DNA of 64,000 bases from a virus: the IMG/VR virus record IMGVR_UViG_3300017917_001996, positions 1-64,000 of that record; one strand, written 5' to 3'. Positions 1 to 64,000 of the stretch are shown in pieces. Under the pieces are notes generated by a model. That model was given only the letters and a program-made list of their open reading frames with translations, did no database searches and was not told the DNA's origin. The translations under genes were made by a program, and so were the position numbers. Positions within the stretch are counted from its first letter, which is position 1; the number at the start of each line of letters is the position of its first letter.

Positions 1-1
1 T

Positions 2-451
2 GAATACTGCCAAGACAACCTGAACGCTAAGGATCAGATTGAACGCATTGTGAACATTTCTACTATGTTCCGTGAATTCAACTTTGACATGCTGAAGGCT
101 CTTGTTGAAGAAATGAATCGTTACAACGAAACTCCTCAGCAAGCACTTGCTATGCTTAACGCCAAGCCTGAGTTTGATGGTGAGACTAAGTACGAAGTCA
201 AGATCGTCCATGAAGGCCAAGAGATTGACTACAATAGCGAATATCGTGGTAACCCTCTGAGCCCCGACGGTGTCGAGATTGGATTTGATCCGGCTCCTGA
301 TGACGACGAAGCCGATTACATTCACAAGGTCTTCACTGCAAGCACTCTTGTAACTGTTAAGAACGGTCAGTTTGTGTTTGAGGACAAAGGCACTCGTATT
401 ATGCTAACTCGCATCGTTGAGAAGAAGCCCAATTACTGGGATGCCTTTTAA
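2..451 (+). CDS. C-terminal part of a probable AAA+ ATPase (5' end outside window)
   Basis: The reading frame is open from base 2, so this is the 3' part of a gene that starts upstream; an internal GTG at 50 is not a convincing start. The visible part opens with a helical stretch (FNFDMLKALVEEMNRY) that resembles the lid/small helical domain of AAA+ ATPases annotated in T4-like marine phages. An acidic beta-rich tail follows. No Walker motif lies inside the window, so the ATPase call rests on recollection of that C-terminal family and is tentative. The gene ends at TAA 449-451 directly on a strong hairpin terminator and converges with the minus-strand protease gene. Confidence 0.4.
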   Translation, partial: EYCQDNLNAKDQIERIVNISTMFREFNFDMLKALVEEMNRYNETPQQALAMLNAKPEFDGETKYEVKIVHEGQEIDYNSEYRGNPLSPDGVEIGFDPAPDDDEADYIHKVFTASTLVTVKNGQFVFEDKGTRIMLTRIVEKKPNYWDAF

Positions 452-474
452 AAAAGCCCCGAAAGGGGCTTTTT
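451..474. terminator. Bidirectional intrinsic terminator
   Basis: A perfect inverted repeat (AAAAAGCCCC, loop GAAA, GGGGCTTTTT) lies between two converging genes. It has an A-run on one side and a T-run on the other, so it can terminate transcription on both strands. It overlaps both stop codons. Confidence 0.9.
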
Positions 475-1228
475 ATTTGAGTACAATATCAAAGATCCAA
501 GCCTCAAAGACTTCAGACCTTGCATAGTCGTAGGGTATCCAGAAGTAACCATTTTCGCCCCAGTCAGGACCAAAACTGTTCTTGGCTAACAGTTGTTTCT
601 TGTCTTGATTGTAGCCAACAAGAAAGACAGCGTGTTCACCATAGAAATCCTCAAATCTATTTTTAGGCATCTCTACAACAGGATTAGTTTTGTCAATTCC
701 AAAGAATTGAGTGTATACACTCATACCGATTACTACTGGTCGATTATTGTTTATGGCTGCAATGATCTCGGGTATACCATATAAACGTCGATAATTTTCA
801 AGTGTGCGTTTCTTAGCATCGGCATAGGCTTCCGGACTAGGACGCACATCAAATTTTTTAATGTCGTAGGGCCAAAGATCTTCTGAGCAGATACCATAAT
901 CAACTATACCTTCAATGGCAGCGCGAATGGTAGTGCCCGCATCTAGTTCTACTAGGTCTTCCTTAAAACGGCCGTTGTAGTAAACAAACAGCGAACTCAA
1001 CTCGGTGAAGTTTTTAGGATAATTACGCCTTAGCATCATTTCATATGCGCCAGCTAGAGCTTGTCCAACACAACTACCTAAAGTTGTTTGATCTTCAACT
1101 CGTGTATCCCATTCCCTCAGGTCCACTACATTTCTAGTAGGAATACGAGCAACCTGGTAAACCCAATCTCTATGATCAGGTCTACTAGGTCTGCATGAAT
1201 GCCTGTTACGGCTGATTAGATTATCCAC
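473..1228 (-). CDS. Papain-like (C1 family) cysteine protease
   Basis: A 251-residue protein with the complete catalytic set of a C1A peptidase. Gln47 (oxyanion hole) and Cys53 lie in QTTLGSCVGQALA with the papain spacing of six residues, His199 is in GEHAVFLVGY, and Asn217 is in AKNSFGPDWGENGYFWIP. The N-terminal pattern RPDHRDW resembles that of bacterial and phage C1 peptidases. No signal peptide is visible, so it would act in the cytoplasm or on the virion. Its start overlaps the end of the upstream fibre-like gene by 13 nt, and it is the last gene of a minus-strand run of structural-looking genes. A role in processing fibre proteins or in host attack is inference. Identity as a C1 peptidase is strong. 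Confidence 0.88.
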   Translation of the reverse strand: MDNLISRNRHSCRPSRPDHRDWVYQVARIPTRNVVDLREWDTRVEDQTTLGSCVGQALAGAYEMMLRRNYPKNFTELSSLFVYYNGRFKEDLVELDAGTTIRAAIEGIVDYGICSEDLWPYDIKKFDVRPSPEAYADAKKRTLENYRRLYGIPEIIAAINNNRPVVIGMSVYTQFFGIDKTNPVVEMPKNRFEDFYGEHAVFLVGYNQDKKQLLAKNSFGPDWGENGYFWIPYDYARSEVFEAWIFDIVLK

Positions 1229-1845
1229 CAGCCGGTGCTCCTAAAAACTACGCCAACACTTTGATTGGGTACACTAATGATGTAAGTAGCTTTGCCATCA
1301 ATTAGCTGACCAGCTTGAGGTTGTATAGTAATCTTACCAGAACCTTGGCCGTATTCATCTTTGATTGTGTACACACGACCATTGATGCCTGCAGGCAAGG
1401 TAATAGTTACTGCATTGGCACTAAAAACACCGATATATTCATCATTTAATGCGGCTGTATAACTTGTTGTGGTACCGTAAACATTAATTAAATCAGCACC
1501 ATAACTACTAATGGTAATATTACCGGTAGTTCCTGTTATAGTAATACCTGGGCCAGCTGCCAGACTGGTAACACCAGTGTTATAGATTTCGAATTTAGCA
1601 TTGGGTCCAGACGTAACTACATTGGTCAATGCAATCCCATTACCAGCAGTAGGAGTAACACTGGTAACAACCTGTGCGCCATTGGAAGTTAAATTACCAG
1701 TAACAGTAATCGAATTGAAGGTTACATTGGCATTAGGGTGCAGGTTTTGTGCAACAGATATAACACCATCAATAACATCAATATTGCCGCCTATCTGTAC
1801 AACACCATATTCCAGGGTTGATGCGGCTGAACTTAAATATGACAT
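1216..1845 (-). CDS. Fibre-like virion protein with C-terminal beta domain
   Basis: A 209-residue protein of low-complexity Thr/Gly/Asn-rich beta repeats (for example AGPGITITGTTGNITI), typical of phage tail-fibre shafts. The last ~70 residues form a compact domain: DEYIGV, TITLPAG, IDG, then a final SVGVVFRSTGWWII. The same domain ends the protein at 2193-2804, which also finishes with GGEWHII, so the two are paralogous adhesin or trimerisation tips. AGGAG precedes the ATG. It sits in a minus-strand operon with a Tyr-rich protein and a collagen-like protein. The exact virion location is unknown. Confidence 0.65.
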   Translation of the reverse strand: MSYLSSAASTLEYGVVQIGGNIDVIDGVISVAQNLHPNANVTFNSITVTGNLTSNGAQVVTSVTPTAGNGIALTNVVTSGPNAKFEIYNTGVTSLAAGPGITITGTTGNITISSYGADLINVYGTTTSYTAALNDEYIGVFSANAVTITLPAGINGRVYTIKDEYGQGSGKITIQPQAGQLIDGKATYIISVPNQSVGVVFRSTGWWII

Positions 1846-1848
1846 TTA

Positions 1849-2181
1849 TTATGCTCCTGCTGAACCGCAGTAACCGGCTGCGCTTTGGGAACCTGTGTAT
1901 CCCCAACCTTCTTTGTTTTCCATTTCTCTTTGTGCTTGTTTCATACCAGCACGAAATCCTCTGGCAAAGTCATCTTTGGCTGTATCGTATCTGCCAAAGT
2001 CATAGTAATAATCATATAAGTCTGTGTCGTCATAGTCATAGTAATCATAGTCAGGATAATCCCAATACCAATAATGATATGGATGATACCAATAATGTCT
2101 ATTCCAATAATGTCCTGGACGTTGTGGTCCGTGAGGTGCTTGTGGTGCTGCTTGTGGTCTGCGTGGTGGTCTTCTATTCAT
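1849..2181 (-). CDS. Tyr/Pro/His-rich low-complexity protein
   Basis: A 110-residue protein with no family I recognise. Residues ~1-25 are Pro/Arg-rich, ~25-65 are extremely Tyr/Asp/His/Trp-rich (HYWYHPYHYWYWDYPDYDYY), and a short charged helix (FARGFRAGMKQAQREME) is followed by GWGYTGSQS, which echoes the GYTGSQG repeats of the large fibre genes. It has a clear Shine-Dalgarno (AAAGGAG) before ATG at 2181 and lies between two structural-like genes on the same strand. The opposite-strand frame over the same bases lacks these signals and was rejected. A flexible adhesive or linker role is speculation. Confidence 0.6.
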   Translation of the reverse strand: MNRRPPRRPQAAPQAPHGPQRPGHYWNRHYWYHPYHYWYWDYPDYDYYDYDDTDLYDYYYDFGRYDTAKDDFARGFRAGMKQAQREMENKEGWGYTGSQSAAGYCGSAGA

Positions 2182-2192
2182 GATTTACTCCT

Positions 2193-2804
2193 TTAAATTA
2201 TATGCCATTCGCCGCCGCGACATAACATACTAACTGATTCGTAAGGTACTTCCATAACATAAGAAGTACTACCATCGATAAGGCCACTATTTGCAACCAC
2301 AAGCGTAACCTTACGGTTACCAATTGGCGGGCCCATTTCTATTTTTACAATAATTTGCTGACAATCTTCGCAATCTCCGGGAAGTGTGATAGTAACCGGT
2401 CCAGTACTATTAACACCAATGTAATAATCATCCATCGTAGCACTGTAGTCTTGTGATACCACTCTTGCCGAGCACTTGCAACTACAGTTTCCAGTCGCAC
2501 CAGTAGCTCCGATAGGGCCAGGTTCTCCTTGAGCGCCCGTTGCTCCAGTAGCACCAATCGGTCCTTGAGGTCCTGTAGCTCCGATGCATTCCGGCGGGCA
2601 AGGCGGGGGGTTGGGTCCTGTTGCACCATTTACTCCTTGTTGTAATACTGTTGATGATAATCCCGCAGGAATAAATTGACCGGACACTGTTTGTCTGATC
2701 AACTCAAGATGGTTATGAGTGAGATCATTTCGATTCTTATTAATCTGTGCGATTATTTCGTTGAGCTCAATTAATCTTTGTTCATTGGGATTCATTTTTT
2801 CCAT
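2193..2804 (-). CDS. Collagen-like fibre protein
   Basis: A 203-residue protein in three parts. Residues ~1-60 form a helical head (NEQRLIELNEIIAQINKNR). Residues ~70-115 are Gly-X-Y collagen-like repeats (GATGPQGPIGATGATGAQG) flanked by a Cys cluster NCSCKC. The C-terminal beta domain (DYYIGV, VTITLPG, LIDG, GGEWHII) is shared with the neighbour at 1216-1845. Phage collagen-like segments form trimeric fibre shafts, so this is most likely a thin fibre or head/tail decoration protein. The Cys cluster could lock the trimer and is unusual for a phage fibre. Its 5' end overlaps the upstream acidic-protein gene by 23 nt. Confidence 0.7.
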   Translation of the reverse strand: MEKMNPNEQRLIELNEIIAQINKNRNDLTHNHLELIRQTVSGQFIPAGLSSTVLQQGVNGATGPNPPPCPPECIGATGPQGPIGATGATGAQGEPGPIGATGATGNCSCKCSARVVSQDYSATMDDYYIGVNSTGPVTITLPGDCEDCQQIIVKIEMGPPIGNRKVTLVVANSGLIDGSTSYVMEVPYESVSMLCRGGEWHII

Positions 2805-3162
2805 CCTTAGAAAAGAATTGGAATAATTTTCCGCTGATAGTTGATTTTTCTTCTTTAACCGGTTCGGGCTCGGTTACTTCAATGTTGGGCTCTTGTTTAA
2901 TTTCTTCTATAGCCTGCTCGGCAGACTCTTTTATTGTGTCTTGCTCGTTGTCACAATCAACAACGGTGTTTTCTACTTTTTCTATATTAATATTAATATC
3001 TGTGTCGCTATCTGAGGTTTTGACTCCAGCAAACAGCGTCTGTTTAAAATCATCAAGGTTAAAAGGCTTTCCGCCTATGCTTGGTAACTCGCCAGTGAGT
3101 CTATACCTCGAAATTACATGACTTAAAGCTATTAATTCGTACTCGCGGGGATCCATTGCCAT
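2782..3162 (-). CDS. Acidic protein of unknown function
   Basis: A 126-residue protein with no recognised family. The first ~45 residues look folded (MDPREYELIALSHVISRYRL); the rest is strongly acidic and Glu/Val/Thr-rich (IEEIKQEPNIEVTEPEPVKE), ending in a short basic-aromatic segment GKLFQFFSKDGKNE. The acidic middle is probably disordered. It overlaps the collagen-like gene, with which it is presumably co-transcribed and translationally coupled. A fibre-assembly chaperone or linker role is possible from context only. Confidence 0.55.
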   Translation of the reverse strand: MAMDPREYELIALSHVISRYRLTGELPSIGGKPFNLDDFKQTLFAGVKTSDSDTDININIEKVENTVVDCDNEQDTIKESAEQAIEEIKQEPNIEVTEPEPVKEEKSTISGKLFQFFSKDGKNESQ

Positions 3163-3182
3163 ACCTCAACATCCTTTTAAAA

Positions 3183-3207
3183 TGGCGAACCCTTGTGAGG
3201 TTCGCCA
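3183..3207. terminator. Hairpin between minus-strand genes (probable terminator)
   Basis: A perfect 9-bp inverted repeat TGGCGAACC / GGTTCGCCA with a 7-nt loop. On the minus strand it follows the stop codon of the 3230-3853 gene and is followed by TTTTAAAA. The T-run is short, so it may be only a partial terminator or processing site ahead of the next gene. Confidence 0.55.
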
Positions 3208-3229
3208 GTTTTACTACTCAACGTTGAAA

Positions 3230-3853
3230 TTAACGAACGTTGTTGCTGGTGCTGGTTTGACCAACGCCGGCCATTGTGCCAAAGTTAACCATACCTTGGC
3301 GAGTCTCTTGTAGTTGACTCTGGAAGGCATTTAATTGGCTAGTTAGAGCAGCCCACTGACTGTTGTCAGCGTGACGGTGCCAGTGACGTCCATCATCAAG
3401 AGCAGCAACTAGTTCAGTGTTGCGCTCAATTAGACGACGACCATAGTCATCTTCACGTAGGCGATTAATTAGAGCAACAGTTTTCTCGTTTCCCGAATCG
3501 ATCTTGTCACTTAGATAAGTTGTCTGCTTGGCTAGTTCAACTTGTGTCTTTAGTGCATTGATTTCTGCATCCTTGCTTGCACCCAAGAATCCAGCAACTA
3601 CTTGTTGCTGTTGTGCTACGATCTGAGCACGGATATCGGCTAGGTCACGACCAGTGTCAAAGAAACGACTGTCGATGCCGCGGGCTGTATCGCTTACTCT
3701 TTGATTGATATCAAAACGTGCGTCTTTGATAGCGCCTTGTGTGTTATAGTCGCCTTTTAGACCTTCTTTAACGATTTCGTTAGTGTGCTCCGATGCTTCA
3801 CGACGGATGTCGCTGTGTTGACCGGCTAACATCATTGTATCTACTTCTGCCAT
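3230..3853 (-). CDS. Coiled-coil protein of unknown function
   Basis: A 207-residue, mostly helical, soluble protein with no recognised domain. Heptad-like stretches (AQIVAQQQQVVAGFLGASKD, EINALKTQVELAKQTTYL) suggest a long coiled coil around residues 70-135. A His/Trp patch (DGRHWHRHADNSQW) follows, and the C-terminus is Thr/Ser/Asn-rich. The start has a good Shine-Dalgarno (AAAGGAG). It is first in the minus-strand structural-like cluster, directly behind its own promoter candidate and a 15-bp palindrome, and is separated from the next gene by a hairpin, so it may be expressed more strongly than the genes behind it. A virion role is inferred from neighbours only. Confidence 0.6.
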   Translation of the reverse strand: MAEVDTMMLAGQHSDIRREASEHTNEIVKEGLKGDYNTQGAIKDARFDINQRVSDTARGIDSRFFDTGRDLADIRAQIVAQQQQVVAGFLGASKDAEINALKTQVELAKQTTYLSDKIDSGNEKTVALINRLREDDYGRRLIERNTELVAALDDGRHWHRHADNSQWAALTSQLNAFQSQLQETRQGMVNFGTMAGVGQTSTSNNVR

Positions 3854-3886
3854 TTTATTCTCCTTTATAAGTTATAACGGCTTGTA

Positions 3887-3901
3887 CAGGAATACTTCCT
3901 G
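3887..3901. promoter_or_regulatory. 15-bp palindrome, operator candidate
   Basis: CAGGAA-TAC-TTCCTG is a perfect dyad between the promoter candidate at 3933-3960 (minus) and the start codon at 3853. Its place just downstream of a promoter suits an operator. A natural candidate to bind it is the LuxR-type regulator encoded immediately upstream, but nothing in the sequence proves this. Confidence 0.4.
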
Positions 3902-3932
3902 CAATGTACCCTGAATGTTTGATCAGGTGTTA

Positions 3933-3960
3933 TAATTACTTAGGTAAAAATTGTGGTCAA
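3933..3960 (-). promoter_or_regulatory. Sigma70-type promoter candidate
   Basis: On the minus strand, TTGACC (3955-3960) is followed after 16 nt by TAATTA (3933-3938). The -35 box abuts the T-run of the upstream gene's terminator. It would drive the coiled-coil gene ending at 3853 and the structural cluster behind it. Confidence 0.45.
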
Positions 3961-3986
3961 AAAAATAGGCCTTGGTCTAAGGCCTA
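3959..3986 (-). terminator. Intrinsic terminator of the LuxR-type regulator gene
   Basis: The stem TAGGCCTT / AAGGCCTA with a 5-nt loop is followed on the minus strand by seven T residues. It lies just after the regulator's stop codon at 4007. Confidence 0.85.
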
Positions 3987-4006
3987 CTTCAGTGTATGTG
4001 CTATAA

Positions 4007-4699
4007 TTACTTCTTGGCAAACACAGCCAGTTGTGTTCTGTTCTTAACACCGTATTTCTTAAAAATGTGACCAAGATGAAGTTTAACTGTACTTTCACTA
4101 ATGTTCAGTGAACGTGCAATAACTTTGTTACTGGATCCTCGTTCAAGTACAATATTGAGAATTTGATTCTGACGAGGTGTAAGTTTAATTTCTTTCAAAG
4201 AACCCAATTCGGGTTTAGATTTTGAACCTGGTAATTGATCGATAATGTGTTTAGGCCAGTACGGAATGCCTGCCCATTGAGCAAGTACACCTTTTTCGCA
4301 TTCATCCCAACCATAGTCTCGAGAGTTTGGAATTATACCAATGATTCCACTTTTTTGTAGATCTTTTATTAGGGCAACATCAGCGCCACTGAAAATAGAA
4401 ACAGAAACGGAAATTTCATAGTCTAATTCAATTAGCTTGGAAAGAGTTCTTACCATGTTAACTACCTCAATGGCTGTTGTGTTATCTAGTTCGGCTTGAT
4501 GTATTGAAATGCTTTTAACTTTTTTAGACTTTAAATGTTCTGTTAAAGAATCCCAATTTGAGCAAAAGATAATTTCTTTTACATCGGATTTTTTATACAG
4601 CTCATCTAAATCATCTCTTATCGGTTCGATAAACCGATCAAATGTCTCATCGGTGAATGCTTTACTAAAAAATAAATGTACAGTTTTTTCAGTTGTCAT
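4007..4699 (-). CDS. LuxR/NarL-type transcription regulator
   Basis: The last ~60 residues form a clear LuxR-type helix-turn-helix: LTPRQNQILNIVLERGSSNK, then IARSLNISESTVKLHLGHIFKKYGVKNRTQL. The N-terminal ~150 residues alternate strand and helix like a receiver domain (EIIFCSNW, SISIHQAEL, SVSIFSGADV, GIIGIIP), but the usual phospho-acceptor Asp pattern is not obvious, so it may be a pseudo-receiver. I chose ATG 4699, giving MTTEKTV, because GGAGAG stands 6 nt upstream; an in-frame ATG at 4777 would add 26 residues. It has its own promoter and terminator and stands alone. A phage-encoded regulator of phage or host genes is plausible; its target is unknown. Confidence 0.82.
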   Translation of the reverse strand: MTTEKTVHLFFSKAFTDETFDRFIEPIRDDLDELYKKSDVKEIIFCSNWDSLTEHLKSKKVKSISIHQAELDNTTAIEVVNMVRTLSKLIELDYEISVSVSIFSGADVALIKDLQKSGIIGIIPNSRDYGWDECEKGVLAQWAGIPYWPKHIIDQLPGSKSKPELGSLKEIKLTPRQNQILNIVLERGSSNKVIARSLNISESTVKLHLGHIFKKYGVKNRTQLAVFAKK

Positions 4700-4808
4700 T
4701 TGTTCTCTCCACGGTGTATACAAATACTTACGTTTGTCTACACATCTGTTTAACATACCATGGTACGCCTTAGACATGAGTCTAGGTCTTCCTTCTATTA
4801 CTACGACT

Positions 4809-4838
4809 ATTATAAATAAAAGACCCGATTGATATCAA
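4809..4838 (-). promoter_or_regulatory. Promoter of the LuxR-type regulator
   Basis: On the minus strand, TTGATA (4833-4838) stands 18 nt from a consensus TATAAT (4809-4814). The -35 lies inside the palindrome TTGATATCAA (4829-4838), which also offers a -35-like box to the plus-strand gene at 4879, so the two divergent genes may share a control site. Confidence 0.6.
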
Positions 4839-4878
4839 ATTAAACAGTAGTACTTTTAACACTGGACTTACATCTCTT

Positions 4879-5127
4879 ATGAGCAATCTCACCAATTATT
4901 TTAACAACATTTGCTATAAACCTCTTTACAACATAGGCGACCGCGTCTACGGCCGCTGGAACAAAATTCCTTTCGTTGGTACAGTAGGTAACGATACCTT
5001 GATTAACGAACAAGAGGGTCCTCGCATCAGCATACATCTTGACTTGCCTATACGTGTCAATGATTACAATCATACAATAATATTTGTCAAGCATCGAGAC
5101 ATTAAACGTCTTGTTGAATTTAACTAG
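4879..5127 (+). CDS. Small conserved-looking protein, function unknown
   Basis: An 82-residue protein. Its middle (YNIGDRVYGRWNKIPFVGTV) has the look of a small SH3-like beta barrel of the kind used to bind nucleic acid or protein, and the end is a basic HRDIKRLVEF. No named family is recognised. It is divergent from the LuxR-type regulator and is followed at once by a hairpin terminator overlapping its stop codon. The overlapping minus-strand frame (4840-5094) was rejected because it lacks start signals and crosses the regulator's promoter. Confidence 0.6.
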   Translation: MSNLTNYFNNICYKPLYNIGDRVYGRWNKIPFVGTVGNDTLINEQEGPRISIHLDLPIRVNDYNHTIIFVKHRDIKRLVEFN

Positions 5128-5145
5128 ACTTTAGTCTAGGTTTTT
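5124..5145 (+). terminator. Intrinsic terminator
   Basis: CTAGAC, loop TTTA, GTCTAG, then G and five T residues. It overlaps the stop codon of the 4879-5127 gene. Confidence 0.8.
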
Positions 5146-5160
5146 GCCGTGTAGAAGTTT

Positions 5161-5166
5161 TAAATA
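5161..5166 (+). promoter_or_regulatory. T4-late-type TAAATA box
   Basis: TAAATA ends 5 nt before ATG 5172, and no Shine-Dalgarno stands between. T4 late promoters use TATAAATA as their only core element, so transcription here would start at or very near the start codon. Confidence 0.45.
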
Positions 5167-5171
5167 TCTGC

Positions 5172-6077
5172 ATGTGCATTATCATTGGCAAATATTTTGA
5201 CGACCTAGGCTGGGTTGCAGTTAAAAATCGAGACCGCAATTACATTCCTGAAATTTCTTTTCGTAAAAAAACTGCCAGCGGAGTTGAAGTCTTATACTTC
5301 TGGGATGATATAACACAGTATTGCGAAGGTTTTAATTCAGCCGGGGTAGGTATTCTCAGTGCTAGCTTGATGGTCTTAGACGACGAAAAAGAGATAGAGA
5401 AGCGCACTCGCACACCGAGTCGCGATGGTGCTAGAATAAAGAAAGCCTTGATGCTGCCTAATGTCAAGGCAGCGGCCATGCAATTGATCAATGATAAACT
5501 AACAGGAAATACCTTGGTGTTCAACAAGGATCATATGTTTCTAATCGAAGCTGCTCAAAATAACGGAAGGTATCGTTACAAGGTACGCGAGATTCCCCGA
5601 GACCAAACGGTAGTTAGGACCAATCACGGAATCTGGTTACCTTGGGCTGGCTATCAACGCGGTGTAGATCAAGCCGAGACTCTAAGTAGGATCAGTTCAG
5701 AAAGTAGAAAACTGATTGCCGATCAGGTAACCGAGCAATCACAGGACCCAGAAGATATCTTGGATGGACTAACCTTAGACTATACCAGCAACGGTCAATT
5801 AAATGCACTACGCACTACAACTGAAAAAAAGAAAATGCGTACCACAAGTCAAATCATGATCATACCCAAAGAGAGAACCATGTATGTACGCCCGGTGCAG
5901 AGCAATATGATTTTTAATTTTTGGGAATTGAACAAGCCCAATCAGCAGACCTGGATCGAAATTCTAAGCAATCGAGTTTTATACATGAACCTTAAGGACA
6001 TTGACCCTGGTAACGATCCACCATTTGATCACAGCCTAAGTCACGACTTGGACGAGCAAGAAGTCCAAATTACTTGA
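5172..6077 (+). CDS. Ntn-hydrolase (choloylglycine hydrolase / acyltransferase-like)
   Basis: A 301-residue protein beginning Met-Cys, so removal of Met would expose Cys2 as N-terminal nucleophile. Family-like signatures follow: Arg20-Asp21 in KNRDRN, GFNSAGVGIL near residue 53, and RTNHG near 149-153, matching the Asn-His-Gly of acyl-CoA:6-APA acyltransferase and penicillin V/bile-salt hydrolase relatives. No signal peptide is visible. Members cleave or transfer amide-linked acyl groups (bile salts, penicillin V, some acyl-homoserine lactones); the substrate here cannot be read from sequence. It is a single gene between a terminator and the next promoter, preceded by a TAAATA box instead of a Shine-Dalgarno. 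Superfamily call is good; substrate unknown. Confidence 0.72.
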   Translation: MCIIIGKYFDDLGWVAVKNRDRNYIPEISFRKKTASGVEVLYFWDDITQYCEGFNSAGVGILSASLMVLDDEKEIEKRTRTPSRDGARIKKALMLPNVKAAAMQLINDKLTGNTLVFNKDHMFLIEAAQNNGRYRYKVREIPRDQTVVRTNHGIWLPWAGYQRGVDQAETLSRISSESRKLIADQVTEQSQDPEDILDGLTLDYTSNGQLNALRTTTEKKKMRTTSQIMIIPKERTMYVRPVQSNMIFNFWELNKPNQQTWIEILSNRVLYMNLKDIDPGNDPPFDHSLSHDLDEQEVQIT

Positions 6078-6102
6078 TTTAACCGTTCTGTGCGTATATA
6101 AT
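6074..6102 (+). promoter_or_regulatory. Sigma70 promoter with downstream dyad
   Basis: TTGATT (6074-6079), 17 nt, TATAAT (6097-6102), overlapping the previous stop codon. An inverted repeat TAGTGG / CCACTA (6103-6121) lies at the expected transcription start and could be an operator or a 5' hairpin. It would drive the HNH gene and the ahpC operon. Confidence 0.7.
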
Positions 6103-6152
6103 TAGTGGAACAATACCACTAAGTATTACAAAGTGCTTTACACAGAGGTTTT

Positions 6153-6509
6153 ATGGGTTCAGGAAATTATTGCTTCACTTGTTTAAATTGCGGTCGACAA
6201 AATCCAGTTAAGAGCAGTGGCATTATATCTAAGTATTGTAATAACAAATGCCAGGCAGAACACCGCAGTCGTTCTCTTGTAAAAGAATGGAAAGACAACG
6301 AAACTACAACCGCTTGGCGTCAAGTTCCCGAATATGTCAAAAAATACTTGATATCTAGTCGAGGCCATAAATGTGAAATCTGTGGCGGCACTGAGTGGCA
6401 AGGAGAAGAGATTCCGTTAGTTGTAGATCATTGGGATCGTAACACTCATAATAACGAAGAGTCAAATTTAGCAATTATATGTCCTAACTGTAGGTCACAA
6501 CGTAAGTAA
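6153..6509 (+). CDS. HNH endonuclease with zinc-binding cysteines
   Basis: A 118-residue protein with an N-terminal Cys pair pattern (CFTCLNCG, then YCNNKCQ) like a treble-clef zinc finger. Its C-terminal HNH core has CEICGG, VVDHWDRNTHNN, and SNLAIICPNCRSQRK; His in VDHWD and Asn in SNLAI are the expected catalytic/structural positions, and the CxxC pairs hold structural zinc. Such small HNH proteins are free-standing homing or nicking endonucleases in T4-like phages. GAGG precedes the ATG, and the gene is 29 nt ahead of ahpC, probably on the same transcript. Confidence 0.8.
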   Translation: MGSGNYCFTCLNCGRQNPVKSSGIISKYCNNKCQAEHRSRSLVKEWKDNETTTAWRQVPEYVKKYLISSRGHKCEICGGTEWQGEEIPLVVDHWDRNTHNNEESNLAIICPNCRSQRK

Positions 6510-6537
6510 TTCATTTAACACACAAGGAGAAACACAA

Positions 6538-7083
6538 ATGAAAACAATCGGCGATAAAATTACAAGTTTTGCAGTTACTGGCGTCAAGCCTGGCGCACTT
6601 TCTCCAGAGGGTGCGTTCGAAACTATTACTGACAAAAGCTTCGAAGGAAAATGGAAAGTTATTGTCTACTATCCTAAGGACTTCACTTTCGTATGTCCTA
6701 CTGAGATTGTTGCTTATGACAAGCTCAATGGTGACTTTGCTGACCGTGATGCAGTTCTATTGATCGGCAGCACAGACAATGAGTTCTGCAAGCTGGCATG
6801 GCGTAACGCACACGAAGATCTAAAGAAGACAAATTCTTGGAGCTTCGCTGATGTTGCTCGGGACGAAAACAGCCTAGCCGACCAACTTGGTATCTTCTAC
6901 GGCCCTGCTGGTGCTGCACTTCGCGCTACATTCATTGTTGACCCTGATAACGTTATTCAGCACGTTACAGTAAACAACTTAGACGTTGGTCGTAACCCAG
7001 ACGAAACATTGCGTGTTCTAGACGCACTGCAAACTGGCGAACTATGCCCATGCAGCCGTCCTGTCGGTGGTGAGACACTGTAA
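6538..7083 (+). CDS. ahpC: Peroxiredoxin, AhpC family
   Basis: A 181-residue AhpC/Prx protein that reduces H2O2 and organic peroxides. The peroxidatic centre is PKDFTFVCPTE with Cys53, together with Pro46 and Thr50. The C-terminus carries GELCPCSRP with Cys170 and Cys172, so the resolving position is a CxC, different from the single resolving Cys of enterobacterial AhpC. Length is normal. AAGGAG precedes the start. It begins a tight operon with a DOPA-dioxygenase-like gene, an AhpD-like gene and an SGNH hydrolase; the AhpC-AhpD pairing suggests AhpD supplies the reducing disulfide centre. In a phage this would protect the infected cell or phage DNA from oxidative stress (inference). Confidence 0.95.
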   Translation: MKTIGDKITSFAVTGVKPGALSPEGAFETITDKSFEGKWKVIVYYPKDFTFVCPTEIVAYDKLNGDFADRDAVLLIGSTDNEFCKLAWRNAHEDLKKTNSWSFADVARDENSLADQLGIFYGPAGAALRATFIVDPDNVIQHVTVNNLDVGRNPDETLRVLDALQTGELCPCSRPVGGETL

Positions 7084-7430
7084 TGCACTATCACGCACAC
7101 ATCTACTGGCAAAATGAAGCCCAGAGGTTTGAAGCGTTACACCTAAGACAGCCCCTTCAAGAATTGGGCTGTCAATTGGGTAGCATACACGACGAACCGA
7201 TTGGTCCTCATCCGTCGCCTATGTATCAAGTAAACTACAACAGCAACATTGCTGACGAAGTTGAAGAATTGTTATATAAGGCTAAGTTGCATATCTTATT
7301 ACACGAAGATACCGGTAATGATGTGCGTAACCATACTGAAGGCGTAAGATGGATTGGAAGGCCTCTAACACTGAATATCGATTGGTTAAGGAATTATGCT
7401 AAAGGAGTAAAAAATGACACATTGGGTTGA
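7083..7430 (+). CDS. DOPA 4,5-dioxygenase-like protein
   Basis: A 115-residue protein matching the small DOPA 4,5-dioxygenase family in size and signatures: YHAHIYW at the N-terminus, IGPHPSPMYQV in the middle, HILLHEDTGNDVRNHTEG, then RWIGRPLTLN. The conserved His residues in HAH, GPHP, LLHE and NHTE are likely metal ligands. Fungal members open the aromatic ring of DOPA; bacterial members are mostly uncharacterised. Its start codon overlaps the ahpC stop by 1 nt and its end overlaps the ahpD-like start by 17 nt, so all three are translationally coupled, suggesting a joint role in handling oxidised aromatics or peroxides (inference). Confidence 0.85.
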   Translation: MHYHAHIYWQNEAQRFEALHLRQPLQELGCQLGSIHDEPIGPHPSPMYQVNYNSNIADEVEELLYKAKLHILLHEDTGNDVRNHTEGVRWIGRPLTLNIDWLRNYAKGVKNDTLG

Positions 7431-7932
7431 TGCATTAAAAGAAAACAGCATACCTGATTATGCCAAGGATACCAAGCTAAACATGGACGCTGTAATCAAG
7501 CGTAGCTCGCTGCCTGCAGAAGAAGCAGAAGCCGTTGCACTAGCAGCCGCATTTGCCACAGGTAACAGCAAACTATGGACTTGGATGGAAAGTCAGATTG
7601 CTAACAAGACAGAGACACAGGCTGCACTAACAGCAGCAGCACTAATGGCACAAAACAACGTATGGTATCCTTACGTTGAAATGGCCGACGATGAGCAGCT
7701 CAAAGGTTTGCCTGCACAGTTGCGTATGAATGCCATTGCCACACACGGCGGCACAACCAAAGAGCGCTTTGAGGCATACAGTTTAGCCGCTAGCATTGTT
7801 GGTAAATGCCATTTCTGTGTAAAGGCACACTACGAAGGCCTAAAGAAAATGGGCTATACAGTTGAGCAATTACGTGACATTGGACGTATTTCCGCAGTGA
7901 TTACTAGTGTATCAAAAGTGGTAGCAAACTAA
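7414..7932 (+). CDS. ahpD: AhpD-like alkylhydroperoxidase
   Basis: A 172-residue all-helical protein with the AhpD/CMD active site: Cys132-x-x-Cys135 followed by His139 in KCHFCVKAHY, and upstream acidic residues (TTKERFEAY) in the proton-relay region. AhpD-type proteins reduce peroxides or recharge AhpC using the CxxC pair. Length matches bacterial AhpD (~175). AAAGGAG stands before ATG, and the gene overlaps both neighbours. Together with ahpC this makes a two-component peroxidase that does not need AhpF. Confidence 0.9.
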   Translation: MTHWVDALKENSIPDYAKDTKLNMDAVIKRSSLPAEEAEAVALAAAFATGNSKLWTWMESQIANKTETQAALTAAALMAQNNVWYPYVEMADDEQLKGLPAQLRMNAIATHGGTTKERFEAYSLAASIVGKCHFCVKAHYEGLKKMGYTVEQLRDIGRISAVITSVSKVVAN

Positions 7933-8348
7933 TGATTGAATGTATTGTATTAGGTGATTCTATTGCTGTAGGTACACACCTTCAACGCCATGAGTGTGTG
8001 TCCTATAGCAAAGGCGGTATTAATACTTGGCAATGGAACAAGATGTATAGCGACAAAGACCTAACTGCCGGTACAGTTATTATTAGTCTTGGCACCAACG
8101 ACCACAAAGGTGTAAAAACCGAAAAAGAGTTGTTAGCTATGCGATCTCGGGTCAAAGCAGCCCGAGTGTTTTGGATTATGCCTCCTTGTAATGATAAGTT
8201 TTGTAAGCAGGACGTCAATGACATTGTCAAGATGATTGCCGAAGCAAACGGAGATATAATTATCGGAACCAATCGTGTGCAAGCAGATGCTATTCACCCA
8301 AGTTGGGCCGGGTATAGAGAATTAGCAACACAAACAAAAGCACCGTAA
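7932..8348 (+). CDS. SGNH/GDSL-like hydrolase
   Basis: A 138-residue compact SGNH-fold protein. Block I is VLGDSIAVG with Ser10, a Gly follows in KGGINTW (~29), block III is SLGTND with Asn56, and block V is DAIHPSWAGY with Asp119 and His122. All catalytic blocks are present although the protein is shorter than most family members (~180-200). Substrates in the family are ester-linked acyl groups on sugars, lipids or peptidoglycan; the one here is unknown, and no signal peptide is visible. It overlaps ahpD by 1 nt and ends the operon on a terminator. Confidence 0.8.
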   Translation: MIECIVLGDSIAVGTHLQRHECVSYSKGGINTWQWNKMYSDKDLTAGTVIISLGTNDHKGVKTEKELLAMRSRVKAARVFWIMPPCNDKFCKQDVNDIVKMIAEANGDIIIGTNRVQADAIHPSWAGYRELATQTKAP

Positions 8349-8359
8349 GGTGCTTTTTT
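8336..8359 (+). terminator. Intrinsic terminator ending the peroxiredoxin operon
   Basis: AAAAGCACC, loop GTAA, GGTGCTTTTTT. The stop codon of the SGNH gene (8346-8348) lies in the loop region. Confidence 0.85.
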
Positions 8360-8455
8360 ATTGGGTTTTTAAGTTATAGTAGCAGTTTGTTTTTTAGCCC
8401 GAAATGTTAAATAAGTTTATACTGTACTAAAGTATAGGTTGCAGGAGGAAAATAC

Positions 8456-8929
8456 GTGAAGAAAATAGTTACGATTTTGCTTTTTGTGCCCGTGCTAGCG
8501 CAAGCTGAACTAGTTCAACAATTCAAAAATCCTGCTTTTAGCGGCATTGGTTGGTCAAGCCATGCACTAACGGTAGACAGTATCGAAAAAAGTCGTAGAG
8601 ACACTATAGAAGCAGACAAAAAAGCCGCTATTGCCAAAGCCGAAGCAGATTTATTAAATACGCCGTTAAATAGGTTCATGAGCCTATTCCAGAGTCAAGT
8701 TTATGCACAACTTGCTACTCAATTAAGTAATAACTTATTCCAAAACAAATGTGCAGCCGCAGATGGCGGTAGTATTCCTGGTTGTGTAAATCCAACTACA
8801 GGAACATTTAATTTGGATGGAAATACCGTCACTTGGACAAAAGCCAATGACAAAGTTACATTAACTGTAGTTGATGCTAAAGGGTCAGTGACTACAGTCG
8901 TGGTACCAATTGCAAGTTTTGGATTCTAA
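8456..8929 (+). CDS. csgF: Curli assembly protein CsgF
   Basis: A 157-residue secreted protein. An N-terminal signal peptide (KKIVTILLFVPVLAQA) would be cleaved before ELVQQFKNPAF, which matches the mature CsgF start (E-L-V-x-x-x-x-N-P-x-F) that inserts into the CsgG pore. A coiled helical segment (IEADKKAAIAKAEADLLNTP) and LFQSQVYAQLATQLSNNLF follow, then a C-terminal beta domain ending in VVVPIASFGF. CsgF docks on the CsgG channel and couples it to nucleation of curlin at the outer surface. The start is GTG behind a strong GGAGG. It is first in the curli cluster, 8 nt before csgG. Confidence 0.87.
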   Translation: MKKIVTILLFVPVLAQAELVQQFKNPAFSGIGWSSHALTVDSIEKSRRDTIEADKKAAIAKAEADLLNTPLNRFMSLFQSQVYAQLATQLSNNLFQNKCAAADGGSIPGCVNPTTGTFNLDGNTVTWTKANDKVTLTVVDAKGSVTTVVVPIASFGF

Positions 8930-8937
8930 GGAGTACT

Positions 8938-9807
8938 ATGAAAGCATTTAAATTAAGTATTGTATCCTTAGCCATGCTAGCATTGGTAGGGTGTTCTACA
9001 GTGCGTCCATTGGGCAGCACAGATATCAGTAAAGAAGCCAAAGTATCAGAAACTATTAACAAAACGTTTTCTGTAGTTCCTACGCCAGCTGGGCCTCCAG
9101 TTGTAGTAGCGGTCTATGGTTTTACTGATAAAACTGGACAACGTAAGCCTAGTAATACATTAAGTTTGTTTAGCACTGCGGTAACACAAGGCGCAGAAAG
9201 TTATTTGATTAAGAGCCTACAAGAAGTGGGCAACGGATCTTGGTTTACTGTTGTTGAGCGTGTAGGCTTAGATAACCTACTCAAAGAGCGTCAAATGATC
9301 AAACAAACTCGCGAGATCTATGACGGAGACAAGGCCAAAATATTGCCTCCGCTAACATTAGCTGGTGTTATACTAGAAGGTGCTATTGTTGATTATAACA
9401 GCAATACATTAACTGGCGGCACTGGTGCTCGTTGGTTAGGCATTGGTCCTTATACACAGTATACTCAAGATTTAGTTGTTATTAGTCTAAGATTAATTAG
9501 TGTACAGTCTGGTGAAGTACTAACTACTGTTACAGTTGAGAAAAACCTACTAAGCACCTCTGATGGTGTCACTGCATTGAAATTCTTCAATCAATCGACT
9601 CGTGCGTTTGAGTTTGACAGCAGTCAAACATATAACGAACCTGCTAACTATGCACTTCGATCAGCAGTTGAAACAGCAATTGTAGAATTGATACGCAAAG
9701 GTGAGCGTCAAGGGCTTTGGAAGTTCAAGGAGAAACCAAATGAGCTGGTACAAAAGAACACCCAAGTTGAAGGAGCCGCCCAAGCATCTCCCGCATCACA
9801 GAAATAG
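8938..9807 (+). CDS. csgG: Curli secretion channel lipoprotein CsgG
   Basis: A 289-residue outer-membrane lipoprotein. The lipobox LVGC puts the acylated Cys at residue 19. The CsgG core is clear: VVVAVYGFTDKTGQRK, FTVVERVGLDNLLKERQ, LAGVILEGAIVDYNSNTLTG, RLISVQSGEVLTTVTVEK and a C-terminal helix VETAIVELIRKGERQGLWKF. CsgG forms a nonameric export channel for unfolded curlin; the transmembrane hairpin (GGTGARWLGIGPYTQYTQDL) and plug-loop region are present. The C-terminus is slightly longer than in E. coli and overlaps a small gene in another frame. Isolated CsgG homologues are known in some marine phages, but here it comes with CsgF and curlins. Confidence 0.95.
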   Translation: MKAFKLSIVSLAMLALVGCSTVRPLGSTDISKEAKVSETINKTFSVVPTPAGPPVVVAVYGFTDKTGQRKPSNTLSLFSTAVTQGAESYLIKSLQEVGNGSWFTVVERVGLDNLLKERQMIKQTREIYDGDKAKILPPLTLAGVILEGAIVDYNSNTLTGGTGARWLGIGPYTQYTQDLVVISLRLISVQSGEVLTTVTVEKNLLSTSDGVTALKFFNQSTRAFEFDSSQTYNEPANYALRSAVETAIVELIRKGERQGLWKFKEKPNELVQKNTQVEGAAQASPASQK

Positions 9808-9898
9808 TCCAATAGCAGAAAAAATTAAAGAGGAAACACAAAATAAAGTAAGAGCATCAAGTAATAGCTCGGGCCCTAAAAAGAAACCTAAGGGGTAA
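9740..9898 (+). CDS. Small basic phage protein overlapping the csgG end
   Basis: A 52-residue protein starting MSWYKRTPKLKEPPKHLPHH, with ATG 9740 behind AAGGAG. A longer in-frame start at 9701 lacks such a site. The 5' 68 nt overlap the csgG 3' end in another frame. The sequence is Pro/Lys/Ser-rich with no predicted fold. Small proteins beginning M-S-W-x-K-x-x-P-x-x-K-x-P-P, with a later HHRSSPxxEK-like stretch, recur in T4-like phages from memory, which suggests it is a resident phage gene between which the curli genes were placed. Function unknown. Confidence 0.55.
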   Translation: MSWYKRTPKLKEPPKHLPHHRNSPIAEKIKEETQNKVRASSNSSGPKKKPKG

Positions 9899-9903
9899 AG
9901 AAA

Positions 9904-10716
9904 ATGAAAAAGACAATTTTAGCATTAATGTTAGGAGCAGTATTTCCAGCATTTGCACAAACTGCGGTGCAGTCACCTGCTAACCCTACCATTCCAACTA
10001 TGGTAACAGTAAGTCCAAATGCAACCGCAGCCTTGGCAAATACTACAACTAACCGTATTTTTATCGACCAAAGCGGCGATAATCCTAATGTCAATATGAC
10101 GCAAGACGGTAGCGGTAACAAGGCAGGCAGTGCTGCCCGCCCAATTTATCTACGTGGTATCAACCAAACAGTTGTTACACGTCAAATTGGCGTAACCAAT
10201 GAAATTAATTTAGAAGTAGTTAACCCAACAGTAGCCGATACTACACCAAATGTAGTAACTGGTGCTACTGTTACTATTCAACAAATCGGCGACAGTAACA
10301 AAGTTGACGCAGCCTGCGGTTATGGCACATTAAGCAATGGTACCACAAGCATTGCTGGGGGAACCGGTTGTAAAGCCTTGGATGTTAACTGGAAATTTAC
10401 CGGCGATAGCAATGAAATTCAATTCCGTGGAAACGGAACAGATATCAAGAGTGCAATCGATGTTCAAGGTGATACCAATAAGTTCTACATTGATGTAATG
10501 GGTGACAAGCACACACAAACCATCAAGGTAGTTGGCGACACTAACACCTTCCATATTAACCAAGCAAGCACTGGTTCTAGTGGTAGTAGCATTTGGGTCG
10601 ATCTTGCTGGCAACAGCAACAACTTGAATATTAGCCAAATTGGTACAGTTGATAATGTGCTAAACATTAAGAGTGTATCTAACAGCGGTACGTTTAATAT
10701 TACACAGAAAAACTAA
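9904..10716 (+). CDS. Curlin-repeat amyloid subunit (CsgA/CsgB-like)
   Basis: A 270-residue secreted protein with a signal peptide ending AFAQ. The mature chain carries repeated curlin-type units with Q/N/G spacing: DQSGDNPNVNMTQDGSGN, TVTIQQIGDSNKV, NLNISQIGTVDNVLNI and FNITQKN. The alternation of polar x-Q-x-G-x-x-N steps forms the beta-arcades of curli amyloid. It is longer and less regular than E. coli CsgA (151 residues). A cysteine pair (AACGYG, GTGCKA) sits in an insert. It lies 5 nt after a small gene and directly before fecR; a hairpin spans its stop codon and the fecR start. Probably the major or nucleating fibre subunit. Confidence 0.83.
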   Translation: MKKTILALMLGAVFPAFAQTAVQSPANPTIPTMVTVSPNATAALANTTTNRIFIDQSGDNPNVNMTQDGSGNKAGSAARPIYLRGINQTVVTRQIGVTNEINLEVVNPTVADTTPNVVTGATVTIQQIGDSNKVDAACGYGTLSNGTTSIAGGTGCKALDVNWKFTGDSNEIQFRGNGTDIKSAIDVQGDTNKFYIDVMGDKHTQTIKVVGDTNTFHINQASTGSSGSSIWVDLAGNSNNLNISQIGTVDNVLNIKSVSNSGTFNITQKN

Positions 10717-10747
10717 GAGGGTATACCATGAGGTTACCCCTCTTAGT
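10712..10747 (+). promoter_or_regulatory. Hairpin enclosing the fecR-like start codon
   Basis: ACTAAGAGGG (10712-10721) pairs perfectly with CCCTCTTAGT (10738-10747). The GAGGG Shine-Dalgarno is in the stem and ATG 10728-10730 lies in the loop, so the RNA could hold the ribosome site closed. It also includes the stop codon of the curlin gene, so translation of that gene could open it. Confidence 0.6.
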
Positions 10748-11831
10748 CGCTGGACTATTCCTTTCAATATCGGCGTGGGCTGGAATAGGCTCTGTTACCG
10801 ATTTAACTGGTGCCGCTCAAATTAAGCGCGGTAAGGAAACTATTACGGTTTCAAAGGGCACCGCTATTGAAATGAATGACAAAGTTGAGACTAAAAACGG
10901 TAAATTAACTATCGTTTTTAAAGACGAAACAAATGTCAAGGTCAGCGAACATAGCAGTTTAGTGATTGACGATTTTGTCTACGATCCTAAAAGCGGCAAA
11001 GGTTCTTTAGCAATGAAAGCAGCCGGCGGTGCTGTGCGTTATACATCTGGCGCACTGGCCAAAGACCCTAAGCAAGTTAAAATAAACACACCTACTGCGG
11101 CTATTGCTGTGCGCGGCACAGATTTTGTTATGGCCGTTAACGAAGTAGGATCTAGCGTCATAGTACTGATGCCCACTTGCGATTGGGAAACTAGTTCGGT
11201 CAAGGGTGTTACCTGCGGTAGCAGTGGACGCATTGATGTTGAAAGTGGAACAAAAACTATTACATTAGATAAGGCATACGAAGCCACGGTAGTTGAAACA
11301 CTCGGAGCTCCACCGAGTCCTCCAATGATTGTTAGTATGAGTCAAGGTAATATAGGAACAAACTTATTAGTCAGCGAACCAAAAACTGCCAGTGGACGAT
11401 CAGTGGTTGCTGCTGCTAGGGCTGCAATGGATAAAACTGACGATAGTAAAAAAGATGATGCAGCCAAAGAAGAACAAAAGGTTGCTAGTAAAAGCACTGA
11501 TGAATCCAACAAACGATCTGCAGGCAGTGAAGACACATCTACAGTTAAAGTTGTTGTTGATACCACAAAGTTAGGTATAGATGTTGGCGATAGTACCAAA
11601 GAAAACCCATATGTACATAAGATATGGAAGGACAAAAGTGAGACGCAACAAATCGGCTGGCAATACGAAAGTTTGAGTCAGAACGGGAACAATTATACAA
11701 ACATTACTCTGCCTTTAGACACTAAGGTTTTGGTTATTGTAACGCAAGACAGAATTACAGATGCTTATAACTTTAACACGCAGAGCACTAAATCCTACGG
11801 ACAAATTGTTATTAATCAAACATACAGATGA
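10728..11831 (+). CDS. FecR-domain periplasmic protein
   Basis: A 367-residue secreted protein: signal peptide ~1-18 (LLVAGLFLSISAWA), then a FecR domain ~19-190 with GSVTDLTGAAQIKRG, AIEMNDKVETKNGKLTIVF, VSEHSSLVIDDFVYDP, GGAVRYTSGALAK and TPTAAIAVRGTDFVMAV, the most conserved FecR core. The C-terminal half is a Lys/Asp/Ser-rich linker and a small beta region. FecR domains sense or scaffold at the envelope. In many proteobacteria a FecR gene lies next to a CHASE2-cyclase gene, as here 2 kb downstream. It overlaps the next gene by 4 nt and its start is buried in a hairpin. Confidence 0.87.
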   Translation: MRLPLLVAGLFLSISAWAGIGSVTDLTGAAQIKRGKETITVSKGTAIEMNDKVETKNGKLTIVFKDETNVKVSEHSSLVIDDFVYDPKSGKGSLAMKAAGGAVRYTSGALAKDPKQVKINTPTAAIAVRGTDFVMAVNEVGSSVIVLMPTCDWETSSVKGVTCGSSGRIDVESGTKTITLDKAYEATVVETLGAPPSPPMIVSMSQGNIGTNLLVSEPKTASGRSVVAAARAAMDKTDDSKKDDAAKEEQKVASKSTDESNKRSAGSEDTSTVKVVVDTTKLGIDVGDSTKENPYVHKIWKDKSETQQIGWQYESLSQNGNNYTNITLPLDTKVLVIVTQDRITDAYNFNTQSTKSYGQIVINQTYR

Positions 11832-13384
11832 TAAAAATATTATTTTCATTGTTATTATTGTTTAGCGGTATCGCCCATTCACAGAACATAGGGTTCGAAT
11901 CCGGTAATCTTTCAAACTGGACCACTTCGGGAACAGATGCAACAGTTAGCACCGGACTAAACAATGCCTCCTACGGTGGTGGTCTAACATGGACCATTAA
12001 GCCATATGGAACATACATGGCTCAGCTATATCCTAGCGGCAGCGTACAGTTCGACGGCGCTACCAGTAGCCTAGGTCTTACTAGCGCAGACAATACTGCC
12101 ATTAGAAATTTCATGACTGCCAACGCAGGTGGCGGCAGCCCTACTCCAACAAATGCAACCTGGATCAAAAGAACTGTAACGTTACAGGCAGGAACTACCT
12201 ACAGTTTTGCTTGGAACTATCTGTCTACAGATTATACACCATTTAACGACGGTTCAATGATCACCTTGGTACACACCACAGATGCCACCAAGATACCAAC
12301 ATTAAACAATGAGCAGAAAAGATATGCCTTACTAGGATTTACTAACCCTGGCACAGGAAACTATTCCACAGGCAGCTATGGTAGCACCGGTTGGCAGTTA
12401 GCAGTGTTTACTGTGCCAGTAACCGGCGACTACGTACTTGGATTTGCTACTTTTAACCTAGGCGATACTGCTCTAAGCCCTATGTTGTTCATTGATGAAC
12501 TACAAGGTGTTACAGAATTAAACGGACAGACTTTTGCTCCTATCGCTCCTAACGCAGGTAGTAGCGCACCAGTCACCGGAGGTGGCAGTAGCGAACCTAC
12601 GTACACATCTGACATAACTCCAGCACAAACATTGATTCTCAACAATGCAAGAACTAGACAAAATGCTATCACTTCAGGTAACAGAATTGACTTGTACAGC
12701 GATGGTTCTGGCAACAGCGTTACTATAGAGCAAGTAGGAAGTTATAACAGAATAAAAGGCCTTGGTACTGCACAAAATGCACACGTAGCAGGCTTTGGTA
12801 CCGCTGTAGACATCAAACAAGGCGAAGTTGGTGCTACCAGGAATCTAATAGAATTGTATGTACAAGGTAATGGCAACAACGTAACTTTAAGTCAAGCCCG
12901 AAATACTTCAACAGGTCTGGTCGATGGTGCAGAAAGTGGAGGGCATTATATGGGGTTGTCTCTAACTGGTGACATCAACTCAATAACCATTCGCCAGGGT
13001 AACGACGGTGGCAGTAACAGCGGTCACTTTACCTTACAAACTATCACAGGCAATTTTAACAACAGCACATTAAATCAAAGTAACAACGGCGAAAAACAAG
13101 CATTTATTAGTATAGACGGTAGCAGTAACAACAGCACCGTAATACAAAGTGGTACTGGTAATCATTATTTAGATTTAACCCTGACAGGAAACGGTAATAG
13201 TGCCAGTGTTACACAAAAAGATTCGGGTAGCCATAAGGCCACAATCAACTTATCTAATGTAGGTGGGCCAAGTTCGGCAACCGTAGTACAACAAGGTAGC
13301 ACCAATCAAGTCTACAATATTAGTCAACAATGTGCTACACTATCAGGGTGTTCTGTTAGTGTTACTCAAGGAACCGGGCCATGA
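11828..13384 (+). CDS. Large secreted protein with C-terminal curlin repeats
   Basis: A 518-residue secreted protein. The signal peptide (~1-18) ends AHSQ. Residues ~20-235 look like a PEP-CTERM/NF-type beta-sandwich adhesin head (IGFESGNLSNWTTSG, GWQLAVFTVPVTGDYVLGF, MLFIDELQG). Residues ~275-518 are at least eight curlin-type units (GSGNSVTIEQVGSYN, QGNGNNVTLSQARN, GSSNNSTVIQSGTGN, GNGNSASVTQKDSG). This joins a folded surface domain to an amyloid-forming tail, an arrangement not found in CsgA or CsgB, and suggests a fibre-anchored display head. It overlaps fecR by 4 nt and the next small gene by 4 nt. Confidence 0.78.
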   Translation: MIKILFSLLLLFSGIAHSQNIGFESGNLSNWTTSGTDATVSTGLNNASYGGGLTWTIKPYGTYMAQLYPSGSVQFDGATSSLGLTSADNTAIRNFMTANAGGGSPTPTNATWIKRTVTLQAGTTYSFAWNYLSTDYTPFNDGSMITLVHTTDATKIPTLNNEQKRYALLGFTNPGTGNYSTGSYGSTGWQLAVFTVPVTGDYVLGFATFNLGDTALSPMLFIDELQGVTELNGQTFAPIAPNAGSSAPVTGGGSSEPTYTSDITPAQTLILNNARTRQNAITSGNRIDLYSDGSGNSVTIEQVGSYNRIKGLGTAQNAHVAGFGTAVDIKQGEVGATRNLIELYVQGNGNNVTLSQARNTSTGLVDGAESGGHYMGLSLTGDINSITIRQGNDGGSNSGHFTLQTITGNFNNSTLNQSNNGEKQAFISIDGSSNNSTVIQSGTGNHYLDLTLTGNGNSASVTQKDSGSHKATINLSNVGGPSSATVVQQGSTNQVYNISQQCATLSGCSVSVTQGTGP

Positions 13385-13605
13385 TTGACTGGTCATTGTC
13401 TGCAGATTTGCAAACAAAATACAATGACATTCTAGAACGAAATAGAAAACTCCAACTTGAGTTGGGCATAGTTCCTAGAACATTAGAACAACGTGCTCAA
13501 GATTACGAAAAGAAAAAACTAGAACGAGAACAGGCTGCACAGGAGTTAGCTAGATTAAAAGCACTAACTGCCAATAGAAGACCACCGCCACGCTGGAAAG
13601 TGTAA
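13381..13605 (+). CDS. Small coiled-coil protein
   Basis: A 74-residue cytoplasmic protein, helical and highly charged (LQTKYNDILERNRKLQLELG, EKKKLEREQAAQELARLKAL), ending in a basic Pro-rich tail RRPPPRWKV. No family recognised. ATGA overlap with the curlin-repeat gene upstream makes it part of the same operon. It could be a resident phage gene, like the small protein at 9740. Function unknown. Confidence 0.6.
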   Translation: MIDWSLSADLQTKYNDILERNRKLQLELGIVPRTLEQRAQDYEKKKLEREQAAQELARLKALTANRRPPPRWKV

Positions 13606-13627
13606 ATACTATTTTAAGGAGAACACC

Positions 13628-13918
13628 ATGCGCCAATTACTTTTAGGTGTTCTACTATTACCCGCTATCGCATTTGCTGAGCCTGTAACCGTAGAAAAAC
13701 CTGTAGTCTGCGAAAAAACAAAAATTCTAATAGAAGTGTTATCTGGTAGTGATTATAAAGAAGTACCGGTCTGGACAGGTCGCGACGACACCAGCAGGTA
13801 CAGCATCTTTGCCAATGAAAAGACCGGGTCCTGGACCATTATACAATTTAATGCAAATATTGCTTGCGTTTTAGGATCAGGTGAAGGACACAACTTCGTA
13901 AAGAAAACCAGAGTTTAA
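13628..13918 (+). CDS. Small secreted protein, function unknown
   Basis: A 96-residue protein with a signal peptide ending AFAEP (MRQLLLGVLLLPAIAFA). The mature ~80 residues carry two Cys (VVCEKTK and NIACVLG) that could form one disulfide, and a beta-rich body (SGSDYKEVPVWTG, GSWTIIQFNANIACVL). A strong AAGGAG precedes the start. It sits in the curli cluster just before the cyclase; a periplasmic curli accessory role (as CsgC or CsgE have) is possible by position, but no similarity to either is visible to me. Confidence 0.6.
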   Translation: MRQLLLGVLLLPAIAFAEPVTVEKPVVCEKTKILIEVLSGSDYKEVPVWTGRDDTSRYSIFANEKTGSWTIIQFNANIACVLGSGEGHNFVKKTRV

Positions 13919-13933
13919 GCAGTTTTTCATAGC

Positions 13934-13939
13934 TAAATA
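13934..13939 (+). promoter_or_regulatory. T4-late-type TAAATA box
   Basis: GCTAAATA ends 7 nt before ATG 13947. There is no Shine-Dalgarno in the 30 nt upstream. Confidence 0.4.
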
Positions 13940-13946
13940 TTAGACT

Positions 13947-16007
13947 ATGAAAAAAATCTTGCTAAATCCGTGGACAGCATTAGTTACCCTAATTGTTGTT
14001 GCACTAATTCGTTTCTTTGATCCTGCATTTGTTGAATCGGTAAGACTACGTTATTTTGACCAGCTCGTTGTAGGACAACCTGCTACGGAAATTCCTGTAG
14101 ACGTCGTTAACATTGACGAAGCCACCTTAGACAAATACGGACAGTTTCCTTTTCCTCGGGACATATACGCAAAAATAATACAGGATTTATACAAACGCAA
14201 TGCTGGCTTGGTTGTGTTTAACGTAATGATGCCTGAAGCAGATCGTTTTAAACAAGATCCTGTACTGGCACAAACACTAAATCAATATCCAGTTGTTTTA
14301 CCTAAGTTAGCACATACCAAGCAAAAGAATAAAGACCTAGGTAGTGCAGTACAATTATTAGGACAAGATCCCAGTGGGCGCATAGTAGAGTACCCTGGGC
14401 TAATCAACAACGTTCCTGCACTCGAAGAGATTGCTGCCGGAGTCGGTATCGTAAACACATTCCCAGAAATCGACGGCGTTCTACGTCGTATGCCATTAGT
14501 TGTTATGACCGGTAACGGTAATGTACATCCTGCTATCGCCCTTGAAGCATTGCGAGTGGCAGCAGGTGATGATAAGGTGCAGGTTAAGATCGGGGATGTT
14601 GGTGTCGAAGCTTTACGTGTTCCAAAATTTGGACGCCTTGACACAGATAACCTAAGTCGCATCTGGATTGATTGGAGTAAAAAGCCTGCTGAATACAGTC
14701 TAATGAATTTACCTGCAAGTTTTGATAACAAGATTGTTATTGTTGGACTAAGCGCACAAGGACTAGTAAATCCGATTGCTACTGCTCGCGGCGAAGTTTG
14801 GCCTCATAACATGCAAGCCAGCGTTATGGGTACACTGTTAACCAACACCAACATACAAAGACCAGGTTATGCCGACAACTTAGAACTAGCGTCAATTGTA
14901 ATTGCTGGTATTATTTTAATCTTTTTAATGAGGTGGACTTATGTTGGTATCGCTGCCACTGTGGTTACGATTGGTGGTGTTATTGCTGGTAGCATGTATG
15001 CTTACAGTAATTACTTATTCTTATTCGATAGCACTGCCTTTGCAGTTGGCGTGGGCCTGGTCGCTCTGCACGCCTACATGGTAAAGTTTGTTAGTGAGTT
15101 CTTACAGAAGCAACAGATTAGAAAACAATTCCAAAGCTATCTAAGTCCTGACTTGGTTGCTAAACTAATCAAAGATCCTAGCCTATTAAAACTAGGCGGC
15201 GAAGAAAAAGAATTAAGTATCATGTTCACAGACGTTCGTGGCTTTACCAGCATCAGCGAACACTACGGTAAAGACGTACAGGGTCTAACAAGCATCATGA
15301 ACAGATACATGACTGCTATGACTCGTACCATTTTAGAAACAGGCGGTACACTAGACAAGTATATCGGTGATGCACAGATGGCTTTCTGGAACGCACCATT
15401 GGATGAAACAAAGCACTGTAAAGATGCTGTTGAAGCAGCATTACAAATGTTAGGAAGTTTAGATGGATTTAATAAGAGCATTAGTGATGAAGGTGTTCCT
15501 CCCTTTGGGATGGGCATTGGTATTAATACCGGCGTTGTTGTTGTTGGGAATATGGGCAGCGAGCAACGTTTTGATTATACTTGCCTCGGCGATGCTGTCA
15601 ATCTCGCTTCGAGGCTTGAAGGCCAAAGCAAGAACTATGGCGTACTCATTGTCTTGGGACCGATCACAGCAGAAAGACTAGGCGACGAATACTTTACCCT
15701 CGAACTCGACTGTATTGCTGTTAAGGGTAAGAAAGATGGTGTAAACATTTTTACAGTATTCTACAACCCAGATAACGAAGTTGAAATGGTTAAATGGAAG
15801 ACTGCCAGAGAATTACACGACTTAATGTTAGCGCACTATCGCCGTCAAGAATGGGATAAAGCCGTTGCTCTGTGCAATGAGTTAAAAGGTGAATTCAATG
15901 GTGGCATGGACCACTATTACGAGCTATGGCTAGAAAGAATCGAGGGGATGCAAAATGCAGGTTTACCGGCTGATTGGGATGGAATTTTTAGGGCGCAATC
16001 GAAGTAA
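13947..16007 (+). CDS. CHASE2-domain class III adenylate/guanylate cyclase
   Basis: A 686-residue membrane protein. A TM helix (~9-23) is followed by a periplasmic CHASE2 sensor (~30-305: VDVVNIDEATLDKYGQFPFP, RDIYAKII, FDNKIVIVGLSAQGL), three TM helices (~314-330, 333-351, 356-378), a short linker, then a class III cyclase domain (~420-600). Metal-binding Asp429 lies in MFTDVRGFTSISE and Asp475 in LDKYIGDAQMAFW, with CLGDAVNLASRLEG and VKGKKDGVNIF also present; catalytic residues look intact. The DKYIGDA context favours ATP as substrate, making cAMP. Its length is that of ordinary bacterial CHASE2 cyclases. It ends the curli/FecR module and would link an envelope signal to cyclic-nucleotide levels in the infected host. 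Very unusual in a phage. Confidence 0.9.
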   Translation: MKKILLNPWTALVTLIVVALIRFFDPAFVESVRLRYFDQLVVGQPATEIPVDVVNIDEATLDKYGQFPFPRDIYAKIIQDLYKRNAGLVVFNVMMPEADRFKQDPVLAQTLNQYPVVLPKLAHTKQKNKDLGSAVQLLGQDPSGRIVEYPGLINNVPALEEIAAGVGIVNTFPEIDGVLRRMPLVVMTGNGNVHPAIALEALRVAAGDDKVQVKIGDVGVEALRVPKFGRLDTDNLSRIWIDWSKKPAEYSLMNLPASFDNKIVIVGLSAQGLVNPIATARGEVWPHNMQASVMGTLLTNTNIQRPGYADNLELASIVIAGIILIFLMRWTYVGIAATVVTIGGVIAGSMYAYSNYLFLFDSTAFAVGVGLVALHAYMVKFVSEFLQKQQIRKQFQSYLSPDLVAKLIKDPSLLKLGGEEKELSIMFTDVRGFTSISEHYGKDVQGLTSIMNRYMTAMTRTILETGGTLDKYIGDAQMAFWNAPLDETKHCKDAVEAALQMLGSLDGFNKSISDEGVPPFGMGIGINTGVVVVGNMGSEQRFDYTCLGDAVNLASRLEGQSKNYGVLIVLGPITAERLGDEYFTLELDCIAVKGKKDGVNIFTVFYNPDNEVEMVKWKTARELHDLMLAHYRRQEWDKAVALCNELKGEFNGGMDHYYELWLERIEGMQNAGLPADWDGIFRAQSK

Positions 16008-16022
16008 TTTCTGCGCTACTAC

Positions 16023-16028
16023 TAAATA
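16023..16028 (+). promoter_or_regulatory. T4-late-type TAAATA box
   Basis: CTAAATA ends 5 nt before ATG 16034, with no Shine-Dalgarno. Confidence 0.4.
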
Positions 16029-16033
16029 AGAGT

Positions 16034-16585
16034 ATGAAACATACTCACCACATTATACCGAGACATATGGGCGGATCTGACGACCCATCGAATTTAGTAG
16101 AATTAACCATCGAAGAACATGCAGAAGCACATCGTTTGCTCTATGAACAACATGGCCATTGGCAAGATAAAGTTGCTTGGCGCGGATTGTTAGGGCTAAT
16201 AGGACACGAAGATATTATGCGAGAAATGTATGATGCCAGAAAAGGCAAAGGCAATGTTATGTATAGAAAACCTTGTTTTTACAAAATGACAGATGAAGAA
16301 AAAGAACGCTGGAAAGACAATTTAAGCAAAGCCAAAAAAGGCAAAAAGAAACCGGATGGGTTTAAAGAAAAATTAAGTAAAAGAAATTCCGGAGAAGGTA
16401 ATCCTATGTACGGAAAAGAGCCCTGGAACAAAGGAAAACAAATTGGTCCACAATCTGCCGAATCAAGACGAAAAAAAGGAAAACCCCTGATTTACAAAGG
16501 CATTGAGTACAATAGTATCAACGAAGCAGAAAAATTAACAGGCATTAGTGCTTATAAAATAACCAAAGACTGCAAATTTATTTAA
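16034..16585 (+). CDS. HNH homing endonuclease with NUMOD repeats
   Basis: A 183-residue protein. The N-terminal HNH core is MKHTHHIIPRHMGG, DDPSNLVELTIEEHAEAHR. A basic linker follows with NUMOD3-like motifs (NSGEGNPMYGKEPWNKGK) and a C-terminal NUMOD1/HTH-like segment (YNSINEAEKLTGISAYKIT) that would bind DNA. The first ~45 residues are almost identical to those of the minus-strand gene at 17744, showing recent duplication. It overlaps the following lipoprotein gene start by 1 nt. Free-standing homing endonucleases of this kind spread between phage genomes at their target sites. Confidence 0.88.
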   Translation: MKHTHHIIPRHMGGSDDPSNLVELTIEEHAEAHRLLYEQHGHWQDKVAWRGLLGLIGHEDIMREMYDARKGKGNVMYRKPCFYKMTDEEKERWKDNLSKAKKGKKKPDGFKEKLSKRNSGEGNPMYGKEPWNKGKQIGPQSAESRRKKGKPLIYKGIEYNSINEAEKLTGISAYKITKDCKFI

Positions 16586-16857
16586 TGAAATACTTATTAC
16601 TAATTCCAACTATTCTCCTAGTAGGGTGCGCTTCGTCAAGTAAAATTGAAATACTTGAACACGAAAACAGGATCCTTAAAGAACAACTAGAGCAGCAGCA
16701 ACAAAAACGCATCTACCATTACATAGAAAAAATTGAAAAGATTCCAGAAAAACCATTCAAGGTTTGCCCGGAACAACCCAAGGACGATGATTATCCTTGT
16801 ATTAAAATGGGCCCGACTAAAACATTGGGCGTACAAGGTTTGCTTATTTTACGTTAA
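16585..16857 (+). CDS. Small lipoprotein
   Basis: A 90-residue protein with a lipoprotein signal ending LLVGC (Cys15), then a Ser-rich spacer and a coiled-coil helix (KIEILEHENRILKEQLEQQQ), followed by a Pro-rich segment with two Cys (KVCPEQPKDDDYPCIKMGP). The general plan resembles outer-membrane spanin subunits or small envelope lipoproteins, but a clearer spanin pair exists at 33791-34623. Function unknown. It begins inside the stop codon of the HNH gene. Confidence 0.6.
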   Translation: MKYLLLIPTILLVGCASSSKIEILEHENRILKEQLEQQQQKRIYHYIEKIEKIPEKPFKVCPEQPKDDDYPCIKMGPTKTLGVQGLLILR

Positions 16858-16886
16858 TCTGGTAAAGTTAGATTTGATTTCTGCTA

Positions 16887-16924
16887 GTACTGGAACTTAT
16901 AATAGTTGTAAGTTCTTGTAGTAC
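16887..16924 (+). other. Hairpin in a 120-nt gap
   Basis: GAACTTA (16893-16899) pairs with TAAGTTC (16909-16915) around a 9-nt loop, with outer GTAC arms (16887-16890, 16921-16924). There is no T-run, so it is not a typical terminator. Nothing else was seen in 16858-16978 apart from the AGGA ribosome site of the next gene. Confidence 0.35.
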
Positions 16925-16978
16925 CATGGAAGGGGCTAATAAATAATTTATATCCTTTTCGAATTTTAGGATTTATCA

Positions 16979-17356
16979 ATGGTTGAAACCTTAATTTTAT
17001 TTTTTGTTTTACAGGTCAAGCACTATGTGGCTGATTTTGTAATTCAAACATACGCTCAGACAGTTCGTAAAGGAATTTATAGAGATCCTGTAGGCATAAG
17101 CCACAGTGCAGATCATGTTATAGGCAGCTTGGTTGCACTGTTGATTGCCAGCTTCTTTGTGCCAATGTCTATGCCATTTATAATTCTACTGTGTTTTATA
17201 GAAGGCATCTTACACTACCACATTGATTGGACCAAAGTACATTTTGGTTGTAAGGATATAACAAAACCTTTGTTCTGGAACCAATTTGGTATTGACCAAC
17301 TGGCGCACCAGTTTACTTATTTAGGTATGGTTCTGTTACTATTGACGTATCGTTAA
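16979..17356 (+). CDS. DUF3307-like membrane protein
   Basis: A 125-residue integral membrane protein. The N-terminal HYVADFVIQTYAQTVRKG and GISHSADHVIGSLVALLIA match the DUF3307 family (H-x-x-A-D-F-x-x-Q, then a second conserved His), followed by HYHIDWTKVHFGC and QLAHQFTYLG. Three to four TM helices are visible (~20-60 weakly, 48-78, 100-124). The conserved His/Asp residues at the membrane edge suggest a metal or catalytic site, but the function is unknown. It converges with, and overlaps by 4 nt, the minus-strand gene that follows. Confidence 0.72.
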   Translation: MVETLILFFVLQVKHYVADFVIQTYAQTVRKGIYRDPVGISHSADHVIGSLVALLIASFFVPMSMPFIILLCFIEGILHYHIDWTKVHFGCKDITKPLFWNQFGIDQLAHQFTYLGMVLLLLTYR

Positions 17357-17754
17357 TCGTCGCCGGAAGCGTCTTTAATTTCCTGAGCTGTAGCTTTACG
17401 TTTACCAATTGGTTGCTCTGCTTTTGCCGCTTCGGCTTTCTTAGCTTCTTCTTCACGTCGCTTCTTATAAGGATCAACGTTAATATCAGCTTCAGCAATC
17501 ATGCGTTCCTTTTCAATTGTTTTGCCACGCAATTGCAAAACAACTTCGACCTTTTGATTCAGCCTGATAAGATCATTGTCAAGCATACGAATACGATCAA
17601 TAAGAGCGATAAGAGTTCCATTGGCTTGTCCTATAACAGGTTTGATTTCGGTAGTGACCCAAGTCCAGACATAGTAGATAAAGCCCCCCATTCCTGCGGC
17701 AGCTATAATAGGGAAACCATATTTTGCTATTAGATCTGGTAAGTTACTTTCCAT
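17353..17754 (-). CDS. Membrane-anchored coiled-coil protein (holin-like)
   Basis: A 133-residue protein: short N-terminus, one TM helix (YGFPIIAAAGMGGFIYYVW, ~12-31), an amphipathic or coiled stretch (LIALIDRIRMLDNDLIRLNQ), and a very charged Lys/Ala/Glu tail. The same plan, with the opening pattern -[YD]xGFPI[IA]AA, is seen in the gene at 18298-18579, so the two are paralogues now separated by an HNH gene. One TM plus coiled coil resembles BhlA/UviB-type putative holins, but lysis function is unproven. AGAGGA precedes the start. Confidence 0.6.
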   Translation of the reverse strand: MESNLPDLIAKYGFPIIAAAGMGGFIYYVWTWVTTEIKPVIGQANGTLIALIDRIRMLDNDLIRLNQKVEVVLQLRGKTIEKERMIAEADINVDPYKKRREEEAKKAEAAKAEQPIGKRKATAQEIKDASGDD

Positions 17755-18298
17755 TTAAATTCCTCTTACATTTTTCAAAATGATATCTTGTCATATTTGC
17801 GCCTTTGCCTGTAACCCCGCAATGCGGGCAACTTCTATTAGGCTGTCTTGCTTGAGCATCTTTTAGTTTTTGTTTCCACTCAGAAGAAAACGGTTCTCTA
17901 ACCTTTCCTTTGTGAGCTTCGGATATTTTTCTTTTATGTTCTTCACTTTTGCTTTTACCAGCAAGGGCAGCAGCATTTTTATTTCCCTTTAACCAAGGTT
18001 TAGATTTTCCTTTATGAGCTTCGGATATTTTTCTTTTATGCTCTTCGCTTTTCGGTTGGGTTAGAATATCTTTTATTATTTCTGCACCAGTTATCATTTT
18101 TGCCAGGCCCATCCAAGCTCTTTTATCTTCAATTCGACCAAATTGTTCATACAACAGTCGATGAGCCTCTGCGTGTTCCTCAACAGTTAGTTCTATTAGA
18201 TTAGATGGGTCGTCGGTACCGCCCATATGCCTTGGTATGATGTGATGAGTATGTTTCATAGTAAATTTATTTATCTTATTTACTATGTTTGGCACCAT
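17744..18298 (-). CDS. HNH homing endonuclease with NUMOD3 repeats
   Basis: HNH core THHIIPRHMGG, DDPSNLIELTVEEHAEAHR, then two copies of a KSEEHKRKISEAHKGK repeat (NUMOD3, DNA-binding) and a C-terminal zinc-finger-like CPHCG...HFEKC motif. ATG 18298 overlaps the upstream stop (TGATG) behind AAAGGAG; however the homologue at 16034 begins at the internal MKHT, so ATG 18259, preceded by a TAAATA box (18268-18273), may also be used. The gene lies exactly between two paralogous membrane-protein genes and overlaps the downstream one by 11 nt, a sign of insertion without damage to neighbours. Confidence 0.87.
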   Translation of the reverse strand: MVPNIVNKINKFTMKHTHHIIPRHMGGTDDPSNLIELTVEEHAEAHRLLYEQFGRIEDKRAWMGLAKMITGAEIIKDILTQPKSEEHKRKISEAHKGKSKPWLKGNKNAAALAGKSKSEEHKRKISEAHKGKVREPFSSEWKQKLKDAQARQPNRSCPHCGVTGKGANMTRYHFEKCKRNLNGK

Positions 18299-18579
18299 CA
18301 GTCTCTCCTTTGATCTGATTGCTCTGCTCGACTGATACGATAGTAATCCGGTTGCAATCCTAGTGCATGACTAATCTTAACATCAACCCGTTGTAGGTCG
18401 TTGGTCATAGTGTCTACACGAGCATCTAGGCCTTTGATGATTCCTGCCATGCCGTTAACGCTAGAAGTAACGCCAGCTAAAATAAACTTTAGTGTCAAAA
18501 ACACAAAGTACCCTGCCGCTAGTGCGGCTGCAATTGGGAAGCCTACATCGGCTACGAGTTTTAAGAAGTCCATAAACAT
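18298..18579 (-). CDS. Membrane-anchored coiled-coil protein (holin-like paralogue)
   Basis: A 93-residue protein with one long TM helix (VGFPIAAALAAGYFVFLTLKFILA, within ~10-35), then an amphipathic helix (GIIKGLDARVDTMTNDLQRV) and a short charged tail. Same plan as the gene at 17353. ATG 18579 overlaps a TAAATA box; the second in-frame ATG at 18573 (MDFLKLV) stands 5 nt from that box, matching the spacing seen before other late-type genes, so the true start may be 18573. A putative holin or membrane scaffold. Confidence 0.6.
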   Translation of the reverse strand: MFMDFLKLVADVGFPIAAALAAGYFVFLTLKFILAGVTSSVNGMAGIIKGLDARVDTMTNDLQRVDVKISHALGLQPDYYRISRAEQSDQRRD

Positions 18580-18612
18580 ATTTATTTCGGACAGTAATAA
18601 ATTAGTATTACA

Positions 18613-18641
18613 TTGCTCTAGATTAAGAGTTATGCTATAAT
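18613..18641 (+). promoter_or_regulatory. Sigma70 promoter
   Basis: TTGCTC (18613-18618), 17 nt, TATAAT (18636-18641). It lies 26 nt before ATG 18667. Confidence 0.65.
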
Positions 18642-18666
18642 ATGGTTTTCAACCACGGAGTTTCTG

Positions 18667-19062
18667 ATGAGTATGCACCTGCACCACCCTAGTCTTAGCC
18701 TCAATGGTAAAAAGAAGGGCAAGGTTAAATTCCGTAATGCAGACGAAGCAAGAAAGGCACGCGAATTGGATAAAGAATGGAAAGAGCTACAAGCTAAATG
18801 GGGTGTAGAAGCAGAAGACCGCAAGCGTCGACGTGCTATGTCTGCTGAGCCACTTGACTATAAACTGAGCACTCCTGCAGGTCGTACAACCACTAATCAT
18901 ATTCCTAGCAAAGATACAGGTATCGGTGTTGCTGCCGCGGCACCGACTAAAGTTTACACAGGTACAAAAATGTTGGGCATTGGCACTATGCACAAGTCAA
19001 ACAGCGTTCCTATTTTTAGCGACGAAGAAGCGGTAGCAATATCAACTATGCGCCGCAACTAA
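18667..19062 (+). CDS. Conserved T4-like phage protein, function unknown
   Basis: A 131-residue soluble protein. Residues ~1-60 are basic and helical (KFRNADEARKARELDKEWKE), and the C-terminal half carries IPSKDTGIGVAAAAPTKVYT, KMLGIGTMHKSNSVPIFSDEEA, a pattern I recall as recurring in T4-like phages of aquatic bacteria. No domain name can be given. It has its own sigma70 promoter and UUCG terminator, so it is a single-gene unit, suggesting an early or middle function. Confidence 0.65.
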   Translation: MSMHLHHPSLSLNGKKKGKVKFRNADEARKARELDKEWKELQAKWGVEAEDRKRRRAMSAEPLDYKLSTPAGRTTTNHIPSKDTGIGVAAAAPTKVYTGTKMLGIGTMHKSNSVPIFSDEEAVAISTMRRN

Positions 19063-19066
19063 ACTG

Positions 19067-19090
19067 ACCCGCTTCGGCGGGTTTCTTTTT
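19067..19090 (+). terminator. Intrinsic terminator with UUCG loop
   Basis: ACCCGC, loop TTCG, GCGGGT, then TTCTTTTT. It lies just after the stop codon at 19062. Confidence 0.9.
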
Positions 19091-19093
19091 CCC

Positions 19094-19101
19094 TATAAAT
19101 A
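19094..19101 (+). promoter_or_regulatory. T4-late-type promoter box TATAAATA
   Basis: An exact TATAAATA 23 nt before ATG 19125, between a terminator and the first gene of the tail-fibre operon. This is the canonical T4 late -10 element in front of structural genes. Confidence 0.6.
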
Positions 19102-19124
19102 TACTATTATGGGGAAATTCTATA

Positions 19125-21119
19125 ATGGCTGCACCAATATGGACTACTAATAGCAGTCTTGGTATCGTAAAACACCTAAGCCCTTGCAATAAATCATTAG
19201 ACGCTACAGGAGCAAATAGTTACAGTTTAGTATCTGGACAATTGCCTCCGGGACTAAGCGTGGCCTCAAACGGATTAATTTCAGGCACCCCGCGATTAGA
19301 TGACATTATTGCCAATACACAAGGTACAACTTTTACATTTACAGTAAGGGCCATTAACAACAGCGGATTCTCTAATAGAACATTTACCTTAGATGTTGTT
19401 GTCAACGATCTTTATGTACCCGAAAACTTTACAATGCCACGTTGTCGCATTGGATCAAATTTTTTGCAGTATCAGATACCCCGAGGTGATACAAGTATAT
19501 CAGCTAATAGAATTTGGAGAGTAAGCGAAGGAAATTTACCTCCGGGTACTACACTTAATCCAATTGGTACTCTTGAAATGTTACCCGGATATAACATATA
19601 TCCTTTTAAACGAGAACAATTCATTAAATCAACTGTTGATGCTAATGGTATTCCTAGTTTAAGTCAAGCGTCGTGGGATACCTGGATGGCAGAATTCTTG
19701 TCTACAGTTAAAGAAAAAGATTACCAATTTCGCTTAACATTATCAGACAATGTTAATCCTGCTACATTATCTATTACATGTAGAGTACTGATAGTGCCGC
19801 CACCAGTTTCGTCTGAATGGTTTCAAACTAATGCCGCATATTTAAACTTACCAATTGGGCAAGAATACATCTTCTTTGCTATCTCTGATATGGATTATAT
19901 CTATTGGAATACTGATAGTAACCTAGGAAGTGTATATAACGGATCATTAAGTGAATTAGGAATTAGTGCTACTTGCAATACCGACAAGGAATTACTCTAC
20001 AGCATTAAACCGTCGGTTACCAGTAAGCTACCACAGCAATTAACTTTATTAGATAATGGACTAATCACTGGGCGTGTTAGCTTTAGATGTTATCAAGACG
20101 ACCCAGTGAGTGTTCCACCTAATGATAATTATACATTTACTATACGTGCGTCAACAGCGGATAGATTTACCTATACAGAAAAAACATTTAATCTTCATGT
20201 TATAAGGTACCACGACAAACCTTATAACAATATTTGGTCAAGATCATTTCCTACGCCAAACCAACGCACCAGGTTCGACACATTGATCAAAGACCCAACG
20301 TTCTTTCCTGATAAGTTTTTATACAGAGCTGCCGACAAGTATTTTGGCAAAGCTAGACATCTTAGATTTTTATTAGCTGCCGGTGTTCCTCCTGCAACCA
20401 CTGAAGAGTACTATTCTCTAATTGTAAACAACCACTACAATAAAGTTGTTCTATTCGGTGACGTTAAAACAGCAATTTCATACGATGAAAACTTTAACGT
20501 CAAATACGAAGTGGTATATGTGCCACTAATAGATTTTTCTCAAATTACTAACCTTAAAACAAATAGTGTTATATCTCAGCCCAACATTATCGACCTTAGA
20601 AATTATGTAAGAAATTTTTATTACAAAGATGAGCAGATATATTACGAGTTTGAACCCAACGGTATCGAAAATATGCGTCGGGCTATCGGTTACAGTGGGT
20701 ATTCCGACACAGGTATATTACCGAGTTGGATGACTAGTATTCAACCTATACCAAACCTAATCGGACAGTTTAACAGTCCACCAGGCTTTGTGGCGTGTGT
20801 GGTGTTAGCGTACACTATACCAGGTTCTAGTGCTGCTATCGCTTACAGGCTTAAACAAGCAGGTATGAATTTTAACGAATTCAAATTTGAATTTGACAGA
20901 TACGAGCTGGATGACAACATGTCACGCAGTTACGATCTAACTACTAGTAGTTTTTTATCTCCTGGCACTGAAACCATTTTTGACAACGGAACAACTATAT
21001 TCGAAACAGGAGCTACTCGATTCAACCAAAACCTAGACTACAGTACTGAAATTAGCGATCGCGATCCAGATTTTGGCACTAAATATCTAAAGTTCCCAAA
21101 AACCGGAGTATTCGTTTAA
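19125..21119 (+). CDS. Ig-domain baseplate/tail structural protein
   Basis: A 664-residue protein. Near the N-terminus is a putative Ig (He_PIG) unit with SLVSGQLPPGLSVASNG and LISGTP; a second, PQQLTLLDNGLITGRV, lies near residue 305, and a third degenerate one near SEGNLPPGTTLN. The C-terminal half is unique, Tyr/Phe-rich (YFGKARHLRFLLAAGVPP) and ends with repeated FDNGTT-FETGAT strands. Large proteins of this type sit in the baseplate or tail-fibre region of T4-like phages of marine bacteria. It starts the late tail operon and is 1 nt from the next gene. A baseplate-wedge assignment is a guess from length and neighbours. Confidence 0.68.
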   Translation: MAAPIWTTNSSLGIVKHLSPCNKSLDATGANSYSLVSGQLPPGLSVASNGLISGTPRLDDIIANTQGTTFTFTVRAINNSGFSNRTFTLDVVVNDLYVPENFTMPRCRIGSNFLQYQIPRGDTSISANRIWRVSEGNLPPGTTLNPIGTLEMLPGYNIYPFKREQFIKSTVDANGIPSLSQASWDTWMAEFLSTVKEKDYQFRLTLSDNVNPATLSITCRVLIVPPPVSSEWFQTNAAYLNLPIGQEYIFFAISDMDYIYWNTDSNLGSVYNGSLSELGISATCNTDKELLYSIKPSVTSKLPQQLTLLDNGLITGRVSFRCYQDDPVSVPPNDNYTFTIRASTADRFTYTEKTFNLHVIRYHDKPYNNIWSRSFPTPNQRTRFDTLIKDPTFFPDKFLYRAADKYFGKARHLRFLLAAGVPPATTEEYYSLIVNNHYNKVVLFGDVKTAISYDENFNVKYEVVYVPLIDFSQITNLKTNSVISQPNIIDLRNYVRNFYYKDEQIYYEFEPNGIENMRRAIGYSGYSDTGILPSWMTSIQPIPNLIGQFNSPPGFVACVVLAYTIPGSSAAIAYRLKQAGMNFNEFKFEFDRYELDDNMSRSYDLTTSSFLSPGTETIFDNGTTIFETGATRFNQNLDYSTEISDRDPDFGTKYLKFPKTGVFV

Positions 21120-21120
21120 C

Positions 21121-23316
21121 ATGGCCAGTAGCATTGACAGTTCAAGAATTGACGCGACCTTTCCTCGCGCTGGCCAAAATAATGATAGTCAAGGATTCAG
21201 AGATAACTTTGCTAACATTAAGGCGGCGATCAGCACCACTAATAATGAAATAACTGAACTACAAGAAAAAGCAGTTCTAAAAAGTCCCCTAACTGGCAGT
21301 ACCGGTGTTGACAACAACATGAACTGGCAAGACATAACTCGCCTACAGTTAAAAGCCTTTAGTGAAACGTATGTAGATGTCGGAGTAGTGTCAGACTATT
21401 ATGAAGTAAATTATGTCGATGGCACACTACAGCGTTTAAAACTTACACAGGATTTATTGCTTGATTTTTCGAACTTTCCTCCGGTTGGACAGTTTGGACG
21501 TTTAAAAATTTGGTTTGCCGTAGACAATAAGAACTACAGAGTTATACTCCCAGAATCGGTAATTTACGGAACAAACAATTTACAGATTGTTAACCAAAGA
21601 ATCATTTTCCCTGAAGTTGGCGATTTTTTACTTGAAATAGGATCAGTGGACCATGGCATGACGTTCTGGTTCATTGATTTTGCCAACCTCGGAGGATCAG
21701 GCGGTGGAAGGCTAGGAGCAACTGGTGCCACCGGTCCTATAGGTCCAACTGGTCCACAGGGTCCAACTGGTCAATTTGGCGGCTTAACACTAGCTTATCG
21801 TTACAGAAACATAACTGCTAATGCATGGCCCGGTGATGGTTACATTGCATTTAACGAAGAAAACATTTCTACTGCTACAGAAATGTATGTTAGTGACAAA
21901 GACATTGATGCAAACATTGTTGAGATGTTTTTAAGAACTATCGACGACAGCACAAATCCAATTAAAGGTCACTTTAAGATTACTCGTAAACTAGACGAAA
22001 GCGCCTATGCTGTCTTTACCATAAATGCAATTAACCAAGAGAACTCAAATTACTTTGCTATATCGTGTAGCTATGTAGATGGATACTCTACCATTGACAA
22101 TACCGACGAAGTATTTGTTACTTTTGCTAGAACAGGCGACGTAGGCCCTATAGGGTCAACTGGTGCTACTGGTCCACAAGGTATCCCGGGAACAGCAGTT
22201 TATCGTGGTGCCACCGGAGCAACAGGTCCTCTTGGTGCTACCGGATTGACTGGGCCTGTTGGACCTGTTGGTGCCACTGGCGTACAAGGTATTCCAGGGC
22301 CAATGGGTTTTGAAGGATATACAGGTAGTCGAGGCTTTACAGGTAGCCAAGGTGAAACAGGTTACGTTGGCAGTCAAGGACTAGATGGTGCTGCCGCAGC
22401 AGTTGGATATGTTGGCAGCGAAGGCGCTACAGGACCGTACGGATACACTGGTAGCCAGGGTATCCCCGGAGTTGCTGCATGGCGTGGCGCAACTGGTGCT
22501 ACAGGTATACGCGGTTCAACTGGTCCAATTGGTGCCACTGGCCCACAAGGTGCACCTGGCGGCTATACTGGTAGTCAAGGCGACTTTGGTTATACTGGTA
22601 GCATTGGCACAGGATATACCGGTAGCGTAGGCGAAAGTTCCTTTACATGGGGACCAACACCGCCCGAGGATCCAGCAATAGGTGACCGCTGGTACGATAG
22701 TATTACCGGAGCAGAAGTAGTCTGGACCAGCGACGGGAATACACAACAATGGGTTGAAATTTCAGCATCAGGCTTCTTGGGCAGACCGGGTTATACTGGT
22801 AGTCGTGGTGTATTAGGATTTACAGGTAGTCAAGGCAATACAGGTTTTACTGGCCCAATTGGTTATACTGGTAGCCAAGGCATTCCGGGTCAATATGCTG
22901 CTTTAGGCTATACAGGTAGCCAAGGTAGTTTCCCTAATAGGGTAGTTGTTACCGGTATAACACCTTTATTACCCGCTGACACCAATGATACAATTAACAT
23001 CACCGGTTTCAAAGGCTATATGTTATATAAAGTCACTGTAATTGGTGCACCTGCATGGGTGCAGATCTATAACAACGATTCTAATAGAATTGCCGATGCA
23101 CAAAGGCCAAATTGGACAGCACCTCAACCAAATATAGGCTTAATAACCGAGGTAACAACAACACAAGCAAACCAAACAGTGTCGTTTACACCTGCGCTAT
23201 TTGGTTACAACGATGAAACTCCAGTTACCACTAATATTCCATTGCGTGTAACAAACAGAGGTTCGTCGCCTGCAACTATTACAGTTGCACTAACTTTAGT
23301 TAAAGCAGAAGCATAA
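21121..23316 (+). CDS. Collagen-like tail fibre protein
   Basis: A 731-residue protein. The N-terminal ~200 residues (DATFPRAGQNNDSQGFRDNF, EITELQEKAVLKSPLTG) form a baseplate-attachment domain of a kind seen in marine T4-like phages. Gly-X-Y blocks follow: GATGATGPIGPTGPQG near 200, a globular insert ~220-340, then long collagen-like tracts ~340-520 and 550-610 built of GATGPxG and GYTGSQG units. A short globular domain (TWGPTPPEDPAIGDRWYDSI, near 515) interrupts them, and a C-terminal beta domain ends in ALTLVKAEA. It is a trimeric fibre shaft; alternation of collagen tracts with domains suggests a jointed fibre. Start codon 1 nt after the upstream stop. Confidence 0.82.
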   Translation: MASSIDSSRIDATFPRAGQNNDSQGFRDNFANIKAAISTTNNEITELQEKAVLKSPLTGSTGVDNNMNWQDITRLQLKAFSETYVDVGVVSDYYEVNYVDGTLQRLKLTQDLLLDFSNFPPVGQFGRLKIWFAVDNKNYRVILPESVIYGTNNLQIVNQRIIFPEVGDFLLEIGSVDHGMTFWFIDFANLGGSGGGRLGATGATGPIGPTGPQGPTGQFGGLTLAYRYRNITANAWPGDGYIAFNEENISTATEMYVSDKDIDANIVEMFLRTIDDSTNPIKGHFKITRKLDESAYAVFTINAINQENSNYFAISCSYVDGYSTIDNTDEVFVTFARTGDVGPIGSTGATGPQGIPGTAVYRGATGATGPLGATGLTGPVGPVGATGVQGIPGPMGFEGYTGSRGFTGSQGETGYVGSQGLDGAAAAVGYVGSEGATGPYGYTGSQGIPGVAAWRGATGATGIRGSTGPIGATGPQGAPGGYTGSQGDFGYTGSIGTGYTGSVGESSFTWGPTPPEDPAIGDRWYDSITGAEVVWTSDGNTQQWVEISASGFLGRPGYTGSRGVLGFTGSQGNTGFTGPIGYTGSQGIPGQYAALGYTGSQGSFPNRVVVTGITPLLPADTNDTINITGFKGYMLYKVTVIGAPAWVQIYNNDSNRIADAQRPNWTAPQPNIGLITEVTTTQANQTVSFTPALFGYNDETPVTTNIPLRVTNRGSSPATITVALTLVKAEA

Positions 23317-23328
23317 CCAGGATAACAT

Positions 23329-24435
23329 ATGTCTGTTAATTTTCCAGTAAACCCTCTAATGAATCAAGTCTATACAAACCTTGATAGGTCTTGGACGTGG
23401 AACGGACGGTTCTGGCAAGCTACTAGCACAACAGTTGGATACTCTGGTAGTCAAGGCAATATAGGTTACACAGGCAGCGAGGGTATCCAAGGCAATATAG
23501 GTTATACGGGCAGCGAGGGTATCCAAGGCAATATAGGTTATACGGGCAGTCAAGGTGTAGGTTACACTGGCAGTCGCGGTCCTATAGGATATACAGGTAG
23601 TGCAGTAGATACCAGCGGGTTTATTAAATATGATCCCGACGGCGACGGAATATGTGTATCCTACAGCGATCAGAACCCAACGATTAACGGCATATCATGT
23701 AACGGTGGTTGGATTTTTGGTGCCGATGGCAACTTTAATTCTGGTATGCTCGAAGCCAAGATTATTAATGCTAGAAATGGAAGTATTAACAGTTCTGGTG
23801 GTTATTACGTTGGAACTATAAATCCTTTAGAGGATCCCAATGCAGGAACCTACACTAGTAAACAAGTAATCTCTGCAGATGGATTGATAATGCCATCCGC
23901 TGGCAATGCTGCTACCAATGGAATTAAGTTTCCTAACGATCCTGGCACCGGAACCGGTGACACTGCTTGGATAAGATATTATGCTTTTTCCGGAGAGAAC
24001 ACTAATTTAGAAATTGGTATTTCTGACGACGGTGACGATAGCATTAATTTTGTTACCCCACGTGGTGTAGGAATTAACAGACAAAACCCGTCCGAAGCAT
24101 TGCATGTTACAGGAAATATCTTAGCTACTGGAACTATTAATTCTTCTAGCGATGCTAGACTAAAAACCAATGTAAGAACTATCGACAATCCCTTAAAGAT
24201 AGTTACTAATCTAAGAGGTGTGTTGTACACTACTTTGGACAATAGAGATGGTACCGGTGTTATTGCACAAGAAGTTGAGCAGGTTATGCCATGTCTTGTA
24301 AGCACCGATCGAGACGGAATGAAAAATGTCAGTTACGGAAACTTTGCTGGCATATTGATTGAAAGCATAAAAGAGCTTACTAGCCAAATCGAAGAGCTAC
24401 GGGCCGAAGTAAATCGACTAAAAGGTAATAGTTGA
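23329..24435 (+). CDS. Tail fibre with C-terminal S74 intramolecular chaperone
   Basis: A 368-residue protein. The N-terminus (FPVNPLMNQVYTNLDRSWTW) is followed by GYTGSxG collagen-like repeats (~43-90), a beta domain (~95-265), and a peptidase S74/endosialidase chaperone domain from ~270: SSSDARLKTNVRTIDNPL, GVIAQEVEQVMP and a C-terminal coiled coil (SIKELTSQIEELRAEVNRLK). S74 domains fold trimeric fibres and then cut themselves off, here predicted at or near the Ser before DARLK. It is the last gene of the tail operon, likely the distal receptor-binding fibre. Confidence 0.88.
   Translation: MSVNFPVNPLMNQVYTNLDRSWTWNGRFWQATSTTVGYSGSQGNIGYTGSEGIQGNIGYTGSEGIQGNIGYTGSQGVGYTGSRGPIGYTGSAVDTSGFIKYDPDGDGICVSYSDQNPTINGISCNGGWIFGADGNFNSGMLEAKIINARNGSINSSGGYYVGTINPLEDPNAGTYTSKQVISADGLIMPSAGNAATNGIKFPNDPGTGTGDTAWIRYYAFSGENTNLEIGISDDGDDSINFVTPRGVGINRQNPSEALHVTGNILATGTINSSSDARLKTNVRTIDNPLKIVTNLRGVLYTTLDNRDGTGVIAQEVEQVMPCLVSTDRDGMKNVSYGNFAGILIESIKELTSQIEELRAEVNRLKGNS
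23455..23556 (+). repeat. 36-bp tandem repeat (almost 3 copies) in a fibre gene
   Basis: The unit beginning GGCAATATAGGTTA encodes GNIGYTGSEGIQ. Copies start at 23455, 23491 and 23527; the third diverges at its end. Copies 1 and 2 differ at only a few bases, so the shaft length is probably variable by slippage. Confidence 0.85.
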
Positions 24436-24460
24436 CTTTGCCGTTTTGATCCTCTATAAT
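24432..24460 (+). promoter_or_regulatory. Sigma70 promoter
   Basis: TTGACT, 17 nt, TATAAT, 20 nt before ATG 24480. It starts the 24.5-26.5 kb nucleotide/replication operon. Confidence 0.8.
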
Positions 24461-24479
24461 CCTTGATAAGGAGTTATAC

Positions 24480-24914
24480 ATGCAGATCGATCTAAACAAA
24501 TATCAAGAATTCGTAAAAGTAGTTACTAGCAAGCCAAGTAACGATTTAACCACATTTATGAGCCGCTTAGACGAGCTCGATGGCAATTTTGATTCTGAAA
24601 AGAACGAACACGGACCAGACATTAATGTACCATTGCTATTAACAGCAGCACTAGGATTAGCAGCCGAAACTGGTGAGTTCTGCGAAATCCCAAAGAAGAT
24701 GTTTTTTCAAGGGAAACCTTTGAACAGTGAAAACGTCTTTCATATGAAACGTGAACTCGGTGATGTTATGTGGTACTGGATTAACGCATGTCGTGCATTA
24801 GATCTAGATCCTAACGACGTCATTGCCGAAAATGTTAAAAAACTAGAAGCACGTTACCCAGGCGGTAGCTTTGATCCATATTACAGCGAAAATCGAAAAG
24901 AAGGTGACTTATGA
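24480..24914 (+). CDS. MazG-like nucleotide pyrophosphohydrolase
   Basis: A 144-residue all-alpha NTP pyrophosphatase-like protein. The MazG metal site is visible: AAETGEFCE (Glu near 61, 64) and RELGDVMWYW (Glu near 97, Asp near 100), with the usual HMKRELGD context. Phage MazG proteins hydrolyse dNTPs or (p)ppGpp-like nucleotides and are common in marine phages, where they are thought to adjust host nucleotide pools. Strong AAGGAG site and own promoter. The downstream 49-residue gene overlaps its stop by 4 nt (ATGA). Confidence 0.85.
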   Translation: MQIDLNKYQEFVKVVTSKPSNDLTTFMSRLDELDGNFDSEKNEHGPDINVPLLLTAALGLAAETGEFCEIPKKMFFQGKPLNSENVFHMKRELGDVMWYWINACRALDLDPNDVIAENVKKLEARYPGGSFDPYYSENRKEGDL

Positions 24915-25060
24915 AATTACCATTTATAGGACTAATGGGTGTAGACAGCAACAATGTACTCTACACACCCAGCGGTGAAAGACTGTTTAGAGTACCCGAG
25001 TGGGCTGCTTGGCGTATTCAACACATCCAACACTGGATTGCACAAAAAACCTGGAGGTGA
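24911..25060 (+). CDS. 49-residue phage protein, function unknown
   Basis: A small gene with start ATG 24911 overlapping the MazG stop by 4 nt and stop TGA 25058-25060. The protein begins MKLPFIGLMGVDSNNVLYTP and ends in a Trp/His/Gln helix (WAAWRIQHIQHWIAQKTW). The GGAGGTGA at its end is the ribosome site of the next gene, so the three genes are tightly coupled. No family recognised; the amphipathic Trp-rich C-terminus could bind membrane or protein. Confidence 0.6.
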   Translation: MKLPFIGLMGVDSNNVLYTPSGERLFRVPEWAAWRIQHIQHWIAQKTWR

Positions 25061-25061
25061 T

Positions 25062-25301
25062 ATGCATCCGTTAACACAAGATTTATCTGGACTATCGATG
25101 GAAGAGTTGCAAAACAAATACAACGATCTCTCTAAGAAATATGCACAGGCTTGGCGCATGGGCACTCATAGTGTTCTAGGACAAATGCAAATGGTTATGG
25201 AAGATTATAAACAAGAACTTGCCCGTAGACATCAAGCATTGCTTGACGAAGCTAGCAGTAAAAGTAATAATTTCAAGAATCTAATCGATATTAAAAAATG
25301 A
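25062..25301 (+). CDS. Small helical T4-like phage protein
   Basis: A 79-residue protein starting at ATG 25062 directly behind GGAGGTGA; a longer frame from 24954 overlaps the 49-residue gene and has no ribosome site. The sequence is helical (LSMEELQNKYNDLSKKYAQA, MGTHSVLGQMQMVMEDYKQE), resembling small conserved proteins of T4-like phages. Function unknown. Its end overlaps the next gene by 4 nt. Confidence 0.68.
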   Translation: MHPLTQDLSGLSMEELQNKYNDLSKKYAQAWRMGTHSVLGQMQMVMEDYKQELARRHQALLDEASSKSNNFKNLIDIKK

Positions 25302-25819
25302 AGTATGACCAATTAGGTAGGCCATTTGTTAACGAAGACGAACTTTGTGATATGCTATATCACAATGCAGACCTACCTTTGGATAACTTCCTAGTTGTTG
25401 ATCCGGAACAGTATAATCAAAGCGTTAAGACACTATTTGCTGACTTACCAAGTCTACAAAAATATCAAGAACTTGATGTCGATATCGAAGAATTCGACAA
25501 CCTAAACCAAGACCATTGGTCAATGCCAGAAGAATATAAAAACTTTGATATTGCACAATGGATACTTGATCAATGTAAAACTGAGCACGAGCTACAGCGA
25601 GTTGGTCAAGAGTTATTGCTATTCCAAGAGAAAAATCTATTTTCTCTGCTACAGTACCTTAAATATCTAGTAGACACCATGCGCCAGCACAATATAGTAT
25701 GGGGTGTAGGCCGTGGTAGTAGTGTAGCCAGTTATGTACTATATTTGATTGGTGTGCACCACATTGATTCGATTTATTACGATTTACCCATAGAAGAATT
25801 TTTAAAGGAAACAAAATGA
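25298..25819 (+). CDS. Stand-alone DnaE-like (Pol III alpha) palm fragment
   Basis: A 173-residue protein. Its C-terminal ~45 residues (IVWGVGRGSSVASYVLYLIG, then HHIDSIYYDLPIEEFL) match the conserved start of the bacterial Pol III alpha catalytic core, where G-R-G-S-x-x-x-S-L-V-x-Y-x-L-G-I-x-x-I-D-P-x-x-Y-D-L-x-F-E-R-F is nearly invariant. The protein ends before the region that would hold the polymerase catalytic aspartates, so it cannot be a polymerase. The first ~125 residues are acidic and helical. It overlaps both neighbours by 4 nt in a replication-related operon. Possible roles: nucleotide binding, or a decoy for host replisome assembly (speculation). Confidence 0.6.
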   Translation: MKYDQLGRPFVNEDELCDMLYHNADLPLDNFLVVDPEQYNQSVKTLFADLPSLQKYQELDVDIEEFDNLNQDHWSMPEEYKNFDIAQWILDQCKTEHELQRVGQELLLFQEKNLFSLLQYLKYLVDTMRQHNIVWGVGRGSSVASYVLYLIGVHHIDSIYYDLPIEEFLKETK

Positions 25820-26133
25820 GTAAAGCATATAGAACTGCACGTGGTGTAGTTATTGATATGGACCAACTTCGTCTGAACAACGAAGAATCTATTGCAGTCG
25901 GGAACATGAAAGTCAATGCTCGAGGCGACGAGCTTGGCCCAGGCGGTGAAGTAATTCGCACACGCAACGAAGTTATGAATGATTACTATAACTTAAATAC
26001 TCCCGTAGCAACTTCTGCTCCACGTATCGTTGCCGACGAAACTGAATTAGAACCAAAGCCAGCGCCTGCGCCCGAACCTGGAGCATTGCGTGGTAGCCTA
26101 GCAGATTTAGTTTCTAAAACCGAAAAGAAATAA
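25816..26133 (+). CDS. Conserved T4-like phage protein, function unknown
   Basis: A 105-residue protein. The N-terminal MSKAYRTARGVVIDMDQLRL and IAVGNMKVNARGDELGPGG are conserved-looking and recur (from memory) in T4-like phages; the C-terminal half is Pro/Ala-rich and probably disordered (KPAPAPEPGALRGSL). It overlaps the DnaE-like gene by 4 nt and is 3 nt before the GroES-like gene. No function assigned. Confidence 0.6.
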   Translation: MSKAYRTARGVVIDMDQLRLNNEESIAVGNMKVNARGDELGPGGEVIRTRNEVMNDYYNLNTPVATSAPRIVADETELEPKPAPAPEPGALRGSLADLVSKTEKK

Positions 26134-26136
26134 TAT

Positions 26137-26511
26137 ATGTCAGTACCTGTAAGACACAAAGTTTCAACCCTACGCCCCTTAACTGACACTGTTCTTGTGT
26201 CAGATATGAACTTCAAAGAGCGCTTTACTAGCAGTGGTATTGTACTACTAGGTGACGATGGTAAAACATCGGGTATCAGACCACGTTGGGGACGAGTATT
26301 TGCTATCGGGCCAGAACAAAAAGATGTTCGAGTCGGCGACTGGGTTTTTATAGCACACGGACGTTGGACACGTGGGTTAGAAATCGAAACCGATGAAGGA
26401 CAATTTACTATTCGAAAAGTAGATCCAAACGACATTATGTTAATTTCAGACGAACAGCCAGCCGATGACACAATAAGCACTGCCATCCAAGCCGAGCAAA
26501 AAACCCTTTGA
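26137..26511 (+). CDS. GroES-like co-chaperonin (gp31-like)
   Basis: A 124-residue protein with a GroES beta-barrel: RPLTDTVLVSDMNF near the N-terminus, a mobile-loop segment (KERFTSSGIVLLGDDGKTSG), RPRWGRVFAIGPEQKDVRVGDWVFIAHG and a C-terminal DPNDIMLIS. The S-x-G-I-V-L mobile loop is the GroEL contact. T4 gp31 replaces GroES to fold the large capsid protein; this protein keeps a more GroES-like sequence than gp31. It has a 20-residue C-terminal extension beyond GroES. It ends its operon. Confidence 0.85.
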   Translation: MSVPVRHKVSTLRPLTDTVLVSDMNFKERFTSSGIVLLGDDGKTSGIRPRWGRVFAIGPEQKDVRVGDWVFIAHGRWTRGLEIETDEGQFTIRKVDPNDIMLISDEQPADDTISTAIQAEQKTL

Positions 26512-26537
26512 TCTTTATCTACAATTTGTGTTATCAT
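26508..26537 (+). promoter_or_regulatory. Sigma70 promoter candidate
   Basis: TTGATC, 18 nt, TATCAT, 30 nt before the clamp-loader start. The -35 overlaps the GroES-like gene's stop codon. Confidence 0.5.
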
Positions 26538-26567
26538 ACAGCATAACACTTTCAAGGACACACTCAC

Positions 26568-27503
26568 ATGCTAATGAATCAACTTTGGGTTGAGAAGTAT
26601 CGACCAAGCACTGTTGACGGTTATGTGTTTACAGACGAACACGTACAAGAACAAGTTGAACACTGGATTAAAACAGGAACCGTTCCACATCTATTGCTGC
26701 ACGGACCTGCGGGCACAGGCAAGACCACACTAGCCAAGATTCTAATTAACAACCTAGGTGTTGATGAATCTGATGTTATGTTTGCTAACGGTAGTAAGGA
26801 AGGTCGTCGCATTGAATGGGTTGACCGGCTAATTGGCTTTTGTCAAACTATGCCGTTTGGTCCATTTAAGATTGTCTTAATTGATGAAGCAGACTATTTG
26901 AACAAAGAATCTGTGCAGCCAGCTATGCGTAACTTGATGGAAGAATACGCAGACAATGTTAGGTTTATCTTAACTTGTAACTATGTTAACAAGATCATTC
27001 CACCGCTGAAAAGTCGCTGTCACGAAATCCACATTTCTAAAACAAATCAAACAGAATTCACTGCACGAGCTGCTACAGTACTAGTCGAAGAAGGCATTGA
27101 ATTTGATTTGGACACCCTTGACAGTTATGTTAAAGCAACTTATCCAGATTTGCGTAAGTGCTTGAACTTGCTACAAACAAACAGCGTATCTGGCAAGCTA
27201 AACCAGCCAAGAGAAACTGGTGGTGTTGCTGGCGACTTTAAACTAGATGCCGTTAACTTGTTTAAGTCGGGTCGCTTCCGTCAAGCTCGCGAACTAATTT
27301 GCAATCAAGTTGATCCTGGAGAAATGGACGAAGTATATCGTTGGATGTACGACAATCTAGACTTATGGAGTTCAACGCAAGAAGGCCAAGACGAAGCAAT
27401 CATTATCATACGCCGCGGACTAGTTAATCATTCAATCTGTGCTGATGCAGAAATTAATCTCAGCGCCACAATAACAGAACTCATTTCACTCAATAAGGAA
27501 TAA
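26568..27503 (+). CDS. Clamp-loader AAA+ ATPase (gp44-like)
   Basis: A 311-residue RFC/DnaX-family ATPase. Walker A is GPAGTGKTT (~46-54), Walker B VLIDEADYL (Asp106, Glu107), sensor 1 FILTCNYVNKI, and the SRC arginine finger LKSRCHEIH (~149-154). The N-terminus LWVEKYRPSTVDGYV is the typical RFC-box opening. It would load the gp45-like clamp (53394) onto primer-template for the gp43-like polymerase (50670). T4 gp44 is 319 residues. A separate small subunit (gp62) is not recognisable; the unknown gene 2 nt downstream occupies its usual place. Confidence 0.92.
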   Translation: MLMNQLWVEKYRPSTVDGYVFTDEHVQEQVEHWIKTGTVPHLLLHGPAGTGKTTLAKILINNLGVDESDVMFANGSKEGRRIEWVDRLIGFCQTMPFGPFKIVLIDEADYLNKESVQPAMRNLMEEYADNVRFILTCNYVNKIIPPLKSRCHEIHISKTNQTEFTARAATVLVEEGIEFDLDTLDSYVKATYPDLRKCLNLLQTNSVSGKLNQPRETGGVAGDFKLDAVNLFKSGRFRQARELICNQVDPGEMDEVYRWMYDNLDLWSSTQEGQDEAIIIIRRGLVNHSICADAEINLSATITELISLNKE

Positions 27504-27505
27504 AA

Positions 27506-27919
27506 ATGTCATCAAAAAGTATCTATCTGGTTGCTACCTACTACATGAAACCCCGCAGTCGGGTAAACACACAACTTAAAGGTTGGATGAATGATCAAGA
27601 AAATATTGCCTATGACGAAAAAGTCGACATTACCCGAAATCTTAAAAAGTCAGATCTGAGCACAGCCAAGGTTATTTTAGACCTTAAAAAGAAATCTGTT
27701 GTGCGTAATGGATGGAACAACGATTTAGACTTTGATAAGATCTTTGAATACTTCCACAACGGGTATCCTCAATATACTAATTCTGTCATGGGCGAATTAG
27801 ATCCTGAGTACCTAAAGAAATTTGAAAAGCCGGCTACGGCTAATTCTGAGTTATCTATTTCTGCGCCCGACTCTGAAGTAGTCGAAATAGACACTAGCAC
27901 AGAAGCCAAGGTTCTATAA
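27506..27919 (+). CDS. Unknown protein in the clamp-loader small-subunit position
   Basis: A 137-residue soluble protein (IYLVATYYMKPRSRVNTQLK, NIAYDEKVDITRNLKKSDLS, DFDKIFEYFHNGYPQYTNSV) with an acidic Ser-rich tail. It lies 2 nt after the clamp-loader ATPase. In T4 that place holds gp62, but this protein is shorter (gp62 is 187) and I see no convincing similarity. Either a divergent gp62 or an unrelated conserved phage protein. Confidence 0.55.
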   Translation: MSSKSIYLVATYYMKPRSRVNTQLKGWMNDQENIAYDEKVDITRNLKKSDLSTAKVILDLKKKSVVRNGWNNDLDFDKIFEYFHNGYPQYTNSVMGELDPEYLKKFEKPATANSELSISAPDSEVVEIDTSTEAKVL

Positions 27920-27922
27920 ATA
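27915..27922 (+). promoter_or_regulatory. T4-late-type promoter box TATAAATA
   Basis: An exact TATAAATA ending 4 nt before ATG 27927, overlapping the upstream stop codon; no Shine-Dalgarno is present. Confidence 0.5.
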
Positions 27923-27926
27923 CTGC

Positions 27927-28172
27927 ATGAATCCACTATTTCTTAAGAAACTTGCAGCCAAGAAAAAGCGTGAGCGAGACCCAAACGCTCCGCCTCCTCC
28001 TACACTACTAGGACAGGTTAAAGAGCTTCGTTTAACTCGCGAAGAAACTCAACGTATTAATCTTGAGTTGCAAGTTCTTAGGCAAAGGATTGAGCAGTTA
28101 GAATCAAAAAATAGAAGACTCGAGATGTATATGGATACCGTTCGAGGTTGGGTCAACAAACTGCGAAAATAA
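27927..28172 (+). CDS. Small coiled-coil protein
   Basis: An 81-residue protein with a basic N-terminus (LKKLAAKKKRERDPNAPPPP) and a long coiled coil (LTREETQRINLELQVLRQRI, EQLESKNRRLEMYMDTVRGW). It stands behind an exact TATAAATA box with no ribosome site, unlike its neighbours, so it may be expressed late and from a leaderless message. Function unknown; small coiled-coil proteins of this kind can be structural linkers. Confidence 0.6.
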   Translation: MNPLFLKKLAAKKKRERDPNAPPPPTLLGQVKELRLTREETQRINLELQVLRQRIEQLESKNRRLEMYMDTVRGWVNKLRK

Positions 28173-28175
28173 TTA

Positions 28176-28766
28176 ATGAAAAGCAAAATAATACTTACCG
28201 ATTGTGACGGTGTTATATTAGACTGGGAATATGCGTTCGACATCTGGATGCGACAGCACGGTTTCCGTAAAACCGAAGATGGGCACTTAAAATATAATAT
28301 CGGCCGTCGTTACGGTATCGATGCAGAACAAGGCAAAAAGCTAATTAAAATCTTTAACGAGTCTGCATCAATTGGATTCTTGCCAGCGTTGCGTGATGCA
28401 ATGTATTACGTTAAACGTTTACACGAAGAACACGGTTACGTATTTCATGCAATTACCAGCCTTAGCGAAGACGAAAACGCACAAGAACTGCGCCGCATGA
28501 ATGTCAGAAAACTGTTTGGCAACACAGCCTTTGAAAAGTTTATTATTCTAGACACAGGCGCAGATAAAGATCGGGCACTAAGCTACTACAAGGACACTGG
28601 CTACTATTGGGTCGAGGATAAGATCGATAATGCTTGTGTAGGCCATGAACTAGGCCTGCGTAGTCTGCTCATGGAACACGGTCACAATATGGACTACGAG
28701 CATCCAGAAATTCCCCGTGTAAAAAACTGGGCAGAAATATACAAAATAATTACAGAAAATAACTAA
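28176..28766 (+). CDS. HAD-superfamily phosphatase / 5'-nucleotidase-like
   Basis: A 196-residue HAD-fold protein. Motif I is LTDCDGVILDW (nucleophile Asp9, Asp11), motif II is AITSLSED (~89-96), and motif III/IV is the acidic YYWVEDKIDNACVGHELG (~148-165). A cap helix region (AFDIWMRQHGFRKTEDGHL) lies in between. Family members remove phosphate from nucleotides or nucleic-acid ends; phage relatives are often annotated as 5'(3')-deoxyribonucleotidases. It follows the coiled-coil gene by 3 nt and precedes a strong promoter. Confidence 0.75.
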   Translation: MKSKIILTDCDGVILDWEYAFDIWMRQHGFRKTEDGHLKYNIGRRYGIDAEQGKKLIKIFNESASIGFLPALRDAMYYVKRLHEEHGYVFHAITSLSEDENAQELRRMNVRKLFGNTAFEKFIILDTGADKDRALSYYKDTGYYWVEDKIDNACVGHELGLRSLLMEHGHNMDYEHPEIPRVKNWAEIYKIITENN

Positions 28767-28773
28767 AAACTGG

Positions 28774-28802
28774 TTGACAACCACCTAAAATGGTTGTATA
28801 AT
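28774..28802 (+). promoter_or_regulatory. Perfect-consensus sigma70 promoter
   Basis: TTGACA (28774-28779), exactly 17 nt, TATAAT (28797-28802). Both boxes match the consensus completely, the strongest promoter in the window. The spacer/-35 region also holds an imperfect dyad ACAACCA...TGGTTGT (28777-28797), which could bind a repressor to time this promoter. Confidence 0.92.
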
Positions 28803-28857
28803 TAGTACTGTTTATTAACCCAATCCCGCATTGTGTCGGGTAACGAAAGGAAGCAAA

Positions 28858-29913
28858 ATGGCAAAACGCCTCACACGTAAACTTACGGATGTAATTGCTG
28901 AAGTCATCACTCAGCTCAAAGCTCATTACGGTATCACGGATGAACAAATCAAGGCTTGGCAGAATCGTGTCAAAGCCGAAGGTTACGATTTTCCTGACAG
29001 TACTCAAGTTGACATCGACGATCTTTGGATCGACTACGAAGTACAGCGTGATGTAATTCACAAACACATTATCAATATTGCCAAGAAGTGGGATCCTCGA
29101 ATCTGTTCCCCTGGTTCAGCATGTCGTACTCCTGGCGGCAAACAAATCTTTCTCTATGATGCACAGCATAGAACTATTTCGGCTGGCATTCTTGGGTACA
29201 AGTCTATTCCTTGTGCAGTAGTCGAAACAACCGATCCTAATTTTGCAAGTTACGCATTTGAAATGCTTAACGACACAGGCGTTAAACGTCTAACCCCTGG
29301 TGACCTGCATCGTAATGCTCTAGTGCGTTTTAAAAACGGTAGCAAAGATAAAAAGGTTATTTCTGCTCGCACAATGCAAGACCAATTTGACAAGTTGGGT
29401 ATCGACTTGCAGGACAAAGGCAGTCGTAACAGCGACAACCTGCGTGGTGACAATGATTACTTCTTCAGTCACTTCAAGTATGCACAAAAGGGCATCGAAG
29501 TCGACGAAAGCGGAAAGATCTTGTACAACATTCTTGATGCTATCAAGTCAGCATTTCCTCTGCAAGAAGAAATCGATCAAGGTGTTTATATTGGCTTGTA
29601 CGAGTTGCACCGCATCTCTAAGACCAGTCCTAACATTAAATTGCCTGCGGACTGGATGAAGACTTTGCTAGACAGCGTTAAGCCTACATTTAAAAGTTCA
29701 GCGCTGGTACATGCCAAAGCTAAGATCCAATGGGAACATGTTAATCCGGGTGCTACCTGGAGTGCTCCTAGTGCAATGGCTAACTTCTTGCGTGAACTAC
29801 ATATTCGCAACAGCGGTAAACTTAACTTGCCTTATCACGGCGAAGGTAGTAAGATGGGAATTGAGTCTGGCAATATTGCTCCGGGTTTGTTCCCTGATGG
29901 GAGACAATCATGA
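28858..29913 (+). CDS. ParB-like DNA-binding/nuclease-fold protein
   Basis: A 351-residue protein. ATG 28858 follows GAAAGGAAG; a TTG at 28831 was rejected. After a helical N-terminus, residues ~40-115 look like a ParB-N domain: VDIDDLWIDYEVQRDVIHKH, a loop, then IFLYDAQHRTISAGILGYKS, where D-x-Q-H-R-x-x-x-x matches the conserved G-x-x-R/H motif of ParB/Srx folds. The remaining ~230 residues are helical and lack other recognisable motifs. ParB-fold proteins bind DNA or hydrolyse nucleotides (CTP/ATP). It is driven by the strongest promoter in the window, pointing to an immediate-early role such as host takeover (inference). Confidence 0.68.
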   Translation: MAKRLTRKLTDVIAEVITQLKAHYGITDEQIKAWQNRVKAEGYDFPDSTQVDIDDLWIDYEVQRDVIHKHIINIAKKWDPRICSPGSACRTPGGKQIFLYDAQHRTISAGILGYKSIPCAVVETTDPNFASYAFEMLNDTGVKRLTPGDLHRNALVRFKNGSKDKKVISARTMQDQFDKLGIDLQDKGSRNSDNLRGDNDYFFSHFKYAQKGIEVDESGKILYNILDAIKSAFPLQEEIDQGVYIGLYELHRISKTSPNIKLPADWMKTLLDSVKPTFKSSALVHAKAKIQWEHVNPGATWSAPSAMANFLRELHIRNSGKLNLPYHGEGSKMGIESGNIAPGLFPDGRQS

Positions 29914-30467
29914 ATAACTACTCAATTATTTCGATAACACCTTATCCTTGTTACAAAATCGAATTAAAAGATTTGAATAACCCAATTGATGTTAGTGCCA
30001 TATGCGCTAAACTAGGTGTAGAGGATTATGTCTACGAAGTCAAATTCGAGGATTGTATCCTAAAGTACGGACTCAGTTTTGGAACAAGTAAATCCATGTC
30101 ATGGACTCCCGGGGAGCGGATTTATCGACAATGTGGACATTTACCTGGTTGGAATAAACCTTTGCTAGGTCCAAGCGGTAGCGACATGCTAGAAATTACT
30201 CGTATGTACTTTAAAAAATCTGGTAAGCTAGTAGATCGTAATGGCGTAACTGTTACGATCCACGATCTAACAAATGTAAAAAGTCCAAGTATAGTTGAGC
30301 CATATCTTCATGTTAAACAATTAGAAAGTAAGTTAATTAACGACTACAAAAACAAATACGGTCAGACACCAATCGGAAATATCAAAGACGAATCCTACGT
30401 AGGTCGTATTAGATATACGCCAGATGAAGTTTTTAATTCATTATTTGAATTCGATGGAAACTCTTAA
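29910..30467 (+). CDS. Unknown protein, possibly GIY-YIG-like
   Basis: A 185-residue protein. The N-terminal part has DYVYEVKFEDCILKYGLSFG, then GERIYRQCGHLPGWNK, which loosely follows the GIY-YIG layout (Y-x-Y-x(8-12)-Y-G-x-S, then an Arg-x-Tyr motif), but a clear catalytic Glu is not placed. The C-terminal ~70 residues are helical (YLHVKQLESKLINDYKNKYG). Overlaps the ParB-like gene by 4 nt and the next gene by 14 nt, so it is in the same early operon. Either a divergent GIY-YIG nuclease or an unknown phage protein. Confidence 0.5.
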   Translation: MNNYSIISITPYPCYKIELKDLNNPIDVSAICAKLGVEDYVYEVKFEDCILKYGLSFGTSKSMSWTPGERIYRQCGHLPGWNKPLLGPSGSDMLEITRMYFKKSGKLVDRNGVTVTIHDLTNVKSPSIVEPYLHVKQLESKLINDYKNKYGQTPIGNIKDESYVGRIRYTPDEVFNSLFEFDGNS

Positions 30468-31023
30468 AGAATCACTTGAACAGTTTGTAGCGCCTGTCTA
30501 CGGTAAAACCAAACGTACCAAGGACACTTACAAAACTGTAGCCAGCCATTGCAGTTTGCATATTACTCGTTTAGTCGACGAGTATCATGCGGTGCAAAAC
30601 GATCAACAGCTATTACGAGAAATTCGTGACGACATTGATTACTACCTGCGTCGTTATCACGAATACTGCATTAAGCAACGTGACGGAATGGGTGCTCATT
30701 ATTGGGAAATCGGTGCAGACGAGGACACTGATTTTGAACACCTAATTCCTGCGGCACGTATTCGTGATCTTCTACTTGCAAACACTATTACAGTAGAGCA
30801 AGCCCTTAATGCTCCTACAGTAAAGCTCAGTAGAACAAAACATGCCATGTTAAAAGAAGCAGGTTGGGCTAGCCATACTCCCGACATGTGGTTCCCATTC
30901 AAGCGTTACACACAGGTATTCACAGCACAATACCAAACACACGACGGAACTGCTATAGATCCAGACACCTGGACTCTAGAGCAACACTACGAGTATTTTA
31001 AACACTTGAAGATCGAAGCATGA
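30454..31023 (+). CDS. Conserved T4-like phage protein, HNH-like candidate
   Basis: I place the start at ATG 30454 (METLKESLEQF), which overlaps the previous stop; a longer frame begins at 30424 without a ribosome site. The 189-residue protein is helical, with HYWEIGADEDTDFEHLIPAA at its centre, followed by a basic helix and FPFKRYTQVF near the C-terminus. FEHLIP resembles the first motif of some HNH/GmrSD-type nucleases (D/E-H-x-x-P), but the later HNH residues are not clear. Last gene of the early operon, ending in a strong bidirectional terminator. Confidence 0.55.
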   Translation: METLKESLEQFVAPVYGKTKRTKDTYKTVASHCSLHITRLVDEYHAVQNDQQLLREIRDDIDYYLRRYHEYCIKQRDGMGAHYWEIGADEDTDFEHLIPAARIRDLLLANTITVEQALNAPTVKLSRTKHAMLKEAGWASHTPDMWFPFKRYTQVFTAQYQTHDGTAIDPDTWTLEQHYEYFKHLKIEA

Positions 31024-31024
31024 T

Positions 31025-31055
31025 GAATAGGGCCGCAAGGCCCTATTCTTTTCTT
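31025..31055. terminator. Bidirectional intrinsic terminator
   Basis: A 10-bp perfect stem GAATAGGGCC, loop GCAA, GGCCCTATTC, then TTTTCTT; A-rich on the other side. It separates the plus-strand early operon from converging phoH. Confidence 0.9.
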
Positions 31056-31061
31056 CAAAAT

Positions 31062-31808
31062 TTATTCGTCGCCGTATAGTTTTAATACCTCCGCTACTAC
31101 TGGATTACGTTGTACATCTTTTCTAGCAAAGTTGACAACGGATATAGTTGAACTACCAGATCTCTCTAGACGTTCAATGAAATCTCTTAGACCATTTTCA
31201 TCATTATTGAATTTGCGGTCCATTTGATTTAAGTCCCCTGTGACTACCATCTTACTCCTATCGCCTAAACGGGTCAGCAACATTTTTAACTGATTTTTTG
31301 TAGCGTTCTGCATCTCATCGGCAATTATATACGCATTTTTAAATGTTCGCCCCCGCATGAATGCTAGTGGAGATATCTCTAGCACTTTTTCGTCTAACAT
31401 TCGTGCGATTTCTCGAGTATTATAGTACTCACCAATAACATCAAAAATGGGCCGGGTCCACGGTTCCATCTTTGTGTTCAGGTCTCCGGGTAGGAAACCG
31501 TGCTCCTCCTCCTCGACTCCTACTGCGGGTCGAGTAATAATAATCTTGTTAATCTTTCCTTCCTTATATGCTTTGATTGCGGCCATGACCGCTAGCATTG
31601 TTTTACCTGTGCCTGCTGGGCCTGTGGCAAAAACTATTGATTTTTTAGGGTTTACTAGTAAATCGATATATTCTTCCTGTTTTAATGTCTTTGGTAATAA
31701 TGTCACGGGCTTTTTTTGCTGTACAAATTGATTGATTCCGATAACATTATCTGCTTGCTCGAAATTTTGAGCGCGGCGGCTCGCTTGAGTTTTGCGTTTT
31801 GCTGACAA
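31062..31808 (-). CDS. phoH: PhoH-like ATPase
   Basis: A PhoH-family P-loop ATPase. Walker A GPAGTGKTML, then IITRPAVGVEEEEHGFLPGD, PLAFMRGRTFKNAYIIADEM (Walker B IIADE) and MVVTGDLNQMDR are all hallmarks. I favour TTG 31808 as the start (giving M-S-A-K-R-K), because AGGAGA stands 6 nt before it and T4-like phages often begin PhoH this way; an in-frame ATG at 31865 would add 19 residues. PhoH is very common in marine and freshwater phages; its ATPase/RNA-helicase-like role is not settled. It stands alone on the minus strand. Confidence 0.92.
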   Translation of the reverse strand: MSAKRKTQASRRAQNFEQADNVIGINQFVQQKKPVTLLPKTLKQEEYIDLLVNPKKSIVFATGPAGTGKTMLAVMAAIKAYKEGKINKIIITRPAVGVEEEEHGFLPGDLNTKMEPWTRPIFDVIGEYYNTREIARMLDEKVLEISPLAFMRGRTFKNAYIIADEMQNATKNQLKMLLTRLGDRSKMVVTGDLNQMDRKFNNDENGLRDFIERLERSGSSTISVVNFARKDVQRNPVVAEVLKLYGDE

Positions 31809-31984
31809 ATGATTTCTCCTAAAATTTATTAACATGATTTGAGCTTTGTCTGTATGCCTTGGCATACAATCGTATTTACAGGCCTGTTACCACGGTTTTT
31901 ACTAGCAGATTAATTTTTTTAAATTATGCTAAGTATAATTCTGTCCTCAAATCTACCATAGTAAAGCTAAATATCAAAAACAGC

Positions 31985-31990
31985 TAAATA
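31985..31990 (+). promoter_or_regulatory. T4-late-type TAAATA box (doubled)
   Basis: AGCTAAATAT occurs twice, with TAAATA at 31969-31974 and 31985-31990. The second ends 8 nt before ATG 31999, with no Shine-Dalgarno. The rest of 31866-31998 holds possible minus-strand phoH promoter boxes (TTGAGG and ATAATT, 17 nt apart) and nothing else seen. Confidence 0.45.
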
Positions 31991-31998
31991 TTATTACT

Positions 31999-32580
31999 AT
32001 GACTACTCACGTTAAAGATATCATTGACAACACCAAGAACATTTACATGAGTGAAAGCTCCTTAGAGAGCCTTATGGATTTTGAGCGTGTGTTAGATGAA
32101 TTAGACACCTATGTTTTCCAGAACTGGGAGAAAGGCGAACTAGTTGAGGGTCCATTATACGACAAGTATTTTGTTACCTGTACATTTATGTGGCCACACA
32201 AACTAATGCCAGACCCACGTGGCGGAGAAAGATTATTAGACTACAAATGCGAAGTTAGCTATCGTAGAGAAACTCTAGAATACCCTGTGGAAGTTAAAAG
32301 TCCTGACGATTTTAGACCCGGAACCAAGGTTCCTAAGCTAGCACAAAAACCAGTCTGGCTAGTAACTATTACCATGCCCAAGCAACTGATGCATGACATC
32401 CATCAAGGTAGCTTGGACCTCGAAGCAGAAACTGTAAATATCGAAGACATCGAACAAGCCTACGAAGTTGGTTTAGATGATGACGTTTACAAAGACGAAG
32501 AACAACAAATGCAGTCAGCTGGAGCAATGCCAGGTGCAATGCCTCCACCAGTCCAACAGCCAGGAGCACCAATTGTCTAA
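31999..32580 (+). CDS. Conserved T4-like virion-associated protein (putative)
   Basis: A 193-residue protein. It begins with a helical segment (DNTKNIYMSESSLESLMDFE), has a central beta-rich core (YDKYFVTCTFMWPHKLMPDP, RGGERLLDYKCEVSYRRE, WLVTITMPKQLMHD) and an acidic then Met/Pro/Gln-rich tail. The core pattern MPDPRGGxRLL is one I recall from T4-like phages of aquatic bacteria, without assigned function. It stands behind doubled TAAATA boxes, fitting a late, possibly structural, gene, and overlaps the next gene by 8 nt. Confidence 0.6.
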   Translation: MTTHVKDIIDNTKNIYMSESSLESLMDFERVLDELDTYVFQNWEKGELVEGPLYDKYFVTCTFMWPHKLMPDPRGGERLLDYKCEVSYRRETLEYPVEVKSPDDFRPGTKVPKLAQKPVWLVTITMPKQLMHDIHQGSLDLEAETVNIEDIEQAYEVGLDDDVYKDEEQQMQSAGAMPGAMPPPVQQPGAPIV

Positions 32581-33124
32581 ACTACATGAAGGTCTCGAAA
32601 GACACGACTTAAAAAGATTAGTTTCTACTCGTGTAACTATCGACGAATACAAAAGCAAAATCGGTTCCGACGAAGAAATTGTAGTTATCAGTTTCCAAGT
32701 TGACTCTAAAGAGCCTGCGCTAGATTTAGTCAGCTTTGTAGAAAAAAGTTACGAATGGGTAGTTGACGCAGACACCAGTTCAGGAGAAATCTCCGACGGA
32801 TCTTATATCGTGTTTGTGGAAACTGAACGGACTCCAGAGGTCGCTGAAAACATCTTGCGGTTGTTTGAAGACTTAGAAAACTTAACAGATATAAAACATG
32901 ACGAGTGGCAAATAGAATACTATAAACCGCAAAAACATGTTAATCTAGATTTAGAGTCATTGCAGGCTGCTATTCCTACTAGCCCCGAAGAATACAGAAT
33001 GTTGTACAAAAATAAAAAAGACGACATTGATAAACTTAAGGCAGCAGCCGGTGTCGAAGTTAACACCAAGGCACCCAAAAACGATTTTACTGAAAGTTTA
33101 CGAGTAATGGCTGGTATTCGTTAA
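32573..33124 (+). CDS. Conserved T4-like phage protein (TTG start)
   Basis: The open frame extends up to 32477, but the likely start is TTG 32573, giving M-S-K-L-H-E-G-L-E-R, with AGGAG 6 nt upstream and an 8-nt overlap with the previous gene. The 183-residue protein has an alpha/beta body (RVTIDEYKSKIGSDEEIVVI, SFVEKSYEWVVDADTSSGEI, SYIVFVETERTPEVAENILR) resembling a small conserved family of T4-like phages, and a C-terminal basic tail ending ESLRVMAGIR. Function unknown; probably works with the upstream partner. Confidence 0.65.
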   Translation: MSKLHEGLERHDLKRLVSTRVTIDEYKSKIGSDEEIVVISFQVDSKEPALDLVSFVEKSYEWVVDADTSSGEISDGSYIVFVETERTPEVAENILRLFEDLENLTDIKHDEWQIEYYKPQKHVNLDLESLQAAIPTSPEEYRMLYKNKKDDIDKLKAAAGVEVNTKAPKNDFTESLRVMAGIR

Positions 33125-33164
33125 TTCGATCGATTACTCAGGCTAATTTTATCAAGGATCAAAA

Positions 33165-33791
33165 ATGAGCGATTTTATTCTTACCGAAGAACAACTAAAA
33201 GAACTGATACCCGGTAACCCCTACGTCAGTTACTGGTACAGTGCACTATCAAGATGTCTTCCAGACTACGATATCAACACTCCGCAACGAGTAGCAGCTT
33301 TTATAGCGCAGTGTGCTCATGAATCCGGTGGATTCAAATTCCTTAAAGAAAACTTAAATTATCGTGCAGAAAGTTTAGTGCGGGTTTGGCCTAAGTACTT
33401 TCCTAATTTGGACGTTGCACGACAATATGCACAGAAGCAAGAAAAGATCGCCAACCGAGCGTATGCCAACCGTATGGGCAACGGAGACGAATCCAGTGGC
33501 GACGGTTGGAGGTTCTGCGGCCGAGGATTAATTCAATTAACTGGACGAAACAACTATCAAGCATTTGCTGATAGTATTGAAACAGACATCAATGACATTC
33601 CTGAATACTTACAAACATTTGAAGGTGCCGTGCAAAGTGCCTGCTGGTTCTGGGAATCCAACAACCTAAACAAATGGGCTGACCTAGGCGACATTTTAAC
33701 GTTAACTAAAAAAATTAACGGAGGCACATTAGGTCTCGACGATCGTGTTAAACATTACAACCATGCACTGCATGTTCTAGGAGCACACTAA
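33165..33791 (+). CDS. GH19 endolysin (chitinase-like lysozyme)
   Basis: A 208-residue GH19-fold peptidoglycan hydrolase. The catalytic Glu53 is in AQCAHESGGFKFLKENLNYR, the second acidic residue Glu62 follows, and FCGRGLIQLTGRNNYQAF is the typical substrate-binding segment. The C-terminal helix has GAVQSACWFWESNNLN and TKKINGGTLGLDDR. There is no signal peptide, so it needs a holin for release. Ribosome site AAGGA. It overlaps the spanin gene by 1 nt, making an endolysin-spanin lysis cassette. Confidence 0.92.
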   Translation: MSDFILTEEQLKELIPGNPYVSYWYSALSRCLPDYDINTPQRVAAFIAQCAHESGGFKFLKENLNYRAESLVRVWPKYFPNLDVARQYAQKQEKIANRAYANRMGNGDESSGDGWRFCGRGLIQLTGRNNYQAFADSIETDINDIPEYLQTFEGAVQSACWFWESNNLNKWADLGDILTLTKKINGGTLGLDDRVKHYNHALHVLGAH

Positions 33792-34336
33792 TGTGGCAAA
33801 TTTCATGGATGCTTAGTCTACTACCCGATTGGTTCTGGACATTAGTATTGATTGCTGGTATCCTTGGAATTATAGTCGCATGGGTTTTGAAATTTATTCC
33901 GTGGGTGTCTAGATACAAACTACCTATTCAAGTTTTTAGTGTTTTATTCTTACTAGTCGGTGTTTACTTTCAAGGCGTAATAGCCAATGAAGAAAAATAT
34001 AAAGCTGAACATGCAAGATTAGAAAAAGAAATTGCTGAGAAGAACGAAAACTCTAAACGTCTTAACGATGAATTAACTAAAGTGCAAGCTGAAAGAGATG
34101 CTGCTATAGCTAACAAAGGTAAGACCGTAATTAAAACAATTGATCGTTACGTCAAGGGGGATCCAGTAGAAATAGTCAAAGAAATTACCAAAGAGAAAAA
34201 CCTCAGTGACGAGGAACGTAAAAAATTAGAGTCACAAATCGAAGAATTACAAAAAGCTGAAAAAGAATGTCGTGTTCCTAGATTATTAATCGATCAACTT
34301 AACTCAATTACAACTAACCCAGGAGTTAAACAATGA
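33791..34336 (+). CDS. Inner-membrane spanin-like protein (two TM + coiled coil)
   Basis: A 181-residue protein. Two TM helices (FWTLVLIAGILGIIVAWVLK, ~15-34; LPIQVFSVLFLLVGVYFQGV, ~44-63) are followed by a long periplasmic coiled coil (HARLEKEIAEKNENSKRLND, ELTKVQAERDAAIANKGKTV), a short linker, a second helix (EERKKLESQIEELQKAEKEC) and a C-terminal segment. The coiled coil and position between endolysin and a small lipoprotein fit an Rz-like i-spanin; the extra first TM helix is unusual and could add holin-like function. Its stop overlaps the o-spanin start by 4 nt. Confidence 0.75.
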   Translation: MWQISWMLSLLPDWFWTLVLIAGILGIIVAWVLKFIPWVSRYKLPIQVFSVLFLLVGVYFQGVIANEEKYKAEHARLEKEIAEKNENSKRLNDELTKVQAERDAAIANKGKTVIKTIDRYVKGDPVEIVKEITKEKNLSDEERKKLESQIEELQKAEKECRVPRLLIDQLNSITTNPGVKQ

Positions 34337-34623
34337 AGGCATTTAACTTGATTCTTGTTATACCCTTTTTTGTTTCTGGATGCAGTCTAGCACCAAAGTT
34401 AACTTCAGCTAAACCAGATTTCCCTGCACCTTACACCGACGAAGCTACAAAAAGCATGCCGCAGTGTAGTGAGCTAAAATCTATTCCGCCCGATGTAAAC
34501 AATTTATCATCGGTGTTTAAAATAATTGCCGAAAATTATACCAGTTACTGGCAATGCTCAAACAAAGTTGACGGATGGAACAACTGGTACAATGTTCAAA
34601 AACGTAATTACGAAAGTAAATAA
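34333..34623 (+). CDS. Outer-membrane spanin-like lipoprotein (Rz1-like)
   Basis: A 96-residue lipoprotein: signal peptide ending VSGC (Cys17), then a Pro-rich stretch (LAPKLTSAKPDFPAPY), a short Cys-containing middle (MPQCSELKSIPPDV) and an aromatic C-terminus (YTSYWQCSNKVDGWNNWYNV). Small size, lipobox and Pro-rich mature part behind an i-spanin gene fit Rz1-type o-spanins, which link to the i-spanin across the periplasm to fuse membranes at lysis. ATGA overlap with the upstream gene. Confidence 0.72.
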   Translation: MKAFNLILVIPFFVSGCSLAPKLTSAKPDFPAPYTDEATKSMPQCSELKSIPPDVNNLSSVFKIIAENYTSYWQCSNKVDGWNNWYNVQKRNYESK

Positions 34624-34638
34624 TCAAAAGGAAACATC

Positions 34639-35514
34639 ATGAAACTAGCACTATCAATCGTCGGTTTAGCAGTTTTTCTAACAGGTTGTGCTGCGAGTAA
34701 GGAGTACGTGCTGTATGCGGAAACCCAAAAGGCAATCGCACAAGCAAATGCACAAGCTCATGCTATGACAGAATCTGCCAGATATGCTGCACTAGCCGAA
34801 ATAGCAAAGAATGGAGACGCTACTGCCAGAGTAGCCGCAGCAATGAGTTTAAGCCTAGGTAGTGGCGGAGGCCAACAGGGCAATCGTCAACCAGCAATGC
34901 CAAACGTTAATCCTCCTAAGTCATTCGGCGATACAGCCTTACAGTGGACCAGTGTGTTGCTACCAAGCCTGACACAATTTTACGGTATTAACGCCAACCG
35001 TCAAATTGCTATTACACAAAGTAATAACCAAGCTGCTGTGGCAACAAGTACAAATAACACATTTGCTACAATGAGCAACAACATGGCCAAGAGCAATACT
35101 GATATTGCCAATGCAGGATTTACCGCAGCAACAGCTATTTCTAATAGTGGCTTGACTGCTACAACCAGCGTTGCTAACAGCGGACTTACTGCTACACAAA
35201 ATGTTGCTACAGCCGGAATCACTGGCGTGGTTACATCCGGAGCAAACGGATTAACTGCTACACAAAATGTTGCTACAGCCGGAATCACTGGCGTGGTTAC
35301 ATCCGGAGCAAACGGATTAACTGCTCTAACTGCTGTAAATGCAAGTTCTAATACTGCTATTACCAATGTTAGCAATGCTGCTAACACTAGTATCCAAACA
35401 TTAGCTAACCAGATTCCTAATCTACAACCTAATGTAACAAATACTACAACAACCACAAATAATAATTTAACCTGCCCAGTAGGTCAGACACTAGTTGCTG
35501 GTAGTTGCCAATAA
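34639..35514 (+). CDS. Repeat-rich lipoprotein of unknown function
   Basis: A 291-residue lipoprotein (signal ending LTGC, Cys17). Residues ~25-75 are Ala-rich and helical (AETQKAIAQANAQAHAMTES), then from ~130 it consists of degenerate ~11-22-residue Ala/Thr/Asn/Gly repeats (ANAGFTAATAISNSGLTATT) including an exact 22-residue tandem duplication. A poly-Thr/Asn linker and a two-Cys C-terminal motif (LTCPVGQTLVAGSCQ) end the protein. Helical repeat patterns of this kind make beta-solenoids or coiled rods. It follows the spanin pair by 15 nt, so an envelope role in lysis or superinfection exclusion is possible but unproven. Confidence 0.65.
   Translation: MKLALSIVGLAVFLTGCAASKEYVLYAETQKAIAQANAQAHAMTESARYAALAEIAKNGDATARVAAAMSLSLGSGGGQQGNRQPAMPNVNPPKSFGDTALQWTSVLLPSLTQFYGINANRQIAITQSNNQAAVATSTNNTFATMSNNMAKSNTDIANAGFTAATAISNSGLTATTSVANSGLTATQNVATAGITGVVTSGANGLTATQNVATAGITGVVTSGANGLTALTAVNASSNTAITNVSNAANTSIQTLANQIPNLQPNVTNTTTTTNNNLTCPVGQTLVAGSCQ
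35188..35319 (+). repeat. Exact 66-bp tandem duplication
   Basis: Two copies (35188-35253, 35254-35319) of a 66-bp unit starting ACTGCTACACAAAATG that look identical base for base, each coding 22 residues. Exact identity implies recent duplication. Confidence 0.9.
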
Positions 35515-35530
35515 TTTTAAAGGAAAGTAA

Positions 35531-36052
35531 ATGACGCAAGAAGTTAAGCCTCTTTCAAGAAGCGAGCGCGAAGCAAAGATCAAGGACAAGGCAGGGTTTG
35601 TAATTGTTATCCTTGCTGCCATTTTAGCAATCAACACTATGATCGGTGGCCAGAATAGCAGTAAGATTATGAACAATACCATTGCAGCAAACAATCAATG
35701 GGCTTGGTATCAAGCCAAAAATGTACGCCAAGTTTTATACGAAACTGCTGCTGTAGAAAGCAAAATTCCATCAAACAAAGAAAAGTTTGAATCGGAAGCA
35801 AAACGCATGGAAGCAGACAAAAAAGAAATCATGGAAAAAGCCAAGGCTCTAGAAGCCGAACGCGAAGTAGCTCGTAAGAAAAGCCCATGGTTTACTTGGG
35901 GCGGTAGTATACTACAGATTGCCATTGTTCTGCTAACTGCTAGCATTCTTGCTGTCAGTATGCCTATGTTCTGGGTTAGTCTCGTAGTAGGAGCTTTTGG
36001 CAGTCTTTTTGTAAGCCAAGCATTATGGCTTTGGTTACCTTTTGCACTATAA
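35531..36052 (+). CDS. DUF4337-like membrane protein
   Basis: A 173-residue protein with one N-terminal TM helix (GFVIVILAAILAINTMIGG, ~22-40), a cytoplasmic or periplasmic middle with the characteristic NQWAWYQAKNVRQVLYE and a charged coiled coil (EAKRMEADKKEIMEKAKALE), then two C-terminal TM helices (~130-172). This order and the QWxxYQAKxxR motif fit the DUF4337 family, whose function is unknown. It sits between the lysis-region lipoprotein and a holin-like gene. Confidence 0.7.
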   Translation: MTQEVKPLSRSEREAKIKDKAGFVIVILAAILAINTMIGGQNSSKIMNNTIAANNQWAWYQAKNVRQVLYETAAVESKIPSNKEKFESEAKRMEADKKEIMEKAKALEAEREVARKKSPWFTWGGSILQIAIVLLTASILAVSMPMFWVSLVVGAFGSLFVSQALWLWLPFAL

Positions 36053-36061
36053 GGATCAATC

Positions 36062-36589
36062 ATGACAGCTAAAGAATACGATAAGATGAGCGACAGTGAA
36101 AAGAAAAAAGAAGACTGGATGAACAGCAAGTGGCGCCCGATGATGGGTTGGACTTACATGATAACCTGTTTGGCCGACTTTGTTCTGTTTCCAATTTTGT
36201 GGTCCGTACTACAGGCACTTAGCAAAGGACAAGTTAATGTCCAGTGGCAACCTATTACACTACAAGGTGCAGGGTTGTTCCACATTGCTATGGGTGCTGT
36301 GTTAGGTATTGCAGCATATGGTCGCACACAAGAAAAAATGAACGGTGCAAACAACGGTGGATTACAACTACCATCAAATGTCGGGACCACCTACACCCCG
36401 CCGGCTCCTGTAAATAATCAACCATCGGGCGGATTTGGTGCTCCATCGTCGATGACTGTGACACAAACGTTTGGAAACCCTGCGCCTGCAACTGGTGGGT
36501 TTGGTTCATCGGCAGGAGGCTTCGGTCAGGTAACAACAGGATTCGGTGGCAAACCGGCTCCTATTCAACCGCCAGATCCAGTTCTTTAA
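36062..36589 (+). CDS. 3TM holin-like protein with Gly/Pro-rich tail
   Basis: A 175-residue protein. SKWRPMMGWTYMITCLADFVLF (Arg-Pro before a first TM), a second hydrophobic region (LSKGQVNVQWQPITLQGAG), and FHIAMGAVLGIAAYGRTQEK match the plan of GTA-type 3TM holins (W-R-P at the start, G-x-x-x-G-x-x-x-x-G-R-x-x-E-K at the end). The final ~75 residues are a Gly/Pro/Thr-rich disordered tail. It is the best holin candidate in the window, 2.3 kb from the endolysin and in the same direction. Confidence 0.65.
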   Translation: MTAKEYDKMSDSEKKKEDWMNSKWRPMMGWTYMITCLADFVLFPILWSVLQALSKGQVNVQWQPITLQGAGLFHIAMGAVLGIAAYGRTQEKMNGANNGGLQLPSNVGTTYTPPAPVNNQPSGGFGAPSSMTVTQTFGNPAPATGGFGSSAGGFGQVTTGFGGKPAPIQPPDPVL

Positions 36590-36598
36590 GGAGATAAC

Positions 36599-36835
36599 AT
36601 GAAAAATTTATTTTGGACATTATGTGTTGTTGCAGGATTCGCTTTTCCAGCTTATAATGCACATGCCAGCGACGATACTGCTGGTAAGGGAGAGATGAAA
36701 GAAGTCTGTCATCCAAAAAAAGATAAAGCAGGCAAAGAAGTAATTGGCAAAGACGGAAAACCAGTTCAGGAATGCAAAAAAATCAAAGTTCGAAAGAAAC
36801 TAGAAGGAACAGAAATTCCTCCTGCCAAGAAATAA
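36599..36835 (+). CDS. Small secreted Lys-rich protein
   Basis: A 78-residue protein with a signal peptide ending NAHASDD. The mature part has two Cys (EVCHPKKDKAGKEVIGKDG, QECKKIKVRKK) and is very basic. No family recognised. AAGGAG precedes the start. It closes the envelope/lysis run before a promoter and dyad. Confidence 0.6.
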   Translation: MKNLFWTLCVVAGFAFPAYNAHASDDTAGKGEMKEVCHPKKDKAGKEVIGKDGKPVQECKKIKVRKKLEGTEIPPAKK

Positions 36836-36839
36836 TCTC

Positions 36840-36884
36840 TTGACAATCCACAAAAGGTATAGTATTATTAGTGCTATACCTTTT
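36840..36884 (+). promoter_or_regulatory. Sigma70 promoter with overlapping dyad
   Basis: TTGACA (36840-36845), 17 nt, TATTAT (36863-36868). An 11-bp inverted repeat AAAAGGTATAG / CTATACCTTTT (36852-36862, 36874-36884) flanks the -10. It could be an operator, or the hairpin plus T-rich 3' side could end transcription of the upstream genes. A TAAATA box (36893-36898) lies 5 nt before the dnaJ start. Confidence 0.65.
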
Positions 36885-36903
36885 CTCTTTTGTAAATACA
36901 ATA

Positions 36904-37737
36904 ATGAAAGACTATTTTAATACCTTAGGAGTCAACGCTAACGCCAGCGACGACGAGATTAAAAAAGCATACAAACGATTAGCCATGAAACACCACCCAG
37001 ACCGTGGAGGTGATCAAGCTAAGTTTCAGGAAATCCAAGAAGCATACGATGTGCTGAGCACACCACAACGTCGTGCACAATGGGAACAAGAACGCCAATT
37101 TGGTCAAGGCGGACCCGGTGGGTTCCAATTTAACTTTGGTTTTGGTCCTCAAGGGTTTGAAGATATATTTCAACATTTCCAGGGCGGGCATCCTTTTAGT
37201 TTTAGACAACCTGCAAAAAACAGAGACCTGCGTGTTAGGTTGGAAATTGATCTTCAAGCAACACTAGAAAAACAAAGCCAACAAATTAACATCAGACAAA
37301 ACAATGGTGTTAACAAAACAGTTGACATAGAGATTCCACGTGGTGTAATGACAGGTATGCAAATGCGTTGTCAAGGGATCGGTGATCACTCAAATACTAA
37401 TTTACCGCCGGGTGATCTTTATGTTGAATTTTTTGTTCGACCGCACCCTGATTTCCAAGTCAACGGAATACATTTGACTAGGTCATTAAAAATAAACTGT
37501 CTAGATGCAATTCTAGGTACAACAGAAAACATCAACGGACTTGACGGTAAAGTTTTTGAAATCAATATTCCGCCCGGTACACAGCCAAATACTAAATTCA
37601 GACTTGCTTCGCAAGGCCTATGGGATGTCAATCAACCAATCAGAGGAGATTTATTTGTAGAAATAATATTACAAGTACCAACTGCACTAACTGCAGAACA
37701 ACTTAATAAATTGCAACAACTTGTTAATAGGAATTAA
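36904..37737 (+). CDS. DnaJ/CbpA-like Hsp40 co-chaperone
   Basis: A 277-residue class II Hsp40. The J-domain (~1-65) has KAYKRLAMKHHPDRGG with HPD at 31-33, which stimulates host DnaK. A Gly/Phe-rich linker follows (QGGPGGFQFNFGFGPQGFED), then two beta domains with VDIEIPRGVMTGMQMRCQGI, GDLYVEFFVRPHPDFQVNG and IPPGTQPNTKFRLASQGL. No Cys zinc-finger repeats are present, so it is CbpA-like, not DnaJ-like. ATG 36904 is the first codon of the J-domain. It is 2 nt ahead of the ClpA-like gene, with which it forms a chaperone operon. Confidence 0.92.
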   Translation: MKDYFNTLGVNANASDDEIKKAYKRLAMKHHPDRGGDQAKFQEIQEAYDVLSTPQRRAQWEQERQFGQGGPGGFQFNFGFGPQGFEDIFQHFQGGHPFSFRQPAKNRDLRVRLEIDLQATLEKQSQQINIRQNNGVNKTVDIEIPRGVMTGMQMRCQGIGDHSNTNLPPGDLYVEFFVRPHPDFQVNGIHLTRSLKINCLDAILGTTENINGLDGKVFEINIPPGTQPNTKFRLASQGLWDVNQPIRGDLFVEIILQVPTALTAEQLNKLQQLVNRN

Positions 37738-37739
37738 AA

Positions 37740-40061
37740 ATGTCTCTTATGCAACCAAATAACGAAATCGAAGAAATCATCCTCAAGGCAGGCGAAGCTG
37801 CTAGAAGATATGGCCATGAATATGTAACTCTAGAACACCTGAGCTGGGCCATTTTTCAATATTCACCATTTAACGAAATTTTAAAGAAGCTAAAATTCGA
37901 TGTCGACGGTTTGGTTAACGATATTGAAGAATACTTGGTGAACCAAGATACAATTGGTGCCAATGATCAAAATGCTCCTCGCAAAACACAAACACTAGAG
38001 CGTGTGTTTAATCGAGCCCTTACGCAAGTACTTTTTCACGGACACAATCGTATTAAGATTGTAGACTTGCTATTGAGCATCAGTTTAGAAACCAACAGCT
38101 ATGCTTCATATTTCATGATCAAATACGGCCTCGACCGTAACACCATTATTAGTCTTTATAAGAAATTCAACACCGAAGCAGATTCTAAGGCACTAAATTC
38201 CAATGGATCCAGTTCTGCCGACGACATCCTTGATGAGTTTTGCACTAATTTAAATGCTCTAGCCGAGAAAGGTGATATTGATCCAATTATCGGAAGAGAA
38301 ATAGAACTCGACGATATGACCCAAATCCTAGCTAAACGTAACAAAGCTAACGTATTGCTAGTTGGCGACCCTGGTGTTGGTAAAACAATGCTAGCAGAAG
38401 GATTAGCCAAGAATATTGTTGAAGGCAACGTTCCAGACTACCTAAAAGGATTTACTGTTTATAACTTAGATATTGGCACATTGTTGGCTGGTAGTAAATA
38501 TCGAGGCGAGTTCGAAGAAAAGTTCCAACAAGTTATCAAAGCTCTTGTTACTAAAACAAAAACAATTTTGTTTATTGACGAAGCGCACCAAATGCGTGGC
38601 GCCGGTTCTAATAGTTCCAGTAGTGTTGACTTTAGCAACATGATTAAGCCTGCACTAACTAAAGGTCGTATTAAAGTTATCGCTAGTACAACCTGGGAAG
38701 AATATACACAGAGCTTTGAAAAGGATCGAGCACTAATGCGCCGATTCCAACGTCTAGTTGTTGATGAACCTAGTCCTGCAGAAGCTAAATTAATTCTTAT
38801 GGGAATTAAGAAGCAATTCGAAAAGTTCCATGGTGCTTACATCACCGACGAAGCTATTGAAGCTGCTGTAGACTACAGTGTTAAGTATCAAACAGATAAG
38901 AAGTTGCCCGACAAGGCCATTGATCTTATTGACTCTGCGTGTGCTAAACAAAAGATTTTCTACAATAAAGATCCTGAATCGGGTTCTGAATTTATCTTGT
39001 CCAAGAGTCATATTATTGAAATTCTAAGCAAGGCAACAAAGATTCCAGTGGACCAAATTGGCGCAAGTTCTGAATCCAATAACTTAGTTAACTTAGAAGA
39101 AACTATTCAGCAAAACTTGTACGGTCAAGAATCTGCAATCAAGACAGTACTAGAGAAGATTTATGTCAGCAAGGCAGGCATGAAGCCTCTAAACAAGCCT
39201 ATTGGTAGTTTCTTGTTCTTGGGTCCAACTGGTACAGGTAAGACTGAACTAGCCAAGCTGATTGCAGAAAATTTAAACATGAAGCTACTGCGCTATGATA
39301 TGAGTGAGTACCAAGAGAAGCACAGTCTTGCTAAACTTATTGGTGCGCCTCCAGGCTATGTTGGCTATGATGACGGTAACCTAGGTGGTGGTTTGTTAAT
39401 CAGCGCAATCGAACAAAATCCTAACGCAATCATTTTGTTTGACGAAGTTGAAAAGGCACACCCAGATGTTAGTAACCTCTTGCTACAGTTTATGGACGAG
39501 GGTTTTATTACATCTAGCAATGGCAAAAAAGCCGATGCACGTAATACTATCTTAGTTATGACCAGTAACCTAGGTGCTGCCGACAGCGAACGTAACACAA
39601 TTGGTTTTGGTGAAAGTCTACAGAGGACGGGCGAAGACGATAAGGCAGTTAAAGATTTCTTTAAACCAGAATTCCGAAATCGTATTGACGCAATTTGTAA
39701 GTTCAATTACCTAGATCAAATGAGTATGCGTAAGATTGTGGCTAAGTTCATTAACGAACTCAACGAATTGTTGTCCGATCGTCGTATTAAGATTAGACTC
39801 ACAGAAGCTGCTGTAGATCATTTAATTAATAAAGGCTTCGACAAAAAGATGGGCGCACGACCGCTGGGCCGTACAATTAACGATTTAATTAAAGTGCCAA
39901 TTAGTAAGAAAATCTTATTCGAGAATATGATGAATGGAAGTATTATTACTGTTGATTATGCCAACGAATCGTTGACATTTAATATTGAGACCAGTAATAT
40001 GTTCATTACATTAGAAGGAACTTCAACAGTTGACAAAGACGGCTACATTCGATTGGAATAA
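37740..40061 (+). CDS. clpA: ClpA-like AAA+ unfoldase
   Basis: A 773-residue Hsp100 protein with two AAA+ modules. An N-domain (~1-145, two Clp-N repeats) is followed by D1 (Walker A GDPGVGKT 209-216, Walker B ILFIDEAH near 277-283) and D2 (Walker A GPTGTGKT 495-502, Walker B ILFDEVEKAH near 565-573). No ClpB middle domain is present, and the size is that of ClpA (758). In D2, SERNTIGFGE places the tripeptide IGF (621-623) exactly where ClpA has the IGL ClpP-docking loop, so it can plausibly feed host ClpP. Second gene of the dnaJ operon; overlaps the next gene. Confidence 0.93.
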   Translation: MSLMQPNNEIEEIILKAGEAARRYGHEYVTLEHLSWAIFQYSPFNEILKKLKFDVDGLVNDIEEYLVNQDTIGANDQNAPRKTQTLERVFNRALTQVLFHGHNRIKIVDLLLSISLETNSYASYFMIKYGLDRNTIISLYKKFNTEADSKALNSNGSSSADDILDEFCTNLNALAEKGDIDPIIGREIELDDMTQILAKRNKANVLLVGDPGVGKTMLAEGLAKNIVEGNVPDYLKGFTVYNLDIGTLLAGSKYRGEFEEKFQQVIKALVTKTKTILFIDEAHQMRGAGSNSSSSVDFSNMIKPALTKGRIKVIASTTWEEYTQSFEKDRALMRRFQRLVVDEPSPAEAKLILMGIKKQFEKFHGAYITDEAIEAAVDYSVKYQTDKKLPDKAIDLIDSACAKQKIFYNKDPESGSEFILSKSHIIEILSKATKIPVDQIGASSESNNLVNLEETIQQNLYGQESAIKTVLEKIYVSKAGMKPLNKPIGSFLFLGPTGTGKTELAKLIAENLNMKLLRYDMSEYQEKHSLAKLIGAPPGYVGYDDGNLGGGLLISAIEQNPNAIILFDEVEKAHPDVSNLLLQFMDEGFITSSNGKKADARNTILVMTSNLGAADSERNTIGFGESLQRTGEDDKAVKDFFKPEFRNRIDAICKFNYLDQMSMRKIVAKFINELNELLSDRRIKIRLTEAAVDHLINKGFDKKMGARPLGRTINDLIKVPISKKILFENMMNGSIITVDYANESLTFNIETSNMFITLEGTSTVDKDGYIRLE

Positions 40062-40761
40062 GTTAAATCCTAAAATTAAATTTTCTTTTACTAAAAAGAA
40101 ATTCTTTAACGAGTGTTATTTTAGGCTTAACTATAATCTGCCTGGTGCTAGATTAATGACCTATTACCAGGCAGATCACGACATCTCTTTATTTGACAAG
40201 AGGGTAGAAAACCACAATAAAAATTTGTATAAGGGGCGACGACAATCTTATATAAGATTTCGTTATGCTGACATTAGACAGCTAGTACCCTTTGCTAACG
40301 TTTATCATGGTGATTACAAAACTTGTCAAGTCAGATTTAGAATTGAATCTGACATACTAAGCATCTACTCTGATTCAGAAGAGTTCTTATACAATCTAGC
40401 CAGCAAAGATTTAGCAAACTGGACTACAGATATAATATCATTTAGTTCGCCCGAAAATCAAGCATCGTTGTCGCTGCTAGATCAAGGTTTTGTAATTGTT
40501 AGCAAACCACAGACACACCCATACAAGGTCAAACTAAAGGAAACTTTTGGATTAAATGCTGAAAGAAAATTCCTGGCAACCTATTTACAAGGCCTAGGCA
40601 CAGATGTTAAAGTAACGAAATATATATTGGAGCACTTATCCCGTGAACATAAATATTTTCCTGCTGGTTATATCTATGTTAACGATGTAAGACTAGTAGA
40701 TATGTTACGTTTAGTATCACCTAATCTTGTTGGGTCAGTCCAACAGCTAGTTACTCAATAA
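40030..40761 (+). CDS. Unknown phage protein (TTG start)
   Basis: A 243-residue basic, soluble protein with no recognised domain. The probable start is TTG 40030, overlapping clpA by 32 nt, with GAAGGAA upstream. Notable segments: KKKFFNECYFRLNYNLPGAR, KTCQVRFRIESDILSIYSDS, KFLATYLQGLGTDVKVTKYI. The alternation of strands and helices suggests a folded enzyme or nucleic-acid-binding protein. It is co-transcribed with the chaperone genes, but no link to them is visible. Confidence 0.55.
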   Translation: MTKTATFDWNKLNPKIKFSFTKKKFFNECYFRLNYNLPGARLMTYYQADHDISLFDKRVENHNKNLYKGRRQSYIRFRYADIRQLVPFANVYHGDYKTCQVRFRIESDILSIYSDSEEFLYNLASKDLANWTTDIISFSSPENQASLSLLDQGFVIVSKPQTHPYKVKLKETFGLNAERKFLATYLQGLGTDVKVTKYILEHLSREHKYFPAGYIYVNDVRLVDMLRLVSPNLVGSVQQLVTQ

Positions 40762-40783
40762 TTTTATTCAAAAAGAAAGCAAC

Positions 40784-41659
40784 ATGGAAAATCAAAATAA
40801 ACCCACAACAGATCTCGAATTGCCCGGTCAGACTGCAACTGAAGTTGTTTCAAAGATTACAGATTTTATGAAACAGCGTCAAACAAATACTCAGCAGAGT
40901 CAAAAACAAGGAACACCATACGATTTTAGTAAGCTGCACTTACACATCGGTATTCCATGTTATGGTGGTATGATGAGTGAACCCACTGTTACCAGTTTGT
41001 TAAAATTTGTTCTCATGGCCCAGCGTGTTGGACTTAATTGGAGTCTAGACACTATGGTTAACGAAAGTCTTATTACCCGTGGACGTAACAACCTAATGGC
41101 CAAGATGATGACTAATACTGCTGCTACACATTTTATGTTTATTGACGCAGACATTCGTTTCGAAGCAGAAAGTATTTTCCAAATGCTGGTTTACGAAAAA
41201 GACGTCATTGGTGGTTTATACCCAAAGAAAAGCATACCTACTAATTATGTTATTAATTTGCTGCCACAGACACAGATTCAAGGAGATGTGTTTACCGTAG
41301 ATACCATGGGTACAGGCTTCTTAATTTTTAAACGCAATGTTTACGAACGTCTAATTGCTGCACACCCAGAAACCAAATACGTCGACGATGTTGGCTTGGG
41401 CAAACAATATGAACCTCATATGTATGCAATTTTCGACACAGAAATTGATCACAAAGGTCACTATCTTAGCGAAGATTGGTTGTTCTGCCGCCGATGGCAA
41501 GCAATTGGTGGTACTATTTGGGCACATAGCAAAGTGTTGCTCAATCACGTCGGACATTACGAATATAAAGGTAACTTGGATCTTATGCCAGAGTTTACCA
41601 AGAAAGTACCGCAAGCGGTGCCGCAAACTGCACAGCCCGCCGAAGCTACACCAGCTTAA
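40784..41659 (+). CDS. GT-A glycosyltransferase-like protein
   Basis: A 291-residue protein with a GT2-like fold: a start LHIGIPCYGGMMSEPTVTSL, SLITRGRNNLMAKM, the metal-binding motif FMFIDADIRFEAESI (Asp-x-Asp near 124-126), GGLYPKKS, and a C-terminal acidic SEDWLFCRRW typical of the general-base region, followed by H-V-G-H. The Gln/Ala/Pro-rich ends are probably flexible. Phage enzymes of this type glucosylate DNA bases or surface sugars; the acceptor is not readable. It stands alone between the chaperone operon and a terminator. Confidence 0.72.
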   Translation: MENQNKPTTDLELPGQTATEVVSKITDFMKQRQTNTQQSQKQGTPYDFSKLHLHIGIPCYGGMMSEPTVTSLLKFVLMAQRVGLNWSLDTMVNESLITRGRNNLMAKMMTNTAATHFMFIDADIRFEAESIFQMLVYEKDVIGGLYPKKSIPTNYVINLLPQTQIQGDVFTVDTMGTGFLIFKRNVYERLIAAHPETKYVDDVGLGKQYEPHMYAIFDTEIDHKGHYLSEDWLFCRRWQAIGGTIWAHSKVLLNHVGHYEYKGNLDLMPEFTKKVPQAVPQTAQPAEATPA

Positions 41660-41675
41660 CAGTGATTTACTCAAT

Positions 41676-41703
41676 AAAAAGACTGCTCAGGCAGTCTTTT
41701 TTT
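41676..41703 (+). terminator. Intrinsic terminator
   Basis: GACTGC, TCAG loop, GCAGTC, followed by seven or more T and preceded by A5. It ends the transcript of the glycosyltransferase. Confidence 0.9.
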
Positions 41704-41728
41704 ACGAACTTGTATTTGCCAAAAACAA

Positions 41729-41734
41729 TAAATA
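41729..41734 (+). promoter_or_regulatory. T4-late-type TAAATA box
   Basis: AATAAATAT with TAAATA ending 7 nt before ATG 41742, directly after a terminator. No Shine-Dalgarno. Confidence 0.5.
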
Positions 41735-41741
41735 TAATACT

Positions 41742-43667
41742 ATGTTTCTTAACGACTTATACGAAAACGTTGAAACCATGGACACTTTAGTGGTGTACCC
41801 TGGTAGATTCCAACCCTGGCACAGAGGACACCACGAAGTTTACAATTATTTGGTTAAAAACTTTGGACGTGATAGGGTATTCATTGCAACCAGCAACAAA
41901 GTAGAACCTCCTCGCAGTCCATTTAGTTTTGCAGAAAAAGTGCAGTTTATGCACTTTACTGGCATACCCAATGATGTAATTGTTGAGGCTAGGGATCCTT
42001 ATAAAGCAGTAGAACTAACTAGCAAATACAATCCTAAAACTACAAGATTAATTTTTGCTGTTAGCCAAAAGGACATGGACGAAGATCCACGGTTTACGTT
42101 TGGTTACAAAAAAGATGGTTCTCCAACTTACCTCCAAGATATGCCCAAGAATGCATATCAAATGCAGAGCCTAGAGTCACATGCATATATAATGGTTGTG
42201 CCCACATTTCCGTTTAAGATATTAGGGAAAGATGTTGAAGGCGCAACAGACATTCGTAGAATGTTTTCAGAAGGCGACGAGCAAACACAACAACAAATCA
42301 TTATAGATTTATTTGGTAGATACAGTCCCGATATCCATGCTTTAATGAAGAACAAGATTACATTAAATGAATCGATGCAATCCGACAAGTCGCAGGATAT
42401 GTTGATGCGAATTAAAAAGCAAATCGACCAGAATCGTGCAGCAACTGCTGCCCAACGTCAAGCAGAGTTAGCCCAATGGGAACAAGATTTTAAGCAAAAC
42501 ATGGCGTCTAGGTACAGAACAGTAAGGCAGCCCGAGTTAACACAAACTCCAACACAAATTGCTGCACCTATAGAAAAACATTCTGTATTACAGACTAGAA
42601 TGGCTAACCTTAATAAGGCTATCGAAAAAACAAATATCCTCAATGCACTAATCTCCAAGGCAGAGCAAAGAGGTTTAATGACCCCAGGATTACGTGCAGA
42701 CACAGATATTTCTTTGTACGTTAGTAATGCTGCTCAAGACAACTATGTAGGACTAAACCAAAAGTTAGATAAGTCAATTGAATTAGTTAAACAAGCGTGG
42801 AATGCTAAAAAATTAGCCTACTCTAAGCCAAAGAGCAACATGCGCGAACAGGAATTAGATGAAGGCCTTGGTGATTACTTTAATAAATTAAAATCATTTG
42901 TGCTAAAAGTCTTAGGCAAAAAAGTTAGTAAGACACCACAGGATGCAGCCGCATTCCAACGAATGATGAGCAAAATTACTGCTCCAGTTGATACTGCACA
43001 ATACGGAAGACTTTGGCAGGAATATAAATCTAATTCACAATATAATGTTCCTATTCCGAGGCCCGAAGATCTTGATAATCCTCAAGTAATGTATCTATGG
43101 TCTAACAGTATAGTCCAGTTTGTCATGAACAAGTTTCCGGACACACCAGTAGACGTACTTAAACAAACAGTAATCGGATTGTCTATGTTTGCAGTTAATG
43201 AATATAGAGCAAAATACCGTAACAACGACATCAGCGAGGAAAACGATTCCTATAGACCACCGGGCGCTAGTCGATCACAAACTGCGGCAGTAATGAACAA
43301 AATGCACCCTGCTGAAAAATTTGTTTGGAAACGACCAAACCAAATTGGAGGTAGTTTTAGCGAGCAAGAGCTATTGGCAAAAGGATTTAAAAAATCACAA
43401 TATAATAGCTGGGGCGGTACACCCACAATGTGGCGGAACCTACTAGGTGTAAAAGAAACCGTACTAAATCAACCTACACCTACACTTAGAGATTTAATTA
43501 AAAAATACCCTAATGTGCCCTTAGAAAAACTGCGCCACGAACTTCAAATAGGTGTGCGTGTAGAATATGAGCATACTAAAAATGCTCGGACTGCCACAGA
43601 AATAGCACTAGATCATTTAAATGAAAGGCCAGACTACTATACAGTCTTAGCCAAAGTAGGCCTATAA
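41742..43667 (+). CDS. NMNAT-like nucleotidyltransferase with long C-terminal extension
   Basis: A 641-residue protein from ATG 41742; the open frame reaches back to 41355 inside the glycosyltransferase gene, but a terminator separates them. Residues ~14-200 form a nucleotidyltransferase Rossmann domain: VVYPGRFQPWHRGHHE (H-x-G-H at 27-30), FIATSNKVEPPRSPFSFAEK, and VEGATDIRRMFSEG in place of the I-S-x-T-x-x-R motif. NadM/NadR-type enzymes make NAD from NMN. The next ~440 residues are helical and Gln-rich, without known domains, but contain E-L-D-E-G-L and L-N-E-S, like the protease sites of the downstream proteins. It opens the packaged-protein cluster behind a late-type box. Confidence 0.75.
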   Translation: MFLNDLYENVETMDTLVVYPGRFQPWHRGHHEVYNYLVKNFGRDRVFIATSNKVEPPRSPFSFAEKVQFMHFTGIPNDVIVEARDPYKAVELTSKYNPKTTRLIFAVSQKDMDEDPRFTFGYKKDGSPTYLQDMPKNAYQMQSLESHAYIMVVPTFPFKILGKDVEGATDIRRMFSEGDEQTQQQIIIDLFGRYSPDIHALMKNKITLNESMQSDKSQDMLMRIKKQIDQNRAATAAQRQAELAQWEQDFKQNMASRYRTVRQPELTQTPTQIAAPIEKHSVLQTRMANLNKAIEKTNILNALISKAEQRGLMTPGLRADTDISLYVSNAAQDNYVGLNQKLDKSIELVKQAWNAKKLAYSKPKSNMREQELDEGLGDYFNKLKSFVLKVLGKKVSKTPQDAAAFQRMMSKITAPVDTAQYGRLWQEYKSNSQYNVPIPRPEDLDNPQVMYLWSNSIVQFVMNKFPDTPVDVLKQTVIGLSMFAVNEYRAKYRNNDISEENDSYRPPGASRSQTAAVMNKMHPAEKFVWKRPNQIGGSFSEQELLAKGFKKSQYNSWGGTPTMWRNLLGVKETVLNQPTPTLRDLIKKYPNVPLEKLRHELQIGVRVEYEHTKNARTATEIALDHLNERPDYYTVLAKVGL

Positions 43668-43678
43668 TTTAAAATTAA

Positions 43679-43684
43679 TAAATA
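43679..43684 (+). promoter_or_regulatory. T4-late-type AATAAATA box
   Basis: TAAATA 21 nt before ATG 43706, at the head of the putative internal-protein operon. Confidence 0.45.
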
Positions 43685-43705
43685 CTAATTATATCGGATT
43701 ACACC

Positions 43706-44110
43706 ATGAAACCAACAGATTTTATCCCAGAAAAGCACCATATTGGCCAAGCTGCTATGGATATGCATGTCGATCATGAAATACAAATGGCTAGAGAAAA
43801 CTGCTACAATGCAGCTACTAACGCCATTGAATTACATCGTATGCTTAAAAAGGTAAGCGAACAAGAGGGACTAGACGCATGGGCTAGTGAAAAACTCAGT
43901 CTAGCCAACGATTATCTGCGTACAGTAAAAGAGTGGCTAGAGTATGAAATCATGAGTAAGATGGAGACGCAAATGGCCGAAGAAACTTTTGATGCACAAG
44001 TTGTCGAATTTGCTTCAGCCGGTGCAGGTGCAGTTGGAGGTGTTGCCACAGCGCCAGGCACCGCCGGAGAACTGTTTGGTGGTAAAAAGAAAAAGGCAAA
44101 AACAAAATGA
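43706..44110 (+). CDS. Putative capsid-internal protein with CTS-like leader
   Basis: A 134-residue protein starting M-K-P-T-D-F-I-P-E-K. This fits the pattern M-[KR]-x3-F-[IL]-x-E of the T4 internal-protein capsid-targeting sequence (IPIII begins MKTYQEFIAE), which the prohead protease cuts after Glu. The body is helical with a central HHIGQAAMDMHVDHEIQMAR and LHRMLKKVSEQEGLDAWASE, and a Gly/Ala-rich then Lys-rich tail ending GGKKKKAKTK. It overlaps the next gene by 4 nt. Packaging into the head is inference from the leader and neighbours. Confidence 0.65.
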   Translation: MKPTDFIPEKHHIGQAAMDMHVDHEIQMARENCYNAATNAIELHRMLKKVSEQEGLDAWASEKLSLANDYLRTVKEWLEYEIMSKMETQMAEETFDAQVVEFASAGAGAVGGVATAPGTAGELFGGKKKKAKTK

Positions 44111-44544
44111 AATCTACTAGCTTTTTATACGAAGGCGCACGCCTAGTTGCACAACAAAATTTCGGAAATCGTGCTGTTAAAATCTACCGCGATGTAGAAT
44201 GGAACGAGTTTATTGTTAAATTTTTTCTAAACGGTGAACATCAAATTGAAGCCGATTATCATACTAACGAAAAAGATGATGCGCTTTCAACCGCACAAGG
44301 TTGGTTAAGAAAAGGTTCTGATGTTAGCGGTCCGGCTACTGAATCAGAGTTAGAAGAAGTTGTAATTCCTCCAACACCCGGGGGTACTGCTGCTGCACCT
44401 ACAGCCAATGCTGCACCAACATCGCAGGGTGCAGTACAATCTAAACCAATAACACCACAAGGAGTTGATGCACTGGCACAGATTATAAAGAGTGCTGGTT
44501 TAAATCCTAGTCAGTTAAACACTGTTCTTTCCAAAGCAAAATAA
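44107..44544 (+). CDS. Putative capsid-internal protein with CTS-like leader
   Basis: A 145-residue protein starting M-K-S-T-S-F-L-Y-E-G, again the M-[KR]-x3-F-[IL]-x-E leader, with Gly after the likely cut. The next ~70 residues are a small alpha/beta fold (RAVKIYRDVEWNEFIVKFFL, DDALSTAQGWLRKG), followed by a Pro/Thr/Ala-rich linker and a helical end (GVDALAQIIKSAGLNPSQLN). It contains a further L-E-E-V. ATGA overlap with the upstream gene; 11 nt before the large polyprotein gene. Confidence 0.65.
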   Translation: MKSTSFLYEGARLVAQQNFGNRAVKIYRDVEWNEFIVKFFLNGEHQIEADYHTNEKDDALSTAQGWLRKGSDVSGPATESELEEVVIPPTPGGTAAAPTANAAPTSQGAVQSKPITPQGVDALAQIIKSAGLNPSQLNTVLSKAK

Positions 44545-44555
44545 TAAGGCTTACT

Positions 44556-47500
44556 ATGTTTGTATTTGATTTATTTAATAAAAAAGTTTCTGAAGCCGAG
44601 CGACGTCCTGAGCCTGAACAAGAAATCATTGATGCCACACGTCGTGCCAGACAACAACAAGAACGCGAACCAGCTGGCAGTGAAAAGATTGACGCAATGT
44701 TGGCGCAACAACATGCACAGCGCCAGGAATACGAAAGAACTGGTAATTTCTGGCTAAAGACCAAAGTTGAACAACGTCATATCCAAGGTCCTTTTGTAGG
44801 CAAGGCTGCTGCTAATACTGCGGCTTTGGAATTATTAAAACAGGCGCCAGAGCTAAAAGGAAACCTATTAATTACTGCCTACGGCCCAGGAGAACAGCAA
44901 AATGAAAATATCGACGAAGGCAGTTTAGTTGCCTTTGAAAAAGATCCTTTTGAGCGTTGGAAAAAAACTGTAGCTATGGTCAATCCTAACATAGGAAAAA
45001 ATTTGACTTTCGTTTCTAAAGAGAATGGAAGAAAAGTTGTTGCTATGGATCGTTTTTCAAGAATTGTCTACGGCGAATTTAATACTCAAACCATGAAGGG
45101 TCAAGTCTTTGATGTTACCGACGGCGACCTAGCCGAGGAAAAAGTTCGCTTAGATCCTAGCTGCTGGAAGAACAAAAAGATCGGCAATCCCAAGACCAAG
45201 ATGAAGGGCGGTGTTAGGGTTAATAATTGTGTGCCTGCAGAAAGTGTAACAGAAGGTTTTGACAATTATCTAGATAACGCTATATACGATCTAGGTATGA
45301 GCAAACCAGGTATGGATCAAGAAACTTTCCTTGACGATCTTTATTCCTACTTAGATGCTGAATATGGTAAAAATGTAGCAGATCGAGTATTCTATCGCGA
45401 AGACGAAAATGAATATGCTGAGTGGTACGACAAATATCAAAGTCTAGATGAAGGTGTAGCGGAAGGATTGGGCAAAGACCTAAAGCGTTTGGCTACAGGA
45501 AAAGATGTAAAAAGTCGTTCTGGACAGGAGATTGCTAAAGCACAGCAAGCCAGTATGACAGGTGATAACAAAACCGCACACAAGCACTTCAAGCGTTATG
45601 ACAAGTTAGACAAGTTGGCAAATAAAGAGCAAGGTGTGGCTGAAGGCTATCCTAAACATCAAGACCTAAGTGCTATACCTACAGAAAAATTGATGGCATT
45701 TCTTGAAAAACATGCAGGTGGAGGTGTCCCAACATTTGGTCAAGGGGCACAAGTTCGCCGTGTTTATGCAGAACTAAAGCGTAGACAGCAAGGTGTGGCG
45801 GAAGGTGGCTATCAAGATGATAGTAAAGAGAGTGAAGAAAATTTAAGATACGCCCGCACTCGCAATCCTGTTGCCGATGTGATTCGCAAGAAATTAAATC
45901 CTAATCAGAAACCAGAAAAAGAGCAAGGTGTGGCGGAAGGCTTGAGCAAGCGTGACCAACAGGATGTGGCTGCTATCCGTGCTGCTATTGCGAGATTAGA
46001 GGCACAACTAAATCACCCTAATGCTGATCGTGATGCTATCCTGCAAAGTATTGCCCACGAGAAGAAGCGTCTAGCATTGTACGGACAGGATGTGGTGGAA
46101 GGCTCTGATCCCTTTACAGATGGATACAATGCTTGGCAGCAGTACCTAAATGGTAAAACAAATCGTCGCCCTACAAATCCTTACCCAGCCGGACATGGTA
46201 TGGGTCAATGGGAAGCAGGAGCGGCCAAGGCTGCCGAAGGACACGACTTTGGCCAAGATGATAGTAGGTATGATGTGGCTGAAGACCAAATCAACGAATC
46301 TCCTACTATTGATTTCATCAGAGGGTTGATCTCTGAATTCAATAAACAAATGAGCGGTAGCCCATACTATCCAATGGATTATAAAAATCCCGGCATGAGA
46401 ATGTGGACTCGCGGTGATGGATCTAAATATAAAGATCCTGGATATATTTTTATTGACCGTGATTTGAAGCCAGAAGATATACCCAAGTGGCAAAAAGCAG
46501 GTGCAGTGGAAAAGTTTTGGAAGTTCTTAGAGTCCAAAGGTGCTCGTAAGATAGGTGATGTTTCTGGCGAGTTTGGCTCAGACCCACACAGTCCTGCTAT
46601 AGTATTGAACAAGTTGATTTTTGTATTCAACGGTCGTAGCATTGCCTGGGGGTCAACCAGCAGACTAAAGAACTCCAATGTGTGGCGTCAGAAACAGCAA
46701 GGTGTGGCGGAAGCAGGCGTGAAACAATTGCCTACTCAAGGTGCAGATTATAGCAAATACGATACTGACCATTTGAAAATGATGTTGCGACCAGGTATCT
46801 TACATCGCAATGAAGCAAGATTCAAATCACTAATTCGTAAAGAATTACAGAAGCGTGAACAGCAAAGTCAACAAGGTGTGGCGGAAGTCTCGGAACAAAA
46901 ATATGTCGTTACTATTGACGCCATCGACCATGGCGTATTAGGAGCAATAACGGTTACTGCTAGTAGCCCAGAAGAAGCAAAAAGAAAAGTTGTTGCTGGT
47001 GTTAAGTCATCAATGTTAAAGCGCGGATATGAATTGATGGTACGCAGTGTGAGTGTAAAACCAGTGGAAGATGTAGCGGAAGAAGACAAAAGTCAAGTAG
47101 AAAAACTAAGAATGCAAGATTATTTAGATCGTGCTGATCGTTTACACGACGAAATAATGACCCTACAACGCTCCGGAAATCTTGAGGCACTAAAGCATTT
47201 AAAACAACAATATTATGAACTAGAAGCACAAGCAAGAAAGGGATTAGTTCCAGAAGAATCTGTTACTGAAGCAGGTACCCCAGCAGATCAACCACGTATT
47301 CGTAAGTATTCTAAGATACGTGCAGATGGATCCAAAGCCGAACGATACGAAGTACTTGACTACCAAGGTCGTCGAGTTGCCGGTCAAGGATCAGAAGGCT
47401 TTGACGATCTCAAAAATGCCAAAGAGTTCTTCAGAAGAAACTACAGTCGTTTAATTAACCCAATCGACGAGGAAGTCTTAAAGACTAAAGAAAAGAAAAA

Positions 47501-47615
47501 AGAACGAGATGATCCTGCACATCCTGGTAAGAAGATGTTAGAGTCTAAGAAGCGTTATTGGTGTTCAACCGAGAAACGTTGGAAAGAGATGGAAGAAAAC
47601 AAGGAGAGCAACTGA
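44556..47615 (+). CDS. Modular polyprotein with repeated GVAE|G sites (putative packaged proteins)
   Basis: A 1019-residue hydrophilic protein built of unrelated short modules joined by recurring linkers: GVAEG near residues 300-304, 360-364, 413-417, 458-462; GVAEA near 716-720; GVAEV near 774-778; related VSEA (10-14), IDEG (to 122), VTEG (to 234), VVEG (to 516), AAEG (to 562), VAEE (near 840) and VTEA (near 903). T4 prohead protease cuts after [I/L]-x-E; these sites look alike. The module at 516-561 (FTDGYNAWQQYLNG, NPYPAG, W-x2-G-x3-A) resembles ribosome modulation factor. Modules before the third and the sixth sites look paralogous (KLMAFLEKHAG/LKMMLRPGIL, ending KRRQQ/KREQQ). It lies in a CTS-leader gene cluster and overlaps dps by 1 nt. 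Cleavage and packaging are inferences. Confidence 0.7.
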   Translation: MFVFDLFNKKVSEAERRPEPEQEIIDATRRARQQQEREPAGSEKIDAMLAQQHAQRQEYERTGNFWLKTKVEQRHIQGPFVGKAAANTAALELLKQAPELKGNLLITAYGPGEQQNENIDEGSLVAFEKDPFERWKKTVAMVNPNIGKNLTFVSKENGRKVVAMDRFSRIVYGEFNTQTMKGQVFDVTDGDLAEEKVRLDPSCWKNKKIGNPKTKMKGGVRVNNCVPAESVTEGFDNYLDNAIYDLGMSKPGMDQETFLDDLYSYLDAEYGKNVADRVFYREDENEYAEWYDKYQSLDEGVAEGLGKDLKRLATGKDVKSRSGQEIAKAQQASMTGDNKTAHKHFKRYDKLDKLANKEQGVAEGYPKHQDLSAIPTEKLMAFLEKHAGGGVPTFGQGAQVRRVYAELKRRQQGVAEGGYQDDSKESEENLRYARTRNPVADVIRKKLNPNQKPEKEQGVAEGLSKRDQQDVAAIRAAIARLEAQLNHPNADRDAILQSIAHEKKRLALYGQDVVEGSDPFTDGYNAWQQYLNGKTNRRPTNPYPAGHGMGQWEAGAAKAAEGHDFGQDDSRYDVAEDQINESPTIDFIRGLISEFNKQMSGSPYYPMDYKNPGMRMWTRGDGSKYKDPGYIFIDRDLKPEDIPKWQKAGAVEKFWKFLESKGARKIGDVSGEFGSDPHSPAIVLNKLIFVFNGRSIAWGSTSRLKNSNVWRQKQQGVAEAGVKQLPTQGADYSKYDTDHLKMMLRPGILHRNEARFKSLIRKELQKREQQSQQGVAEVSEQKYVVTIDAIDHGVLGAITVTASSPEEAKRKVVAGVKSSMLKRGYELMVRSVSVKPVEDVAEEDKSQVEKLRMQDYLDRADRLHDEIMTLQRSGNLEALKHLKQQYYELEAQARKGLVPEESVTEAGTPADQPRIRKYSKIRADGSKAERYEVLDYQGRRVAGQGSEGFDDLKNAKEFFRRNYSRLINPIDEEVLKTKEKKKERDDPAHPGKKMLESKKRYWCSTEKRWKEMEENKESN
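45630..46887 (+). repeat. Dispersed 16-bp repeat CAAGGTGTGGCGGAAG
   Basis: The linker DNA recurs at 45630 (one mismatch), 45789, 45924, 46698 and 46872, the last four identical. All are in the same codon frame and encode Q-G-V-A-E. Identity at synonymous positions shows recent copying, so the linker is a recombination point for swapping modules. Confidence 0.88.
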
Positions 47616-48049
47616 TGGAAGAATTACAAAAGGCAGCAAAGATTGCCTTTGCCAGCGAATTTAGTTTTTATTTAAAGGCACATCAGTTTCACTGGAATGT
47701 TGAAGGCATCAACTTCAAACAACTGCACGACTTGTTTGGCGGCATCTACGAAGAAGTATATGATAGCATTGACGACTTTGCTGAAAAGATTCGTAGCCTT
47801 GGTACCTACATGCCGGGCAGCTACACTCGTTTTAGTATGCTAAGTAAAATAGAAGACGAAACTAATATCCTTGACAGTCAAGGTATGTTAGCTGAGTTAG
47901 CCGGCGACAACGAAAAAATGATCAAAATTTTTAAAATGGTTTTTGACCTGAGCGAAGCTGCTGGCGAACACGGTTTTAGCGATTTCGTTGCTGGCCGCAT
48001 GGATGCACATCGCAAACATGGTTGGATGTTAAAAGCTAGTTTAAAATGA
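47615..48049 (+). CDS. dps: Dps-like ferritin-fold protein
   Basis: A 144-residue four-helix-bundle protein. ATG 47615 follows AAGGAGAG and overlaps the polyprotein stop (TGATG). The Dps ferroxidase motif is present: LKAHQFHWNVEGINFKQLHD (His23, His26, His38) with YEEVYDSIDDFAEKIRSLG supplying the acidic ligands. Dps proteins oxidise iron with H2O2 and coat DNA. Phage copies are known in marine phages. It lacks the F-[IL]-x-E leader of its neighbours, so packaging is less certain for this protein, but it sits inside that cluster. It overlaps the metallopeptidase gene by 4 nt. Confidence 0.88.
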   Translation: MEELQKAAKIAFASEFSFYLKAHQFHWNVEGINFKQLHDLFGGIYEEVYDSIDDFAEKIRSLGTYMPGSYTRFSMLSKIEDETNILDSQGMLAELAGDNEKMIKIFKMVFDLSEAAGEHGFSDFVAGRMDAHRKHGWMLKASLK

Positions 48050-48441
48050 GAGCTAAAGAGTTTTTATACGAAGGTCGCGAGCATTACCCGCAGGTTCATG
48101 CTGCAATTAGGGACTTACTTCCTATCGCAATGGAGGAACTAGGCCTTAAAGATCTTCCTAAGATTAAAATTGAAAAATCTTTAAACTTTAGCGGGCAACC
48201 TAGCTTTGGTGCTTACACAGGCGCAGATATTCAACTAGGTATTAACGGACGTCATCCAGTAGATGTATGCCGCACTCTTGCACATGAACTAGTCCACTAC
48301 AAACAAAAACTCGATGATAAACTAAACGCAGAATCCGGTACAACTGGTAGCCCAGAAGAAAACGAAGCCAACAGCGTTGCCGGTGTTATCATGCGTAAAT
48401 TTAGCAAACAATTTCCACGTTACATAAACAATGAGAGTTAA
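48046..48441 (+). CDS. HExxH metallopeptidase with CTS-like leader
   Basis: A 131-residue protein. The N-terminus M-R-A-K-E-F-L-Y-E-G repeats the packaged-protein leader. A zinc-metallopeptidase motif HELVH lies at 80-84 (TLAHELVHYKQKLDD), with Glu107 in EENEANSVAG as the probable third ligand, as in small M48/SprT-like or gluzincin enzymes. Length is minimal for a peptidase domain. If packaged and injected it would be an early-acting host-protein protease, comparable in timing to T4 Alt (inference). Overlaps both neighbours. Confidence 0.75.
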   Translation: MRAKEFLYEGREHYPQVHAAIRDLLPIAMEELGLKDLPKIKIEKSLNFSGQPSFGAYTGADIQLGINGRHPVDVCRTLAHELVHYKQKLDDKLNAESGTTGSPEENEANSVAGVIMRKFSKQFPRYINNES

Positions 48442-49126
48442 AGATTTTAAAAATGAAATCGCCTACCATAGCCAGCTTAACTCTAAAGCCTGGGCAGGTA
48501 CTCAGCTACGCCCAGAAGTTAGATACAAACTTCTACAAGCTGCAAAATTGTTTATAAGTTATCTTGATATCAAAGGTTTTCGTGTTTTGGATGTAGTGTT
48601 AGCTGGAAGTATGGCTAATTACAATTATACTGACTATTCCGATTTTGATGTTCACGTTGTTACTAGATACGCAGACTTACAGTGCGACGACTTAGCCGAA
48701 GCATTCTATCGTGCTAAGAAACAGTTATGGAACGAACAACACGATATAGTTATACGTGGGCACGAAGTAGAACTGTATGTAGAAGATGTTGAGCAACCTC
48801 CGGTTAGTGCAGGTGTTTACAGTATTCTAGATGACAAGTGGTTAACAGAACCCAAATACAATCCACCAGAAATTAACCGTCCTGCAATTAAGCTAAAGGT
48901 ACAGGACTTAATTAAACAAATCAACGACACATTATCAACTGCCGACGATCCCGCAGACATTCGTCGCATTGCTGATAAAATCGGCGACATGAGAAAATCT
49001 GGATTAGCCCGCGGCGGCGAATTCAGTGTAGAAAACTTAGCATTCAAGGTTCTAAGGAACCAAGGATATATCGATCGTTTGTACAAAGAGTTCAATCGTC
49101 AACAAGACATTGACCTTAGTATCTAA
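48431..49126 (+). CDS. Pol-beta-superfamily nucleotidyltransferase
   Basis: A 231-residue protein. The nucleotidyltransferase signature VLAGSMANYNYTDYSDFDVH gives G59-S60 and Asp71/Asp73, with a further acidic position in HEVELYVEDV near 115-120. A C-terminal helical half (NLAFKVLRNQGYIDRLYKEF) follows. Related phage and toxin-antitoxin enzymes transfer AMP/UMP or other nucleotides to proteins or RNA. The N-terminus M-R-V-K-D-F-K-N-E-I is close to the CTS pattern but has Lys in place of Ile/Leu, so processing is uncertain. It overlaps the metallopeptidase gene by 11 nt. Confidence 0.75.
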   Translation: MRVKDFKNEIAYHSQLNSKAWAGTQLRPEVRYKLLQAAKLFISYLDIKGFRVLDVVLAGSMANYNYTDYSDFDVHVVTRYADLQCDDLAEAFYRAKKQLWNEQHDIVIRGHEVELYVEDVEQPPVSAGVYSILDDKWLTEPKYNPPEINRPAIKLKVQDLIKQINDTLSTADDPADIRRIADKIGDMRKSGLARGGEFSVENLAFKVLRNQGYIDRLYKEFNRQQDIDLSI

Positions 49127-49135
49127 GAGGCTTAC

Positions 49136-49312
49136 ATGGAAAAATACATGGACGATTATGAGTCGTATAAACGATATACCGCTAATGCAAAGTGTAAATG
49201 CGGTTGCTTTGCACATTGTAACCATAGCTGCATGACCGATGATTGCGATTGCACTGACTGTATGTGTTTAGAGTGCGAAGATAAATATCTTTTTACTCGT
49301 AGTTCAAATTGA
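49136..49312 (+). CDS. Cys-rich 58-residue protein (zinc-binding or metallothionein-like)
   Basis: A small gene, ATG 49136 to TGA 49310-49312. After a charged N-terminus (MEKYMDDYESYKRY), residues 20-47 contain ten Cys in CxCxC, CxxxC and CxxC spacings with two His (KCKCGCFAHCNHSCMTDDC, then DCTDCMCLEC). That density matches metallothioneins and tight zinc knuckles. AAGAGG stands upstream, and it lies 9 nt after the nucleotidyltransferase gene. I recall similar Cys-rich mini-proteins in T4-like phages but no function. Metal buffering in the infected cell, or near the iron-binding Dps, is speculation. Confidence 0.7.
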   Translation: MEKYMDDYESYKRYTANAKCKCGCFAHCNHSCMTDDCDCTDCMCLECEDKYLFTRSSN

Positions 49313-49313
49313 A

Positions 49314-49952
49314 GTGAACGATTTAGTCCTTACTACAAACACACTCGATTCTGAAGGTTATTGGACCAAACCAATTGATAAGATAACCTTTATGCCTATT
49401 CCTGCCGATGTAGCTTTGTTTGATCAAAACGGTTATGATCTAACTGACCTTGAACAACACTATGCCAATGCCAATCTTACTCCGGCCGATTTTCATAGAT
49501 ATCGTCGATCTTTAAAAAAGAGTTGGTTTACACAAGCAGAAAAGAATTGCTATGATGTTTTAAACCATAGTCTGATATTTGAGCGCAAAGGATATGCAGG
49601 TGCAGCTCGAGAGCAATTATTAAAATGGGCCAAGACAAACCCAATGGTCCACAAACTATTAGCCTTACGACCAAAATGGGGTTTAGACTTTAGTATCGAT
49701 TGGGTTGATCCAGACGGAAATGCTTTCGAAATATTTCATTGGGAATACGACGGTTTTGACTACGATGAAATACAAGTTAGAAAATTACAGGTGCAGGCCA
49801 AAATTGCAACCACTGACTGGCACCATGCAGGGCAGCAAATGTTGCAGCACAAAGATCAATGGCACCATTTAGAATTTTTCGAACAGAGTGCTTGGAAGTG
49901 TAAATACTTTGGAATACCGAACGAGCGATTCAAAATGGTCGCTTGGGAATGA
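49314..49952 (+). CDS. Unknown conserved-looking phage protein
   Basis: A 212-residue soluble protein, GTG start at 49314, 1 nt after the Cys-rich gene. Aromatic-rich alpha/beta sequence (DFHRYRRSLKKSWFTQAEKN, HWEYDGFDYDEIQVRKLQVQ, WHHLEFFEQSAWKCKYFGIP) without a recognised domain. The many Trp/His/Tyr residues and DWHHAG do not form a known metal motif. It is the last gene of this run, ahead of the structured non-coding element. Confidence 0.55.
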   Translation: MNDLVLTTNTLDSEGYWTKPIDKITFMPIPADVALFDQNGYDLTDLEQHYANANLTPADFHRYRRSLKKSWFTQAEKNCYDVLNHSLIFERKGYAGAAREQLLKWAKTNPMVHKLLALRPKWGLDFSIDWVDPDGNAFEIFHWEYDGFDYDEIQVRKLQVQAKIATTDWHHAGQQMLQHKDQWHHLEFFEQSAWKCKYFGIPNERFKMVAWE

Positions 49953-50051
49953 ACCCCACCTTAGGGCCGTTTGTCGCTACGGAAAAAGGCGTCAAAACAG
50001 GCGGCTGCTGCCTGGGGTCCAGTATTACGCCAGATACTGCTCAAAGTGAGC
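49953..50051 (+). ncRNA. Structured RNA candidate (four to five hairpins)
   Basis: A GC-rich 99-nt gap with nested stems: ACCCC (49953-49957) with GGGGT (50014-50018) encloses CCGT/ACGG (49967-49970, 49979-49982) and CAGGC/GCCTG (49998-50002, 50010-50014; shares one base with the outer stem); then CAGTAT/ATACTG (50020-50025, 50034-50039) and GCTCA/TGAGC (50039-50043, 50047-50051). There is no T-run, no tRNA T-arm and no coding frame. It lies between a stop codon and the promoter at 50073, so it is either a 3' element of the upstream mRNA or a separate RNA. I could not match it to a known class. Confidence 0.5.
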
Positions 50052-50072
50052 ATTTCCTCTCAACCTAAACTG

Positions 50073-50101
50073 TTGCATTATTATTGCACAGTGTCTATAA
50101 T
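50073..50101 (+). promoter_or_regulatory. Sigma70 promoter
   Basis: TTGCAT, 17 nt, TATAAT, 24 nt before ATG 50126. It drives the dsbA-like/polymerase operon. Confidence 0.75.
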
Positions 50102-50125
50102 ACATACTTTCTATTAGGAGATCAC

Positions 50126-50386
50126 ATGAGCTCACGCACATTCAACGGCGATGCAAAAATCAAACTTACACAACTTATCAACGAAGGCATGCAGGTCATG
50201 AACGAAATTGATACTCTTAGCGAAGGACTTAACGATACAGTTAAAGCAGTAGCCGAAGAACTAGAAATTAAACCAGGTATTCTGAAGAAAGCAATTAAAA
50301 TTGCACACAAAGCTAAACTCGGCGAAACTAACCGAGACCACGAAGACCTTAACACTATTCTGGAAACTGTAGGTAAGACCCTTTGA
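50126..50386 (+). CDS. DsbA-like small DNA-binding/late-transcription protein
   Basis: An 86-residue helical protein; ATG 50126 follows TAGGAG. The sequence KLTQLINEGMQVMNEIDTLS, LNDTVKAVAEELEIKPGILK, KAIKIAHKAKLGE resembles the small T4 DsbA (double-stranded-DNA-binding, 89 residues, linked to late transcription) and its relatives in cyanophages, which keep the V-K-x-V-A-E-E-L-x-I-K-P core. It would bind DNA as a helical dimer. It opens the polymerase operon under a sigma70 promoter. T4 DsbA assignment is by pattern and size, not by close identity. Confidence 0.6.
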   Translation: MSSRTFNGDAKIKLTQLINEGMQVMNEIDTLSEGLNDTVKAVAEELEIKPGILKKAIKIAHKAKLGETNRDHEDLNTILETVGKTL

Positions 50387-50673
50387 CTAATTTAATTAAA
50401 AATACATTTTCTTGGATTAAGGATGACTGGGCATCTCACCGTTTACGTTTTATTGTTGAGTTGCTTGCCTGGGGCATTAGTATCGGCTGTAGTATCACTA
50501 TGGCTCTCACGGTTCCTAATCCACCCCTACTTGCGCTTTATCCTATCTGGATCGCTGGGTGTGCTATGTATGCTTGGGCTGCTTGGACTAGGAAGTCTTT
50601 TGGCATGCTGGCTAACTACATCTTGCTCACCACCATCGACAGTATTGGGCTAATAAGGATGTTAATTAATTGA
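50383..50673 (+). CDS. Small conserved phage membrane protein
   Basis: A 96-residue protein, TTG start overlapping the previous stop by 4 nt. It begins KNTFSWIKDDWASHRLRFIV, followed by three hydrophobic segments (ELLAWGISIGCSITMALTV; LALYPIWIAGCAMYAWAAW; GMLANYILLTTIDSIGLIRM). The W-x-x-H-x-x-R-F and S-I-x-C-S-I-T-M-A pattern recurs, from memory, beside the polymerase of T4-like phages of aquatic bacteria. Function unknown. It overlaps the polymerase start by 4 nt. Confidence 0.65.
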   Translation: MTNLIKNTFSWIKDDWASHRLRFIVELLAWGISIGCSITMALTVPNPPLLALYPIWIAGCAMYAWAAWTRKSFGMLANYILLTTIDSIGLIRMLIN

Positions 50674-53327
50674 GTTACGTTGACGCATTATTTTCCAAAG
50701 ACGAAGACCGCATCTACGTAGTCGAACGTGTAGATGGAAAGAGACTCTACAAGGAGTTTCCGGCCAATTATATTTTTTATTACGATGATCCTCGCGGTAA
50801 ATTCCGTACTATTTACGACACACCAGTTAGTAGATTCAGTACTCGCAGTGGCAAGGAATTTTTTAAAGAACTAAAAATGCACCCAAAAAACAAAGTTTGG
50901 GAAAGTGACGTTAAGCCATTGGTGCGATGCCTAGAAGAAAACTATCTAGGCAAAGATGCCCCAAAGCTAAACGTAGCATTTTTCGATATTGAGGTCGACT
51001 TTGATCCTGTACGTGGATTTAGTCGACCTGAAGATCCTTTTAACCCTGTCACTGCTATCAGTATCTACCTCGATTGGTTAGATAAACTAATTACCTTGGT
51101 GATTGCACCTAAGAGTTATAGTCGAGAATCTGCACAGGAGATTGTTAATAAATTCGACGACTGTTATTTGTTTGATACAGAACAAGATATGATTAACACA
51201 TTCTTGGAACTGATCGACGATGCAGATATCTTAAGCGGTTGGAACTCAGAAGGTTTCGATATTCCGTATATGGTTATGCGGACCACACAGATTCTAAGTA
51301 AAGACGACACACGTCGTTATTGTTTGTGGAATCAATTTCCTAAGAAGCGCACATTCGAACGATTCGGTGCAGAGAACATTACATTCGACCTAATCGGTCG
51401 TGTGCACATGGACTATATGCAACTGTATCGCAAGTACACTTATGAAGAACGTCACAGCTATAGTCTAGACGCCATTGGCGAATATGAACTAGACGAACGC
51501 AAGACGCAGTATGAAGGTACACTAGATCAGCTATACAACAAAGACTTTCCTAAGTTTATTGAATATAACAGACAGGATACTTTGCTGTTAGCCAAGCTAG
51601 ATAAGAAGTTAAGATTCATTGACCTAGCCAACGAACTGGCACATGATAACACTGTGCTGTTGCCCACTGTTATGGGTGCTGTGGCTGTTACCGAGCAGGC
51701 AATTATCAATGAAGCGCATCAAAGAGGTTTAGTTGTTCAAAATAGGAGTAGTTCAGATGACCAAGACACGCAAGCGGCAGGTGCCTACGTTGCTTATCCC
51801 AAAAGAGGCATGCACGAATACATCGGAGCAATTGACATCAACTCGCTCTATCCCTCGGCTATTCGTGCCCTTAACATGGCACCAGAAACAATCGTCGGAC
51901 AACTCAGACCAACGCTCACTGACCACTACATAAATGAAAAGATGGCCAATGGCTCCAGCTTTGCTGATGCCTGGGAAAACATGTTTGGCAGTTTAGAATA
52001 TACTGCTGTTATGAACATGGAGCCAGGCACCGAATTAACTGTAGACTGGGAAGGCGGTGGGTCAGATACAATGAGTGCCAAAGACATTTGGCATTTAATC
52101 TTTGAAGGGAACCAACCTTGGATTCTTAGTGCCAATGGTACTATTTTTAAATATGATGCTAAAGGTGTAGTACCAGGATTATTGGAGCGTTGGTATGCAG
52201 AACGTAAAGAACTTCAGGCTAAAAAGAAAGATGCTACAACTGCTGAAGAAAAGGCCTTTTGGGACAAGCGACAGTTGGTTAAGAAAATTAACCTTAATTC
52301 ACTGTATGGCGCTATTCTTAATCCTGGATGTCGTTTTTTTGATAAGCGTATTGGTCAAAGTACAACCTTAACAGGTCGTGTTATTGCACGTCATATGGAT
52401 GCATTTGTTAATGAATGCATTACAGGCGTTTATGATCACGTTGGTGAAGCTGTTATCTATGGCGACACTGACTCTGTTTATTTCAGTGCATGGCCTGCTG
52501 TTAAAGATGATGTCGAAGCTGGGCGTATGCCTTGGAACAAAGACATTTGCGTACAACTTTACGATCAGATTGCTGAACAGGTAAACGATAGCTTTCCTGC
52601 GTTTATGGAACGTGCATTTCGTTGTCCAAGACCAATGGGCAGTCTTATCAAAGGTGGTCGTGAATTGGTTGCAGAGAAAGGCCTGTTCATTAAGAAAAAG
52701 CGTTATGCTGTATTGATTTACGATCTAGAAGGTAATCGTCTAGACAAAGATGGCAAGCCAGGCAAGGTCAAGGCTATGGGTCTAGATCTTAAAAGGAGTG
52801 ATACACCTAAGGTTGTGCAAGACTTCTTAAGTGACTTGCTCTTAAAGGTACTCACTGGTTCGCCCAAAGAAGTTGTCTATGAGCAGGTTAAAGAATTTAA
52901 GATCTTATTCCAAGATCGACCTGCTTGGGAGAAAGGCACACCTAAGCGTGTTAACAATTTGACTAAGTTTAGTGAAGCCGAAGCGAGGCAAGGTCGTGCT
53001 AACATGCCAGGTCATGTTCGAGCAGCTATCAATTGGAATACATTGAAGCGTATGCACAGTGACAACTATAGCATGGCTATTGTAGACGGTATGAAAACGG
53101 TTGTGTGTAAACTCAAGCCTAATCCACTAGGCTTTACCAGCGTGGGTTATCCTACAGACGAAACACACATACCAGACTGGTTCAAGGAATTGCCATTCGA
53201 CGACGGCTTAATGGAAACAACTATTGTAGACCAGAAAGTCGAAAACCTATTAGGTGTGCTAGACTGGAATATCAGCGAGCACACTGAAACTAAAAACACA
53301 TTCAATGACTTGTTTAGCTTTGATTAA
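50670..53327 (+). CDS. Family-B DNA polymerase (gp43-like)
   Basis: An 885-residue replicative polymerase, close to T4 gp43 (898). The exonuclease motif I FFDIEVDFDP (Asp106, Glu108) and WNSEGFDIPYMV (exo II) are intact, so proofreading should work. Polymerase motif A is AIDINSLYPSAIR (Asp389), motif B is KKINLNSLYGAILN, and motif C is YGDTDSVY (Asp599, Asp601). The extreme C-terminus (NTFNDLFSFD) has the aromatic clamp-binding peptide that docks gp45. The start is TTG 50670, overlapping the membrane-protein gene. It is 66 nt upstream of the clamp gene, which has its own promoter. Confidence 0.97.
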   Translation: MSYVDALFSKDEDRIYVVERVDGKRLYKEFPANYIFYYDDPRGKFRTIYDTPVSRFSTRSGKEFFKELKMHPKNKVWESDVKPLVRCLEENYLGKDAPKLNVAFFDIEVDFDPVRGFSRPEDPFNPVTAISIYLDWLDKLITLVIAPKSYSRESAQEIVNKFDDCYLFDTEQDMINTFLELIDDADILSGWNSEGFDIPYMVMRTTQILSKDDTRRYCLWNQFPKKRTFERFGAENITFDLIGRVHMDYMQLYRKYTYEERHSYSLDAIGEYELDERKTQYEGTLDQLYNKDFPKFIEYNRQDTLLLAKLDKKLRFIDLANELAHDNTVLLPTVMGAVAVTEQAIINEAHQRGLVVQNRSSSDDQDTQAAGAYVAYPKRGMHEYIGAIDINSLYPSAIRALNMAPETIVGQLRPTLTDHYINEKMANGSSFADAWENMFGSLEYTAVMNMEPGTELTVDWEGGGSDTMSAKDIWHLIFEGNQPWILSANGTIFKYDAKGVVPGLLERWYAERKELQAKKKDATTAEEKAFWDKRQLVKKINLNSLYGAILNPGCRFFDKRIGQSTTLTGRVIARHMDAFVNECITGVYDHVGEAVIYGDTDSVYFSAWPAVKDDVEAGRMPWNKDICVQLYDQIAEQVNDSFPAFMERAFRCPRPMGSLIKGGRELVAEKGLFIKKKRYAVLIYDLEGNRLDKDGKPGKVKAMGLDLKRSDTPKVVQDFLSDLLLKVLTGSPKEVVYEQVKEFKILFQDRPAWEKGTPKRVNNLTKFSEAEARQGRANMPGHVRAAINWNTLKRMHSDNYSMAIVDGMKTVVCKLKPNPLGFTSVGYPTDETHIPDWFKELPFDDGLMETTIVDQKVENLLGVLDWNISEHTETKNTFNDLFSFD

Positions 53328-53341
53328 TTTTACCATTGGCA

Positions 53342-53370
53342 TTGAAAAATCTAAATAATTCAAGTATTAT
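53342..53370 (+). promoter_or_regulatory. Sigma70 promoter of the clamp gene
   Basis: TTGAAA, 17 nt, TATTAT, 23 nt before ATG 53394. An extra promoter here would give more clamp than polymerase. Confidence 0.65.
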
Positions 53371-53393
53371 ATCAACAACTATAAAGGAAACCT

Positions 53394-54128
53394 ATGAAAG
53401 ACCATCTTATGGACATCGTTCAACACACCCATGCACTAGGTGTGATTGATCTTATTAAAATCTCTGGAACTGCACAAGAAACTTCTATTAACGCAGTGGC
53501 TGAAGACCGTACTGTAGTGCTAGACGCTACCTTCCACGGTCCTGTTGCTGAGTTTATTGGTACATTTGGTATGCCCAACCTAGGCAAGCTAAACACCATT
53601 TTGAATATTCCCGAGTACAAGGAAGATGCAGTATTTACTATTACCCGCCAAAAGGACGACGCCGGTGATATGGTTCCTGCAGGTATCCATTTTGAAAACA
53701 AGGTCGGCGACTTTAAGAACGACTACCGTTTCATGGCAGCTAAGATTGTCAACGACAAAGTTAAGAACGTAAAGTTCAAAGGCGTTAAGTGGGGTGTAGA
53801 GTTTGAACCTACTGCGTTGGGTATTCAGCGTTTTGCTTTCCAAAGTCAAGCCAACAGTGAAGAAAGTACTTTTATTGCCAAGACTGAAGGGTCGGATCTA
53901 AAGTTCTTCTTTGGTGATACTAGCAGTCATGCAGGTAACTTTGTGTTTGCCAGCAACATCAGTGGTTCGGTTACCAAAGGTTGGTTGTGGCCAGTTGCAG
54001 TAGTTAAGAGCATTCTTAGCCTGCCTGGAGACAAGGTCATGCGTTTTAGTGACGAAGGTGCTGCACAGATTACTGTCGACAGTGGTATTGCAGTTTATAA
54101 CTATACATTACCTGCACAGCAGAAATGA
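53394..54128 (+). CDS. Sliding clamp (gp45-like)
   Basis: A 244-residue beta-rich protein matching T4-type clamps in length (228) and of the form seen in cyanophages: VIDLIKISGTAQETSINAVA near the N-terminus, AEFIGTFGMPNLGKLNTILN, and a C-terminal LPGDKVMRFSDEGAAQITVD. It would trimerise around DNA, tether the polymerase, and in T4 also activates late transcription. AAAGGAA precedes the start. Overlaps the next gene by 4 nt. Confidence 0.92.
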   Translation: MKDHLMDIVQHTHALGVIDLIKISGTAQETSINAVAEDRTVVLDATFHGPVAEFIGTFGMPNLGKLNTILNIPEYKEDAVFTITRQKDDAGDMVPAGIHFENKVGDFKNDYRFMAAKIVNDKVKNVKFKGVKWGVEFEPTALGIQRFAFQSQANSEESTFIAKTEGSDLKFFFGDTSSHAGNFVFASNISGSVTKGWLWPVAVVKSILSLPGDKVMRFSDEGAAQITVDSGIAVYNYTLPAQQK

Positions 54129-54466
54129 TTAAACATATAGTAGCAGGACCCGGTGTTAGTGTAACCGGGTCCTTTAGTACTCCATATATTAGTCCAGGCT
54201 CGCAGAGCGCTGGTATGATAAGGTACAATACTAGCTCACAGAACACAGAAGTCTACGACGGTAACAGTTGGCTCACAATGAGTTCTAATCCTAGCATTTC
54301 CTTAAGCAACGACACCATGGAAGTTTTAGACTGGGCAAGAAAAAAGATGCAGGAAGAAAAGCAGCTCGAAGACTTAATGAACCAGCACCCTGGGCTTCGA
54401 GACCTACACGAAAAGTTTGAACTAATGCGGGCATTATGCCAGACAGACAAAGAGAATGCAAGATAA
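54125..54466 (+). CDS. Small fibre-like protein, function unknown
   Basis: A 113-residue protein. The N-terminal ~55 residues (VAGPGVSVTGSFSTPYISPG, AGMIRYNTSSQNTEVYDGNS, W) read like the short MIRYN-EVYDG-W motif common at the ends of phage tail fibres and needles; the C-terminal half is a helix (EVLDWARKKMQEEKQLEDLM). It lies between the clamp and the transglycosylase with overlaps on both sides, an odd place for a virion protein. Function unknown. Confidence 0.6.
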   Translation: MIKHIVAGPGVSVTGSFSTPYISPGSQSAGMIRYNTSSQNTEVYDGNSWLTMSSNPSISLSNDTMEVLDWARKKMQEEKQLEDLMNQHPGLRDLHEKFELMRALCQTDKENAR

Positions 54467-56015
54467 TTTAACTAGCAAACAAAACGATTACGCTGTATTT
54501 CTTCCGGCTATCAGCGGATTCTATGCTACCTTTATAGGCAAGCAACGCAACGAACAGTATGTAGATCCTGCACGATTTCCGCAGGGTCTGACAGATATGG
54601 AACAACTCAATTGGTTGAACAGTTCCAAAGGTTTGTTTACATATCGTTGGAGTCTATATTCAGGTGGTCATGCTAACTTGGATCTCGCTAAACAAGATTG
54701 GAGCGAGGATATGGTGCGTAACCGTGAGCCAGGTACATTTATCCTAGGCGACTCTGGTGGATTCCAGATTGCCAAAGGTCTGTGGGAAGGTGACTGGAAA
54801 GCTAACAGTGGTTGCCCTCGGGCGCAAAAGAAGCGAGAGCTTATTCTAAACTGGTTAGACAATGTTGCTGACTACGGAATGATCCTTGATATTCCTACCT
54901 GGGTTATTCACGATAAGAAAGCCAGTAAGGCTTGCCAAATTACTACACTGCAAGAAGCTGTAGATGCCACTAAGTTTAACAACGAGTACTTTATGAAACA
55001 CCGTAAGGGTGTAAAGAATGGTGGTGCTCGTTTCTTAAATGTGTTGCAAGGTGACAATCATACCAGTGCTGAAGAATGGTATCAGACCATGAAGCACTAT
55101 TGCGATCCTAACCTGTATCCAGACACACATTTTGATGGTTGGGCCATGGGCGGTCAGAACATGTGTGATGTACACTTGGTTCTCAAGCGTCTAGTGGCCT
55201 TGCGCTATGACAACTTGTTACAAGAAGGAAAACATGATTGGATGCACTTCTTAGGCACAAGTAAACTAGAGTGGGCAGTTCTATTAACTGTTATTCAACG
55301 AGCTGTAAGAAAATATGTCAACCCGAATTTTACTATTAGTTTTGATTGTGCAAGCCCTTTCTTGGCCACAGCTAATGGCCAAGTCTACCACCACATCGAC
55401 TTACCACATCAAGAAAAGTGGTGCTATAGAATGAGTCCTAGCGTTGACGATAAAAAATACGCCACTGACACACGAAAGTATAGTGACGTAATTGTTAACG
55501 ACGGCTATGTTAAGCACTTTGATGAAAGTCCTATTAGTCAACTGCTCAAGGTCAAAGATATTTGTATCTACAAGCCCGGAGATCTAAATAAGATTGGTAA
55601 AGAAGGTAAGACTTCCTGGGATAGTTTCAGTTATGCACTGTTAATGGGTCATAATGTTTGGACACACATCGAAGCTGTGCAACGTGCTAACAGAGAGTTT
55701 GACGCAGGTACGTGGCCTTACATGATGCAACACGATGGCAGCGATCACGAATTCTTTGCTGACATTGTAGATCGTATTTTTGCTGCGCCAACTCGTGAAG
55801 CTGCCATGGAGATCATTGATAGTCCTAAGTATGCGCGACACAATGGTTATTGGAATCAAATCATTGGCACACGAGGATTTAAAGGTAAGAACACAGTTAA
55901 TGCCAATACTATGTTTAATAACTTGTTTGAAATCTCAGATGGCAACGACGAGGACAGCGTTGACTTTAGCGAAGATGTTTTAGATAACCTAGAGCAAGAA
56001 CAAAAGGAACAATAA
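54456..56015 (+). CDS. dpdA: DpdA-like DNA 7-deazaguanine transglycosylase (TGT superfamily)
   Basis: A 519-residue TGT-fold protein. FILGDSGGFQIAKG matches the TGT D-S-G-G-F-Q motif (Asp99), DGWAMGGQN is in the G-G-x-x-x-G region, and ISFDCASPF with Asp297 matches the F-D-C-x-x-P-T segment that holds the TGT nucleophile; ANGQVYHH follows as in TGT. TGTs swap guanine for a 7-deazaguanine in tRNA; phage DpdA enzymes do this in DNA. FolE (61390) and a QueD-like protein (57101), both early steps of 7-deazaguanine synthesis, lie nearby. Phage DNA modification against restriction is the likely role. It is longer than bacterial TGT (375). Confidence 0.83.
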   Translation: MQDNLTSKQNDYAVFLPAISGFYATFIGKQRNEQYVDPARFPQGLTDMEQLNWLNSSKGLFTYRWSLYSGGHANLDLAKQDWSEDMVRNREPGTFILGDSGGFQIAKGLWEGDWKANSGCPRAQKKRELILNWLDNVADYGMILDIPTWVIHDKKASKACQITTLQEAVDATKFNNEYFMKHRKGVKNGGARFLNVLQGDNHTSAEEWYQTMKHYCDPNLYPDTHFDGWAMGGQNMCDVHLVLKRLVALRYDNLLQEGKHDWMHFLGTSKLEWAVLLTVIQRAVRKYVNPNFTISFDCASPFLATANGQVYHHIDLPHQEKWCYRMSPSVDDKKYATDTRKYSDVIVNDGYVKHFDESPISQLLKVKDICIYKPGDLNKIGKEGKTSWDSFSYALLMGHNVWTHIEAVQRANREFDAGTWPYMMQHDGSDHEFFADIVDRIFAAPTREAAMEIIDSPKYARHNGYWNQIIGTRGFKGKNTVNANTMFNNLFEISDGNDEDSVDFSEDVLDNLEQEQKEQ

Positions 56016-56521
56016 TGGATAGAGATCCAATTAACGGTGAAAAGTTTTTCACTGGCATAGAAGTTGAACATACTCCAGCATACGGAAAGCAAACTCTGTT
56101 TGTTGTTGGTGTTCAACCAGTGGAACAAATTGCAAAGAATTTGCAAGGGTGCGAACACATCTATTTTGGTGCCAACATGAGTTTTCCTAAATTAGGTGTC
56201 AACGACGGTGGTGCATGGAGAGAGTGGGAACAGATGATTATTCCTTTCCTTAAAAAAGATTATCTGTGCACCCTAGATGTCGATATTACTTGTGTCGAAG
56301 GCCTAGTCGAAGGCGGCTTGCCCGAATATTATAATTTTATTCCGATGATTTCGGCTAAGTTACCTTACATTGGTCTACTAGGTTATAACGCTACTCTAAA
56401 ACTAGACGACAAAGGTTTCCAGGCATCCAATCCGGGTGTTTGGTGCCATAGCATTCATAGTCTGCAGGACCGACAAGTATTTACCCCGTGGAATTGTTAC
56501 GAAGAAGATAAAGGTGTATGA
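56015..56521 (+). CDS. Conserved phage protein linked to DpdA
   Basis: A 168-residue alpha/beta protein (EVEHTPAYGKQTLFVVGVQP, HIYFGANMSFPKLGVNDGGA, CTLDVDITCVEGLVEGGLPE, NPGVWCHSIHSL). A similar protein, from memory, accompanies the TGT-like gene in cyanophages, without known activity. The ordered HIYFGAN...LDVD...NFIPMISAKLPY...LGYNATLK strands suggest a TIM-barrel or Rossmann-like fold. The start codon overlaps the dpdA stop by 1 nt and the end overlaps the nuclease gene by 4 nt, so the three act together. Confidence 0.6.
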   Translation: MDRDPINGEKFFTGIEVEHTPAYGKQTLFVVGVQPVEQIAKNLQGCEHIYFGANMSFPKLGVNDGGAWREWEQMIIPFLKKDYLCTLDVDITCVEGLVEGGLPEYYNFIPMISAKLPYIGLLGYNATLKLDDKGFQASNPGVWCHSIHSLQDRQVFTPWNCYEEDKGV

Positions 56522-57099
56522 TGTCTATCAAAGTTAAAAAAATCAAAACCAAACTTATCGGCCAGACTTTGCCGTTTTCCGACAACTCGAAAAATGCAAG
56601 ATACTGCGAAAGGTTTCTTATTAACGAAGGTTGGAGTATCGACCAAAATGCTAAAGGTCCAGATGTAAAAAAAGATAACCTTGTGCTCGAATTTAAGTTA
56701 AAAGATATCGAAAGTGAATCTGCGTTTACAATTGGTAAAATTACTTTTGACGCTCTTAAAAATATAAGTTACAATAAATCACACATAAAAGAAAAACTTC
56801 AACAACTTTGTATTATCGAGCACAAGGATAAGGTCGTGTTAAATGCCAACGTCTACGACTTGTCTGATTCATTTATACAAGGTTTACTCGAAGAGGCATT
56901 TGACGAAGCAAGAGAACTTATCGTTGACGGTTACGCATCAAACTATATTCCTGGAAATAGATTCGGGTATTTTGAAAGGACTGACAAGCATCCAAACATT
57001 TATGCATTCCGAATTAGAAAAAATATTATGAACACTACAATCAAGGCAATGTCTAGATCTTCTGACAACTTTAACAAACATTTCGAAATAGTAGATTAA
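56518..57099 (+). CDS. PD-(D/E)XK nuclease candidate
   Basis: A 193-residue protein with a plausible PD-(D/E)XK active site: KGPDVKKDNLVLEFKLKD gives Asp49, Glu58 and Lys60 with the D-x8-E-x-K spacing of MutH/Sau3AI and many restriction enzymes, preceded by a helix (CERFLINEGWSIDQ). The rest is helical and basic, ending with a beta/alpha segment (RFGYFERTDKHPNIYAFRIR). It sits between the dpdA-linked gene and the QueD-like gene, overlapping the former by 4 nt. A nuclease beside a base-modification operon could attack unmodified host DNA; this is inference, and the fold needs structural confirmation. Confidence 0.5.
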   Translation: MMSIKVKKIKTKLIGQTLPFSDNSKNARYCERFLINEGWSIDQNAKGPDVKKDNLVLEFKLKDIESESAFTIGKITFDALKNISYNKSHIKEKLQQLCIIEHKDKVVLNANVYDLSDSFIQGLLEEAFDEARELIVDGYASNYIPGNRFGYFERTDKHPNIYAFRIRKNIMNTTIKAMSRSSDNFNKHFEIVD

Positions 57100-57100
57100 A

Positions 57101-57553
57101 ATGGACCAACATCAACAGGCTCAACAAGAAAAAAGACAGCGTATTAAAAACGCTGCACATAGAATGATTTTTGTTACCTTTCAGAAAGAAGGTATTCACA
57201 TGTACCCAGCGGCAGCTACTGACCCTGCACTAAAGACAGGCGACCAGTATGATGTTAGCTTTCTAGGAACTCCACATCGTCACATCTTTCATTTTAATGT
57301 GGCGATTGAAGTATTTCACAATGACAGAGATTTGGAATTTATACAGGTTAAACGCTGGCTAGAGAACCTCTATGCCGGTGGTACACTTGAACTGAATTAC
57401 AAGAGTTGTGAAATGATTAGCGACGACCTCTATGAAGTTATTGCTACTCGATATCCCGATCGTAATATCGAAATTACTGTGTCCGAAGATAATGAAAACG
57501 GCGCTACGATTTATTACAACACAACTGAACCTTATCAAAAACTCGCTATTTAA
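57101..57553 (+). CDS. QueD-like T-fold protein (putative)
   Basis: A 150-residue protein with the order of features of the QueD/PTPS T-fold: a first strand MIFVTFQKEGIHMYPAA, HRHIFHFNVAIEVF (His cluster where QueD has the zinc ligands HxH), DLEFIQVKRWLENL (where QueD has D-F-x-x-L-K), SCEMISDDLYEVIATRYPDR (where QueD has P-T-x-E-N-L-A) and a final strand ITVSEDNENGATIYY (QueD: V-x-E-T-x-x-x-x-A-x-Y). The zinc triad is not exact, so activity may differ. In the 7-deazaguanine pathway QueD follows FolE. It is 1 nt after the nuclease candidate. Confidence 0.48.
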   Translation: MDQHQQAQQEKRQRIKNAAHRMIFVTFQKEGIHMYPAAATDPALKTGDQYDVSFLGTPHRHIFHFNVAIEVFHNDRDLEFIQVKRWLENLYAGGTLELNYKSCEMISDDLYEVIATRYPDRNIEITVSEDNENGATIYYNTTEPYQKLAI

Positions 57554-57568
57554 AAGGAATTAAACAAA

Positions 57569-57805
57569 ATGGCAAAAGATTTTAAAAAGTATTTCGTTAT
57601 GAAACCCGAAGTTACTCGTATCTTTGACGAGTTGGATCGCTATCGCCAATTCTGCATAGAATTTGGCTATGTGTTTAACGAGGCTCATTTAGGTAATGAT
57701 CATAGTCCGTATAACGATTTCCAAAGATACCAACAAGGTAGGAATCCCCGTGACAATTGGGGTTGGGCTATCAAACAAGGGCGCCGTAACTACGTTGAGA
57801 ATTAA
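57569..57805 (+). CDS. Small conserved phage protein
   Basis: A 78-residue protein (MKPEVTRIFDELDRYRQFCI, YNDFQRYQQGRNPRDNWGWA) ending in a basic Arg/Asn-rich tail. A short protein beginning M-K-P-E-V-x-x-I-F-D-x-L-D-x-Y recurs in T4-like phages from memory. Function unknown. AAAGGA precedes the start; it ends the dpdA operon. Confidence 0.62.
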   Translation: MAKDFKKYFVMKPEVTRIFDELDRYRQFCIEFGYVFNEAHLGNDHSPYNDFQRYQQGRNPRDNWGWAIKQGRRNYVEN

Positions 57806-57852
57806 TAATGCGTAAGTTTTGTCATTAGAACCTTATAAAATCCTTCTTGTAA

Positions 57853-57860
57853 TATAAATA
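57853..57860 (+). promoter_or_regulatory. T4-late-type promoter box TATAAATA
   Basis: An exact TATAAATA, 20 nt before ATG 57881, followed by a CGGAGGA ribosome site. Spacing allows a normal leader here. Confidence 0.6.
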
Positions 57861-57880
57861 CATTATGCGGAGGATTTTAT

Positions 57881-58615
57881 ATGGGTAAACGAACACATGG
57901 AAAAAATACTGAAATAGTTCTTGCAGAAATAAAAAAAATACACGGCGAAAAATTTCTTTACGACAAATTTCAGTATGTAAATTGCAAAACTAAAGTTAGT
58001 GTTGGTTGCAAAGTTCACGGTTATTTCGAAAAATACCCTAACGATTTGAAAAGAATCAATGGAGGTTGCCCTCGTTGCAACAATAGTTTTTTTAAAACAG
58101 ATAATGAATTTAAAGTTGAACTACTGAATAAATTTCCGAATTATATGTATGATGGAACATATAAAAATGCTAAAACAAAATTATTTTTTACATGTTTGGA
58201 ACATCAACATAGTTTTAGTTCAACACCAAATTCTATATTACTCGGACATACAGGATGCATAGATTGTTATGCAAACAAACAAATACAAACTAGAGTACTC
58301 AAAGGACAAATGACCGACCCATTATTAAAATCAGACTATGAAAATTATAGACGTGCTGTATGGAAATTTTCAAATAGGTCATTCAAAAAATATATGACTG
58401 GACAAAAAAGAGATAGACAAAATCACTTAGACCATATACTATCGATAGTAGATGGGTATAATAATAAAGTTCCTGCAGAGATTGTTGGAAGCATTCATAA
58501 CCTAAGAATTATAAGTGGTACATCCAATAGAAATAAGAGTTATAAAAGCTATATATCGGTAGAAGAATTGCTTGAAAGGTTTAATAATGAGAAAATTATT
58601 GTACATGGGGCTTGA
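57881..58615 (+). CDS. Homing endonuclease with zinc-ribbon repeats
   Basis: A 244-residue AT-rich gene. The N-terminal ~140 residues hold DUF723-like treble-clef units (CKVHGYFEKYPNDLKRINGG then CPRCNNSFFKT; CLEHQHSFSSTPNSILLGHT then GCIDCYAN), which bind target DNA next to GIY-YIG or HNH nucleases. The C-terminus is an HNH-type core: NHLDHILSIVDGYNNKVPAE, NLRIISGTSNRNKSYKS. Its end overlaps the glycosyltransferase start by 29 nt. Base composition (very A-rich) differs from its neighbours, in line with recent arrival. Confidence 0.75.
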   Translation: MGKRTHGKNTEIVLAEIKKIHGEKFLYDKFQYVNCKTKVSVGCKVHGYFEKYPNDLKRINGGCPRCNNSFFKTDNEFKVELLNKFPNYMYDGTYKNAKTKLFFTCLEHQHSFSSTPNSILLGHTGCIDCYANKQIQTRVLKGQMTDPLLKSDYENYRRAVWKFSNRSFKKYMTGQKRDRQNHLDHILSIVDGYNNKVPAEIVGSIHNLRIISGTSNRNKSYKSYISVEELLERFNNEKIIVHGA

Positions 58616-59798
58616 AAAATATAAGTCCCGTTACACGTATCAATTGCAAGAATGGAATCGTGCAGTGTTCGAACGTAGGGGCATCAACTACGTTATCGTC
58701 CCAGGTGAAACACTGAGTAACGATCAAGCCATTGTTACAGGACAAGTATTAGATGCACATGGCCGCACATACTTTGGTATGAGTCAGCTAATGAACCTGG
58801 TACGTATGATGAAGGCAGGAGAAGTTACCAATGAAGATGTTATCTACTTTGAAGACATGTTTCAACCCGGTATCGAAAGTCTACCTTACATATTTGATCA
58901 AATCCCTAGTAATCTACGGCCCCGTGTGTATGTTCGCTGTCTTGCTCAGTCCATTGATCCTGACGATTTTGTACATGTATGGGGTATGGCGAAGTGGATG
59001 GGACTCTACGAACAAATGGTTAATGAATTCGTGGACGGAGTTCTCGCCTCGAACGAAGAAATGGTTGCTCATATGCGTATTGCTGGATGGCGTGCTCCTA
59101 TCTACAATATTTCTGGCCTAGCATTTGGTAAGGACGAAGTTATCGGTAGGGTCGGTGGACTAGACCGCATCCAGGACTTTAGGACTCGTAGTTATCGTGT
59201 AGGCTTTGCTGCTCGCTGGGATCAAGAAAAGCAACCCGACTTTTACATGGACTTAATTGAAGCATATAATTCTCACAAGGCCCAACTCAAGCAAACACAC
59301 GAAATTACATTACCTGATGTAGAATTTGCTGTGTATAGCGGCGGTAAACTAAAGAGCAACAACGATAGTTACATGCAACGTACACGTTCTATGCAAGAGC
59401 AAGGTTTGCTTACTGTATACGAGGACTTAGAAAAAAATGACTACTATAATCTGCTTAATGATACTCGCGTGTTGTTCAATTGTGCTTTACAAGACTGGGT
59501 TAGCAACACGGTATCCGAGGCTGATGCTCTTGGGTGCAATGTACTATATCCTGCTTATCGTAGCTTCCCCGAGACTTTCAGCAACGACCCAGAGCGACTA
59601 TACGTACCCTGGAGCATACCAGATGCGTTGGACAAGTTGCTGAAACTGCTTAAAGAGCCACATAAGAACCAAGGTAAAATTAGTGATTGGACCAATGGCA
59701 CTGTTGATCGTATTTGCGATATTATGGATGGTAAAGGCGAGCAATGGCTACGTATGAGTACAGATTACCGTAAACATACAAACGAATCCAAATTTTAA
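58587..59798 (+). CDS. GT-B glycosyltransferase-like protein
   Basis: Best start is ATG 58587 (MRKLLYMGLEKYK), 7 nt after GAAAGG; an upstream TTG (58572) was rejected. The ~403-residue protein has a two-domain plan: an N-terminal Rossmann region (YVIVPGETLSND, DVIYFEDMFQPGIE, VLASNEEMVAHMRIAGW) and a C-terminal half with YRVGFAARWDQEKQPDFYMD, FAVYSGGKLKSN, RVLFNCALQDWVSNTVSEAD and LGCNVLYPAYRSF, resembling GT4-type donor-binding domains where E-A-x-x-x-G-x-x-V-x-x is conserved. A phage sugar transferase acting on DNA or the cell surface; the GalE-like epimerase at 60183 may supply its sugar nucleotide. Confidence 0.75.
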   Translation: MRKLLYMGLEKYKSRYTYQLQEWNRAVFERRGINYVIVPGETLSNDQAIVTGQVLDAHGRTYFGMSQLMNLVRMMKAGEVTNEDVIYFEDMFQPGIESLPYIFDQIPSNLRPRVYVRCLAQSIDPDDFVHVWGMAKWMGLYEQMVNEFVDGVLASNEEMVAHMRIAGWRAPIYNISGLAFGKDEVIGRVGGLDRIQDFRTRSYRVGFAARWDQEKQPDFYMDLIEAYNSHKAQLKQTHEITLPDVEFAVYSGGKLKSNNDSYMQRTRSMQEQGLLTVYEDLEKNDYYNLLNDTRVLFNCALQDWVSNTVSEADALGCNVLYPAYRSFPETFSNDPERLYVPWSIPDALDKLLKLLKEPHKNQGKISDWTNGTVDRICDIMDGKGEQWLRMSTDYRKHTNESKF

Positions 59799-59824
59799 CT
59801 AAATATAGTATATAGGTGATTAAA

Positions 59825-60130
59825 ATGAAAAGACTTGGATCAATTTTAGGTTTAGCAGTTTTAATAGCAGTACTACCTGCTTGTGCTCAACATCACCATC
59901 ATCAGCATCCTGCATATCGTCACTATAATCATAGCCATAGTCACAATAGTTGGATTGCACCTTTTATACTCGGTGCAGGTGCCACTTATATACTAACTCG
60001 CCCAGCACAACCTGCTGTTCAACCACAAATTGTTATACAGCCAGGGCAGCATATCATTTGTCAACCCGTTCAGGTATACAATTCGTACCGAGGTATGTAC
60101 GAAATCCGACAACAATGTTGGGCACAATAA
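59825..60130 (+). CDS. His-rich small lipoprotein
   Basis: From ATG 59825 (AGGTGA 9 nt upstream; a GTG at 59816 is less likely), ~101 residues. A lipoprotein-type signal ends VLPACA (Cys near 20), followed by QHHHHQHPAYRHYNHSHSHN, a dense His cluster that could bind zinc, nickel or copper. A hydrophobic segment (WIAPFILGAGATYIL) and a C-terminal part with two Cys (IICQPVQVYNSYRG, RQQCWAQ) follow. Function unknown. It ends on a terminator. Confidence 0.65.
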   Translation: MKRLGSILGLAVLIAVLPACAQHHHHQHPAYRHYNHSHSHNSWIAPFILGAGATYILTRPAQPAVQPQIVIQPGQHIICQPVQVYNSYRGMYEIRQQCWAQ

Positions 60131-60134
60131 TTAG

Positions 60135-60158
60135 AGCAACCGCAAGGTTGCTTTTTTT
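60135..60158 (+). terminator. Intrinsic terminator
   Basis: AGCAACC, loop GCAA, GGTTGCT, then T-run, just after the stop codon at 60130. Confidence 0.9.
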
Positions 60159-60182
60159 ATTCTGTCAAGCTAAAATATTTCC

Positions 60183-61163
60183 ATGAACAAACGAGTTATT
60201 ATTACCGGAGCCATGGGCTTCATTGGTAGCCATACCGCCAAAATATTTAAGGAAGCCGGTTATCACGTTATCGGTGTTGACCACGCCCAGACCATACCAC
60301 AAGCGTCAATATATATAGATCAACTGTTTACTGATGACTTTGTCAAAATTACTGCCGCGGCTGCGACAGTCAACGACGTTGATGCAATTATTCATTGCGC
60401 CGGTACAAGCCTAGTAGGCCCAAGTATTAAACATCCTCACTTATATTTTTGGAACAACGGCTGTAAAACAAACGATCTGCTCGAAGGCTTACAAAAAAAC
60501 AATTGGCATGGTAAGTTTATCTTTAGTAGCAGTGCTGCCGTCTATGGCGTACCCGAAGGTAACAGGCCATTATTTGAAACAGATCACTTAGCGCCTATTA
60601 GTCCGTACGGAAAAAGTAAATGGATCTGTGAAGAAATAATTCACGATCATTGCCATGCACACAAATTCAAAGGCATTGCTTTACGTTACTTTAATGCCAG
60701 CGGTTGCGACCCAGATGGAACATTAGGCCATGTCATTGACGATACCCACATGATTCCTAGAGTATTAAGTGCATATCGACGCGGCGAAACATTTACCCTT
60801 TATGGCAATGACTACAGCACCCGAGATGGCACTTGTGTTCGAGATTATCTACACGTTGTTGATATTGCAAGAGCACATTTAGAAGCAGTATGTCTAGCTG
60901 ATTCTATGCTCAAAGGCGAATTCCGTGCTTACAATTTAGGTACTGGCCAAGGGCATAGTAATAAAGAAATTATCTGGTCTTGTAATTGGGCTGTTAGAGA
61001 TAAGATTAATTTCGTTATCGGTCCTAGACGCATCGGCGATCCAGATTATCTAGTTGCCAACAGCGATTGTTTTCAACAAGATACAAGTTGGCGTCCGGAT
61101 AATAGCAGTATTGAAAATATTGTAACCACAGCCTGGGCTTGGGAACGTAAACATGGGTCTTAA
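60183..61163 (+). CDS. UDP-glucose/galactose 4-epimerase-like (GalE family)
   Basis: A 326-residue extended short-chain dehydrogenase. The NAD-binding motif is TGAMGFIGSHTAK (G-x-x-G-x-x-G at 9-15), followed by SSSAAVYGVPEG (catalytic Ser/Thr region), SPYGKSKWICEE (Tyr-x3-Lys catalytic pair), LRYFNASGCDPDG and RDYLHVVDIARAHLEA; all are GalE hallmarks. Length matches GalE (338). Probably makes a sugar nucleotide for the phage glycosyltransferases at 40784 and 58587. No clear ribosome site; it follows a terminator by 25 nt. Confidence 0.92.
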   Translation: MNKRVIITGAMGFIGSHTAKIFKEAGYHVIGVDHAQTIPQASIYIDQLFTDDFVKITAAAATVNDVDAIIHCAGTSLVGPSIKHPHLYFWNNGCKTNDLLEGLQKNNWHGKFIFSSSAAVYGVPEGNRPLFETDHLAPISPYGKSKWICEEIIHDHCHAHKFKGIALRYFNASGCDPDGTLGHVIDDTHMIPRVLSAYRRGETFTLYGNDYSTRDGTCVRDYLHVVDIARAHLEAVCLADSMLKGEFRAYNLGTGQGHSNKEIIWSCNWAVRDKINFVIGPRRIGDPDYLVANSDCFQQDTSWRPDNSSIENIVTTAWAWERKHGS

Positions 61164-61167
61164 TACC

Positions 61168-61196
61168 TTGACTACGCAATCTAAATACTGTACAAT
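61168..61196 (+). promoter_or_regulatory. Sigma70 promoter
   Basis: TTGACT, 17 nt, TACAAT, directly after the epimerase stop. A TAAATA (61182-61187) lies in the spacer. It would express the short folE-like fragment and folE. Confidence 0.7.
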
Positions 61197-61239
61197 TAAT
61201 ATAACGACATCCTCGTCGTAAACTCGGAGAAAAACTATA

Positions 61240-61323
61240 ATGACTGAAAAAAATCTAGCACAAGTCCTTCGCGAACGCATGAAGGCCAACGGCAAACGAT
61301 TCTGGGCCGGTGATAATGTATAA
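61240..61323 (+). pseudogene. 27-codon remnant resembling the N-terminus of a phage FolE
   Basis: ATG 61240 to TAA 61321-61323 encodes a peptide with VLRERMKANGKRFWAGDNV. Phage FolE proteins of the cyanophage type begin, from memory, with a near-identical R-x-R-[ML]-K-x-x-x-x-R-F-x-A-G-D-N-[VI] and then continue for ~190 residues; here a stop follows at once. The matching C-terminal piece is at 62742-62855. It could instead be a translated leader peptide for folE, since it stands behind the promoter at 61168. Confidence 0.5.
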
Positions 61324-61389
61324 ATACCATTGCTACACAAAGGTAGCAAACTTTTTAAAATTAACATCCGTGTAAGGAAGGATACAAAT

Positions 61390-62073
61390 ATGTCGTATAA
61401 CAAAACAAAAACCGACCCAGTATTGGGTAAAGCAGTACATGAGCATTTGGTAAAATGTGGTGTAGAAACTCCTACAGTTCCTAACGACATTGATCGTAAA
61501 GACAAGATTGAGCAGATCGAAAGTCACTTTACAGAAATCATGAAGATAATGGGCCTGGATCTCAACGACGACAGTTTAATCGAAACACCCAAGCGTGTGG
61601 CAAAAATGTATGTCAATGAAATCTTTTGGGGGTTGGACTACGAAGCATTTCCAAAATGCACAGCAGTAGAAAACAAAATGAAGTACGATGAAATGGTCAT
61701 TGAACGCAACGTCAATGTTCAGAGTAACTGTGAACATCACTTTGTTGTAATTGATGGACTAGCAACTGTGGCCTATATTCCTAATCAAAAGGTTTTAGGT
61801 CTTAGCAAAATCAATCGTGTAGTGGAATACTTCTCTAAGCGTCCGCAGATTCAAGAACGATTAACTGAACAGATCTATCACGCACTACAATACATTCTTG
61901 GCACAGACAATATCGCTGTAGTTGTCGATGCTCAACACTATTGTGTGAAAAGTCGAGGTGTTGAAGATGTCGGATCAAGTACAGTCACCAGCAAGTTAGG
62001 TGGTGTATTTAAATCCGATCCTGCTGTGCGTAACGAGTTTATGAACATTGTTAATGCTTGTAAAACAAAATAA
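61390..62073 (+). CDS. folE: GTP cyclohydrolase I (FolE)
   Basis: A 227-residue FolE. ATG 61390 follows AAGGAAGG; a TTG at 61330 is less likely. Zinc ligands are Cys114 and His117 in SNCEHHFVVIDG and Cys185 in AQHYCVKSRGVED; the GTP-binding PNQKVLGLSKINRVVEYFSK and RPQIQERLTEQI are intact, as is TPKRVAKMYVNEIFWGLD. It converts GTP to 7,8-dihydroneopterin triphosphate, the entry to both folate and 7-deazaguanine synthesis. With the DpdA-like gene, the second pathway is the likely purpose. It resembles bacterial or GCH1-type FolE more than the cyanophage type whose fragments flank it. Confidence 0.93.
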   Translation: MSYNKTKTDPVLGKAVHEHLVKCGVETPTVPNDIDRKDKIEQIESHFTEIMKIMGLDLNDDSLIETPKRVAKMYVNEIFWGLDYEAFPKCTAVENKMKYDEMVIERNVNVQSNCEHHFVVIDGLATVAYIPNQKVLGLSKINRVVEYFSKRPQIQERLTEQIYHALQYILGTDNIAVVVDAQHYCVKSRGVEDVGSSTVTSKLGGVFKSDPAVRNEFMNIVNACKTK

Positions 62074-62074
62074 G

Positions 62075-62680
62075 TTATCTACCTAAAAACTTATAATCGT
62101 ATCTCTTTTTAAGTAGATACGGTGTAGTGTTAAAATGTCGTGATGCGGCTCCTATAGTAGGAAAGGTTATGCCTTCGACTACTATAGGGCGAACATTAGG
62201 ATTGTTATTATTTTGACTCATCCTTTTTCGCTGTGCTGGATCTTTCATTGGATTGTTTTCTACCATGCGTTTACGAACTTGTTCAATAATTTCTGGTGTA
62301 GAAAAAATGTTATCTTTCCCTCTTTTGTAAGATCCTCGGGCTTTACGAGTAGCAGACATCTTAACATACGATTCCGGAGTGCAGTATATTTGTGGGGTTG
62401 GACACTTGGAAGTATCATACTTGGCATTAAACAATTTATAGGCATACATCATTCTGTATCGGTTTGCACCCTTAACCATTTCAATTAACAGTCTATGACA
62501 TACTCTGTGTTCTTTGTAGGTAAGCACCACAAGATTACTCGGATCATCTGTGCCGCCAAATGACCGTGGAATGATGTGATGCGTTTGAAATCCATCATTT
62601 CGTTCTTTAAGGTGATTACGCTGAATAGAACGATTGATTATTCTATAATAAACCTTGGTGTATTTGTTATCTAAAAACAT
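62075..62680 (-). CDS. HNH homing endonuclease
   Basis: A 201-residue protein on the opposite strand to its neighbours. HNH core: THHIIPRSFGGTDDPSNLVV, LTYKEHRVCHRLL. A basic middle (MSATRKARGSYKRGKDNIFS) and NUMOD-like end (VEGITFPTIGAASRHFNTTP) bind DNA. GGAAGAG precedes the ATG. It ends 1 nt from the folE stop and lies between folE and the C-terminal folE-like fragment, so it probably arrived with the event that broke or replaced the older folE. Confidence 0.88.
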   Translation of the reverse strand: MFLDNKYTKVYYRIINRSIQRNHLKERNDGFQTHHIIPRSFGGTDDPSNLVVLTYKEHRVCHRLLIEMVKGANRYRMMYAYKLFNAKYDTSKCPTPQIYCTPESYVKMSATRKARGSYKRGKDNIFSTPEIIEQVRKRMVENNPMKDPAQRKRMSQNNNNPNVRPIVVEGITFPTIGAASRHFNTTPYLLKKRYDYKFLGR

Positions 62681-62741
62681 TGACTCTTCCTATATGATAT
62701 GTTAAACTTAAATATATTTATCAAAATGGATGTTGTGACAA

Positions 62742-62855
62742 ATGAATAAACTTACACAAACCACTGTACTGCACGGCGCATTCCGTACTGATCCAAGCGT
62801 TAAAAAAGAGTTTATGGACAATATTAAGCTACAGCAAGACTGGGCTCCACGTTAA
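62742..62855 (+). pseudogene. 37-codon remnant resembling the C-terminus of a phage FolE
   Basis: ATG 62742 to TAA 62853-62855. The peptide TQTTVLHGAFRTDPSVKKEF, then MDNIKLQ, fits the end of cyanophage-type FolE (S-S-T-Q-T-T-V-L-x-G-x-F-x-x-x-x-x-V-x-x-E-F, from memory) and is also alignable to the local intact FolE end (SKLGGVFKSDPAVRNEFM). An in-frame stop (TGA) lies two codons upstream, so it is detached from any FolE body. Together with 61240-61323 it brackets folE and the HNH gene. Confidence 0.5.
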
Positions 62856-62871
62856 TTAGAAAGGACTTAAC

Positions 62872-63549
62872 ATGACCGCTATTGTTTATCGAGGTGCTGC
62901 TGCTATTAACCAAGCCATGGGCCGTGTCTATGGACACATGGCTGCGGCTATTTTTACCAGCATGGTTATTAGTTATCTAGTAGGAACTTCCGCTGCATTG
63001 ATGGAATTTTTCTTTACTGGATTTACCAAGTGGGTTGTAATCTTTGCACCCTTGGCATTTATATTTTTAGTTCCTATTTTGCTCAATGCAGGACTTCCTA
63101 AAATCGGTAAGGTGCTGACCTTGCACGCCTTTGCTGGCCTTATGGGCTTGAGCTTTGCCACTATCTTTGCAGTCTACACCATGGGCAGTATTGTTAGTGC
63201 ATTTATGAGTGGTGCCGTGTTGTTTGGGGTTATGAGCTTGTATGGTTACTTTACCAAGCAGAGCCTAGACAGCCTTGGCAAGTATTTGCTAGTAGGCCTA
63301 ATTGCAATTATCATTGCCAGCATTATCAATATCTTTGTTGGCAGCACTGTAGCACAAATGGTAATCAGCGCCATTGCTATTCTTATCTTCCTGGGCCTTA
63401 CTGCCTACGATACACAACAAATTAGAGAAATGGTAATGACTGACTCCGACGACAGTGTTGAGATTTCTGGTGCGCTAACTTTGTATCTGGATTTCATTAA
63501 CTTGTTCCTGAGTCTGCTGCAACTATTCGGAAATAAAAAGGATGATTAA
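62872..63549 (+). CDS. Bax inhibitor-1/YccA-family membrane protein
   Basis: A 225-residue protein with seven hydrophobic helices typical of BI-1/YccA: an N-terminal GRVYGHMAAAIFTSMVISYL, FIFLVPILLNAG, GLSFATIFAVYTMGSIVSAF, MSLYGYFTKQSLDSLGKYLL, GLIAIIIASIINIFVG, and the signature LFLGLTAYDTQQIREM-like segment (here FLGLTAYDTQQIREM). Bacterial YccA binds and restrains the FtsH protease and can leak Ca2+. In a phage it could protect phage membrane proteins from FtsH or adjust host death (inference). AAAGGA precedes the start. Also known in a few large aquatic phages. Confidence 0.9.
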   Translation: MTAIVYRGAAAINQAMGRVYGHMAAAIFTSMVISYLVGTSAALMEFFFTGFTKWVVIFAPLAFIFLVPILLNAGLPKIGKVLTLHAFAGLMGLSFATIFAVYTMGSIVSAFMSGAVLFGVMSLYGYFTKQSLDSLGKYLLVGLIAIIIASIINIFVGSTVAQMVISAIAILIFLGLTAYDTQQIREMVMTDSDDSVEISGALTLYLDFINLFLSLLQLFGNKKDD

Positions 63550-63551
63550 AA

Positions 63552-63764
63552 ATGACTAAAAATAAACCAGCGATTAACAAGATCAGCGACAAGCTAACCA
63601 AAGTTGGCGATTCATTTACAGTAACCATGTATGACAATGGTTTTATGTTTGAGATCGGCGGACGTAACGAAAACGACGACTGGTCAAATGCCCGTTTGAT
63701 TTGCTCTAACCTAGACGATCTTGTTACACTAATAATGGAAGCTATCGAAGCTGAAAGAGATTAA
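63552..63764 (+). CDS. Small conserved T4-like phage protein
   Basis: A 70-residue protein (ISDKLTKVGDSFTVTMYDNG, FMFEIGGRNENDDWSNARLI) with strands followed by a C-terminal helix (LDDLVTLIMEAIEAE). The D-S-F-T-V-x-x-Y-D-N-G-F-M-F-E core is, from memory, conserved in T4-like phages of aquatic bacteria. Function unknown. AAGGATGA overlaps the stop of the BI-1 gene. Confidence 0.65.
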   Translation: MTKNKPAINKISDKLTKVGDSFTVTMYDNGFMFEIGGRNENDDWSNARLICSNLDDLVTLIMEAIEAERD

Positions 63765-63766
63765 CT

Positions 63767-64000
63767 ATGGCACTTTGGACTATATGCCCATCTGAAACAT
63801 ATCGAGCTGTAACCGAAATACAGCTATGGAAAAAATTTGATTACGAGTTAATCAGAGAAGAAACATACGATTGGGCTGAGTTTGAAGTTAATTCAGATAC
63901 CGAACCCATGGTTAACTTAAAAAACGATTACGGTTATAAAGTTAACCATGATCCAAACTATAGTTGGAGTTTAACACAATTAGTGCAAACAAGACCCGAA
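63767..64000 (+). CDS. Unknown protein, 3' end outside window
   Basis: ATG 63767 opens a frame that stays open to the last base (78 codons visible). It begins MALWTICPSETYRAVTEIQL and is acidic and Trp/Tyr-rich (FDYELIREETYDWAEFEVNS). GAGA precedes the start and it lies 2 nt after the previous stop. No family recognised from the visible part. Confidence 0.6.
   Translation, partial: MALWTICPSETYRAVTEIQLWKKFDYELIREETYDWAEFEVNSDTEPMVNLKNDYGYKVNHDPNYSWSLTQLVQTRPE

Follow-up and report, generated by a model that had tools for sequence, protein, structure and literature searches.

Putative head-cargo genes and a modular polyprotein in a giant T4-like bacteriophage

Introduction

In phage T4, the internal proteins IPI to IPIII and Alt bear a leader of about ten residues that ends in F-[IL]-x-E and is removed by the head protease gp21 (PMC9026906, PMC9958956). 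Cleavage by gp21 takes place after L/I-x-E; positions 4 and 7 of the capsid-targeting sequence are important for targeting, positions 8 and 10 for cutting (PMC9026906). The internal proteins are cleaved at the leader only, and Alt at its C-terminus too (PMC9026906, PMC9958956). In phiKZ and SPN3US, inner-body and ejection proteins likewise undergo cleavage behind a Glu, by a protease related to gp21; here the motif is S/A-x-E or A-x-E, propeptides with sometimes several cleavage sites are removed, and no chain of modules has been described (PMC5694885, PMC9026906). The polyvalent proteins, as far as the passages cited here from Iyer et al. (2017, PMC5512222) go, combine numerous unrelated domains within a single phage polypeptide, among them HExxH peptidase, Pol-beta nucleotidyltransferase, GNAT and ParB-like domains. 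Their injection with the DNA has been proposed, and their built-in zincins are held to be the processors.

The locus described here resembles the T4 internal proteins, by sequence, in its leaders of about ten residues ending in F-[IL]-x-E with predicted gp21 cleavage, in its T4-type late promoters and in its small, variable cargo. Unlike in T4, the operon combines several leader genes with the gene for a long chain of modules; by analogy, its working mode would extend T4 capsid targeting to a chain. Cleavage after Glu by a gp21-related protease is proposed as for phiKZ and SPN3US, but the sites have the form V/I/L-x-E instead of S/A-x-E. The presence of many unrelated domains in one polypeptide recalls the polyvalent proteins; here, however, near-identical sites resembling those of a head protease separate most modules, and these sites appear to double as exchange points, a feature not described for polyvalent proteins in the cited passages (PMC5512222).

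The window analysed comprises bases 1 to 64,000 of a viral record of 250,289 bases, the remainder of which was also read. It comes from a giant T4-like virus of bacteria with a late gene cluster of putative head cargo. We consider it probable that this cluster is a late-expressed operon encoding head cargo, with leaders, gp21-type cleavage, a polyprotein that is cut and modules that are exchanged at the 16-base sequence CAAGGTGTGGCGGAAG (16-mer). Leaders ending in [IL]-x-E (genes 43706, 44107, 48046 and 41742) or in VSE (polyprotein) would direct the proteins into the prohead core, and a gp21-type protease would cut after the leader Glu as the head matures. The polyprotein would be packaged as one chain and then cut at V-x-E/G (the slash marks the predicted cut) into about a dozen small domains, which would be ejected along with the DNA. 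With the 16-mer as homology seed, whole modules could be exchanged in frame between phages, so that cargo would be added, lost or reordered with packaging and processing undisturbed. Packaging, cleavage and injection, as well as recombination as the origin of the junctions, are steps that we infer from the features reported below. Among readings that account together for the leaders, the protease, the late promoters, the linker sites and the codon constraint, the simplest is head cargo freed by gp21, combined with cassettes swapped at the DNA of the cleavage site.

If it is true, QGVAE/G and the 16-mer form a signature by which candidate early-delivered proteins, mostly without known function, could be found by the hundred in uncultured T4-like phages. 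It would also explain how phage cargo changes quickly with capsid assembly unbroken, and would provide a natural design by which T4-type particles could deliver several proteins encoded by a single gene.

Results and discussion

Head module and late promoters

The record contains a T4-type head module with the portal gene at 124074. The first-pass annotation of the window, which proposed that a set of enzymes is preloaded into the head, presupposed a gp21-type prohead protease elsewhere in the genome, and such a gene is indeed present at 126937–127572 (PF03420 at 127018–127434, E 9.3e-24; phrog_207, 9e-56). The scaffold protein encoded at 127584 has 18 [VIL]-x-E sites, and the major capsid protein (128709) has a plausible site LTE/S at residue 42.

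The 7-mer most enriched upstream of genes was ATAAATA (28 occurrences vs. 1.0 expected), the core of T4 late promoters. Among its matches, of the form [AT]ATAAATA, are two forward-strand elements AATAAATA that suggest late expression: one (41727–41734) precedes gene 41742 and the other (43677–43684) precedes the operon 43706–49126. The genes of this operon are consecutive, separated by short gaps or overlapping. The cluster adjoins replication genes and lies away from the head genes.

Leaders and individual genes

Leaders were searched with the strict pattern ^M[KR].{2,4}F[ILVMYF].E at every ATG, GTG and TTG in all frames open for at least 50 aa over the 250,289 bases. Only three starts match, all within this cluster: MKPTDFIPE (43706), MKSTSFLYE (44107) and MRAKEFLYE (48046), which are, as had been stated, the N-termini of real open reading frames. 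All three end in F-[IL]-x-E and fit the residue rules of the T4 capsid-targeting sequence once aligned at Glu, and at the level of sequence features these genes agree with those of T4 internal proteins. The looser pattern [FY][ILV]-x-E, ending at residue 7–13, yielded nine N-termini, against 1.5 (sd 1.2, maximum 4) in windows taken from inside those genes. Overlooked at first were the leader of the adjacent cytidylyltransferase gene 41742 and, elsewhere in the record (204076, 213093, 214812 and 224024), further N-termini that look like leaders. The leaders of 41742 and of the polyprotein gene 44556 lack the F and end in LYE and VSE, respectively. Close homologues of 43706 and 48046 keep the form of the leader while its letters vary. 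More distant homologues are frequently without one.

The protein encoded by 41742..43667 (forward strand, as are all genes below) is cytidylyltransferase/NMNAT-like (Pfam CTP_transf_like, 4e-6) with the leader MFLNDLYE/N and a C-terminal DUF5661 (1.5e-10). Leaders were present in four of 11 homologues (MFVNELFE/S, MFVSELFE/D, MYAHELYE/A and MFINELLE/S) and absent from the other seven. Gene 43706..44110 encodes the small leader protein MKPTDFIPE/K. Its homologues either stand alone behind a leader (MKTTDFITE/N, MKSLDFLNE/G and MNSKQFLKE/G in close relatives) or form a module within VAE polyproteins; in locus L083 the body begins immediately after DVAE inside such a chain. The same body is therefore preceded by a leader in one phage and by VAE in another. 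No relatives of this protein were found in cultured phages; S-SCSM2R gave a weak module match (E 7e-6). The second leader protein (MKSTSFLYE/G, 44107..44544) has a body affiliated to phrog_7884, which recurs in T7-like Pseudomonas phages; the copy in one such phage has no leader.

Downstream of the polyprotein gene, 47615..48049 encodes a Dps/ferritin-like protein, which by its matches (Pfam Ferritin 1.9e-19; PDB Dps chains to 3e-27) is a true Dps. It had been counted among the packaged proteins; neither this protein nor any of the about 50 copies adjoining polyproteins in relatives' loci has a leader. Gene 48046..48441 encodes a zincin-like metallopeptidase with the motif HELVH and the leader MRAKEFLYE/G (phrog_87 metallo-protease, 0.0026). 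Homologues have the leaders MRARELLKE/S and MNYKQFLRE/S, and a search of the PDB returned no relatives. The last gene, 48431..49126, encodes a nucleotidyltransferase of the Pol-beta type (phrog_36119), for which a fourth leader, MRVKDFKNE, had been proposed. This start misfits the protease rule because it has Lys at P3, where a gp21 site needs Leu or Ile, and an [ILVF]-x-E leader is absent from 15 of the 17 homologues listed (starts are, e.g., MNVNDFVKGN and MNLKELNSFKL). In its homologues, this domain stands at the N-terminus of VAE polyproteins, and the proteins 43706, 48046 and 48431 are all found elsewhere as parts of VAE chains.

The preloading of proteins into the head hence stands in part: it withstood every sequence test applied, the protease with the portal, scaffold and major capsid protein, the late promoters, the conserved leaders and an S-SM1 virion protein (see below) speak for it, and the cleavage of 48431 and the inclusion of Dps find no support. 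The term "set of enzymes" was also too narrow, as the main cargo appears to be the modular polyprotein, made of small domains that are mostly without recognised type.

Relatives in cyanophages

Cytidylyltransferases of cyanophages carry the leaders MKKFSAFLTE/A, MKNFHQFITE/A and MKLFNQFFKE/A; the copy of an Escherichia giant phage starts at the catalytic domain, without leader. The cytidylyltransferase T4-GC190 of S-SM1 has been found in purified virions, along with gp21 (Sullivan et al., PMC3037559), and its leader reads MKKFSAFLNE/A. 41742 and this protein share 25% identity over 57 aa, a kinship at the superfamily level only; the sole experimental support concerns this relative and its presence, not its cleavage. 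Polyprotein relatives in marine cyanophages belong to T4-GC119, located between gp15/gp16 and gp17. The T4-GC119 proteins Syn9 gp114, P-SSM2 123 and S-SM2 109 have modules in common with the freshwater polyproteins, and several also share with them sites of the form [VIL]xE/[GE]; unlike in the freshwater chains, the exact QGVAE repeat is absent from the proteins examined. No published function for T4-GC119 was found in the open-access literature.

These relatives bear on the view that the proteins are not part of the virion, their N-termini being alike by common descent or as a generic start, and the polyprotein acting in the infected cell. The location of the cluster next to replication genes and not head genes would suit this view. 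Late promoters, a head protease, a leader-bearing cyanophage protein in virions (PMC3037559) and the position of T4-GC119 between gp16 and gp17 all argue against it, and we hold it to be very improbable compared with the packaging of the cluster's products into the head.

The polyprotein and its sites

Gene 44556..47615 encodes a modular polyprotein of 1,019 aa with the leader MFVFDLFNKKVSE/A. It consists of about 13 modules of 45–143 aa, linked by [QED][GD]VxE/[GAED] sites, and these repeated QGVAE/G sites had escaped the first-pass annotation. GVAE occurs six times in the protein vs. 0.02 expected from shuffling and is absent from all other predicted genes of the record; [VIL]xE[GA] occurs 11 times vs. 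2.1 expected. Sites end at residues 13, 121, 194, 233, 299, 303 and 363, among others, and further at 416, 461, 515, 576, 719, 777 and 842. A diverged copy, SVTE/G, ends at residue 233 (45240..45255, forward strand as for all copies). The site list and a mismatch scan placed 16-mer copies at residues 303 (EGVAE/G, 45450..45465) and 363 (QGVAE/G, 45630..45645), exact 16-mers at 416 (QGVAE/G, 45789..45804), 461 (QGVAE/G, 45924..45939), 719 (QGVAE/A, 46698..46713, also by homology comparison) and 777 (QGVAE/V, 46872..46887), and copies with three mismatches at 515 (QDVVE/G, 46086..46101) and 842 (EDVAE/E, 47067..47082). QGVAE/G nearly follows the L/I-x-E rule for T4 gp21 cleavage, with V at P3 of the internal sites instead of the L or I preferred in T4 (PMC9026906).

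Two sub-regions, residues 455–845 (12 sequences) and 1–469 (8 sequences), were folded separately with AlphaFold because a whole-chain MAFFT alignment misplaced many fragments; both models are shallow, with a mean pLDDT of about 57. All six sites tested in the first lie at pLDDT below 50, which was equalled by 3 of 390 circular shifts, and so do all nine in the second (1 of 468 shifts); as site 461 is common to both models, the 15 tests cover 14 distinct sites. In the models, these low-pLDDT stretches fall between predicted helices or small domains. A fold search with the first model gave no significant match, and the Pfam search none for the window's own polyprotein. For one small domain, the portal-vertex protein of P74-26 was returned with a probability of 0.98 and an E of 0.17, a lead only. 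Basic charge, a sign of DNA-associated cargo, is not marked in the modules.

QGVAEG might instead serve as flexible linker and recombination seed only, in a beads-on-a-string chain that is packaged or used uncut. The linkers are predicted to be disordered in any case, and the codon-level conservation and exact junctions described below are matters of DNA. Yet the diverged copies QDVVE, EDVAE and SVTE retain V-x-E while the other letters change, P1' is G or A at 162 of 224 GVAE sites, and the same bodies are found behind cleavable-looking leaders; an uncut chain thus seems improbable. The main rival to head-protease cleavage concerns the enzyme: the chain could belong to the polyvalent proteins as defined by Iyer et al. 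and be processed in the virion or post-injection by the HExxH metallopeptidase 48046. Zincin-like peptidases are proposed as processors in the cited passages on polyvalent proteins (PMC5512222), and the operon does encode a zincin, a separate gene here and fused to polyproteins in loci L036, L086 and L126. The sites, however, look like gp21-type protease sites and like those of this phage's own scaffold, and zincin 48046 itself has a leader ending in a gp21-like site. We therefore judge processing by the metallopeptidase unlikely and retain gp21-type cleavage.

A family of chains that share modules

Single modules of the 44556 chain recur in 14 IMG/VR loci at up to 94% identity, the rest of the chains being different. 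Internal modules of the family have a median length of 77 aa. GNAT, deaminase, ParB-like, nucleotidyltransferase, LysM and SutA-type RNA-polymerase-binding modules were recognised, while most modules are without recognised type. At the family level, at least two unrelated domains occur per polypeptide, as in nucleotidyltransferase with ParB (L077) or with deaminase (L073); GNAT and CTP_transf also occur. A direct search of 50,697 cultured phages yielded no relatives of the 44556 polyprotein, nor did the cellular genomes searched; modules of a polyprotein relative match 363 cyanophage records. No paper naming QGVAEG or describing the repeat was found in the open-access literature.

A full T4-type capsid gene is present in eight polyprotein records, and every one of these has an S77 (gp21-type) protease too. 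In ten of 18 polyprotein records the protease was not seen; these may be incomplete or divergent and do not discriminate, because nine show neither protease nor capsid gene and one a capsid fragment only.

Constraint on the 16-mer at the DNA level

The 16-mer was found in at least 120 viral stretches, and 111 of 112 occurrences (80 loci) are in frame as QGVAE within long open reading frames. On the same count, the idea that the repeat is a mobile element without coding function was rejected. A scan of the record allowing up to three mismatches detected ten copies, nine of them inside gene 44556 and all on one strand. At QGVAE sites not chosen via the search pattern, Ala is encoded by GCG in 68% vs. 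7% elsewhere in the same open reading frames, Gly by GGT in 100% vs. 47% and Val by GTG in 62% vs. 19%; synonymous positions in the 16-mer are constrained. Pairs of shared modules use the same codon at 64% of identical residues and at 92% within the site, a comparison partly inflated since the 16-mer search supplied most loci. The apparent conservation is raised by this way of finding loci, and it holds up among those located by other means.

Conservation at the DNA level and sharp junctions could also mark the site of a dedicated recombinase or homing nuclease, the peptide being a by-product of the reading frame. With nearly all copies in one frame inside long open reading frames, and one copy only outside gene 44556 in the record even with three mismatches, we find such a site highly improbable. 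To us the chances are evenly balanced that the 16-base sequence is under double selection, for encoding a head-protease site and for seeding homology, and that one gene thereby constitutes a cassette array of packaged effector modules, swapped in frame between phages and freed by a single protease. By analogy, such an array could be the protein-level counterpart to a gene-cassette system, a comparison to which we give the same middling weight.

Module junctions

T4-type gp38 adhesins have glycine-rich conserved linkers that are in-frame exchange points between variable segments, as proposed here. Unlike in the cleavage reading, gp38 is a tail adhesin without proteolysis. Among 47 nucleotide homology ends between chains, counted with loci not found through the 16-mer, 32 lie within -3 to +6 bases of its last base (0.9 +/- 1.5 expected) and 19 exactly at it. 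The module 720–777 is common to many loci, most of which lose homology at the last base of the 16-mer at residue 777, and nearly all matches stop at gene base 2332. Homology to L065 stops at the copy at residue 515, and that to L029 and L030 at the last base of the 16-mer at residue 461; module 417–461 is 98% identical to L030, with the match stopping at base 1384, the end of the 16-mer. Loci L036 and L086 agree at 99% identity as far as base 307, where a 16-mer ends in each of them; different modules follow, after which the two match again at 98% identity.

The C-terminal ends of two proteins from elsewhere in the 250,289-base record resemble each other. The scaffold of the T4-type head module (record 127584-128681) ends in RRLAGLR, and the phrog_13484 protein (record 218791-220206, 471 aa), a virion structural protein that also occurs as a module of five polyproteins, ends in KRLAGLA. 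From their sequences, these ends possibly represent a core-binding tail common to both proteins. C-terminal tails are also shuffled, since the final 47 residues of the leader protein encoded at window 44107-44544 close, with about 70% identity, an otherwise different protein of L033, another viral locus.

A second group of leader-like N-termini (MKPFAQYLHE, MDFAKILAKLDSFESKQNLNE followed by Gly, and MKSFKQYLAE followed by Ala) is located at record 213093-215030, immediately 5' of the large terminase gene. In cyanophages, T4-GC119 is encoded at a nearby position. The large terminase itself is split in two pieces (record 216087-218758) separated by an HNH-type gene (217030), and the CLCGSSLIKI... 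closing the first piece resembles the beginning of an intein. Several HNH-type genes (window 16034, 17744 and 62075; record 217030) share the common start HTHHIIPRHMGG / HHIIPKHAGG and probably encode homing endonucleases.

Within the window, an AhpC/TSA peroxiredoxin is encoded near an AhpD-like protein of the CMD family (6538-7932). Together with the Dps-like gene at 47615, their predicted products suggest an oxidative-stress set. Unexpectedly for a phage genome, another region (8456-16007) harbors a curli-like gene set comprising CsgF (Pfam, 7.6e-11) and CsgG (1e-48), along with one protein carrying a FecR domain, one with curlin repeats and one combining CHASE2 with an adenylate/guanylate cyclase.
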